From Isosphaera sp. (lineage in GTDB: Bacteria; Planctomycetota; Planctomycetia; Gemmatales; Gemmataceae), in contig PNKH01000080.1 in assembly GCA_013822345.1 (NCBI GenBank), positions 1 through 35,659 on the forward strand: a stretch of 35,659 bases of DNA, given 5' to 3'. Positions 1 through 35,659 of this stretch are shown piece after piece (within the stretch, counting starts at the first letter, position 1; every line of letters begins with the position of its first letter). The translations under genes and the position numbers were made by a program. Below the pieces are notes generated by a model, which ran no database searches, was not told the DNA's origin, and worked only from the letters and a program-made list of their open reading frames with translations.

Positions 1-134
1 GACTCGATGTCCATCGGCGAGCTGTCGAACCGGAAGAGTTCCCGCTCGTACTTGTTCTTCGGCGAGAGGGGCTGGGCAGGGAGTTGCGAGGCGGTGCTCA
101 GGAGGAAAGTCACGATGTATAGGTAGCGGCTCAT
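1..134 (-). CDS. Secreted protein, N-terminal part only (runs off the window)
   Basis: Reading leftward from the ATG at 134 gives MSRYLYIVTFLLSTASQLPAQ, a short positive start, a hydrophobic stretch and an Ala-Gln cleavage-like site, so a signal peptide is likely. The mature part begins PLSPKNKYEREL and is cut by the window edge after about 44 residues. The start overlaps the stop of the upstream HicB-like gene in an ATGA junction, so the two are probably translated together. I do not recognise the family. The signal peptide argues against this being the HicA toxin partner of the upstream gene. Confidence 0.6.
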   Translation of the reverse strand, partial: MSRYLYIVTFLLSTASQLPAQPLSPKNKYERELFRFDSSPMDIE

Positions 135-307
135 GAGTTCCTCCGTTCGGAGTCTGCCAGAGTCTGCGGCAGATCGAGGTACAGGTCCTTCAGGTGCTCG
201 AGCAGGTCGTCCAGGGTTTCGCCCTGGGTCCAGTAGTCGGGGTAGTCGTGTAGGTAACCGAGCCACCAGTCGCCGTCCTGCCAGTGGACGTACTTGACCG
301 TCTGCAT
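131..307 (-). CDS. HicB-like (UPF0150-type) small protein
   Basis: This 58-residue protein starts MQTVKYVHWQDGDWWLGYL and continues with a DYPDYWTQGETLDDLLEHLKDLYLD stretch broken here as strand-strand-helix. That is the compact ferredoxin-like HicB/UPF0150 fold: an aromatic-rich strand pair followed by a 'G-x-T-x-x-D-x-L-x-x-L' helix. HicB proteins are usually antitoxins that bind the small RNase HicA, but no HicA-like ORF is adjacent. It may be an orphan regulator or a planctomycete-specific relative. A longer reading frame upstream to position 400 exists, but the family homology begins at the internal Met at 307, so I chose that start. It sits about 110 nt downstream of the ribonucleotide reductase stop, after a strong terminator, so it may have its own promoter. 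Family assignment is fairly sure; the antitoxin role is inferred. Confidence 0.7.
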   Translation of the reverse strand: MQTVKYVHWQDGDWWLGYLHDYPDYWTQGETLDDLLEHLKDLYLDLPQTLADSERRNS

Positions 308-366
308 CGTCCGTGCTCCCCTCGCGGCACGCCAGAGATTGTACCCGATCGCCGTGAGCAACGAAA

Positions 367-389
367 GCGGCCGGGGTGAACCCGGCCGC
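367..389 (-). terminator. Rho-independent-like terminator after the ribonucleotide reductase gene
   Basis: A perfect 9-bp GC stem (GCGGCCGGG with CCCGGCCGC) closes a 5-nt loop. On the minus strand it is followed at once by TTTCGTT, a short T-rich tail. It lies 30 nt downstream of the reductase stop and in front of the HicB-like gene, the expected place for a terminator of the dcd/nrdJ unit. Confidence 0.65.
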
Positions 390-418
390 CCGCCCGTCAC
401 GCCACCGACCCGCGCCGG

Positions 419-3400
419 TCAGCTGCACCCGCTCGTCTCGCCGCAGGTGTCGCACTTCGCGCACGCCCCGCTCCGCACCAGCGTCATCGCCTGGCACACC
501 GGGCACGGGTCGCCCTCGTACCCCTTCAGCTTCGCCAGCCGGATCTTGTCCGCCTTCGACCCGGGCGCCGGCGCCGCCAACCCGCCCCGCGCCGGCAGCG
601 TCGCCGCCGACCCGTCCGACCCCTTCGCCTTCGCCACCGGGGTCGCTGGCGCCGGCGGCTTCGGCGCCTCCGCCACCCCCGGCCCCGGCTTCAGGTGCGA
701 CGACCGCGGCGGGGCCAGCGACGGCTTCCCGCCGTCCGCCGCCTTCGCCTCCACCGTCCGCGTGCTCACTACCTCCTCCGCCTCGAAGTCCGGGTCGTCG
801 TCCGGGTCGTGCTGGGCGTCCGCCCGCAGGTCCTCCGGGTTCACGTGCGCCAGGTCGTGACGCCCCAGGTACGTGATCGCCAGCTCCCGGAAGATGTAGT
901 CGATGATCGACGTCGACATCTTGATGTACGGGTTCCCCTGCACCACCCCGTTCGGCTCGAACCGGGTGAACAGGAACGCGTCGATGAACTCCTCCAGCGG
1001 CACCCCGTGCTGCAGCCCCAGGCTGACCGCGATCGCGAAGCAGTGCGTCATGCTCCGGAACGCCGCCCCCTCCTTGTGCATGTCGATGAAGATCTCCCCC
1101 AGCGTCCCGTCCTCGTACTCTCCCGTCCGGATGTACACCTTGTGGTTCCCGACCCGCGCCTTCTGCGTGTACCCGGCCCGCCGGTCCGGCAGCCGCCGCC
1201 GCCGGGCGATGTACCGGTGCACGATTTTCTCCGTGATCCGCTCCGCCACCCGCACCGCGTCCGGCCGCGGGGCCGCCGGGTCCGCGTCCGCCGTCACGCT
1301 CGCCAGCAGCGCCGCCTCCGGCGAGTCGGCGACCGAGTTCAGCGGCTGACTCAGCTTCGACCCGTCCCGGTACAGGGCGTTCGCCTTGGTCATCAGCTGC
1401 CACGACAAGAGGTACGCCTTCTTCACGTCCTCCACCGTCGCGTCGTGCGGCATGTTGATCGTCTTCGAGATCGCCCCGCTGATGAACGGCTGGGCGGCCG
1501 CCATCGTCCGGATGTGCGACTCCCACGACAGGAACCGCCGCCCGAGCTTGCCGCACTTGTTCGCGCAGTCGAACACCGCGTAGTGCTCCGGCTTCAGGTG
1601 CGGGGCGCCCTCGACGGTCATCGTGCCGCAGACGTACGTGCTCGCCTCGGCCACCTGCTGCCTGGTGAACCCGAGGTGGGCGAGGAGGTCGAACGCCGGG
1701 TCGTCGAGCTTGTCCGCCGGGACGCCGAGCGGCCCCTTCAGGAAGTCGTCGCCGAGCGTCCAGCGGTTGAACACGAACGTCAGCTCGAACGCCCCGGGCA
1801 GCTGCTCCTCGACCTTCTTCAAGGCCTCGTCGGTGAACCCCTTCGCCCGCAGGCTGCCGGGGTTGACGTGCGGGCAGCCGTGCAGGGTGGCGGCGCCACG
1901 GCAGTACCGGACGATGTCCTCGACCTGCCACGGGGCGTACCCGAGCCGGGCGAGGGCCGGCGGGACCGACTGGTTGATGATCTTGAAGTACCCGCCGCCG
2001 GCGAGCTTCTTGAACTTCACCAGGGCGAAGTCCGGCTCGATCCCGGTGGTGTCACAGTCCATCACCAACCCGATGGTGCCGGTCGGGGCGATCACCGTCA
2101 CCTGGGCGTTGCGGTACCCGTGCTTCTCGCCGAGCGCGAGCATCCGGTCGGACTCGCTCCGGGCGGCCGCGAGCAACTCCGGCGGGCAGTACCGGGCGTC
2201 GATCCCGACCGGGGTGACGGTCAGCCCCTCGTACTCGGCCGGGGCGGCGTTGTACGCGGCCCGGCGGTGGTTCCGGACCACCCGCAGCATCGCCTCGCGG
2301 TTCGCGTCGAACCGGGCGAACGGCCCGACCTCGGCGGCGATCTCGGCGCTGGTGGCGTACGCCCCGGCGTGCATGACCGCGGTGAGCGCCCCGCACTGCG
2401 CCCGGCCCTCGGCCGAGTCGTACGGGATCCCCTGGACCATCAGCAGGGCGCCGAGGTTGGCGTACCCGAGGCCGAGGGTGCGGAAGTCGTACGACTTCTG
2501 GGCGACCGGCCGGCTCGGGAACTGCGCCATCGCGACGCTGATCTCGAGGATCAACGTCCAGATGCGGACCGCGTGCTTGTATGCGTCAATGTCGAACTTG
2601 GCGGTCTCCGTGTTGTAGAACGTGAGGAGGTTGAGAGACGCGAGGTTACACGCCGTGTCGTCGAGGAAGGCGTACTCGCTGCAGTTATGGACGACGATCC
2701 CGTTCGCGCAGAAGTGGTGGGTGGCCGGCTCGGTGAGGTCGTACACCGGCTCGACGCCGAGGTACTCGAGGCTCTCGACCCGGTCCTCGAGCCGGTCGGC
2801 GTAGGTCGTCACCTCGCGGTTGAGCCGGGCGAGTTGCTCGCCCTTCGGGCTGCCGGGGACGAACCCGATCTCCCGCTCGAACACGACCCGCGACGACCGG
2901 CTGATCCGGAGGCTGTGGACCTGCCGGACCGGGTACTCCTTCACCCCGCCCTTGCCGTCCGGCAGCAGGGCCATCGTCTGCCCGGCCACCCGCCGGTCGA
3001 GGTACAGCTTCGCCTTGACGCCGAACGTGAGCAGCAGCAGTTGGGTCTGCCGGAGCAGTTCCGCGGACGTGCTGTCGAGAGAGACGTACTGCGACTTTTC
3101 GCCGTAGTTCGCCACCGTCCCGTCGGCGGTGAACAGCCCGCGGAGGACGCCCGCCAGGGAGGCCCGGTCGAGGCGGAACGCGTCGGCCGTGAACCGCTTG
3201 CCGGCGCTCCCCTCGTTCAGGACCGCGAACCGCTTCAGCACGTCCACCACGCACCGGCTGCCGGTCCCGACCCGGACCGTCGCCTGCGGGCTGGTGACGT
3301 GCGTCTCCCGCGCCCCCCGGCCGTCGGCCGCGAACTCGGCGCGGTAGGAGCGGATGTCCTCGTGCACCCGGGCGGCGACCGCCTGCTCTTCCGGGGCGAG

Positions 3401-6400
3401 GGTCACCACCGCCCCCTCCCGCTCGCCCATCAGGCAGCCGTCCCCGACCATCAGCCCCAGGTACTCGGCCAGCCGGGGGTCCAACTCGGCCGCCCCGTTC
3501 ACCGGGAGCGGCTCCCGACGGTCGGCGAACACCCCGCGGCCGAGGCGGACCACGTCGTCCTTGGTCAACTCGCACGCCGGCACGTCGCCGCGGTTCGCCG
3601 TCAGCACCCGGTGGTCGCCGGTCAGCTTGACCTCGTACCCGGCCCGGGTGCGGAGGCGGTACACCGGCTTCTCGCCAGTCCGGAACGCGGGCTCGATCGC
3701 GTGCAGTTCGCCGTCCGCCCCGACGACCGCCGTCCCGCGGTCGAGGAGTTGGTCGATCCGGACCAGCCCGTCGGCGGTCGCGACCAGGGTGTCGCCGGTG
3801 ACGCACGGGTTCGTCGCGTTGATCCGGCCGTCGGCCGGGCAGGTGTGCCACTCGTTGAAGGTGGTGTCGAACTGCACCCCGGGGTCGGCGCAGCTCCACG
3901 CCGCGAACGCGACCTGGTCCCACAGGTCGCGGGCCTTCAGCGTCTTCTTCGGCTTCGGCGCCCGGCCCTCCTTCTTCGCCCGCCGCAACTCCGTCCGCCA
4001 GTACAGGTGCCACGGCCCGTTCGCCTCGACCGCCGCCATGAACCCGTTCGTGATCCGCACCGAGTTGTTGCTGTTCTGCCCCGAGACGGTGGCGTACGCC
4101 TTCGAGTTCCAGTCGGTGTCGTACTCCTCCACCTCGAGGTGGGTGAACCCCTGGCGGGCGAGCTGCAGCACCCGGGCGATGTAGTTCTCCGGGATCAGCG
4201 CCGCCCGGGCGTCGAGGACGCCCTTGCGGAGGTTCGCGTTCCGGGCCGGGTCGTACCGCTCGTCCGCGTTCGGGTGCGTCTGGATGGCGCGGAGGATGGC
4301 GTTCAGGTGGCGGTTCATCAGCCGCGACCCGGCCACCAACTCGGCCACCTTCTGCTCCTCGGCCACCTTCCAGTTGACGAACTCCTCGATGTCGGGGTGG
4401 TCGAGGTCGAGCACGACCATCTTCGCGGCCCTCCGCGTGGTCCCCCCACTCTTGATTGCTCCGGCAGCCCGATCACCAACCTTTAAAAAGCTCATCAGCC
4501 CGGACGACTTCCCACCCCCGGACAGCGGCTCCCCCTCCCCGCGCACCGCGGAGAAGTTGCTCCCGGTGTTGTGGATCGCGACCAGCCCCGTCTCCCCGGC
4601 CAGGTAGTTCGAGTGGGTGGCGACGGTGAGGTCGTAGAAGTCCGGGTTGTCGCGGCACGGCTCGACCGAGGTGACGAACGCGGCCGACCGGGCGACCCGG
4701 GCCAGCCGCTCCGCCGCCAGGTCGTTCCGGCCGAGCAGCCCGATCGCACGCTCCAGCTTCTTCGGGTTGATCACCCCCTCGTACTTCAGCCGCCCCAGGT
4801 GGAGGGTCTCACCCCCGACCCGCACCTTCAGCCAGTCGGCCGCCGGCCGGTCCCCGCCGAACAGGTCCCCGGCCAACCCGTCCGAGAGCGGCAGGCAGAA
4901 CTTCCGCTCGTGGGCGGACGGGGCGTAGTCGAGCAGCCGCTGCCGCCGGCCGGGGTGGACCACCCGGGCGGCCAACTCCTCCCGCGCCGCCCGGGCGGCA
5001 CTCCGGTGCAGGACCGTGACCTTGAACGTCGAGGCGTCGGGGGTGACCCCGCCCCCGAGGTTGTACAGGGACGCCAGGGTCGCCACGTCCTCGGCGAACG
5101 CCCGGGTGGCGGTCGCGTACATCGCCTTCCCGTCCCGCACCCACCCGTCCGAATCCACCAGCCCGGCCAGGAACGCGACCGCCAGCTCCCGCCCGCCCTC
5201 CCACAGGAAGTCGGGCATCGCCAGCGAGAACGTCTTCGGCCCCACGTCGAACAGGGCGGCGAAGAACCCGGTCACCCCGCGGCCGGTGAAGCACAGGTGC
5301 TTCCCCTTCGACCCGCGGCCGTCCGCCCGGATCGAAGCGGCCTCCCCGAACACCCGGGCGACGATCTCCTGCACCCGCCGGAGGACGGGCTCCGTCTCGT
5401 CGTGGAACCGCAGGCGGAGGCCGGCGTACTCGTAGGTCGTGCCGTACTTGTTGGTGGTCCGCTGCCGGCAGTTGCCCAGGCTGCCGTCGCCGAGGAAGTA
5501 CCCGACCAGCCAGGCCAGGTCGGGGTCGACCCGGACCTCGCGCGGCTCCTCCCGGCCGACGTACTCGGTCGCGTACCGGACCACGGCGTCCTTCACCGGC
5601 AGGCTGGCCGGGGCCGTCTCGTTCGGCCCGAGGACGGTGTCCCCGCGGGCCAGCTGGTCGGCCCGCCGCTCCACCACCCGCTCGCCGTCCCACACCAGGA
5701 ACGGGTGCCACGCGGACACCACCGCCTTCGCCCCGGTGTCGAACCGGACGACCAGCTTGTCCTCCGCCGGGACCTGGTAGTCCCAGACCCGCTCGATCGT
5801 GTCGAGCTGGTACACGGCCGACTCGGGGTCGACCGACAGGGTGCGGAGGTTCAGGTCCGACACGTCGATGTACCGGCCGGAACCGTCGAAGTCGTGGACC
5901 GGGCGGCCGGCGTCGCGGTACCGGGCGAACAGGTCGCGGATGCGGACGAAGCCCTCGCCCTCGACGTACACCCGGGAGTCGCCGGAGGTGCACCCGCTGC
6001 CGTACTTGAAGATGCGGGCCTCGCGGACCCACAGGTCCATCACCCCGCCGTCGTTCACCAGGTCGTCCCGAACCGCCTGGATGAAGCACGCGTGAGGGGC
6101 CGGGCGCTCGTAGGCCGACGTCGAGCGCTCCAGCTGGCCCGTCGCCGGGTCGACGTAGGAGTGCCCCTGCGGCGGGCCACCGATCCCGTACGCCCAGTGC
6201 AGCCCGGTGTTGAACCACTGCGGCGAGTTCGGGGCCGCCATCTGGGCGGCCAGCATGTGACACGTCTCGTCGTAGAACGCCCGGGCGTCCCGCTCCGAGG
6301 AGAAGTAGCCGCCTTTCCACCCCCAGTACGCCCAGCACCCGGCCAGCCGGTGGAACACCTGGCGGGAGTCCGTCTCGCCCCCGGTCGGCGTCTCGGCCGA

Positions 6401-6661
6401 CGCCGCCGCCCCGCGCTGCAGCCACCCCGGCACCCCGTCCTCCGGCACCCGCACCAGCGCCTTCGGCACCCCCGCCCGGCGGAAGTACTTCTGCGCCAGG
6501 ATGTCGACCGCCACCTGCGACCACCCGTCCGGCACCATCACGTCCTTCATCTCGAAGACGACCGAGCCGTTCGGGTTCCGGATGACGGACGTCCGCGGGG
6601 CGAACGTCAGGCCGGCGAACGGGTCTTGCCCTTCGCGGGTGAACCGGCGGGTGATCTGCAT
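419..6661 (-). CDS. nrdJ: Vitamin B12-dependent (class II) ribonucleotide reductase precursor with two inteins
   Basis: This enzyme reduces ribonucleotides to deoxyribonucleotides using adenosylcobalamin. The precursor has 2,080 residues; removing inteins at 224-698 and 953-1326 leaves about 1,231. Host landmarks: the N-terminal redox Cys in PHACFIQAV (C192), the Gly-rich [17 protein letters not shown] loop, the N-x-C-x-E active-site triad NPCSE (thiyl-radical Cys 1327), the partner Cys in [11 protein letters not shown] (C1338), the [20 protein letters not shown] segment and a C-terminal Cys cluster (CPVCQ, CAKC, CGETSGC) that regenerates the active site. Extra upstream codons to 6730 are possible, but homology starts [15 protein letters not shown] at 6661. 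No cobalamin riboswitch is evident in the 123-nt gap to dcd. dcd lies directly upstream in the same direction, consistent with a deoxynucleotide supply unit. No frameshift is seen, and both inteins keep their splice residues. Confidence 0.95.
2684..3805 (-). other. Intein 2 of NrdJ, with LAGLIDADG endonuclease (374 aa)
   Basis: It begins [14 protein letters not shown] after host NATNP and ends GIVVHN before host CSEYAF. The block-B-like motif KLTGDHRVL and the end blocks [12 protein letters not shown] and IVVHN are clear. DOD motifs are [14 protein letters not shown] and [12 protein letters not shown]. The +1 residue used for splicing is the catalytic thiyl-radical Cys of the reductase, so the host enzyme cannot be active until this intein leaves. 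It is shorter than intein 1 and differs throughout, so the two were probably acquired separately. Confidence 0.92.
4568..5992 (-). other. Intein 1 of NrdJ, with LAGLIDADG endonuclease (475 aa)
   Basis: It interrupts the host between KYGSG and TGSNFSAV. The first residue is Cys (CTSGDSRVY), the block-B-like motif SAWHPFLV has Ser-x-x-His instead of the commoner Thr-x-x-His, and the end is VAIHN followed by a Thr +1 nucleophile. The two DOD endonuclease motifs are [14 protein letters not shown] and [14 protein letters not shown], each with its acidic residue intact. The segment is in frame and has every residue expected for protein splicing, so it is probably active for splicing and possibly for homing. 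Boundaries are set by exact restoration of the conserved host sequence. Confidence 0.92.
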
Positions 6662-6784
6662 GGCGAGGTCCGGAGTTAGCGCGCGGGCGGGCCGGGGCGG
6701 ACAGTCCCCGACACCGATACGAGCGTACACGATATCTGAGTAAATGTACAGACCGGGAGTCGGTCGCGGTCCGGGGCGGCAACC

Positions 6785-7366
6785 CTAAGTGTTGCCGCGC
6801 GGCGGCGGGTCGGTCGGGGAGCCGGGCACGAACGGCAGGGTCAGTCCGGGCTGGTCCTGGTACTTTCCCTTCTTGTCGGCGTAACTGGTGCGGCAGACCT
6901 GTTCGGCCCGGAGGAAGATGATCTGGGCGATCCCCTCGCCGGAGTAGATCCTGGCCGGCAGCGGGGTGGTGTTCGAGATCTCGATGGTGACGCGGCCGCG
7001 CCACTCCGGCTCCAAAGGCGTTACATTCACGATGATCCCGCACCGGGCGTACGTGCTCTTTCCGACGCAGACGCACAGCACGTCCCGCGGCACCACCAGG
7101 TACTCGACCGTCTCGGCCAGGGCGAAGCTGTTCGGCGGGATGATGCAGAAGTCGGCGTCCACGTCCACGAACGACTTCGGGTCGAACGCCTTCGGGTCGA
7201 CCGTGCTCCCCCACACGTTGGTGAACACCTTGTACCGGCGGTCCACCCGCACGTCGTACCCGTAACTCGTCACCCCGTACGAGATCACCCCCGGGCGGTG
7301 CTGGCCCTCCGCGAACGGCTCGATCCGCACGTCCCGCGCGATCATCCAGTCCGGCAGAACGCCCAT
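6785..7366 (-). CDS. dcd: dCTP deaminase
   Basis: Converts dCTP to dUTP, feeding dTMP synthesis. The 193-residue length fits the family. Conserved blocks are [52 protein letters not shown] and [12 protein letters not shown]; the Glu in the last block is the catalytic residue in characterised homologues. The closest resemblance I recall is to the proteobacterial form. The start at 7366 has AGGAGG (7376-7381, complement) nine bases upstream; the open frame extends further but without homology. It precedes nrdJ by 123 nt on the same strand and is divergent from the EVE-domain gene. Whether it is mono-functional or also hydrolyses dUTP cannot be decided from the sequence. Confidence 0.94.
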
Positions 7367-7538
7367 GACCCCTCGCCTCCTGCGGCCGCCCCGGTCCGCG
7401 AAGAACATCGACCGCGGTCGGCGCCCGGCTTGACCGCCCGGCCCCGCCGACCGCCCGCCGCCGAACGACCTTGCGATCCGGGCGACGCATCCACTACAAC
7501 CGGCCGCAGGAACCGTGCCGACCCCGGAGGCCCGACCG

Positions 7539-7943
7539 ATGGCGCTGTGGCTGGTCAAGGAGGAACCCGGGGCGTACAGTTTCGCCGACCTGGAGCGCGA
7601 CGGCTCGACCACCTGGTCCGGGGTGACCAACGCCCTCGCCCAGAAGCACCTCCGGGCGGTCAAGGCCGGCGACCGGCTGTTCTTCTACCACACCGGGGAC
7701 GAAAAGGCGATCGTCGGGGTCATGCGGGCCACCGCCGACGCCGCCCCGGACCCGGCCGACCCCGCCGGCAAACTCTTCGCCGTCGCCGTCGCGCCGGTCC
7801 GCCGGCTGGCGAAGCCGGTGACCCTGGCGGCGGTCAAGGCGGACCCGGCGTTCGCGAACTGGGAGTTGGTCCGGATCGCCCGGCTGTCGGTGATGCCGGT
7901 GCCGGAGGAGCTGTGGGCGAAGGTCGAGGAGATGGGAAAGTAG
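7539..7943 (+). CDS. EVE domain-containing protein
   Basis: A 134-residue single-domain protein starting [22 protein letters not shown], the standard opening of the EVE/thymocyte-nuclear-protein-1 family. Further motifs are [23 protein letters not shown] split around the first helix, and [21 protein letters not shown] is a PUA-like fold; characterised members bind modified bases, especially 5-methylcytosine derivatives, through a hydrophobic pocket. A GTG at 7515 could start the frame, but GGAGG at 7526-7530 is ideally placed for the ATG at 7539 and homology starts there. It is divergent from dcd with about 170 nt between, and a 26-bp inverted repeat follows its stop. A role in nucleic-acid modification or phage response is possible but not shown. 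Confidence 0.9.
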
Positions 7944-7958
7944 GTAGCACTTCAGGTT

Positions 7959-8019
7959 GGTGGGGCAGGCATTCCTGCCTGCCGAGCGCGACCCGGCAGG
8001 CAGGAATGCCTGCCCCACC
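7959..8019. repeat. Long inverted repeat A (26-bp arms, 9-nt loop)
   Basis: Arms 7959-7984 and 7994-8019 are perfectly complementary and contain GGGGCAGGCATTCCTGCC. The repeat sits 15 nt after the EVE stop and could end transcription from that side. The sequence type resembles dispersed planctomycete palindromes whose chance translation reads 'AGRNACPT' or 'HSCLP'; that association is from memory. Confidence 0.85.
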
Positions 8020-8054
8020 GAACCGAGACGAACCGAGACATTGCCAGAACGCGA

Positions 8055-8084
8055 GAAGGCCCGCGGATCGCTCCGCGGGCCTTC
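8055..8084 (-). terminator. Strong GC hairpin ending a small minus-strand transcript
   Basis: A perfect 13-bp stem (GAAGGCCCGCGGA with TCCGCGGGCCTTC) closes a 4-nt loop. On the minus strand it lies about 75 nt after the stop of the 14-codon ORF at 8161-8205 and no other minus-strand gene is near, so it most simply ends that unit. The tail after it (TCGCGTTCT) is only weakly T-rich. As a palindrome it could also act on the plus strand. Confidence 0.55.
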
Positions 8085-8320
8085 CGGTGGGTCGCGGGGA
8101 GATACGCCCCGTGACCCGAATGCGGGCGGCCGGCTTCACGGACCACCCGAAACGCGGCCGTCAAACCAGCCGGCCCTCGGAATCCTGGTAACAACTGTCT
8201 GGCACAGGACCACCTCCTTTCAGCGAAGCCACACCTCGGGCCGCCCCTTACCAGGGGGACGGCCGTCGGCCTTCAGCCCGTCGTGCCTCGGATGCACGAC
8301 CCGATCCGACGGTCACATCA
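8085..8320 (-). ncRNA. Candidate structured leader RNA with embedded 14-codon ORF
   Basis: The minus strand holds, in order, a hairpin GTCGTGC/GCACGAC (8294-8300 with 8280-8286), a hairpin GGCCG-CCCC/GGGG-CGGCC (about 8264-8239), a GCTTCGC loop, an extended Shine-Dalgarno sequence (8221-8207), a tiny ORF and finally the 13-bp terminator hairpin. No larger gene on either strand explains this order. The transcript start is unknown; the upper limit given is where the hairpins begin. It could be a peptide-coding mRNA, an attenuator-like regulatory RNA or a relic. No match to a known RNA family is claimed. Confidence 0.35.
8161..8205 (-). CDS. Possible 14-residue peptide behind an extreme ribosome binding site
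   Basis: GTG at 8205 opens a frame reading (M)PDSCYQDSEGRLV and stopping at TGA (8161-8163). GAAAGGAGGTGGTCC at 8221-8207 is complementary, with one G-U pair, to 15 bases of the usual 16S rRNA 3' end, and its AGGAGG core is seven bases from the GTG, the ideal spacing. Such a long match is rare by chance and points to real ribosome loading. The peptide is not one I recognise and has no run of a single amino acid as in classic attenuator leaders. Confidence 0.35.
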   Translation of the reverse strand: MPDSCYQDSEGRLV

Positions 8321-8348
8321 TAGCCGCCGGCGGGGCGGCAATCCAGAC

Positions 8349-8449
8349 CCGGCGAACCGCGGCCGTCAGGGAGCGGGTGTTCCGGCGCCCCACGACCGTC
8401 AACACCCGCTCGAATCCACACCCGCTCCCTGACGGCCGCGGTTCGCCGG
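8349..8449. repeat. Long inverted repeat B (32-bp arms, 37-nt loop) with a competing inner arm
   Basis: Arms 8349-8380 and 8418-8449 are perfectly complementary and include GCGGCCGTCAGGGAGCGGGTG. The loop carries a third segment, AACACCCGCTC at 8401-8411, able to pair with 8371-8381, so two alternative folds exist. The repeat lies between the minus-strand small RNA unit and the plus-strand gene at 8554. Its translations (-LPDGRGS-, TAAVRERV) are of a kind I recall as common in Gemmata-group genomes. Confidence 0.85.
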
Positions 8450-8553
8450 CCGGGGTTCCGGAACTTCGCCCCGCCGTCAACGCCCGCCGGCATACGATGG
8501 TTGTGTCCCCGGGCGGCACGCCCCGTCCCCCGCAACCCGACAGGACCACCCGT

Positions 8554-9366
8554 ATGCTCTACTCCCTCGCGCTCGCCGCCCTCGCCGCCGCCCCGGCCCA
8601 GGGCGGGGAGCTGAAGCTGACGAACGTCCGGATGACGGTCGGCGAGCTCGGGCCGCCGCGGCCGTCCGCCAAGCTCCTCCCCGGGGACGTGCTGTTCATC
8701 GCCTACGACATCACCGGGCTGGCCATCGACCCGGACGGGACGGCCAAGTACCAGATGGCGATGGAGGTCCAGGACGCGGCCGGCAAGGCGATCTTCAAGC
8801 AGGACCCGCGCGACCTGACCGACCTCGTCCCGCTGCGGGGGAACACCGTCCCGGCCCGGGCGTTCATCACCATCGGGCTCGACCAGGACCCCGGGGCGTA
8901 CACCTGCCGGATCACCGTCACCGACCCGAAGACCAAGGGGAAGGACACCCTGGCGGTCAAGTTCGATGTCCAGAAGCGGGACTTCGGGATCGTCGCCGTG
9001 TTCGCCACCCACGACGTGATCGGCGCCTTCCCGGCCCCGACCACCGGGGTGGTCGGGCAGACCGTCTTCCTCCAGTTCAGCGTCGCCAGCTTCCAGCGGG
9101 ACCCGAAGACCAAGCAGCCGAACGTGTACTTCGAGTTCCAGGTGCTCGACGAGAAGGGGAACCCGCTCCTGGGCAAGCCGCGGGACCACATCCAGGACGA
9201 CAAGTCGGTGGACAAGGTGGCCGAGACGGAGGGGGCGTTCGCGATGCGGTTCCCGATCTTCATGAGCCGGCCCGGGAAGTTCACCGCCCGGGTCACCGCC
9301 ACCGACCGGGTGGCCAACAAGAAGTCGACCTACGACCTGCCGATCACCGTCCTGCCGGCGAACTGA
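8554..9366 (+). CDS. Secreted protein of unknown function
   Basis: A 270-residue protein beginning MLYSLALAALAAAPAQGGE, a clean signal peptide probably cut near Gly17-Gly18. The rest is rich in beta-strand patterns: one block with YQMAMEVQDAAGKAIF and LDQDPGAYTCRITVTDP, a second with VYFEFQVLDEKGNPLL and RPGKFTARVTATDRVANKK. Two Ig-like or Greek-key beta-sandwich domains of about 110 residues each are likely. The open frame runs far upstream through the palindrome, but the ATG at 8554 is where the signal peptide begins. A 41-bp palindrome follows the stop by one base. I cannot name the family; an extracytoplasmic binding or scaffold role is a guess from the fold pattern. Confidence 0.85.
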   Translation: MLYSLALAALAAAPAQGGELKLTNVRMTVGELGPPRPSAKLLPGDVLFIAYDITGLAIDPDGTAKYQMAMEVQDAAGKAIFKQDPRDLTDLVPLRGNTVPARAFITIGLDQDPGAYTCRITVTDPKTKGKDTLAVKFDVQKRDFGIVAVFATHDVIGAFPAPTTGVVGQTVFLQFSVASFQRDPKTKQPNVYFEFQVLDEKGNPLLGKPRDHIQDDKSVDKVAETEGAFAMRFPIFMSRPGKFTARVTATDRVANKKSTYDLPITVLPAN

Positions 9367-9460
9367 GATTTCAGATTTCAGATTTGTGATTGACGATTTC
9401 AAGACACGCGGTCGGTGCAGTGTCTTGAAATCGTCAATCACAAATCTGAAATCTGAAATC
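9367..9460. repeat. AT-rich long inverted repeat C (41-bp arms, 12-nt loop)
   Basis: Arms 9367-9407 and 9420-9460 are perfect complements, containing GATTTCAGATTTCAGATTTG and TTGTGATTGACGATTTCAAG. At well under half GC this is strikingly poorer in GC than everything around it, which suggests a mobile palindromic element rather than a home-grown terminator. It fills the whole gap between the secreted protein and the TPR/YggX gene. Confidence 0.9.
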
Positions 9461-9478
9461 ATCCCCGGAGCACGCACC

Positions 9479-10114
9479 ATGACCCCCGCCGACCGCGCCG
9501 AGCAGATCACCCGGTACCAGAACATGGTCGCCGGCGACCCGGACGACGACCTCGCCCACTTCCGCCTCGGCCAGGCCTTGATGGAGGACGGCCGGCACGC
9601 CGAGGCGGCCCGGGCGTTCGAGCGCACCCTCGAGCTCAGCCCGTCCTTCTCCCGCGTCTACCAGTTCCTCGGCGAGTGCCTCGTCAAGGACGGGCACACG
9701 GACAAGGCGGTCGAGGTGCTGACGAGGGGGTGGCGGACGGCCGACGAGCGCGGCGACCGGCTGCCGCGCGACGCGATGGCCAAGCTCCTCACCGGGCTCG
9801 GGGCGCCGGTCCCGGCGCCGGCCGCGCCGAAGGCGGAGGAGGACGCCGGCCCCGGGACCGGGTTCCGGTGCCAGCGGCCGGGGTGCCCGGAAGGGAAGCG
9901 GGCCCGGCAGCTGCCGGCCGCCCCGCTCCAGGACGCGATCGGCGAGCGGATCCACCGCGACATCTGCGCCGCCTGCTGGACGGCGTGGGTGAAGGACCAG
10001 AGCGTGAAGGTGATCAACGAGCTGCGGCTCGACCTCAGCTCCGAGTTCCACCAGAACGAGTACGACAAGCACATGCGCGAGTTCATGGGGTTCGAGGACG
10101 ACGCCCACGGGTGA
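9479..10114 (+). CDS. TPR protein fused to a Fe(II)-trafficking (YggX-like) domain
   Basis: Residues about 25-95 form two to three tetratricopeptide units (HFRLGQALMEDGRHAEAARAFERTLELSPS split over helices, then YQFLGECLVKDGHTDKAVEVL). After a Pro/Ala linker at 108-125, residues about 130-205 match the YggX fold: GERIHRDICAACWTAWVKDQ, then KVINELRLDLSS and DKHMREFMGF, paralleling E. coli YggX 'RIYNEIS..AW..W...Q...INE..L'. YggX has been linked to iron handling and protection of Fe-S clusters from oxidants. Here four Cys occur (C131, C136 and the CxxC C163/C166), more than in E. coli YggX. The total of 211 residues is far above the usual 90 because of the TPR part. The PSP1-like gene starts seven bases after the stop. 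Confidence 0.85.
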   Translation: MTPADRAEQITRYQNMVAGDPDDDLAHFRLGQALMEDGRHAEAARAFERTLELSPSFSRVYQFLGECLVKDGHTDKAVEVLTRGWRTADERGDRLPRDAMAKLLTGLGAPVPAPAAPKAEEDAGPGTGFRCQRPGCPEGKRARQLPAAPLQDAIGERIHRDICAACWTAWVKDQSVKVINELRLDLSSEFHQNEYDKHMREFMGFEDDAHG

Positions 10115-10121
10115 CCGGCCG

Positions 10122-10733
10122 ATGGCCCCCGCACTGCTGATCCGGTACGGCCGGCCCGGGTTCGTCGGCCGGTTCGCGTCCGCCGTCCCCGCCGCCCGCG
10201 GGGAGCGGGTGGTCGTCCGCGGCCCGCGCGGGGACGAACTCGGCGAGGTGCTGCTCCCGCTCGACGGGGCCGGCCCGGACGGCACCGTCCTCCGGGCCGC
10301 GACCCCCGCCGACGACGCCGCGGCCGCCCGCCTCGACGCCGCCGCCCAGCAGGTGCTCGCGGCGGCCGGGGAGGGCGCCGCCGCGCTCGGCCTGCCGCTC
10401 GCGTTCGTGGACGCGGAAGCCACCCTGGACGGGGTGGCGGTCCTGCACGCCCTGCCGTGGGACGGCTGCGACGCCACCCCGCTGCTCGACGACCTCGCCG
10501 CCCGGTCCGGCCTGGCCGTCCGCCTCCTCGACCTGTCCCGGTCCGCCGGCGAGGCGCCCGACCCCGGGTGCGGCAAGCCCGGGTGCGGGACCGGCGGCGG
10601 GTGCTCGACCGGCGGGTGCTCGACCGGCTCCTGCTCGCGCGGGTCGGCGTCGGCCGACGAGCTGACCGCCCACTTCGCCGACCTCCGCTGCCGGATGGAG
10701 GCCGCCGGCATGGTCCGGACCCCGCTGAACTGA
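10122..10733 (+). CDS. PSP1 C-terminal-domain-like protein with a Cys-Gly tail
   Basis: Residues 5-140 follow the PSP1 domain order: [36 protein letters not shown], a helical stretch, then [20 protein letters not shown] and [22 protein letters not shown]1 (YaaT-like) proteins are poorly understood cytoplasmic factors tied to sporulation, competence and RNase Y complexes in Firmicutes. In place of the usual CGR-LCC ending, residues 150-171 carry five Cys in near-regular spacing (C150, C155, C161, C166, C171) within Gly-rich repeats, which looks like a metal- or cluster-binding loop. It is coupled to the YggX fusion (7-nt gap), hinting at an iron link. The start ATG at 10122 is the only sensible one. 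A 23-bp palindrome follows the stop. Confidence 0.75.
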
Positions 10734-10734
10734 T

Positions 10735-10783
10735 CGCCGCTCGCGGCGTTGCGGGCGGCGCGCCCGCAACGCCGCGAGCGGCG
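10735..10783. repeat. Inverted repeat D (23-bp arms, 3-nt loop)
   Basis: Arms 10735-10757 and 10761-10783 are perfect (CGCCGCTCGCGGCGTTGCGG and complement). It begins two bases after the PSP1-like stop and would make a very stable RNA hairpin, so it probably serves as a terminator as well as being a dispersed element. Confidence 0.85.
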
Positions 10784-10869
10784 GCCCCACCCGCCCCCCG
10801 GGTCCGTACAATCCCCCGACGCCCGTCCCGCCGCCGGCCGGCCGGCCGGCACCAACCCAGGAGGTCCCC

Positions 10870-11451
10870 ATGCTGTCGGTCAAGGTGGTCGCGCTGTGCC
10901 TCGTCGCCCTCGGGATGGTCGCCGCCGGCGGCGCCCGGGCCGCCAACCCGGTGGTGGTGATGGAGACCAGCCTCGGGACGGTCAAGATCGAGCTGTTCGA
11001 GGACAAGGCCCCGGTCACCGTCAAGAACTTCCTCGGGTACGTCGAGGACAAGCACTACGACGGGCTCATCTTCCACCGGGTGATCAAGGACTTCATGGTC
11101 CAGGGCGGCGGGTTCGAGCCGGGGATGAAGCAGAAGAAGACCAAGGACCCGATCAAGAACGAGGCGGACAACGGGCTGACCAACCAGCGGGGCACGATCG
11201 CCATGGCCCGCACCCGGGTCGCCGACAGCGCCACCAGCCAGTTCTTCATCAACGTGGTCGACAACAAGATGCTCGACCGGGCGAACACCGCCGACAAGGT
11301 CGGGTACTGCGTGTTCGGCCGGGTGGTCGAGGGGATGGACGTGGTCGACAAGATCCGGGCGGTCAAGACCGGGGAGAAGGAGGGGTTCGACGACGTCCCG
11401 GTCGAGGACGTGGTGATCAAGTCGGTCCGCCTGGCGAAGGCGGGGAAGTGA
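10870..11451 (+). CDS. Periplasmic cyclophilin-type peptidyl-prolyl cis-trans isomerase
   Basis: A 193-residue protein with a signal peptide ([21 protein letters not shown], likely cleavage after GARA at 24). The cyclophilin core follows: [34 protein letters not shown] with the catalytic Arg, [12 protein letters not shown] and SQFFINV. These are the PpiA/PpiB hallmark motifs and imply proline isomerisation of folding proteins outside the cytoplasm. AGGAGG lies about five to ten bases before the ATG at 10870, fixing the start. It stands between palindromes D and E, so it is probably transcribed alone. Confidence 0.93.
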
Positions 11452-11459
11452 CCGGCCCT

Positions 11460-11524
11460 GGCGAGCCGGGGGCGTGAGCGACCGGAGGGTGTCGCCCTCC
11501 GGTCGCTCACGCCCCCGGCTCGCC
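11460..11524. repeat. Inverted repeat E (30-bp arms, 5-nt loop), same family as repeat F
   Basis: Arms 11460-11489 and 11495-11524 are perfect and contain GAGCCGGGGGCGTGAGCGAC. It fills the gap between the convergent cyclophilin and clpS genes, ending four bases before the clpS stop, and so can serve as a two-way terminator. The core differs by one base from the repeat at 17605-17680. Confidence 0.9.
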
Positions 11525-11527
11525 GTG

Positions 11528-11854
11528 TCACTCGGCCGCCTCCAGCTCGGCGGTCATCGCCCCCTTGCACCGCGGGATCCGCGGGTCCGGGCCGTACGCG
11601 TGGATCTGGTCCCGCTTCAGCTCGGCCCGCTCCAGGCTGGTGGTGCAGACGACCGCCCGGCCGGTCTGATCCACCTGCCGGGCCAGCTCGAACCCCTTCT
11701 CCACCGGGTGCCCGAACAGGGCCAGCAGCATCTCGATCACGTACTCGTAGGTGTGGTCGTCGTCGTTCAGCAGGACGACGTGGTACGGCGGCTGCCGCCG
11801 GGTCCGCTGCTCCGGCTCGACGTCCGTGTCCGGCAGCGTGGTGGTTCCGCTCAT
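11528..11854 (-). CDS. clpS: ATP-dependent Clp protease adaptor ClpS
   Basis: A 108-residue protein with the ClpS core YHVVLLNDDDHTYEYVIEML, then LFGHPVEKGFELARQVDQ and AVVCTTSLERAELKRDQIHAYGPD in order. ClpS binds N-degron substrates and hands them to ClpAP/ClpCP. The NDD motif of the N-degron pocket is kept. The pocket His of E. coli ClpS (VHYQGK) aligns with Asp here (VDQTGR), and the Met gate is replaced by Tyr, so residue preference may differ from E. coli. No clpA gene is in view. It is downstream of the FHA-GAF-phosphatase gene on the same strand with a 64-nt gap. Confidence 0.9.
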   Translation of the reverse strand: MSGTTTLPDTDVEPEQRTRRQPPYHVVLLNDDDHTYEYVIEMLLALFGHPVEKGFELARQVDQTGRAVVCTTSLERAELKRDQIHAYGPDPRIPRCKGAMTAELEAAE

Positions 11855-11918
11855 GCGGGTGACCTCGGTGGGGTCCGCGGGGGGCGGGGGGTGTTGTACG
11901 ACCCGCCCGGCCGGGCCG

Positions 11919-13688
11919 TCACGGGATGTCGGTCAGGGTGGGGCGGACGGCGGACCCGGTGGCCGGGCCGTGCCCCGGCTCCAGCCGGCCGAAGCAGACG
12001 ACCGCGATGTCGTCGAACTGGGCCCGGCCGGCGGCGTGCCGGCGGATGTCCGCGACCAGGGCCTCCCCGACCCGCTTCGGGCGGGCGTCGCCCAGGGCCA
12101 CCGCGTCCCCCGGGCTGAGGCACCGCTCCACCCGGTCGAGGCCGTACAGCTTCCCGCCCGGGTCCTGCCCGTCGGTCACCCCGTCGGTGAACACCGTCAC
12201 GAAGTCGCACGGGTCCAGGGCGAAGGTGGACGCGACGTACCGGTATCCCGGCTCGATCCCCAGCGGCGGGCCGGTGTCGTCGTCGTGGGCGACCTCGGCC
12301 AGGAGCCCCTTGGCCGCCCGGTACACCTTCGGGATCGGGTGCCCGGCGTTCACCACCGCCACCCGGTGGGCGGCCGGGTCCAGGACCATCACCACCAGGG
12401 TGACGAACCGGTCCTGCAGCCCGCCCCGGATCATCTGGTCGTTCAGCAGGCCGACCGCCCGGGCCGGGTCCGGCTCGGTCACCAGGCTGAACTTCACCTC
12501 GCTGCTCAGCTTGGCCACCAGCAGGGCGGCCGGGACCCCCTTGCCGGCCACGTCCCCGAGGACGACGGCGGTCCGCCCGCCGGGGAGGGGGACGAAGTCG
12601 TAGTAGTCCCCGCCGACCGTCTGGGCCGGGCTGTAGTGGGCGAAGAACTCGTACCCGTCGACCGCCGGCAGGGTCTGCGGGAGGAACCCGAGCTGGACCT
12701 GCCGGGCCAGCTCGATCTCCTTCTGCTCCTTCTCCCGGGCCAGGGCCGCCTCGTGCAGCCGGGCCTTCTCGACCGCCACCCCGGCGAGGTTGGCGACGAT
12801 CGCCAGCAGGCTCAGGTCGTCGGCCCCGAACCGCCGGGTCCGGTCCTGGGTGTCGACCTGGATCACCCCGAGCGGCTGGCCGCCGGCGTCGGCCAGCGGG
12901 ACGCACATGACCGACCGGATCTTGAACTCGGCGATCGACGCGGCCGGGCCGAGGTTGGTGTCCCCGGCCGCGTCCTCGCTCAGGAACGCCTGCATCGACT
13001 TCAGCACCTGGCGGACGATGGTCCGGCTGAACCGGGTGTCCTCCATCCCGGCCCGGCGGCTCTTGACCACCCGCGGGACCGGCCGGCCGGCGTCGTCCAG
13101 GCCGAGGACGAAGCACCGGTCGGCCTGCTTGAACGTCCCGAGGAGGGTGTCGGCGATCTGCCCGAGGAGGGGGTCCAGGTCGAGGGTGCGGGACAGCCCG
13201 GTGCTGATGTCCAACAGGGCCCGCAGGCGGTCCGCCGGGGCCACCTTGAGGAGGTCCCCGGGGTCCCCGGCCAGGGTCGCCTCGACCGTGGTCATCGCCC
13301 CGTCGTCTTCCTCCTCCGGCTGCGGCACCTCTTTGCGCATCCAGGACGGGAGGCGGCCCGGCCGCTGCACCCGCTCGTCCCGGAACTGGAACAGGAAGTC
13401 GCAGATCTTGATCCGGTCGTCCGGCTTCAGGGCGAGCGGGCCGGTCACCTCCTTCGAGTTGACGAACGTGTGGTTCCGGCTGCGGTTCCCCTTCCCGTCC
13501 CCGTCCTCGATGTAGAACTGGCCCTTCTCGGCGGTGATCCGGGCGTGCTCCCGGCTGACCGCGTGGTGCGGGATGACGATCTGGCACCGCTCGGCGTCCC
13601 GCCCGATGGTCTGGGCGTCCCCGGTCAGGGGGATGGTGCGGGCGGTGGGCACCCCGTCCGGAGACTTCAGCAGGATGAGCGACGGCAT
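11919..13688 (-). CDS. FHA-GAF-PP2C (SpoIIE/RsbU-type) serine phosphatase
   Basis: A 589-residue cytoplasmic signalling protein. The FHA domain lies at about 1-105 (IGRDAERCQIVIPHHAVSREH, with the GR and S-x-x-H phosphothreonine-binding residues). A GAF sensor domain covers about 150-320 (LLDISTGLSRTLDLDPLL, SVMCVPLADAGGQPLGVIQVD). The PP2C-type phosphatase covers about 340-575, with metal-binding acidic motifs GGDYYDFVPL, LGDVAGKGVPAALL and FTDGVTDGQD. RsbU/SpoIIE relatives dephosphorylate anti-anti-sigma factors to control sigma factors, but no STAS-domain partner is in the window. FHA suggests recruitment to a phosphorylated partner, perhaps via the Ser/Thr kinases that planctomycetes have in number. 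No membrane segment is seen. The start at 13688 (MPSLILLKSPDG) fits the FHA boundary. Confidence 0.92.
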   Translation of the reverse strand: MPSLILLKSPDGVPTARTIPLTGDAQTIGRDAERCQIVIPHHAVSREHARITAEKGQFYIEDGDGKGNRSRNHTFVNSKEVTGPLALKPDDRIKICDFLFQFRDERVQRPGRLPSWMRKEVPQPEEEDDGAMTTVEATLAGDPGDLLKVAPADRLRALLDISTGLSRTLDLDPLLGQIADTLLGTFKQADRCFVLGLDDAGRPVPRVVKSRRAGMEDTRFSRTIVRQVLKSMQAFLSEDAAGDTNLGPAASIAEFKIRSVMCVPLADAGGQPLGVIQVDTQDRTRRFGADDLSLLAIVANLAGVAVEKARLHEAALAREKEQKEIELARQVQLGFLPQTLPAVDGYEFFAHYSPAQTVGGDYYDFVPLPGGRTAVVLGDVAGKGVPAALLVAKLSSEVKFSLVTEPDPARAVGLLNDQMIRGGLQDRFVTLVVMVLDPAAHRVAVVNAGHPIPKVYRAAKGLLAEVAHDDDTGPPLGIEPGYRYVASTFALDPCDFVTVFTDGVTDGQDPGGKLYGLDRVERCLSPGDAVALGDARPKRVGEALVADIRRHAAGRAQFDDIAVVCFGRLEPGHGPATGSAVRPTLTDIP

Positions 13689-13884
13689 GGCGTGTCGGGG
13701 CGGGGTGAAGCGAGCGGTCCGACGCCCGGACGGGCGGGCCGAAATTCCTACCGGATGTTACCGCCGACCGCCCGGGAACGCAAGGAACCGGGCCGGCCCG
13801 GCGCGGCATTCCCGGGCGGGGTGTAGAATTCCCCACGCCGGGCGCCCGCCCGCGCGCCCACGACTCGCAGCGTAAGGGGACGTG

Positions 13885-13977
13885 ATGCGGAAAAATCCGG
13901 CCGGGGAGAAGGCGGGGCCGACGGTCGCCGGGGTTCTCGGGGTCGGGCTGGACGGGGGGACGGGCACCGCCGGGTGA
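13885..13977 (+). CDS. Possible 30-residue leader-type ORF before a small helical protein
   Basis: ATG at 13885 opens MRKNPAGEKAGPTVAGVLG and runs Gly/Ala/Thr-rich to a TGA at 13975-13977 that overlaps the GTG start of the next ORF. AGGGGA upstream at 13876 is a modest ribosome binding site. Composition is low in complexity and no family is recognised. Its main support is the tight start/stop overlap with the next frame; it could equally be the untranslated leader. Confidence 0.3.
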   Translation: MRKNPAGEKAGPTVAGVLGVGLDGGTGTAG

Positions 13978-14153
13978 CCCGGACGGCCGAGATGCTGCTG
14001 GTCGGCGGGTCGGCCGAGACGCACGAGCGGATGCAGGAGACGGCGGTCCGGTTCGGGGAGGCCCTAGCCAGGACCGGCAAGCGGCTGGAGGACACCCCGG
14101 TCCGGGAGGCAGTCGAGCTGCTCCGGGAGGCGGCCGAGAAGGCCGGAGGGTGA
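13974..14153 (+). CDS. Small helical hypothetical protein (59 aa)
   Basis: GTG at 13974 opens a 59-residue frame: (M)TRTAEMLLVGGSAETHERM, then QETAVRFGEALARTGKRLED and TPVREAVELLREAAEKAGG. The heptad-like spacing of Leu/Ala/Val and the many charged residues suggest two amphipathic helices. Third-codon positions are strongly G/C, as in real genes here. It lies between the divergent phosphatase gene (minus) and the ECF sigma gene (plus), 75 nt before the latter. Function is unknown. Confidence 0.45.
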   Translation: MTRTAEMLLVGGSAETHERMQETAVRFGEALARTGKRLEDTPVREAVELLREAAEKAGG

Positions 14154-14228
14154 CGGCCAATCCCCGCGGCCGGCGGGCGAACTATCCTTGGGACTGAAAC
14201 CCCCGTGCCGCCGCCCGGGTATCCGGGT

Positions 14229-14816
14229 ATGAGGGCCGTCGTGACCGCCGACGCCGCGCTCGTCCGCCGCTGCCTCGCCGGGGACCCGGCCGCCTGCCGG
14301 GAGCTGGTCGGGCGGTTCACCCCGGACGTGTTCGCCGTCTGCCGCCGACTCCTAGCCGACGCCCACGACGCCGAGGACGTGACCCAGGAGGTGTTCCTCC
14401 GGGTGTTCCGCAGCCTCGGCCGGTGGGACGACTCGCGGCCGCTCCGCCCGTGGGTGGTCGGGATCGCGGTGAACCGGTGCCGGACCTGGGTCGGCCGCCG
14501 GGCCCGCCGGCCGGAACTCGCCGACTACCTGCACGAGACCCCGGACCGCCGCCCGGCCGACGACTCGGCCGAGCTGCGGGCGGGCATCCGGGACGCGGTC
14601 GACGCCCTCCGGGCCGAGTACCGCGAGGTGTTCGTCTTGTTCCACGAGCACGGGCACGGGTACGACGAGATCGCCGCGGCCGTCGGCCGGCCGGTCGGGA
14701 CGGTCAAGACGTGGCTGCACCGGGCCCGGCTCGAGTTGCTGAACGCCCTCCGGGCCCGCGGCCTGGTTCCCGAGGAGTCCGCCGAAGTCCCGCCGTCCGG
14801 CGGGGACCGCCCATGA
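14229..14816 (+). CDS. ECF-type RNA polymerase sigma factor
   Basis: A 195-residue sigma-70 family protein with region 2 (ALVRRCLAGDPAACRELVGR, DAEDVTQEVFLRVFRSLGRWDD) and region 4 (DALRAEYREVFVLFHEHGHG, then YDEIAAAVGRPVGTVKTWLH). Only regions 2 and 4 are present, as in extracytoplasmic-function sigmas. The frame could begin at a GTG at 14205, but the ATG at 14229 (MRAVVTADAALV) better matches the usual length before region 2. The stop overlaps the next start (ATGA), so it is coupled to a membrane anti-sigma factor. The regulated genes are not evident. Confidence 0.92.
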   Translation: MRAVVTADAALVRRCLAGDPAACRELVGRFTPDVFAVCRRLLADAHDAEDVTQEVFLRVFRSLGRWDDSRPLRPWVVGIAVNRCRTWVGRRARRPELADYLHETPDRRPADDSAELRAGIRDAVDALRAEYREVFVLFHEHGHGYDEIAAAVGRPVGTVKTWLHRARLELLNALRARGLVPEESAEVPPSGGDRP

Positions 14817-15514
14817 CCCGCCCCACCCCCACCGACGACCCGCTCCCCCCCGCCTGCCGGGCCACCGCCGACCGCTTGAACCGCGTCCTCGACGGGGAGT
14901 GGGAGGCCGCGTCCCTCGACGCCGACCGGCACCCGGCGGGGTGCGCCGCCTGCCGCGAGCGGGTCGCCGCCGCCCGGCTGGTGCTGTCCGTCCTCGCCCA
15001 GCCGGAACCGGTCGCGGCCCCGCCGGGGCTGACCGACCGGATCGTGTCGGCCGTGCGGGCCGACCGCCGGGCCCAGGCGCGTCGCCGGGTGCTGGCGTTC
15101 GCCGGCGGGCTGGCGGCCGCCGCGGCCGTGGCGCTGGCGGCGTGGCTCGGGCGGCCGGCCGACGCCCCGCAGCCCCGGGCGCCGGACGTGGCCGCCGGCG
15201 TGCCGCCGGCCGTCGCCCCGGAGCCGCGGGCGGTCCCGGTCCGGATCGGCGAGGGGCTGTCGAAGTTCGGCCAGGCCCTGCGCGACACCCCGATCGGGAT
15301 CGCCGACGCGTCGGCCGCGCCGCGGGTGCTCGCCACCCTGACCGACGCCCTGACCCGCCGGCTGGACCCAGCCGAGGAGCCGACCGGGACGACGCTGGCC
15401 GACCTGCCGGACGCCGCCCGGGCCGGGCTGGAGCCGGTGACCGGGACCGCCCAGAAGGCGTTCGCCCGGCTCTTGCGGGACGTCGGCGGGGTGAGCCCGA
15501 AACCGAAGTCGTAA
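14813..15514 (+). CDS. Membrane-anchored zinc-type anti-sigma factor
   Basis: A 233-residue partner of the preceding sigma factor. The N-terminal part carries the ZAS-like motif H-x3-C-x2-C (H40, C44, C47; RHPAGCAACRERV), which usually binds zinc and grips the sigma factor. One membrane span follows at about 93-112 (VLAFAGGLAAAAAVALAAWL). Beyond it lies a Pro/Ala-rich stretch and a C-terminal domain (KFGQALRDTPIGIADAS, FARLLRDVGGVSP) that would be outside the membrane. The 4-nt overlap with the sigma gene fits the usual sigma/anti-sigma operon. The inducing signal is unknown. Confidence 0.8.
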   Translation: MTRPTPTDDPLPPACRATADRLNRVLDGEWEAASLDADRHPAGCAACRERVAAARLVLSVLAQPEPVAAPPGLTDRIVSAVRADRRAQARRRVLAFAGGLAAAAAVALAAWLGRPADAPQPRAPDVAAGVPPAVAPEPRAVPVRIGEGLSKFGQALRDTPIGIADASAAPRVLATLTDALTRRLDPAEEPTGTTLADLPDAARAGLEPVTGTAQKAFARLLRDVGGVSPKPKS

Positions 15515-15873
15515 GTGGTTGCGAGGGGTGGCGTGGTCGGGTAAACGTGTGCGTGGCGTCCCCTCACCTGGCCCGGCGAAGCGCCGGGCCGACCTCTCCC
15601 CAGCGGGGAGAGGTGGGGCTACAGCGGCCCCTCTTCAGGTCACCGACCCGGGGTCGCTGTGGAGGCGGCCGGTGTCTTCACCTCTCCCCGCTGGGGAGAG
15701 GTCGCCGGCGCCTCGCCGGCGGGTGAGGGGCACCACCTGCGGAGAAGACCGGCGTCCGACCCCGATCCGACGCGCCGCCCCGACTCTCATCGTTTTCTCG
15801 CTGCGTTCCCGCGCTGGTTGCGTTGGAATGTCATGACCGCCGCGCCGACCCGCCTTCATCCGGAACGTCCGCC
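15515..15873. other. Intergenic stretch dominated by a compound palindrome
   Basis: No gene is supported here. Most of it is inverted repeat I (15560-15730). The final 140 bases before the next start show no ribosome binding site of note; open frames crossing it are chance products of the repeat and of high GC. Confidence 0.6.
15560..15730. repeat. Compound inverted repeat I (171 bp)
   Basis: The outer arms CCCCTCACC/GGTGAGGGG (15560-15568, 15722-15730) flank inner 25-bp arms at 15591-15615 and 15679-15703 (GACCTCTCCCCAGCGGGGAG and complement). Each inner arm is itself a near-palindrome, so several folds are possible. Small hairpins (GGCCCGGCG/CGCCGGGCC; GCCGGCG/CGCCGGC) fill the space between outer and inner arms. 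The overall plan is that of a miniature palindromic element. Confidence 0.85.
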
Positions 15874-17598
15874 GTGACCCGCCGCCTCGCCCTCGCCGCC
15901 GCCCTGCTCGCCGCCCCGCCGGCCCTCGCCGCCCCGCGCGACGAACTCCTCCGCGTCGCCCCGCCGGACGCCGCCCTCGTCCTCGTCGTCCAGAACGCCC
16001 GCGACCACGCCAGGGCCGTCGCCGCCTCCCCGTTCGCCAAGTGGCTCCCGACCACCCGCCTCGGCAAGCGGGTCCTCGAGTCCGACGAGTGGAAGCAGGT
16101 CGGCGAGGTGACCGCCGTCCTGGCCGCGCTGGGCACCACCCCGCAGGCGGTCCTCGACGACCTGCTCGGGGACGCGGTCGCGTTCGCCTACTCCCCCGCC
16201 CCGCCCGGCGCCCGGCCCGAGGACGAGCGGGCGGTCGTCCTCGTCCGCCCGCGCCGCCCGGACGCCCTGGCCAAGGTCGTCGACAAGCTGAACGAGGTGC
16301 AGACCGCGAGCGGCGAGGTGAAGGCGGTCGTCAAGCACGCCCACGCCGGGGCCGAGTTCTTCGAGCGGCAGGCCGGCGGCAACGGCGACACCCCGGAGTT
16401 CTACTGCTTCCGCGGCGGCGTCTTCGCCTTCTCCTCGTCCCGCGCCGACATCACCGCCGTCATCGACCGGGACAAGGCGGCCGCGCCGGCGGCCGACCGG
16501 GAGCCGGACCTGGTCGCCCGGATGCGGAAGCTCGGGGTCGCCGACGCGGCCGCGGTGCTCCTGGTCAACCCCCGCCCGCTGGACGCCGAGGTGCGGGCCA
16601 AGGCGGCCGCCGCGAAGCCCGCCGAGAAGCGGTTCCTCGCCCGGTTCGCCGAGGTCTGGGCCGCCCTGGAGGCGGCGGCCGTGGCCGTCGACCTCGGGGC
16701 CGACGTGGAGTTGTCGCTGGCCGTCCGGTTCCACCCGGACAAGGCGCCGGCCGACCTGAAGCGGTGGCTGGTCGGGCCGGTCGCCGGCAACCCCGCGATC
16801 CGCCTGGTGCCGGCCGACGCCCTGTTCGGGTTCGCCGGGCACGCCACCGCGACCGACCTGATCGACCTCGTCACGTCGCTCGCCCCGACCCCGCCGGGCA
16901 AGCCGGGGGTGCGGGAGTGGGTGGACGGGGTGGTCGGCCCGGTGGTCGGGCGGGACCGGCTGCCGCTGGTGCTCGGGTCGCTCGGGCCGAACTGGGCGGC
17001 GTGGGCCGAGCCGCCGGGGCCGGGCGGGGTGCTGCCGACGCCGGTCCTGGCGGTCGAGGTCGGCGGGGCCGGGGCGGACCGGCAGAAGGCCGAGCGGGCG
17101 CTGGTGCAGGCGGTCGGGTTCGGGTTCCAGACGGTCCGGGTGGCGTACAACGCGAAGCACCCCGACCAGGTCGAGCTGCGGGAGGAGAAGGACCCGGCGA
17201 CCGGGCTGGTGGTCACCTCGCTGGTGAACGACAAGGGGTTCCCGCCGGGGTTCCGGCCGTCGTTCGCCCTGACCCACGGGCACCTCGTCGTGGCCGGCAG
17301 CCCGGACGCGGTCCGGCGGTTCAAGCCGCCGGCGGCGGGCGCGGCGCCGGAGAAGGGGAAGGTGACGCTGGCCCGGCTGTCCGGCGTGCGGACGCGGGAG
17401 TACCTGGACGCCCACGGGGCGGAGCTGGCGAAGTTCCTGGCCGGCGTCGGGGCCGGGGACGAGAAGGCGGTCCGCGACGGGCTGGCGGACCTGGCCGCGG
17501 TGCTGGAGTTGGTGGAGTCGGCCGAGCTGACCGCGGCCGACATCGAGCACGGTGTCCGGCTCGGGCTGCGGGTCAAGCCGGCGAAGCCGCTGAAGTGA
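15874..17598 (+). CDS. Large secreted protein of unknown function (574 aa)
   Basis: GTG at 15874 gives (M)TRRLALAAALLAAPPALA, a signal peptide; frames upstream of it cross the palindrome and lack homology. The mature protein begins APRDELLRVAPPDAALVLVVQN, and its pattern (APPDA-x-LV-x-VQN, later RPDALAKVVDKLNE, FRGGVFAFSSSRADI, LVVAGSPDAVRRF) resembles the loosely defined planctomycete secreted proteins of the DUF3352 type, which score single objects by repeated alpha-beta units. That comparison is tentative. No catalytic motif is seen. It converges on the feo operon, with repeat F between them. Confidence 0.82.
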   Translation: MTRRLALAAALLAAPPALAAPRDELLRVAPPDAALVLVVQNARDHARAVAASPFAKWLPTTRLGKRVLESDEWKQVGEVTAVLAALGTTPQAVLDDLLGDAVAFAYSPAPPGARPEDERAVVLVRPRRPDALAKVVDKLNEVQTASGEVKAVVKHAHAGAEFFERQAGGNGDTPEFYCFRGGVFAFSSSRADITAVIDRDKAAAPAADREPDLVARMRKLGVADAAAVLLVNPRPLDAEVRAKAAAAKPAEKRFLARFAEVWAALEAAAVAVDLGADVELSLAVRFHPDKAPADLKRWLVGPVAGNPAIRLVPADALFGFAGHATATDLIDLVTSLAPTPPGKPGVREWVDGVVGPVVGRDRLPLVLGSLGPNWAAWAEPPGPGGVLPTPVLAVEVGGAGADRQKAERALVQAVGFGFQTVRVAYNAKHPDQVELREEKDPATGLVVTSLVNDKGFPPGFRPSFALTHGHLVVAGSPDAVRRFKPPAAGAAPEKGKVTLARLSGVRTREYLDAHGAELAKFLAGVGAGDEKAVRDGLADLAAVLELVESAELTAADIEHGVRLGLRVKPAKPLK

Positions 17599-17604
17599 AC
17601 CGGT

Positions 17605-17680
17605 CGAGCCGGGAGCGTGAGCGACCGGAGGATGGGCCATTCGCGCCGCTCATCCTCCGGTCGCTCACGCTCCCGGCTCG
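17605..17680. repeat. Inverted repeat F (30-bp arms, 16-nt loop), same family as repeat E
   Basis: Arms 17605-17634 and 17651-17680 are perfect and contain GAGCCGGGAGCGTGAGCGAC. It stands between the convergent secreted-protein gene and the last gene of the feo operon, seven bases from each end. It repeats the core of the element at 11460-11524 with a single A/G change balanced by the matching change in the other arm. Confidence 0.9.
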
Positions 17681-17687
17681 CCGTTTG

Positions 17688-17879
17688 TCACACCTGCGGC
17701 AGCGGGAACCGCCCGTCGCGCTTCTCCCCCGGCGCCGCGGCCGCACACTTGCCGCAGCCCGACCCGCACCCCTTCCCGGCCGCCGCGCCGAACCACGTCC
17801 GCCACACCGCCCGGGCGACGTACAGCCCGGCCGCGGCCACCGCCAGCCCGACCACCACGAGTTGCGCCGCCGCGGACAT
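17688..17879 (-). CDS. FeoB-associated Cys-rich membrane protein
   Basis: A 63-residue protein with one N-terminal membrane span (AAAQLVVVGLAVAAAGLYVA), then WRTWFGAAAGKGCGSGCGKC with three Cys and a basic/acidic tail. This is the layout of the small Cys-rich proteins often found behind feoB. Its ATG overlaps the feoB stop (TGATG), so it is translated with FeoB. A role in the transporter complex or in iron delivery is presumed by association only. Confidence 0.85.
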   Translation of the reverse strand: MSAAAQLVVVGLAVAAAGLYVARAVWRTWFGAAAGKGCGSGCGKCAAAAPGEKRDGRFPLPQV

Positions 17880-20119
17880 CACGCCCCCCAGTCCGTGACC
17901 GCCGCCCCGACCTGGTACGTCACCAGCGCCCCGAGGTACGCCAGCGCCGTCATGTACGCGAAGGTGAACGCCGGCCACGCCCAGCTCCGCGTCTCCCGCC
18001 GGATCACCGCCAGCGTGCTCGCGCACTGCATGCACAGCGCGAAGAACACCATCACCGACGCCGCCACCGCCACCCCGTACTTCCCCCGCACCGGGTCCGC
18101 CGCCCAGTCGGCCTTCACCGCCGCCCCCAGCCCGGCGGTCTGCTCGTCGTCGCCCGGGTCCACGTCCCCGGCGCCGTACAGCATCCCCGCCGTGCCGACG
18201 AACACCTCCCGGGCCGGGAACGACGCCAGCGCCGCGGTGCCGACCTTCCAGTCCCACCCGAGCGGCCGGACCGCCGGCTCGAGCCACCGCCCGAACCGCC
18301 CGAGCAGGCTGTCCCGCTTCCACTCCCCGTTCAGACGGTCCGGCTCCGCGGCCGCCGCCTCCAGCGTCTCCCGTTCCTCCTTCTCCGCATCCGTCGCCTC
18401 GTCCTTCCCCTTCAGCTCCGCCAGCCGGTCCGCATTCGCCTCCGCCGCGGCCTCGGCCGCCGCGATCCGCTCCTCGTACGGCACCCCGGTCGGGTCGGTC
18501 CGCGGGAAGTACAGGAGGGCCCACACCAGCACCATCGCCGCCAGGATGATCGTCCCGGCCCGCACCACGAACGCCCCCCCGGCCTCGACCATCCGCCGCA
18601 CCACCGCCCGCACCCGCGGCCGGTGGTACGCCGGCAGCTCCATCACGAACACCGGCGTCGCCCCGCGCAGGAGCGTCCGCTTCAAGAGCAGGGCGACGAG
18701 CGGGGCGGTGACGAACCCGATCAGGTACAGGCCGAACAGCACCAGGCCGGGCACCCACCACGCGTACCCCTCGGTGAGGAACGCCCCGACCAGCAGCAGG
18801 TACACCGGCAGCCGGGCCGAGCAGCTCATCAGCGGGGCGACCAGGATGGTGGCGAACCGGTCCCGGCGGTTCTCGATCACCCGCGTCGCCATGATCCCCG
18901 GCACCGCGCACGCGACCGACGACAGCATCGGGATGAACGACTTCCCGCTCAGCCCGCACCGGCTCATCAGCCGGTCCATCAGGAACGCCGCCCGGGCCAT
19001 GTACCCACACCCCTCCAGCACCGCGACGAACCCGAAGAGGATCATGATCTGCGGGAGGAAGACGAGCACGCTCCCGACGCCCTTCACCACCCCGTCCACC
19101 AGCAGCGACCGCAGCGGCCCCGGGCCCAAAGCCCCCGCCACGGCCTCGCCGACCCGGCCGACCGCCCCCTCGATCCCGTCCATGAGCGGCCCCGCCCACA
19201 GGTAGATCGACTGGAACATCAGGAACATCACCGCCAGGAAGACCAGCGTCCCCCACACCCGGTGCGTCAGGACCGCGTCGATCCGGTCGGTGGCGGTGAC
19301 CCGCCGCTCGGCCGGCCGGGCCACCGCCGCCCCGACGGCCGCCTTCACCCACCCGAACCGGGCCCGGGCCTCGACCCCCGGCACAGAATGCCCGGCGTCG
19401 GCCAGGCGCCGCCGCGCCGTGTTGAGCTTGAGTCTCAGTCCCTCGCCGTGCCGCCCGACCAGCCACTGTTCGACGTACCCGCCCACGTCCAGCACGAGCC
19501 GCCGCGTCAGGAAGCCGGGCACGTCGGGGCCGAGTTCCTCCTGCAGCGCCGCGACCTCGGCCTCGAACGCCCCGGGGAACGCCGGCCCGGTCGCGGCCGA
19601 CCCGCCCTCCGCCGCCGCGACCACCGCCCGGGTCAGGTCGGTGATTCCGACCCCGGCGTTCGCCTGCACCGGGACGACCGCCACCCCGAGCCGGGCGGAC
19701 AGCTCCGCGGCGTTGATCTTGATCCCCTGCGCCTCGGCCGCGTCGATCATGTTCAGGGCGACGACGACCGGGGTGCCGAGGTCGAGCAACTGCGACGTGA
19801 GGTACAGGTGGCGGTCGAGGTTGGTCGCGTCGACGACGGCGAGGACCACGTCCGGCCGCGGCTCCTCCGGGCGGCGGCCGAGGAGGAGGTCGACGGCGAC
19901 CATCTCGTCCGGGCTGCGGGCGGCCAGGCTGTACGTCCCCGGCAGGTCGATCAGCTCGACCGCGGTCCCGCCGGCGGCGAACCGCCCCTTCTTCATCTCG
20001 ACGGTCACGCCGGGGTAGTTGCCGACCCGCTGGCGGAGGCCAGACAGGGCGTTGAACAGGGTCGACTTCCCGGCGTTCGGGTTCCCGACCAGGGCGACGG
20101 TGAGGGTCTTGGTGAGCAT
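17879..20119 (-). CDS. feoB: Ferrous iron transporter FeoB
   Basis: A 746-residue membrane GTPase that imports Fe(II). The G domain has G1 GNPNAGKST (12-20), the G2 region NYPGVTVE, G3 DLPG (58-61) and G4 NMID (123-126). After a cytoplasmic helical spacer come the gate/core membrane segments, including VFLPQIMILFGFVAVLEGCG and KSFIPMLSSVACAVPGIMAT, the paired Cys-bearing motifs typical of FeoB. A long charged loop (about 560-620, EERIAAAEAAAEANADRLAE) lies between late membrane segments. Start MLTKTLTVALVG is eight bases after the second feoA stop. The operon order is feoA-feoA-feoB-Cys-rich protein, controlled from the palindrome at 20612. Confidence 0.96.
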   Translation of the reverse strand: MLTKTLTVALVGNPNAGKSTLFNALSGLRQRVGNYPGVTVEMKKGRFAAGGTAVELIDLPGTYSLAARSPDEMVAVDLLLGRRPEEPRPDVVLAVVDATNLDRHLYLTSQLLDLGTPVVVALNMIDAAEAQGIKINAAELSARLGVAVVPVQANAGVGITDLTRAVVAAAEGGSAATGPAFPGAFEAEVAALQEELGPDVPGFLTRRLVLDVGGYVEQWLVGRHGEGLRLKLNTARRRLADAGHSVPGVEARARFGWVKAAVGAAVARPAERRVTATDRIDAVLTHRVWGTLVFLAVMFLMFQSIYLWAGPLMDGIEGAVGRVGEAVAGALGPGPLRSLLVDGVVKGVGSVLVFLPQIMILFGFVAVLEGCGYMARAAFLMDRLMSRCGLSGKSFIPMLSSVACAVPGIMATRVIENRRDRFATILVAPLMSCSARLPVYLLLVGAFLTEGYAWWVPGLVLFGLYLIGFVTAPLVALLLKRTLLRGATPVFVMELPAYHRPRVRAVVRRMVEAGGAFVVRAGTIILAAMVLVWALLYFPRTDPTGVPYEERIAAAEAAAEANADRLAELKGKDEATDAEKEERETLEAAAAEPDRLNGEWKRDSLLGRFGRWLEPAVRPLGWDWKVGTAALASFPAREVFVGTAGMLYGAGDVDPGDDEQTAGLGAAVKADWAADPVRGKYGVAVAASVMVFFALCMQCASTLAVIRRETRSWAWPAFTFAYMTALAYLGALVTYQVGAAVTDWGA

Positions 20120-20126
20120 GGGGCAG

Positions 20127-20366
20127 TCAGACCGGGCGGACGGTGACGCCGGCGGCGTCGGCCTTGCGGAGGGTGAGGCGGGCGTTCCCGAGCCGGACCT
20201 CGACCGGGTCGCCGAGCGGGGCGGTGCCGACGAACTCGACCGTCTCCCCCTCGAACAGCCCGAATTCGTAGAGCCGCTGGACCAGGGCCGGGTCGCCGGC
20301 GACGGCGACCACCTCGGCCCGGTCGCCGGGGCGGAGGTCGCTCAGGGGGGTGGCGGGGGCGGGCAT
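20127..20366 (-). CDS. feoA: FeoA domain protein (second in tandem)
   Basis: A 79-residue SH3-like FeoA: LSDLRPGDRAEVVAVAGDPA, LVQRLYEFGLFEGETVEFVG, DPVEVRLGNARLTLRKADAA, then VTVRPV. The 'L..G..' opening, 'RL...GL..G..V' middle and 'G...ALR..DA..V.V' end are the family signature. FeoA docks on FeoB and tunes transport. It has no Cys, unlike its neighbour, and lies two bases after that gene's stop and seven before feoB. Confidence 0.93.
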   Translation of the reverse strand: MPAPATPLSDLRPGDRAEVVAVAGDPALVQRLYEFGLFEGETVEFVGTAPLGDPVEVRLGNARLTLRKADAAGVTVRPV

Positions 20367-20368
20367 GG

Positions 20369-20593
20369 TCAGCCGACCGGGCGGACGAGGATCTGCGAGC
20401 ACTCCCCGCCGCGGAGGCAGAGCTTGCACCCGCCGACATCGAGCAGGCACGGGCTCCCCGGCTGTACCACCCGGAGGCGGCACCCGCGGCGGATCCCGAG
20501 GTCGGCCAGCCGGCCGACCCAGGAGTCGTGGCCGGAGACCTCCTCGACCTCGGCCACCTCGCCGGCCCGGAGCATGTCCAGGGGCAACAGCAT
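20369..20593 (-). CDS. Cys-rich FeoA domain protein (first in tandem)
   Basis: A 74-residue FeoA-like protein: LRAGEVAEVEEVSGHDSWVG, RLADLGIRRGCRLRVVQPGS, then PCLLDVGGCKLCLRGGECSQ and ILVRPVG. It carries five Cys (C38, C49, C56, C59, C65), including a C-x2-C pair, where ordinary FeoA has few or none; a metal or Fe-S site is possible. It is first in the operon, 19 bases after the proposed operator. Whether it works as a second FeoA, a regulator (as FeoC can) or an iron sensor is open. Confidence 0.85.
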   Translation of the reverse strand: MLLPLDMLRAGEVAEVEEVSGHDSWVGRLADLGIRRGCRLRVVQPGSPCLLDVGGCKLCLRGGECSQILVRPVG

Positions 20594-20611
20594 CGCACAC
20601 CCGCGGCTTAT

Positions 20612-20626
20612 TGAGACATCGTCTCA
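20612..20626 (-). promoter_or_regulatory. Fur-box-like operator of the feo operon
   Basis: TGAGAC-ATC-GTCTCA is a 6+6 palindrome with a 3-bp centre, ending 19 bases before the first feoA start. The outer TGAGA/TCTCA halves match the Fur consensus variant TGAGAAT-x-ATTCTCA. A possible promoter overlaps it: TTGACG (20658-20653) and CACTAT or ACACTA 18-19 bases on. Position and shape suit iron repression by a Fur or DtxR-type protein; which one is unknown. Confidence 0.6.
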
Positions 20627-20689
20627 GATAGTGTCGCCGATGTGACGCCGCCCGTCAAGAGCGCGGGCGCGGGAACGAGGTGGAAAGTG

Positions 20690-20782
20690 GTAGGGTGGGC
20701 CGAGCCGGCGCTTCGCCGGCGAGTCCCACCATGCGGGACGGTGGTGGGACTCGCCCGTACAGCCGGGCTCGGCCCACCCTAC
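20690..20782. repeat. Compound inverted repeat G between rfbD and the feo promoter
   Basis: Outer 17-bp arms GTAGGGTGGGCCGAGCC (20690-20706) and complement (20766-20782) enclose a second 14-bp palindrome, GGCGAGTCCCACCA (20718-20731) with TGGTGGGACTCGCC (20742-20755). It follows the rfbD stop by five bases and would end that transcript before the feo control region. Its chance translation (VGWAEPALRRR) is one I recall from related genomes. Confidence 0.85.
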
Positions 20783-20787
20783 GAGGA

Positions 20788-21654
20788 CTACGAGGGCTTC
20801 ACCGACCGTTCCGCGAGGTACGCGGCCAGCGCCTCCGGCCACGGCCGCGGGGACGGGACGCCGGCGGCGACCAGCTTCGCGTTCGACAGGACGCTGAACG
20901 GCGGGCGGCGGGCCGGGTCCTTCCGCTCGGCGGAGGTGACGGTGCCGAGGTCGGGCTTCAGCCCGGCCAGGCGGAAGATCTCCGACGCGAACTCGAACCA
21001 CGAGCACGACCCGGCGTTGGTGACGTGGTACAGCCCCGACGCCCCGGCCCGGATCAGCCCGGCGGCGGCCTCGGCCACGTCGACGGTGTAGCTCGGCGTA
21101 CACCGCTGGTCGACGACCACCCGCAGCGGCTTCCCCTGGCCGGCGACCCGGAGCATCGTCTCGACGAAGTTCCCGCCCTTCCCGCCGCTCCCCCACCGGC
21201 CGTACAGCCCGCAGGTGCGGACCACCAGGTGGCCGGGCGAGGCGGCCCGGGCCGCGTACTCGCCGGCCAGCTTGCTCACCCCGTACACGCTGAGCGGGCC
21301 GGGCGGGTCGTCCTCGGTCAGCGGGGCGGTGCGGGCGGCGTCGAGGCCGAACACGTAGTCGGTGCTGAAGTGGACGAGTCTGACGCCGGAGTCGGCGCAC
21401 GCCCTGGCGAGGAGGCGGACGCCCCAGGCGTTGGCCGCGGCGGCCGCCTCCGGCTCGGCCTCGGCCTTGTCCACGAAGTTGTACGCGGCGCAGTTGACGA
21501 ACACGTCCGGGCGGGCCGCGGCCAGGGCCGGGGCGACCGTCTCGGGGCGGGCGAGGTCGAGGTCGGCGCGGGACAGTGGGACGACCTCGCCGGGGAGGCG
21601 GGGGGCGAGGTCGCGGCCGAGCTGCCCGGCCGCGCCGAGGACGGCGATCCGCAC
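20788..21654 (-). CDS. rfbD: dTDP-4-dehydrorhamnose reductase
   Basis: The last step of dTDP-L-rhamnose synthesis, in the cytoplasm, for surface polysaccharide. The 288-residue short-chain dehydrogenase/RmlD-type protein has the nucleotide-binding motif GAAGQLG (7-13), the STDYVF block (97-102), the Y-x3-K catalytic pair (YGVSK, Y124 and K128) and the YHVTNAGSCSWFEFA block near residue 230 typical of RmlD. The start MRIAVLGAAG at 21654 places the Rossmann strand correctly. The other rhamnose genes (rfbA, B, C) are not in the window. Repeats G and H flank it, so it is likely transcribed alone. Confidence 0.93.
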   Translation of the reverse strand: MRIAVLGAAGQLGRDLAPRLPGEVVPLSRADLDLARPETVAPALAAARPDVFVNCAAYNFVDKAEAEPEAAAAANAWGVRLLARACADSGVRLVHFSTDYVFGLDAARTAPLTEDDPPGPLSVYGVSKLAGEYAARAASPGHLVVRTCGLYGRWGSGGKGGNFVETMLRVAGQGKPLRVVVDQRCTPSYTVDVAEAAAGLIRAGASGLYHVTNAGSCSWFEFASEIFRLAGLKPDLGTVTSAERKDPARRPPFSVLSNAKLVAAGVPSPRPWPEALAAYLAERSVKPS

Positions 21655-21676
21655 GACGGGCCTCCGGTCAACGTGG

Positions 21677-21742
21677 GCCGGGCCGCCACGGGGGGCGGCC
21701 CCTACCGGGTGCGGTAGGGGCCGCCCCCCGTGGCGGCCCGGC
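21677..21742. repeat. Inverted repeat H (31-bp arms, 4-nt loop)
   Basis: Arms 21677-21707 and 21712-21742 are perfect and contain GCCGCCACGGGGGGCGGCCC. It lies between the rfbD start and the stop of the upstream DUF6263-like gene on the same strand, so it separates the two as a terminator. Confidence 0.9.
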
Positions 21743-21777
21743 GGTGCGACCCCCCGACACGTCCCGCAGACGGCCCG

Positions 21778-22839
21778 TCAGCCCTTCTTCGGGAGGAAGC
21801 TGGTGTCCTTGCTCTCGACCTCGGTCGTCTGGTCCTGTTCCAGCCCGACCTTGGTGTCCGTCCCGCCGATCTGGACGGTCAGCTCGCCCTTCAGCTTGAT
21901 GGAGACCTTGGCCGACTCGACCAGGCCGGTCTTCGGGTTGTACAGGATCACCCCCTTGCCCGGCCCGTCGGTGGTCAGCTTCCCCTCGGAGATGCGGAAC
22001 AGGAGCCCGCCGGCGGCCGGGTCGTCCTTCTTCGGGGCGGTGTACGTCAGGGTGGTCTCGACCTCGATCTTGTCCAGGTCCTTCTCGACCCCGGCGTACT
22101 TGAACTTGTACGTCACCTCGTAGGACCCGATCGGCCCGAGGCTCAGGGTGGACTTCCGCTCCCAGGTGTCGCCGACCTTCTTCCCGCTCCCGTCCTGGGG
22201 GACGAGCTTCAGGGTCGGGTCGCACATGTCCTTCAGGGCGTCCTCGGTCAGGATCTTGTTCAGCAGGGCGTCCATCTGCGGGTTCCCGGCCCCGAGCCCG
22301 TCGACGAACTGCTTCCGCCCGTCGACCTTCTCGACCTTGTAGTTCTTGTCCAGGGTGGCGGTGAACTCGGCCCCGTTCAGCTTCCGGAAGAACTCGGTCA
22401 GCCCGGGGTTGCCGGCGGTCGGGCTGTCCCCCTTGGTGGAGTCGTAGCTGATCTGGTTGCCGGAGATGTCGATGGTCATCCGCAGGCCCTCGACCCGCTG
22501 GCGGACGACCCACTTGTCGCCCTCCTGGCGGAGCGGGGTCCACTCGAACAGGAAGGTGCTCTCCTGCCGCTGGGACAGGTTCTGGCCCTGGACCTGGACG
22601 ATCTGCTCGAGCCTGGTGGTCGACTTCTGGTAGAACTTCTTGTCCTTCTCGAACTTCGGCTCGAACCGCTTCCCGTCGACCTTCGGCGGGTCCTTGGGGG
22701 CCTCCTTGGGCTGCTCCTTCGGGGCTTCCTTCGGAGCCTCCTTGGGGGGCTGGGCGTCCTTCTTGGGCTCCTGCCCGCCGACGAACGCGGCGAGGAGCAG
22801 GGCGAGGGCGGCGGACACGCCGAGACGGGTGCGAGACAC
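21778..22839 (-). CDS. Secreted DUF6263-like protein
   Basis: A 353-residue exported protein. GTG at 22839 opens (M)SRTRLGVSAALALLLAAFVG, a signal peptide, with AGGAGG eight bases upstream (22848-22853); the frame runs farther upstream but only this start has both. Next comes a low-complexity KEAPKEAPKEQPKEAPKD linker (about 25-50), then a mostly beta domain with repeated 'TLDKNYKVEKVDG', 'GDTWERKSTLSLGPIGSYEV', 'YNPKTGLVESAKVSIKLKGE' patterns like those of DUF6263 proteins common in planctomycetes. Role unknown; the Lys/Pro linker suggests a stalk or cell-wall contact. Confidence 0.8.
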   Translation of the reverse strand: MSRTRLGVSAALALLLAAFVGGQEPKKDAQPPKEAPKEAPKEQPKEAPKDPPKVDGKRFEPKFEKDKKFYQKSTTRLEQIVQVQGQNLSQRQESTFLFEWTPLRQEGDKWVVRQRVEGLRMTIDISGNQISYDSTKGDSPTAGNPGLTEFFRKLNGAEFTATLDKNYKVEKVDGRKQFVDGLGAGNPQMDALLNKILTEDALKDMCDPTLKLVPQDGSGKKVGDTWERKSTLSLGPIGSYEVTYKFKYAGVEKDLDKIEVETTLTYTAPKKDDPAAGGLLFRISEGKLTTDGPGKGVILYNPKTGLVESAKVSIKLKGELTVQIGGTDTKVGLEQDQTTEVESKDTSFLPKKG

Positions 22840-22995
22840 GGGGAGAACCTCCTGCGGCCGGTCGGCCGGGTGGGACGATTTTCGGGTGTATTCTACCGGC
22901 GGGGGTGCGGAAGCAAGTGAGCCGGGGAAATTCCGGCGGCCGGCGGCGGCCCTTGTCATCCCCGGCGGTTCGGGTATAGTTCCTGACAGGACGCG

Positions 22996-23068
22996 TGCCC
23001 GTAGCTCAACTGGATAGAGCGTCGGCCTCCGGAGCCGAAGGTTACAGGTTCAACTCCTGTCGGGCATA
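22996..23068 (+). tRNA. tRNA-Arg (anticodon CCG)
   Basis: The 73-nt cloverleaf has acceptor GTGCCCG/CGGGCAT (G-U first pair), a D arm with CTCAACTGGATAGAG, an anticodon stem TCGGC/GCCGA around loop CTCCGGA (anticodon CCG at 23030-23032) and a T arm ACAGG-TTCAACT-CCTGT. It closely follows E. coli tRNA-Arg(CCG) through the D arm. The 3' CCA is not encoded. A tRNA-Arg is a frequent integration site, and the character of the sequence changes just after it. Confidence 0.95.
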
Positions 23069-23336
23069 CTTGGAAATCAAGCACTTCGTGACCATCCCAC
23101 CCGCGACCCGTACTAAATTCTGTACTAAACCCCTGCCGCGATCCCGTTCAGTACCCTTCATCCGACGCCCGGGACCTCACTCCGAGTGACGAGTGTGGTC
23201 GTCTGTTTCCCGGGCGGCCAGCCGTTGATTGAACGGCCCGTCGGGGAGCGGACCCTGGAAGGTCGGGCCGGCTACGCCGACGCTCGGCGACGCCGGTGCC
23301 GGCGCAGCAGCACTCCCGTCTCGGCCCCGGCGGCCG
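23069..23336. other. Gene-free stretch after the tRNA
   Basis: No gene is supported. It holds a short direct repeat GTACTAAA at 23110-23117 and 23122-23129 and lower GC in the first 90 bases. An open frame running through the tRNA is an artefact. I found no copy of the tRNA 3' end further right that would serve as an attachment repeat. Confidence 0.55.
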
Positions 23337-23979
23337 CTAGTCGATCTCGCGGAGTGCCGCCTCGGCGTCGGGGAGTTTGACGTCGAGGAGCGACTCGAAC
23401 AGCTCGAGGCCCAGCCCCCCGGAACGGGCATTCGAGGCGCTGGAGCGTGAGGGCGACGTTCGTGATGTTGGCGGCGTGCAGCGCCCAGCTCTGCTGGATC
23501 GACCCGAGGTCCCGCCCCCGCTGCCGGACGATCCCCCGGCAGATGCGGTAGGTCGGTTCTGCCTCCTGCGGCAGGAGCCGCTCGAGCCGCTCGAAGAGCC
23601 CGGAGTCCGCGGCCCGGGCGAGCACCTCGGCCCGCTCCGTCACCGCCCGCAGCAGCCGCCCCGTCGAGTCGTCCGGCGGGAGGTCGTCGCCCGCCGTGAA
23701 CGCGCGCGGGGCCGCCCTCGCCAGCGGCCCGTCGGCCCCGGGGATGAGCGACGCCAGGGCGTCGGTCGCAGGCCGCCGGCACCCCGGCTGCCGCCACAGG
23801 TTGGCGCACGCGAACGCAACCCCGGTCCGGACGGCCACCCCGTCGTCCCCCGCCGCGATCGCCGCCGCGAGTTCCGCCCCGGCCCGGGCGTCGGCGGGGC
23901 AGAGGAACGCCCTGGCCGCCACGAGTTCGCCGTACGCCTGGCCCGCCCTGTCCCAGTCCGCCGAGCGGATCCGACCCAC
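23337..23979 (-). pseudogene. Helical-repeat (HEAT-like) gene fragment, frameshifted and cut at the 5' end
   Basis: Reading from the IS edge, the product is alpha-helical: DWDRAGQAYGELVAARAFLC, DGVAVRTGVAFACANLWRQP, LLRAVTERAEVLARAADSGL, then QQSWALHAANITNVALTLQR. The frame breaks at a run of six C (23415-23420, six G on the coding strand). Removing one base restores GLGLELFESLLDVKLPDAEA and ALREID before TAG (23337-23339), a natural continuation of the helical pattern. The 5' end stops 11 bases from the IS; an in-frame TAG lies just outside, so the true N-terminus is probably lost. The C-run shift may be a real mutation or a sequencing error. Function unknown. Confidence 0.6.
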
Positions 23980-23989
23980 CCACTCCTAC

Positions 23990-24006
23990 TCCTACAGCCG
24001 TAGTTG
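23990..24006 (+). repeat. Left terminal inverted repeat of the IS
   Basis: TCCTACAGCCGTAGTTG, perfect complement of the right end over 17 bases. The outermost T/A pair may belong to the target rather than the element. Confidence 0.88.
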
Positions 24007-25378
24007 ATATGTTAACCCCGCCAAGGAGTTGTGGCGAGGGCGGGTCATGTCCGGGCGACCGACGGGGCGGGATGTGGAGCAGTGGGCCGCCGAGGTGGAG
24101 GTGGTGGGCGCACGGATCGGGCGTCGCTTCGCCCGGAGCGAGCCCCGCCGACGCGCCGTCGCGCACGTCCGCGGGTTGCTGAGCGACACCGAGCGGAAGA
24201 ACGGGTGGCAGCTGGCCGAGTACCTGGGCGAGGGGACCCCCGACGGCGTCCAGCACCTCCCCGCCCGCGCCGCCTGGGACGCGGACGCGGTTCGGGACGA
24301 TCTGGCCGGGTACGTTCACGAGCACCTCGGCGACCCCGACGGGGTGCTGGTCGTGGACGAGACCGGGTTCCTCAAGAAGGGGACGAAGTCGTGCGGGGTG
24401 GCCCGCCAGTACACCGGCACGGCCGGCCGGATCGAGAACGCCCAGGTCGGGGTGTTCCTGGCCTACGCGGGCGCGAAGGGCCACGCCTTCCTCGACCGGG
24501 CGCTGTACCTGCCGAAGGAATGGGCCGACGACGGCGAGCGATGTGACGCGGCCGGCGTGCCCGACGGCGTGGGGTTCGCCACCAAGCCGCAGCTGGCCGG
24601 GCGGATGATCCGGCGAGCGCGGCGGCTGGGGGTGCGGGCGGCGTGGGTGACGGGCGACACGGTGTACGGCCACGACGGGAAGTTCCGGCGGTTCCTGGAG
24701 GAGATCGGGCAACCGTACCTGCTGGCCGTGCCGGCTAACCAGCCGCTGTTCGACGGGGCGTTCCGCTCGACGGTGGGGGCGATCGCCGGTGAGTTCCCGG
24801 CGACCGCGTGGCGGCGGGCCGCCGCCGGGGCCGGGAGTAAGGGGCCGCGGGAGTACGACTGGGCGGTGGAGGCGTTCGGGGCCGACGACGAGCGGGGGTG
24901 GCGGCTGTGGCTGGTGGTGCGGCGGCATCGGGAGCGGCCGGACGAGCGGGCGTACTTCTTCGCCCGCGGCCCGGCGGCGACCCGACCGGCTGAGCTGGTC
25001 CGCGTCGCGGGGCTGCGATGGCGCGTGGAAGAGTGCCTGGAGTTGGGCAAGGGGGGGTGCGGGCTGGACGAGTACGAGGTGCGGTCCTGGGTGGGCTGGC
25101 ACCGGCACGTGACGCTCAGCCTGTTCGCCCTGGCGGTGGTGGCCGTGATCCGCTCGCGGGCCCCGGCCCGCGGCGGGAAAAGGGGGCGGCGGGTTGATCC
25201 GGGTGAGCGTCCCGGAGGTGCGGGGGCTGCTCCTCAAGCTTGTGTGGGCGGCCGTGCCGCCGGCCGAGCGGGTGCTGGAGTGGTCGGTGTGGCGACGCCG
25301 GCACCAGCACCGCGCCCGCGAATGCCACTACCGGAAACGCGGGGCCAAGCCGCCCGACTGAACAACTACGGCTGTAGG
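23991..25378 (+). mobile_element. IS701-like insertion sequence
   Basis: The element is about 1,388 bp, bounded by inverted repeats CCTACAGCCGTAGTTG (23991-24006) and CAACTACGGCTGTAGG (25363-25378); one more outward base pair (T23990/A25379) also matches. It holds one transposase gene on plus. IS701-family elements usually make a 4-bp YTAR target duplication; here the flanks are CTAC on the left and CTAG on the right, so no exact duplication is present. Together with two unrelated truncated genes at its ends, this points to a rearrangement after insertion. Confidence 0.88.
24047..25361 (+). pseudogene. IS701-family transposase, frameshifted near the C-terminus
   Basis: The DDE motifs are VLVVDETGFLKKGTKSCGVA (first Asp), VTGDTVYGHDGKFRRFLEEI (second Asp) and LRWRVEECLELGKGGCGLDE (Glu), as in IS701 transposases. 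Start ATG at 24047; a TTG at 24029 is possible. Around AAAAGGGGG (25178-25186) the frame is lost, and the +1 frame continues with LIRVSVPEVRGLLLKLVWAA and ends CHYRKRGAKPPD, the typical C-terminus, stopping at 25361. Deleting one base gives a 437-residue product of normal length. The run looks like a homopolymer error or a real inactivating indel; programmed +1 shifting is less likely but not excluded. Without the shift the frame runs past the IS into the DsrE remnant. Confidence 0.8.
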
Positions 25379-25379
25379 A
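25363..25379 (-). repeat. Right terminal inverted repeat of the IS
   Basis: CAACTACGGCTGTAGGA, perfect complement of the left end over 17 bases. It begins one base after the transposase stop (25359-25361) and is followed by CTAG. Confidence 0.88.
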
Positions 25380-25666
25380 CTAGGCCGGGCGACCTGGAGG
25401 TCGTGGTGGTGCTGCACGGGGACGCGACCGCTGCGGCCCTGGACGACGAGGCGTACCGGGAAGTGACCGGCCGCCCGCACCCGCACGCGGACGTGATGAA
25501 GAAACTGCGGGACGCCGGAGTGAAGATCTTGGTCTGCGGGCAGTCGCTGGCCCGGAAGAAGTTCGACCCGAAGCGGGTGCGGCCCGAAGTGAAGGTCGCC
25601 GCGTCGGCCGTCTCGGCCGTTGTCAACCTGCAAGCGCGGGGCTACGCCTACGTCCCGGCCCACTGA
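25380..25666 (+). pseudogene. DsrE-family protein, C-terminal half only
   Basis: About 95 residues remain: RPGDLEVVVVLHGDATAAAL, DDEAYREVTGRPHPHADVMK, KLRDAGVKILVCGQSLARKK, then VAASAVSAVVNLQARGYAYV-PAH. The LHG, CGQS and final LQxRGYAYVP motifs mark a DsrE/DsrF-like sulfur-relay or secreted DsrE protein; the Cys in VCGQS is the conserved one. The N-terminal half has been replaced by the IS, and the left flank of the IS does not hold it, so the gene was cut by a rearrangement. It reads in frame with the unshifted transposase frame, so a fusion could be made in principle. It ends 13 bases from the convergent rhodanese gene. Confidence 0.75.
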
Positions 25667-25679
25667 ACCGGGCGCGCGG

Positions 25680-26078
25680 TCAGGCCCCGGCGACGGGGAA
25701 GCCGGCGCGGGCCAACTCGTCGAACCCCGGCCGCAGGGGGCGGGCGTCGTACCCGTGCCTCGCCAGCGCGGCGGCCGCGATCAGGCTCCGCCCGCCGGCC
25801 CCGCAGTAGGTGTAGACCGGCCGCCCCTTCGGCACCGTGGCGATCAGTTCGTCTTGGGGAATGCCGCCCCGGAGCCGACTCAGCGGCAGCAGGACCGCGT
25901 CGCGGAGGTGCCCCGCGTCCCACTCCCCGGTCTCGCGGACGTCGAGGAGGGTCGCCTCTCCCGCCTCGACGGCGCGGCGGATGTCGGCCGGTGGCTCCCG
26001 CGTGTGCCGCTGACCCACCGCCCGGGCGACGGCCCACCGGAGGAATGCGTACACGACCGACCGCACCCCGCGCAGCAT
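25680..26078 (-). CDS. Single-domain rhodanese (sulfurtransferase-like) protein
   Basis: A 132-residue protein with the rhodanese fold: EAGEATLLDVRETGEWDAGH, LRDAVLLPLSRLRGGIPQDE, then RPVYTYCGAGGRSLIAAAAL with the active-site Cys at 92. Rhodaneses carry sulfane sulfur as a Cys persulfide. Residues 1-22 (MLRGVRSVVYAFLRWAVARA) are a basic, hydrophobic helix that may hold it to the membrane, like the membrane rhodanese YgaP. The start at 26078 lies 11 bases after the anti-sigma stop, so it is the third gene of a sigma/anti-sigma/rhodanese operon. Its place behind a thiol-type anti-sigma factor suggests a job in sulfur or metal stress. Confidence 0.88.
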   Translation of the reverse strand: MLRGVRSVVYAFLRWAVARAVGQRHTREPPADIRRAVEAGEATLLDVRETGEWDAGHLRDAVLLPLSRLRGGIPQDELIATVPKGRPVYTYCGAGGRSLIAAAALARHGYDARPLRPGFDELARAGFPVAGA

Positions 26079-26089
26079 GATCGTCCCCC

Positions 26090-26365
26090 TCACGACCCTG
26101 CCGGGGGGAACGTCTCGGCCCACTTGGCCCGCAGGGCGTCCCGCATCCGGGCCTGGAACTCGGGCGGCATCGGGTACGGCTCGCCGGCCTTGTACAGCCG
26201 GATGGTGCTGCGGATGTTGTCCACCACGACTCGGCACGGGTTGCAACCGGCCAGGTGGGCGGCGAACTCCCGGCACACGGCCAGAACGGTCTCGTCGTCC
26301 ACGTAGTCGTTGAGTGCCTTCAGCAGCTCCTCGCACGTCATCCCGGGCACCTCGGGGTCTGTCAC
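26090..26365 (-). CDS. Soluble zinc-type anti-sigma factor
   Basis: A 91-residue protein with a ZAS-like motif H-x3-C-x2-C (H37, C41, C44; HLAGCNPCRVV) and a further Cys at 31. It has no membrane span, so it resembles the cytoplasmic redox or metal-sensing anti-sigmas of the RsrA/ChrR sort, where thiol oxidation or metal loss frees the sigma factor. The start MTDPEVPGMTCEELL is 13 bases after the sigma stop; a second Met at residue 9 could serve. Its function as partner of the preceding sigma factor is inferred from position and motif. Confidence 0.82.
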   Translation of the reverse strand: MTDPEVPGMTCEELLKALNDYVDDETVLAVCREFAAHLAGCNPCRVVVDNIRSTIRLYKAGEPYPMPPEFQARMRDALRAKWAETFPPAGS

Positions 26366-26378
26366 GGCGGTTCGGGGG

Positions 26379-27026
26379 TCAGGGGTGGCGGTGGTCGGGG
26401 AACACCCGGGCGGCCTCGTCCCCGAACACCCGGGTCAGTTTCTCCCGCAGGGCCAGCCTGGCCCGCAGCAGCCGGACCTTCACGTTCGCCTCGGAGAGGC
26501 CGAGTAGGTCGGCCGTCTCCTTGACCGAGAACCCCTCGATGTCGCGCAGGACGAACACCGTCCGGTACTTGTCGTCCAGCCCGGCCAGCGCCCGGTCGAT
26601 CAGCTCGCGGGCCTCGTGCCGCTCGGCCAACTCGCCCGGGTCGTCCCGCCAGGGGGCGATCACTTCCGGGTGCGGGACCTCGGCATACCCCTCGTCCGGG
26701 TCGCCCGGGTCGGTGAGCGGGACGGTCGGCAGGCCCCGCCGCTTGCGGAGCAGCTTGAGCGCGTGGTTGGCGGCGATCCGCAGCACCCAGGCGGCGACCG
26801 CCGACTCCCCGCGGAAGTCCTTGAGGTGTTCGACCAGGCTGAGAAACGTCTGCTGGGTCACGTCCTCGGCGTCGTGCGACTCACCGAGCATCCGGTACGC
26901 CAGCCCGTACACCCGCCCCTGGAACCGGCCGACGAGTTTCTCGAACGCCGCGAGGTCGCCGGCCCGGGCCTGCCGCAGCAGGTCGAGGTCCGGGTCGGCA
27001 GGCGGCGAGTCGCTCGGCTCGCTCAT
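26379..27026 (-). CDS. ECF-type RNA polymerase sigma factor of the rhodanese/efflux island
   Basis: A 215-residue sigma-70 protein: region 2 in LLRQARAGDLAAFEKLVGRF, then YGLAYRMLGESHDAEDVTQQ and TFLSLVEHLKDFRGES; region 4 in LDDKYRTVFVLRDIEGFSVK and ETADLLGLSEANVKVRLLRA. The region 4 helix-turn-helix is canonical. The linker holds a Pro/Asp-rich stretch (VPLTDPGDPDEGYAEVPHPE). It heads a three-gene operon with a soluble zinc anti-sigma and a rhodanese, 73 bases downstream of the lipoprotein rhodanese stop on the same strand. A GTAAC box lies about 75 bases before the start and recurs before two other starts, consistent with autoregulation. Confidence 0.93.
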   Translation of the reverse strand: MSEPSDSPPADPDLDLLRQARAGDLAAFEKLVGRFQGRVYGLAYRMLGESHDAEDVTQQTFLSLVEHLKDFRGESAVAAWVLRIAANHALKLLRKRRGLPTVPLTDPGDPDEGYAEVPHPEVIAPWRDDPGELAERHEARELIDRALAGLDDKYRTVFVLRDIEGFSVKETADLLGLSEANVKVRLLRARLALREKLTRVFGDEAARVFPDHRHP

Positions 27027-27098
27027 CGGCGCCGTCGGGCGGGGCGGGTTCGGTGGTGACAGTGTACGCCGCCCACGCGCGACGGTGCGGCCGGTCCC

Positions 27099-27103
27099 GT
27101 TAC
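27099..27103 (-). promoter_or_regulatory. GTAAC box upstream of the sigma operon
   Basis: On the minus strand AAGTAACGGG lies about 75 bases before the sigma start, overlapping the stop of the upstream rhodanese. ECF -35 elements typically carry AAC. Two similar boxes stand at like distances before other genes of the island. No constant -10 could be found, so this is tentative. Confidence 0.3.
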
Positions 27104-27492
27104 TTCGCCTTCTCGAACCCGGCCTTCAGCAGGTTGTCGTACCCGTCCTTCAGCGGGCGGGCGTCGTACCCCAGCTTCTTGAGGTGGTCGGCCGCGACGC
27201 GGCAGCGGCCGCCCGCCGCGCAGTGCAGGTAGACGATCTTGCCCTCCGACAGCTTCTCCTTCAACTTGTCGGCCGGGACGCCGACCTTGATGTCGGACAG
27301 GGCGAGGTGGCGGGCGTCCTTCAAGTGCCCGTCCTTCCACTCGCCCTCCTCCCGCACGTCCACCAAGACGGCCTTCCCGTCGGCAACCCCCTTCTTCACG
27401 GCGTCGGTGCTGTCGGTCGTGTGGTCGGCCGCGCACGCGGCCACGGCCACCATGCCCGCCGCCACCACGCCCGCCGGAACGAATCGACTCAT
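27100..27492 (-). CDS. Exported lipoprotein-like rhodanese
   Basis: A 130-residue protein. MSRFVPAGVVAAGMVAVAAC ends in a lipobox-like VAAC (Cys20), so it is probably a lipid-anchored periplasmic protein. The rhodanese domain follows: ADGKAVLVDVREEGEWKDGH, LKDARHLALSDIKVGVPADK, then GKIVYLHCAAGGRCRVAADH with active Cys 91 and a nearby Cys 97 that could form a disulfide with it. The frame extends upstream, but the ATG at 27492 begins the signal sequence. It is divergent from the RND operon and upstream of the sigma operon. Together with the cytoplasmic rhodanese it gives the island sulfurtransferases on both sides of the membrane. Confidence 0.88.
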   Translation of the reverse strand: MSRFVPAGVVAAGMVAVAACAADHTTDSTDAVKKGVADGKAVLVDVREEGEWKDGHLKDARHLALSDIKVGVPADKLKEKLSEGKIVYLHCAAGGRCRVAADHLKKLGYDARPLKDGYDNLLKAGFEKAK

Positions 27493-27569
27493 CGGACACC
27501 TCCGCGTCGGAACAGGAACACGGCCGCCGCCCGGCGGCCCCATCGGGATGATCCGCGACCCGCCGCCCG

Positions 27570-27576
27570 AGTTACA
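27570..27576 (-). promoter_or_regulatory. TGTAACT box facing the lipoprotein rhodanese
   Basis: TGTAACT on the minus strand, 78 bases before the start at 27492. The same seven bases occur on the plus strand facing the other way at 27734-27740. The AAC core suits an ECF -35 element. Confidence 0.35.
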
Positions 27577-27686
27577 ACGGCCCTACCGAAATGTGTACGG
27601 CCCGGCACATGCCGGTGCCTCGTTCGCACACCCCCGGACGGGTTCGGCCCACGCTTCGGCACCTCGGACCGCCGTGCGGACGCCGC

Positions 27687-27706
27687 ATCCGGTGCCGGCA
27701 CCGGAT
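27687..27706. promoter_or_regulatory. Perfect 20-bp palindrome, candidate operator
   Basis: ATCCGGTGCCGGCACCGGAT reads identically on both strands. It lies between two divergent promoters, 27 bases before the plus-strand TGTAACT box. It has no loop and no T-tail, so a dimeric repressor or activator site is likelier than a terminator. No regulator gene of known site matches it from memory. Confidence 0.4.
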
Positions 27707-27733
27707 TCGCAATCACCGCCCGTGAATCGAAAG

Positions 27734-27740
27734 TGTAACT
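27734..27740 (+). promoter_or_regulatory. TGTAACT box facing the RND operon
   Basis: GTGTAACTTCC lies 74-80 bases before the ATG at 27814. It matches the box on the opposite strand at 27570-27576 and the GTAAC before the sigma gene. It is proposed as the -35 of an ECF-dependent promoter for the efflux genes. Confidence 0.35.
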
Positions 27741-27813
27741 TCCGAGCTGTCGGTGGATCGGACCCGGTAAGGGGCGGCGTCCCGCCCCGACCGACACGCC
27801 GAGGAGGCCGACG

Positions 27814-28017
27814 ATGTCTCGAGTCGCCAGGGTGACCGCGGCGGACTTCTCCCGCGCGGCGCTGTTCTCCCCCGTTACGGAGACGGCGGATGACCCGTAC
27901 GTCGCGAAGCTGATCCGGGCTCACGCCGCGGTGGTCACGAAGTTCATCGAAACCGGGCACGACGAGGTCCGCAACAACCACCCGCTGCCCGAGAAGTCCA
28001 CCCCGAAGAAGCCGTGA
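27814..28017 (+). CDS. Small hypothetical protein (67 aa), first gene of the RND series
   Basis: MSRVARVTAADFSRAALFSP, then VTETADDPYVAKLIRAHAAV and VTKFIETGHDEVRNNHPLPE, ending KSTPKKP. GAGGAGG at 27801-27807 gives a strong ribosome binding site for the ATG at 27814. The centre is a likely helix; there is no signal peptide, membrane span or Cys. I do not recognise it. It is followed after 12 bases by a small membrane protein and then the RND adaptor. Confidence 0.65.
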   Translation: MSRVARVTAADFSRAALFSPVTETADDPYVAKLIRAHAAVVTKFIETGHDEVRNNHPLPEKSTPKKP

Positions 28018-28029
28018 GAGGGGACGAGC

Positions 28030-28173
28030 GTGGCCGAGGAACCGAACCCCGCCACGGGCGGGGCTCCCGGTGTGGAGGGTCGGGGCGTGGAACTGCTCGT
28101 GCTGCTGGGCGTCTTCGCCCTGTGGATCATCTTGCAGGTGTGGGTACTGCCGAGGGCCGGGGTGCCGACCTGA
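28030..28173 (+). CDS. Small single-span membrane protein (47 aa)
   Basis: GTG at 28030 opens (M)AEEPNPATGGAPGVEGRG, then a membrane segment VELLVLLGVFALWIILQVWV and a short tail LPRAGVPT. GAGGGGAC just upstream can bind the ribosome. Small membrane peptides of this kind often ride with multi-subunit membrane complexes; its place before the RND adaptor suggests an accessory of that pump. It is too short for database-style certainty. Confidence 0.55.
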   Translation: MAEEPNPATGGAPGVEGRGVELLVLLGVFALWIILQVWVLPRAGVPT

Positions 28174-28215
28174 ACGGGCGGGGCGTGCGAGCCGCGGTCG
28201 CGGCCGGAGGCCCCG

Positions 28216-28257
28216 ATGAAAACGGCCGAGCCGAACCCCGAGGAGAGGTCACCGTGA
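28216..28257 (+). CDS. Possible 13-residue coupling peptide before the RND adaptor
   Basis: ATG at 28216 reads MKTAEPNPEERSP and stops at a TGA that overlaps the adaptor's GTG start (GTGA). CGGAGG lies six bases before it. The AGGAGAGG that serves the adaptor is inside this mini-ORF, so its translation could open or shield that site. It may also be chance. Confidence 0.25.
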   Translation: MKTAEPNPEERSP

Positions 28258-29393
28258 CGGCCACACTAACCCAGCCGGCCACCCCGCCCGCGGCCCGCCG
28301 CCGGTGGTGGCCCGTTGTCCGGTCCGCCGCGTCCGCCACTCTCGCGGTCGCCGCCCTCGGGGTGTTCCTCGCCTGGATGGGCGGCGCGTTCCGCGAGAAG
28401 GTGCGGCCCGGTGAGGCCGTCGCCGAACGCCCGTCGTCCGTGGGCCGCACCCTCGTCGCGGTCGAGCGTGTACGGACCGATGACACCGCGGCCGCGGTCG
28501 GCAGCGTCCAGCCGAAGAAGCGAACGGAGGTCGCCAGCCAGGTACTGGCGTCGGTCGTGGACGTGGGGGTCCGACCCGGGGACCGGGTCGAGGCGGGCAC
28601 CCCGCTTGTTGTCCTGGACGACCGAGAACTGGTCGCCCAGCAGCGCGAGGCCACCGCCGCCCTGACCGCCGCGGAGGCGGACCTGATCACCCGCCGCGCG
28701 GACCACGAGCGGGCGAAGAAGGCGCGAGCCAGCGGCGTGATCGGCGAGGAGGAGCACGTCAGGCTGGAAGGGGCGTTCCGGGTGGCGGAGGCACAGGTCA
28801 CGCGGGCCAAGGAAGCGATCGCCCGCCTGGCCGTGCAACTCACCCACACGAAGATCGCGGCAGCGGCGGCGGGGCTGGTCGCCGACCGCTTCGTGGACCC
28901 GGGCGACCTGGCCACCCCGGGCAAGCCGCTGCTGGTGGTGTACGACCCGGGCGACCTGGAACTGCACGCGAACGTGCCCGAGAGCCTGGCCCCGGCCGTG
29001 CCCGTGGGGACGGAACTGGCCGTCCGCATCGACGCGGTCGGGGTCGTCGCACGCGGCACCGTCCGCGAGGTCGTCCCCCAGGCCCAGCAGGCGAGCCGGT
29101 CGGTCCTGGTCAAGGTGTCGCTCCCCCCGACCCCGTCCGGCAAGCCGCTCCTGCCCGGGATGTTCGGCCGGGTCGAGATCCCGGTCGGGGCGGCCGACCG
29201 GCTGCTGCTTCCGGCCGCCGCGGTCCGCCGGGCCGGGCAACTCGACCTCGTAGAGGTGGCGAACCCGGACGGCACCCTGTCCCGCCGGTTCGTCCGGATC
29301 GGGTCCGAGGTCGGCGGGAAGGTCGAGATCCTGTCGGGGCTGGCCGAGGGCGACCGGGTCGCCCTGCCGGCTGGCGGCCCCAGCCCGAGGTGA
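28254..29393 (+). CDS. RND efflux periplasmic adaptor (membrane fusion protein)
   Basis: A 379-residue protein. Start GTG at 28254 has AGGAGAGG (28241-28248) upstream; the frame is open farther back but without signal. An N-terminal membrane anchor lies near 18-40 (ASATLAVAALGVFLAWMGGA). The lipoyl half-motif VDVGVRPGDRVEAGTPLVVL and its mate LVADRFVDPGDLATPGKPLL flank an alpha-hairpin of about 75 residues (REATAALTAAEADLITRRAD, EHVRLEGAFRVAEAQVTRAK). The beta-barrel and membrane-proximal parts follow (LPGMFGRVEIPVGAADRLLL). This is the HlyD/AcrA architecture with a fairly short hairpin. The permease starts five bases after the stop. No TolC-type outer-membrane gene is nearby, so it must share one encoded elsewhere. 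Confidence 0.93.
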   Translation: MTATLTQPATPPAARRRWWPVVRSAASATLAVAALGVFLAWMGGAFREKVRPGEAVAERPSSVGRTLVAVERVRTDDTAAAVGSVQPKKRTEVASQVLASVVDVGVRPGDRVEAGTPLVVLDDRELVAQQREATAALTAAEADLITRRADHERAKKARASGVIGEEEHVRLEGAFRVAEAQVTRAKEAIARLAVQLTHTKIAAAAAGLVADRFVDPGDLATPGKPLLVVYDPGDLELHANVPESLAPAVPVGTELAVRIDAVGVVARGTVREVVPQAQQASRSVLVKVSLPPTPSGKPLLPGMFGRVEIPVGAADRLLLPAAAVRRAGQLDLVEVANPDGTLSRRFVRIGSEVGGKVEILSGLAEGDRVALPAGGPSPR

Positions 29394-29397
29394 CCCC

Positions 29398-32300
29398 ATG
29401 AGCACCGGCCGCGGCGAAGGCGGGTTCGTCTCCCGGGTGGTCGAGGCGTTCCTTTCCGGCAACCTGTCCGTCCTGCTGATCCTCGTCATGCTCACCGCCG
29501 GCGTCGCGGCCCTCACCCTCACGCCCCGCGAGGAGGAGCCGCAGATCGTCGTCCCGGTCGCCGACGTGTTCGTCCGCATGCCCGGGGCCAGCGCCGAGGA
29601 GGTCGAGCAACTCGTCTCGTCCAAGCTCGAACGGCTCCTCTACCAGATCGACGGCGTCGAGTACGTCTACTCGATGTCCCGGCCCGGCGAGGCGGTGGTG
29701 ACCGTCCGGTTCTACGTCGGGGAGAACCGGGAGGCGAGCCTCGTCAAGCTGCACAACAAGATCATGATGCACACCGACGTGGTCCCGCCGGGGGTCACGG
29801 GGTGGGTGGTCAAGCCGGTCGAGATCGACGACGTCCCGCTGGTGAACGTCACCCTGTGGAGCGCCACGGCCGACGACTTCGCCCTGCGGCGGGTGGCCGA
29901 GCAGGTCGAGGTCGCGCTCCAGGGCGTGCCGGACACGGCCCGCACCGAGGTGGTCGGCGGCCGGCGGCGGCAGTTGCGGGTCACCCTCGACCCGGAGCGG
30001 ATGGCGTCCAGGCAGGTCACCCCGCTCGACGTGGACCGGGTGCTGCGCGGGGCGAACGTGAGCCTCCAGGCCGGGTCCCTTCGGGCCGGAAGCCGCGAGG
30101 TGACCGTCGAGAGCGGGCCGTTCGTCCAGTCGGCCGGGGAGTTGGAGACGCTCGTCGTGGGGGTGTTCGCCGGGAAGCCGGTGTACCTCCGCGAGGTCGC
30201 GGCCGTGGCGGACGGCCCGGAGGAGCCGGCGAGCTACACGCGGATCGCCTTCGGCCCGGGGGCGGCGAGCCGCCCGCCCGGGGCCGACGCCGGCGCGGAT
30301 TTCCCGGCGGTCACGGTCGGGGTGGCGAAGCGGAAGGGGAGTAACGCCGTCTCCGTCGCCCACGCGGTCGAGGCGAAGCTGGACGAGTTGCGGCGGACGG
30401 TCGTCCCGCACGACGTCGAGGCCCGCGTCACCCGGAACTACGGGGAGACGGCCGACGAGAAGGTGAACGAACTGGTCCGCGAACTCGGGCTGGCCATCGT
30501 CATCGTCTCGGCGCTCATCATGTTCAGCCTCGGGTGGCGCGAGGCGCTGATCGTCGTCACCGCCGTCCCGCTCACCTTCGCGCTGACGCTCCTGGTCAAC
30601 TACCTGGCCGGGTACTCGATCAACCGCGTGACGCTGTTCGCCCTCATCCTCGCGCTCGGGCTGGTGGTCGACGACCCGATCGTGGACGTGGAGAACATCT
30701 TCCGCCACTTCCGGCTCCGGCGGAAGCCGCCGCGGGAGGCGGTGCTGGAGGCGGTCAACGAGGTCCGCCCGCCGATCATCGTGGCGACGCTGGTGGTGAT
30801 GGTGTCGTTCCTGCCGATGCTGTTCATCACCGGGATGATGGGGCCGTACATGCGGCCGATGGCCCTGAACGTGCCGGTCGCCATGCTCATGTCGATGGTG
30901 GTCGCGTTCACCGTCACCCCGTGGCTCAGTTACCACGTCCTGAAGGGCGTGTACGGCAAGGGCGGGCACGCGCCGGTTGACCCGAAGTCCACCCTCACGT
31001 ACCGGGTGTTCCGGGCCGTCCTCACACCGTTCCTGAACTCCCGGCTCGCGGCGTGGGCGCTGATCGGCTTCACCGGCCTGTTGCTGGTGGGTTCGATGGC
31101 CCTGCCGGCGCTCGGCCTCGTCCCGCTCAAGATGCTGCCGTTCGACAACAAGAACGAGTTCCAGGTGCTCACCGACTTGCCGGAGGGGAGCACGGTCGAG
31201 CAGACCGACGCGGCCCTCAAGGACCTCTCGGAAGAGTTGCGGGAGGCGCCGGAGGTCGCGGAACTCCTGAGCTTCGCCGGCACGGCCTCGCCGATGGACT
31301 TCAACGGGATGGTCCGGCACTACTACCTGCGGCGGGAGCCGAACCGGGGCGACCTGCGGGTGAACCTGGTCCCGAAGGAGCAGCGTGAGGCCCAGAGCCA
31401 CGCGGTCGTACTGCGCGTGCGGGGCGGGCTGGAGGCGGTGGCGAGGAAGCACAACGCCCGCCTCAAGATCGTCGAGGTGCCGCCCGGACCACCGGTCCTC
31501 AGCACCTTGGTCGCCGAGGTGTACCCGCAGACGCATCAAGGCTACGCCCAGTTGCGGGCCGACGCGAAACACGTCCGCGGGTTGTTCGAGCGGGCGGCGG
31601 GCGTGGTGGACGCGGACGACACGTTCGAGGCCGAGCGGCCGCGGCTCGTGTTCCGGGTGGACAAGGAGAAGGCGTCGGTCACGGGCGTCACGACCGAGCA
31701 GATCGCCAACACCCTGCGGATCGCCCTGGCGGGCATGACCCCGGGCGAGGGCGACCCGAAGGACTTCCGGGCCGGCAGCGCCCACCTGCCGCGAGAGCTG
31801 AACCCGCTCGTCATCCTGATGCAGTTGCCGCAGTCCGACCGCAGCCGGGTCTCGCAACTCGAACGGCTCGGGGTGAAGACGCCGGCCGGGGACATCGTCC
31901 GCCTCGCCGAGTTGGGCCGGTTCGAGGAACTGCCCGCCGAGCAGACGATCCACCACAAGAACCTGCGGCGGGTGGCGTACGTCACCGCCGAGACGGCCGG
32001 CCGCACGCCGGGCGAGGCGGTGATCGGACTCATGTTCGAGTTGCGCGACCACCCGGCGCCGGGCGGGGCCGAGGTGGTGTGGGCCGGCGAGGGCGAGTGG
32101 AAGATCACCCTGGACGTGTTCCGCGACCTCGGGCTGGCGTTCGCCGGGGCGCTGCTGATGATCTACATCCTGATGGTCTACCAGACCGGCAGTTACCTCA
32201 TCCCGCTGGTGCAGATGATCTCCATCCCGCTGACCATCATCGGCATCATGCCGGGCTTCTGGCTCCTGAACGTGGCGACGGGCACCACGGTCGGCGGCTT

Positions 32301-32697
32301 CGCCAACCCGGTGTACTTCACCGCCACGGCGATGATCGGGATGATCGCGCTCGCGGGCATCGCGGACCGCAACGCGATCCTGTTGCTCGACTTCGTCCAG
32401 CACGTCCGCGACCGCGGGGCGACTTTGAAGGAGGCCCTGATCGAGAGCGGTGCGGTGCGGTTCCGGCCGATCCTGCTGACGGCCGGGGCGGCGATGCTCG
32501 GGGCGTGGCCGATCACCCTGGACCCGGTGTTCAGCGGGCTGGCGTGGGCGCTCATCTTCGGGCTGGTCGTCTCGACCGCGTTCACCCTGCTCCTGGTGCC
32601 GGTCGTCTACTGGATGCTGTACAAGGGCTCAGAAAGACCGCCGGAGTCGGCGCCGCCCGGGCCGAGCCCTCCCCCGCAGAGCGAGGTGGTGTCATGA
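29398..32697 (+). CDS. RND efflux permease (AcrB-like, Asp-Asp proton relay)
   Basis: A 1,099-residue inner-membrane pump. The N-terminus has a first span ([20 protein letters not shown]) followed by PREEEPQI, typical of the branch whose permeases carry 'P.EEDPQI'. The proton-relay Asp pair is present in span 4 ([19 protein letters not shown]425 and D426), unlike CusA-type metal pumps, which have a single Asp there. The late spans include [20 protein letters not shown] and [20 protein letters not shown]. Porter domains show [20 protein letters not shown] and similar motifs. GAGGTGA at the adaptor stop is its ribosome binding site. The stop overlaps the next start (ATGA). The substrate cannot be read from the sequence; neighbours suggest sulfur compounds, thiol-reactive agents or metals. 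Confidence 0.95.
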
Positions 32698-32966
32698 CCG
32701 TGGGACAGCGGATACGGGCGATCGCGGGGACCTTCGTGCTGGCGTCCCTTGCCCCGGGCTACTTCGTGTCGCCCTGCCGGCAGCTGTCCACCGCGTTCGT
32801 CGGGGCGAACCCACTCCAGTCGGCGTTGACTCGGTGGTGCCCAATGGAGACGTTCCTGGCATGGCCGGCCGGGGCGTCACGTCGGGGCCGCTCGTCATGG
32901 CACTTCGGGGCAGGGGTGTGCCGGACCCGCGCCACGCCGGACCCGGCCGGGCGGCACACAGTATAA
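32694..32966 (+). CDS. DUF2892 (YgaP-tail-like) small membrane protein
   Basis: A 90-residue protein starting [20 protein letters not shown], then [20 protein letters not shown] and [11 protein letters not shown]. This follows the DUF2892 pattern 'QR..R..AG..VL.SL..GYFVSP....TAFVG.N..QS..T..CP', two short membrane spans ending in the Cys-Pro motif. Hydrophobic positions I expect to be Leu/Trp/Phe are here Pro, Arg, Gln or Ser, so the second span is unusually polar and the gene may be drifting. The tail after WCPM (about 40 residues, Arg/Gly-rich) is longer than usual. It overlaps the permease stop by four bases. In E. coli YgaP the same unit anchors a rhodanese to the membrane. Confidence 0.7.
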
Positions 32967-33046
32967 CTCCCCCGTCCGGGCCGTACGGCCCTTCCCGCAG
33001 CCGGGGCGGACGCCCGAGGTCGACCGCCCCGGCGACCGTCGAGCGC

Positions 33047-34933
33047 ATGACACCGACACACGGCACCCCGCCCGGCCCGCCGGCGGGGCGTACCCAGACC
33101 GTCATCGCCGCCGGGGCGGTCCTGGCGATCGCCGCGCACCTCGCCGGGCGGTGGCTCGGGCCGGCCGCGCCCGGCGTCCCGGTCCGCCCGGCCGACGCCC
33201 CGCTGCTCGCGGCGTTGGCCCTCGGCGGCGGGTGGCTCGTGCTCGGGCTGCTCGCCCGCCTCTCCCGCGGCCAGTTCGGGTCGGACCTGCTCGCCGGCAT
33301 CTCGATCGTGACGTCGGTGGTCCTCGGGGAGTACCTGGCCGGCACCCTGGTCGTCCTGATGCTGTCGGGCGGGGAGGCCCTGGAGGCGTACGCCGTCCGC
33401 CGGGCCTCCTCGGCCCTCGACGCGCTCGCCCGGCGGATGCCGGCGGTCGCCCACCGGACCCGCGGCGGCACCCTCGCCGACGTCCCGCTCGCCGACGTGG
33501 CCGCCGGCGACCTGGTCGTGGTGTTCCCCCACGAGACGTGCCCGGTGGACGGGACGGTGGCGGACGGGCACGGGACGATGGACGAGTCGTACCTGACCGG
33601 GGAGCCGTACCTGCTGGCCAAGGCCCCGGGGTCGGCCGTCCTGTCCGGGGCGGTCAACGGGGACTCCGCCCTCACCGTCCGGGCCGACCGGCCCGCGGAC
33701 GACTCGCGGTACGCCAAGATCATGCGGGTGATGCGGGAGTCGGAGCAGCGGCGGCCCCGGCTCCGCCGGCTGGGGGACGCGCTCGGGGCGTGGTACACCC
33801 CGTTCGCGGTCGCCGTCGCCCTGGCCGCGGGGGCGGCGAGCGGTGACCCGGTCCGGTTCCTGGCGGTCCTCGTGGTCGCCACCCCGTGTCCGCTCCTGAT
33901 CGCCATCCCGGTGGCCATCGTCGGGGCGGTGTCGCTGGCCGCGCGCCGCGGGATCGTGATCAAGGACCCGGCCGTCCTGGAGGTGGTCGGCTCGTGCCGG
34001 GTGGCGATCTTCGACAAGACCGGGACGCTCACCTACGGCCGCCCGGCGCTGGTCGGGCTGACCCCGGCGGACGGGTTCGAGCGGGACGAGGTGCTGCAAC
34101 TGCTCGCCAGCCTGGAGAGGTACTCCCGGCACCCGCTGGCCGGGGCCGTGCTGGGCGCCGCCGCGGCCGCGGGGCTTCCGCTGCGGGAACCGACCGAGGT
34201 CGCCGAGCGCCCCGGGCAGGGGCTGGTGGGGGTCGTCGCCGGCCGCACCGTCCGGGTGACCGGGCGGACGAAGTTGGAGGAGGCCGAGCCCGCGACGGCC
34301 CGACTCCTCCCACCGACCACCGGGGGCCTGGAGTGCGTCGTCCTGGTTGACGGGCGGCTCGCCGGCACGGCCCGGTTCCGGGACCGGCCCCGGGCCGACG
34401 GGCGGGAGTTCATCCGGCACCTCGCTGCCCGGCACGGGTTCGACCGGGTGCTGCTGGTGTCCGGGGACCGCGAGGGCGAGGTGCGGTACCTGGCCGAGGC
34501 GGTCGGGATCGCCGAGGTCTACGCCGGGCAGAGCCCGGAGCAGAAGGTCGAGATCGCCCGGCGGGAGACGGCGGGGGCGAGGACCGTGTTCGTGGGGGAC
34601 GGGATCAACGACGCCCCGGCGCTGACCGCCTGCACCGTGGGGCTGGCGTTCGGGCAGAACAGCGACGTGACCGCGGAGGCGGCCGGGGCGGTGATCCTGG
34701 ACGCGGACCTGAAGCGGGTGGACGAGTTCCTCCACATCGGGCAGCGGCTCCGCGCGGTCGCCCTCCAGAGTGCGGTCGGGGGCATCGTCCTGAGCCTCGG
34801 CGGGATGGCGCTGGCGGCGGCGGGCCTCCTGCCGCCGGTCGCCGGGGCGGTCCTCCAGGAGGTGATCGACGTGCTGGCCGTCCTGAACGCCCTCCGGGTC
34901 GGGTTCCCTCCGAAGGCGCTCACCGACTACTGA
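33047..34933 (+). CDS. P1B-type heavy-metal-transporting ATPase with TPCP motif
   Basis: A 628-residue metal pump. Key motifs are actuator TGE (184-186, YLTGEPYLL), the metal-site motif TPCP (279-282, [15 protein letters not shown]), phosphorylation DKTGT (Asp 323), the nucleotide-site HP pair ([10 protein letters not shown]) and GDGINDAP (517-524). There is no N-terminal metal-binding domain. Membrane spans near 20-75, 250-300 and 570-615 give the usual P1B layout. TPCP rather than CPC or SPC has been assigned to a minor P1B group (often called P1B-5, linked to nickel and iron in Sinorhizobium Nia); applying that here is inference. Start [14 protein letters not shown] at 33047 begins just before the first span; the open frame upstream lacks homology. 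It lies 80 bases after the DUF2892 gene. Confidence 0.93.
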
Positions 34934-35310
34934 TGGCGGACCGGCTGCCGTCGGTCACGAGCACCGTAGCCCCTGTCGTCCTGCCGACCCGGAGCCGCCG
35001 GAGGGCCTTGTCGGCCTTGACGAGCGGGAACGTCTCGACCGTGGTGCGGACCGGGACCTTCGGGGCCAGGGCCAGGAACTCCACGCCGCGCCGAGGGAGC
35101 GGGCGAAGGCTTGCGCCCCCAGGTCGCCGGGGCTGGTGAAGGCAAACACCTCCCGGCCCTGGTGCCGGGCGACTCGGGCGACGATGTGGGCGGCCGCCCC
35201 GAACCCGTAGATCCCCAGCCGCCGGGCCTCGCCGGCCATCGACAGGGAGCGGTAACCGATCAGCCCGGCACACAGCAGCGGGGCGGCCTCGGGGACCGGG
35301 ACCGGCAGGC
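34920..35310 (-). pseudogene. Decayed zinc-dependent alcohol dehydrogenase
   Basis: Two pieces of a medium-chain zinc ADH are visible. Upstream: [40 protein letters not shown] and [26 protein letters not shown], the nucleotide-binding start. Downstream, in another frame: [40 protein letters not shown] and TVLV, the usual C-terminus. The joint is at about 35,088, where some 90 residues are missing and the frame changes. The catalytic N-terminal domain with its zinc Cys residues is absent too. The 3' end overlaps the end of the ATPase gene by 14 bases in convergent orientation. It is not a working gene. Confidence 0.75.
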
Positions 35311-35659
35311 CGGCGGGGCGGAGGGGTCGGCCGGGGGCGGTGAGGCACGTCGCGAGCACGACGGGTACTCCGGCCGGCGGGTGTGTATAAGGGCGGAACG
35401 GCCCGCCGGCATATAAGCGTGTAACGCCTGACTCGGGGTCAACGGTCGGCGACCCGGACCCGATCGCCCACGCGGGCGCTCGGGCGTAGGTCAGCATGGG
35501 TGCAGGCGAGAGTCCTTCGAGGGCGGTCAGCAGGGCGTGCGCCTCAACCTCGCTCATCCGGTTGGCGCCAACCAACCCACAGGCGACGGAGCCCGGCTCA
35601 GCCATCGGGCCCGGCCCCCGCCCCCCGGGCCACGGTGCCAACCACCAGCCGGGCTGCCG
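35311..35659. other. Window end with no gene I can support
   Basis: Open frames here have no recognisable product. An AT-richer stretch with GTGTATAAG and CATATAAGCG (about 35,380-35,420) could hold a promoter. A minus-strand frame (start about 35,605, [20 protein letters not shown]) runs into the ADH remnant and is probably an accident. Confidence 0.5.

Follow-up and report, generated by a model that had tools for sequence, protein, structure and literature searches.

Two gene arms, an ECF-sigma side and an RND-pump side, diverge from a 321-bp gap in the 35,659-nt window, that is, the whole stretch of DNA analysed (Table 1). The original prediction that rhodaneses, a DsrE remnant, a sigma factor, an anti-sigma factor, an RND adaptor and permease, a DUF2892 protein and a metal ATPase lie here was borne out, by Pfam searches for all but the DsrE remnant, which was confirmed separately. 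The sigma factor has regions 2 and 4 without region 3 (Pfam and TIGRFAM-type models) and an adjacent anti-sigma gene, as is characteristic of ECF sigma factors. The permease has a full ACR_tran domain, an adjacent adaptor and TM4 aspartates, a placement that we assume after AcrB, in keeping with an RND (HAE-type) permease; D425, D426 and R991 were invariant in 11 aligned sequences, the last of them presumably corresponding to K940 of AcrB. Read from the ATG at 32694, the DUF2892 gene overlaps the permease stop by 4 nt. The upstream rhodanese had been described as a divergent lipoprotein, a unit of its own: it does diverge from the plus-strand set, yet because it shares the strand of the sigma gene and has a promoter-like site in front, we place it at the head of the sigma operon. 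A lipobox-like Cys just ahead of the A/D or A/E-H-T start occurs in only 5 of the 13 relatives, counting the window, and is missing in 8; 'exported, probably periplasmic' is therefore a safer description than 'lipoprotein'.

Table 1. Features of the locus, in order of position.
Feature	Position	Strand	Evidence or remark
DsrE domain, C-terminal remnant	25379-25663	+	
Second rhodanese, paralogue of the 27100-27492 rhodanese	25680-26078	-	PF00581 3.1e-12
Soluble RsrA-like zinc-type anti-sigma (C11, C31, H37, C41, C44)	26090-26365	-	PF13490 (zf-HC2); alignment
ECF sigma factor	26379-27026	-	Sigma70_r2 + r4_2 (Pfam); TIGR02937
Exported single-domain rhodanese, first gene of sigma operon	27100-27492	-	PF00581 4.2e-14; alignment of relatives; active loop HCAAGGRC
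ECF-type promoter-like site TGTAAC-N16-GGATC, ahead of rhodanese-sigma-antisigma operon	27550-27576	-	57 nt to start codon
ECF-type promoter-like site TGTAAC-N15-GGATC, ahead of pump operon	27734-27759	+	54 nt to first ORF
Deletion-scar ORF, thioredoxin start and exported-protein (cl5) end	27814-28017	+	sequence comparison with relatives
47-aa peptide, one TM helix by eye, ends ...WVLPRAGVPT	28030-28173	+	recurs in relative loci
RND periplasmic adaptor	28254-29393	+	TIGR01730 3.6e-51
RND permease	29398-32697	+	PF00873 ACR_tran, E 3e-165; alignment
DUF2892/YgaP-like membrane protein	32694-32966	+	PF11127 4.3e-11 on 32697-32966
P1B metal ATPase (TPCP), adjoins module	33047-34933	+	TIGR01525/TIGR01512; Pfam E1-E2 ATPase

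Comparison with relatives indicates that the window copy is eroded in two places. A deletion joined a thioredoxin gene to the exported-protein gene: of the two small plus-strand proteins originally predicted, the 47-aa peptide is a recurrent gene, whereas the ORF before it is a scar in which ~20 thioredoxin codons run in frame into the final 47 codons of the exported-protein gene (cl5; ~180 aa when intact). An insertion shortened a methyltransferase-DsrE gene, whose ~390-aa form borders the anti-sigma gene in L028, L030 and L031; the DsrE remnant is present as had been noted, and a DDE transposase has taken the place of the N-terminal part. In none of the 22 relative loci was a single-domain rhodanese seen immediately after the anti-sigma gene; L083 has a YgaP-like reading at that place.

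The locus recurs in Gemmataceae relatives and is thus not unique to the window genome. Across the relative loci compared, in which gene calls are approximate (the codon gene finder needed training on each locus where GC was lower), the conserved Gemmataceae core comprises rhodanese, ECF sigma and RsrA-like anti-sigma in one arm and, in the divergent arm, an exported protein, a one-TM peptide, the RND adaptor and the RND permease, with thioredoxin and DUF2892 genes ahead of these in intact sister operons. Among 95 genomes, the anti-sigma was found in 18 and the permease in 22; the two co-occur in 17 of the 18 anti-sigma genomes (Fisher P=1.7e-13, kinship ignored). Beyond the family, the anti-sigma search covered an even draw of 392 genomes of the phylum. 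Recurrence of DUF2892 and rhodanese genes beside the permease was also found across phyla: in 80 named loci (the best 80 of 593 confirmed), DUF2892 lay within 4.5 kb of the permease in 21 and at 5.5-10 kb in 1, with corresponding counts of 6 and 0 for rhodanese, 12 and 0 for ArsR (assigned at the level of the family) and 9 and 0 for SQR; the neighbour profiles were built partly from counted loci, so that those loci and L119 (same contig as L045) match by construction. Dioxygenase (4 versus 1), TauE (3 versus 1), YedE (1 versus 1) and CoA-disulfide-reductase (4 versus 2) were barely enriched in the same 80. Whole YgaP-like proteins occur in relatives at L045 (Pfam) and at L041 and L042 (profile), and intact sister operons pair thioredoxin with DUF2892; the proposed split of YgaP is one possible reading of the window set.

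The anti-sigma had been proposed to be a soluble protein of the thiol type, and its alignment is consistent with this: C11, H37, C41 and C44 stand at the same numbers as in RsrA, where passages of PMC4960319 give them as the zinc and redox (trigger-disulfide) residues. C41 and C44 were invariant in 14 of 14 aligned anti-sigmas and C11 and H37 in 13, the L038 protein being without both of the latter. The score with the curated RsrA model, 25.5 bits, did not reach the cut-off of 62.5, and the protein is therefore called RsrA-like and not filed as RsrA. A search of the PDB with the anti-sigma profile gave RsiW as the only match, a weak one; zinc motifs in such anti-sigmas (RsiW) can be structural, according to passages of PMC7406223. 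A second, weaker anti-sigma/ECF pair of the window genome (C20) had no sulfur-profile match among the neighbours listed.

What is new in this locus is the pair of outward-facing promoter-like sites in the divergent gap, one in front of each operon, in line with the predicted ECF switch over both; shuffles of the window gave an expectation of 0. In the whole 7.47-Mb genome, TGTAAC-N15/16-GGATC occurs at 3 sites and the reversed-pattern control at 0. The third of these (C138:5691-5717) lies beside genes that by eye are cas-like and was judged background. With at most one mismatch, all 12 of 12 ECF loci that bear the rhodanese, the window among them, have the pair facing both ways, 10 of them as exact sites, and the sites stand 45-61 nt ahead of the rhodanese. 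Among 32 distinct exact sites from 17 locus files, two positions outside the search pattern were also conserved: C or T followed TGTAAC in all 32, and A followed GGATC in 24.

Sulfur-type genes behind matching sites in relatives lend substance to the proposed sulfur theme. In G004, exact sites lie 63-115 nt before the starts of a lactamase-fold/rhodanese (dioxygenase-type) gene, a Sulf_transp (YedE-type) gene, an SQR-type gene and a YgaP-TauE-dioxygenase/rhodanese gene. By resemblance to the G004 proteins only, a site precedes an SQR-type gene in G003 and a YgaP-like reading in G079, and in G036 a site lies amid fragments of TauE/dioxygenase type, next to the sigma and anti-sigma genes. The best family for the SQR-type proteins, SQR_III, is modelled on a selenoprotein subtype, and its cut-off of 525 bits was not reached (261 and 117 bits); they are therefore labelled SQR-type only. 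In G044, whose ECF locus also carries an ArsR gene, sites stand in addition ahead of a multicopper-oxidase-like operon and, at a distance of 271 nt, ahead of a ferritin-like gene. In the window genome, of the genes that matter here only the rhodaneses, DUF2892 and the pump stand behind the sites; that genome has no strong SQR (best match 36% identity over query residues 8-140) and a partial dioxygenase-like match (39% over 13-197), so the sulfide link rests on the relatives.

Several of these features would also fit a SigR-RsrA-like system for disulfide/electrophile stress in general, in which the anti-sigma responds to oxidised thiols from whatever source, the pump exports thiol-reactive organics and the sulfur genes repair thiols. 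The RsrA-type residues of the anti-sigma, the thioredoxin genes in 6 of 22 relative loci and the curated families nearest to the permease, which are multidrug RND permeases (470 bits with the multidrug RND model) though far under their cut-offs, all favour this explanation, and the likeness to Streptomyces SigR-RsrA extends to a soluble CHCC anti-sigma with equal residue positions and an ECF partner in one operon. SigR, however, governs a large thiol-oxidative regulon from GGAAT/GTT-type promoters, whereas the Gemmataceae system has few sites, many of them on sulfur genes, and another motif. The regulon looks small and local: in a survey of 27 chosen genomes (21 permease relatives and 6 without the permease, with few off-locus sites inspected), the 16 anti-sigma genomes held 50 exact sites, 29 of them inside sigma/pump loci, and the other 21 (1.3 per genome) were no denser than the 26 sites of the 11 anti-sigma-free genomes (2.4 per genome). 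Off-locus exact sites of G038, G039 and G002 lie beside unrelated genes, and in G067 there are no gene calls beside the sites. With the G004 sites preceding sulfide-type genes as well, we regard a general stress system as unlikely.

The sites might instead belong to another sigma factor or regulator common to the loci, with the ECF gene merely travelling along. Such an arrangement would explain why no site with at most one mismatch was found in the 400 nt before the sigma gene in the five loci lacking the front rhodanese (L043, L044, L045, L081 and L083), and autoregulation therefore does not appear to be general. Before the adaptor, no site was found in L043, L044 or L083, and L045 has one site with one mismatch; exact sites were absent from L038, L043 and L044 among the 13 relative loci with the anti-sigma, and L043 and L044 are without any site. 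Against this stand the flanking of the sigma operon in both directions at every rhodanese-bearing ECF locus and the spacing of 45-61 nt to the rhodanese. Furthermore, no exact site occurs in L024, L041, L042 or L046, which pair the permease with an ArsR gene and have no anti-sigma, and L041, the one ArsR locus compared for the pair, has none. A foreign regulator thus seems distinctly improbable, and we infer that the adjacent ECF sigma reads the TGTAAC/GGATC sites.

The P1B ATPase (motifs TPCP, DKTGT and GDGIND) had been counted as part of the system, a role that we reject: in all 8 of the 8 other family genomes that carry both genes, homologues of the ATPase (E <= 1e-100) are either on a different contig from the permease or 219 kb away from it, and we judge the gene to be a probable chance neighbour of the module. 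A metal-efflux island, with the RND pump and this ATPase under a metal-sensing anti-sigma, is accordingly very improbable, despite the adjacency of the ATPase with no terminator-like site found between it and the pump operon, an adaptor match to a CzcB-type model (under cut-off), the multicopper-oxidase-like gene behind a G044 site, and P1B genes near the permease in L134 (one of the best 80 of 593 loci) and, as a weaker fragment ~9 kb away, in L046 (1 of 22 relative loci), for the permease itself scores 273 bits with the CusA/CzcA (HME metal RND) model, against a cut-off of 701 and the higher score with the multidrug model.

The best reading, and probably the right one, is an ECF/zinc-anti-sigma switch for a small, local sulfide/persulfide-defence regulon; the sequence itself shows which genes are present and conserved, the paired sites, the ligand residues, the sites before the relatives' sulfur genes and the erosion. 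At rest, the anti-sigma would sit in the cytoplasm with zinc bound by C11-H37-C41-C44 and keep hold of the sigma factor. Persulfides, polysulfides or the resulting disulfide stress would oxidise its cysteines, zinc would leave, and the freed sigma would transcribe from TGTAAC-N15/16-(C)GGATC(A), in the window genome from one divergent promoter pair. One output would be the exported rhodanese, sigma, anti-sigma and second rhodanese and, because the sigma gene lies in it, would imply autoregulation in the window genome; the other would be the small membrane peptide, RND adaptor, RND permease and DUF2892 protein. Inducer, thiol chemistry and cargo are putative. The rhodanese and DUF2892 protein would handle sulfane sulfur and the pump would export the products; sister genomes have, besides these, genes for thioredoxin and of SQR, dioxygenase, TauE and YedE type. 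A stricter version, to which we give somewhat less than an even chance, is an RSS-dedicated ECF system in which persulfide acts on the anti-sigma itself, ejecting zinc through per/polysulfidation of C11, C41 and C44, and the RND pump sends out persulfidated or polysulfide products. In Gemmataceae and a few further Planctomycetota, this system would stand in for the ArsR repressors that accompany the pump elsewhere.

Sulfide/persulfide-defence genes of this kind are known to be regulated by repressors of ArsR type. The survey in PMC12423496 associates ArsR-type sulfane-sulfur regulators with genes for rhodanese, SQR, persulfide dioxygenase, TauE, YeeE and an RND pump, and in E. coli YgaV controls YgaP (PMC9774250). 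The regulons of SqrR, BigR, YgaV, SoxR and sHdrR show the same gene associations as the Gemmataceae locus and its relatives; they use a cysteine repressor on DNA, however, whereas the putative ECF sigma and zinc-type anti-sigma would activate through a promoter-specific sigma. As in E. coli YgaP, rhodanese and a YgaP-like membrane domain go together, but as separate proteins with an RND pump in the window and as whole YgaP-like proteins in relatives. Sensors of sulfide-derived sulfur named in excerpts of the literature are of ArsR type (SqrR, BigR, YgaV and sHdrR) or CstR, with AdpA and the yrkD/nreB cluster in addition; among the literature matches listed, no title or abstract opening tied an ECF/anti-sigma pair to sulfane sulfur, SQR or rhodanese. 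If the reading is correct, a sigma/anti-sigma switch would be an added mechanistic class of reactive-sulfur sensing, zinc-thiol anti-sigmas would be tied to persulfide chemistry, and there would be a way to approach what is carried by a permease family whose genes have DUF2892 and SQR neighbours in several phyla. The TGTAAC/GGATC motif would likewise allow regulon mapping in planctomycetes. Sites with one mismatch, of a kind expected now and then, were also observed before DUF2892 in L179 and before the anti-sigma gene in L177.

The genes named in the original prediction were borne out by the ORF listing, Pfam and NCBIfam, and are arranged as two divergent operons in an assembly of 7.47 Mb and 226 contigs, of which the window is contig C80.

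Genes of the divergent locus and the promoter-like sites between its two arms
Feature	Coordinates	Strand	Place
Exported rhodanese	27492-27100	minus	first in transcription order
ECF sigma	27026-26379	minus	second in transcription order
Anti-sigma	26365-26090	minus	third in transcription order
Second rhodanese	26078-25680	minus	fourth in transcription order
Site	27550-27576	minus	divergent gap
Site	27734-27759	plus	divergent gap
67-aa ORF		plus	start of plus-strand series
47-aa one-TM peptide	28030-28173	plus	after 67-aa ORF
Adaptor, then permease		plus	after 47-aa peptide
DUF2892 protein	ATG at 32694	plus	4-nt overlap with permease stop
P1B ATPase		plus	last of plus-strand series

When the upstream regions of 13 exported rhodanese genes were compared, two words emerged that face outwards both ways, TGTAAC-N15/16-GGATC (the site). 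It is found twice in the window, both times in the divergent gap (none expected); the genome as a whole has three, against none for the reversed pattern. With one mismatch and spacers of 14-17 allowed, the site occurred both ways in 12 of 12 regions from ECF genomes, window counted (exact in 10), and was absent on the same terms from the region of L041, a locus with an ArsR gene in a genome where the anti-sigma had no match. In ten relatives an exact site is 45-61 nt ahead of the rhodanese start, and in six it is 14-53 nt ahead of the called gene on the pump side; at L031, L032 and L034 the pump-side distances are 269, 579 and 697 nt, and small genes in this gap may have been missed by the gene calls. 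Because the sites are paired and so placed, anti-sigma and permease occur together in 17 of the 18 anti-sigma genomes, and ArsR loci are site-less, sequence comparison makes it likely that the ECF sigma controls both operons. In five loci (L043, L044, L045, L081 and L083) no rhodanese precedes the sigma gene, and the 400 nt upstream of sigma contain no site even with one mismatch allowed; exact sites are absent from L043 and L044, and L038 has sites with one mismatch only. These results may mean that autoregulation is confined to loci led by the rhodanese, that the motif has diverged, or that another factor reads the sites.

The 27 chosen family genomes contain 76 exact sites and 11 occurrences of the reversed pattern; the background is one to two sites per genome, and the regulon looks small. 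Fifty exact sites fall in 16 anti-sigma genomes (29 inside these loci) and 26 in 11 genomes without an anti-sigma, one of them (in G003, completeness 75%) before an SQR-type gene, SQR denoting throughout the best family only, at scores below the curated cut-off. The third site of the window's own genome (contig C138, 5691-5717, N16 spacer), beside cas-like genes by eye, is probably due to chance.

Alignment placed C11, H37, C41 and C44 of the window anti-sigma at the same positions as in RsrA, where, according to PMC4960319, these residues are the zinc ligands and the trigger disulfide joins C11 to C41 or C44. The window protein falls below the cut-off of the RsrA model, and the L038 anti-sigma lacks C11 and H37.

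Close homologues of the permease (E <= 1e-100) were found in 22 of the 95 family genomes, own counted. Stretches of up to 20 kb around the permease matches of 20 relatives (more for G079) were compared with tblastn, with genes called separately at each locus and with profiles built for the purpose. Across 22 relative loci in 21 genomes, the profiles, whose seeds came from some of these loci, which match by construction, detected the anti-sigma at 13, the small TM peptide at 13, cl5 (a protein of ~180 aa) at 8, DUF2892 at 7, methyltransferase-DsrE at 7 and thioredoxin at 6; the anti-sigma lies just beyond the cut stretch on the same contig in G044, and on a different contig from the permease locus in G019 and G036. 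A methyltransferase-DsrE fusion of ~390 aa (Pfam run for one example), or its methyltransferase half, adjoins the anti-sigma at L028, L030, L031 and L036, and a gene of this type follows the permease at L034, L035 and L037. The cl5 proteins (L028-L037; exported and histidine-rich by eye) recur with the pump operon, and the one member scanned had no Pfam match. The tiny one-TM peptide carries a WVLPxxGxxT motif in the window, L029 (5749-5871) and L178 (9363-9593).

In the relative G004, exact sites precede a gene of dioxygenase type (metallo-beta-lactamase/rhodanese), a Sulf_transp gene pair of YedE type, an SQR-type gene and a series of YgaP-like, TauE and dioxygenase-rhodanese readings. By resemblance only, three sites in G036 surround TauE/dioxygenase-rhodanese fragments with sigma and anti-sigma; one in G079, at the anti-sigma gene end, lies ahead of a rhodanese-plus-DUF2892 reading; and in G044 one after the anti-sigma lies ahead of cl5 and a multicopper-oxidase-like gene, beyond which comes a CoA-disulfide-reductase-like/rhodanese gene, and another site is 271 nt before a ferritin-like gene. 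The effector set is already known. According to PMC12423496 the same genes, RND pumps included, are accompanied by ArsR regulators. From this analogy and the company of the site in relatives, chiefly in G004, the predicted inducer is reactive sulfur; the main rival is that the switch responds to general thiol stress instead. A metal island, suggested by the P1B ATPase, is disfavoured because that gene is a local neighbour. Among the matches listed from open-licence literature, we found no report of an ECF/zinc anti-sigma switch for this effector set.

The best 80 permease loci of a named collection came from Planctomycetota, Desulfo-groups, Methylococcales, Nitrosomonas, Verrucomicrobiota and others. 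Within 4.5 kb of the permease versus at 5.5-10 kb (578 versus 401 kb of flank covered), they gave 21 versus 1 for DUF2892, 27 versus 0 for TolC, 12 versus 0 for ArsR, 9 versus 0 for SQR, 6 versus 0 for rhodanese, 4 versus 1 for dioxygenase, 4 versus 2 for CoA-disulfide reductase, 3 versus 0 for thioredoxin, 3 versus 1 for TauE and 1 versus 0 for P1B. The anti-sigma was present at one of the 80 (L119, the G004 contig), a list from which records close to the window's own genome may be absent.

At 1e-8 the anti-sigma profile matched 6 of 392 phylum genomes, namely the own genome, four strong outsiders and one weak. The strong outsiders include two with the adaptor-permease pair (L177, L179), three with a DUF2892 match (L178, L179, L180) and two with a cytochrome-bd-like pair (L177, where Pfam supports it, and L178); the exact site is absent from all four. 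One-mismatch sites 36 nt before the anti-sigma of L177 (upstream of 9770) and 97 nt before DUF2892 of L179 (upstream of 8633) may represent chance or a drifted motif. A cytochrome-bd-subunit-I-like gene with a second membrane gene recurs near the anti-sigma in two families (L177, 11025-13579, by Pfam; L178, 6213-8734, and L082, 9755-12315, by eye). The bd oxidases are sulfide-insensitive, and such neighbours would fit the sulfide reading.

The window copy is eroded. Relative L030 has the order thioredoxin (WCGPC), DUF2892, cl5, adaptor, permease, and the 67-aa ORF of the window corresponds to roughly 20 codons from the start of that thioredoxin gene joined to the last 47 codons of cl5, a match visible in the DNA as well; as judged from this alignment, a deletion of ~1 kb (in L030 terms) removed most of cl5 together with the preceding DUF2892 gene and the active site of the thioredoxin. 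Only the DsrE end of methyltransferase-DsrE is left, behind a DDE_5 transposase (24074-25363, plus) that reads in frame into the remnant and marks the insertion that truncated the gene. For the DUF2892 gene immediately 3' of the permease, the one counterpart seen among the 22 relatives is in L045, where the gene is YgaP-like and has a site of its own; the same order occurs in named loci of other phyla (for example L092, L093, L094, L126, L149 and L152).

Elsewhere in the window, a ribonucleotide-reductase-like ORF of 2080 aa (419-6661, minus) contains two intein-like insertions by eye, beginning CTSGDS/CVTGDT and ending HN; a zinc-dehydrogenase-like reading at the contig end (34955-35659, minus), with no Pfam match, is seemingly broken; and an FeoB-like gene lies with two small FeoA-like genes, by eye, at 17688-20593 (minus).
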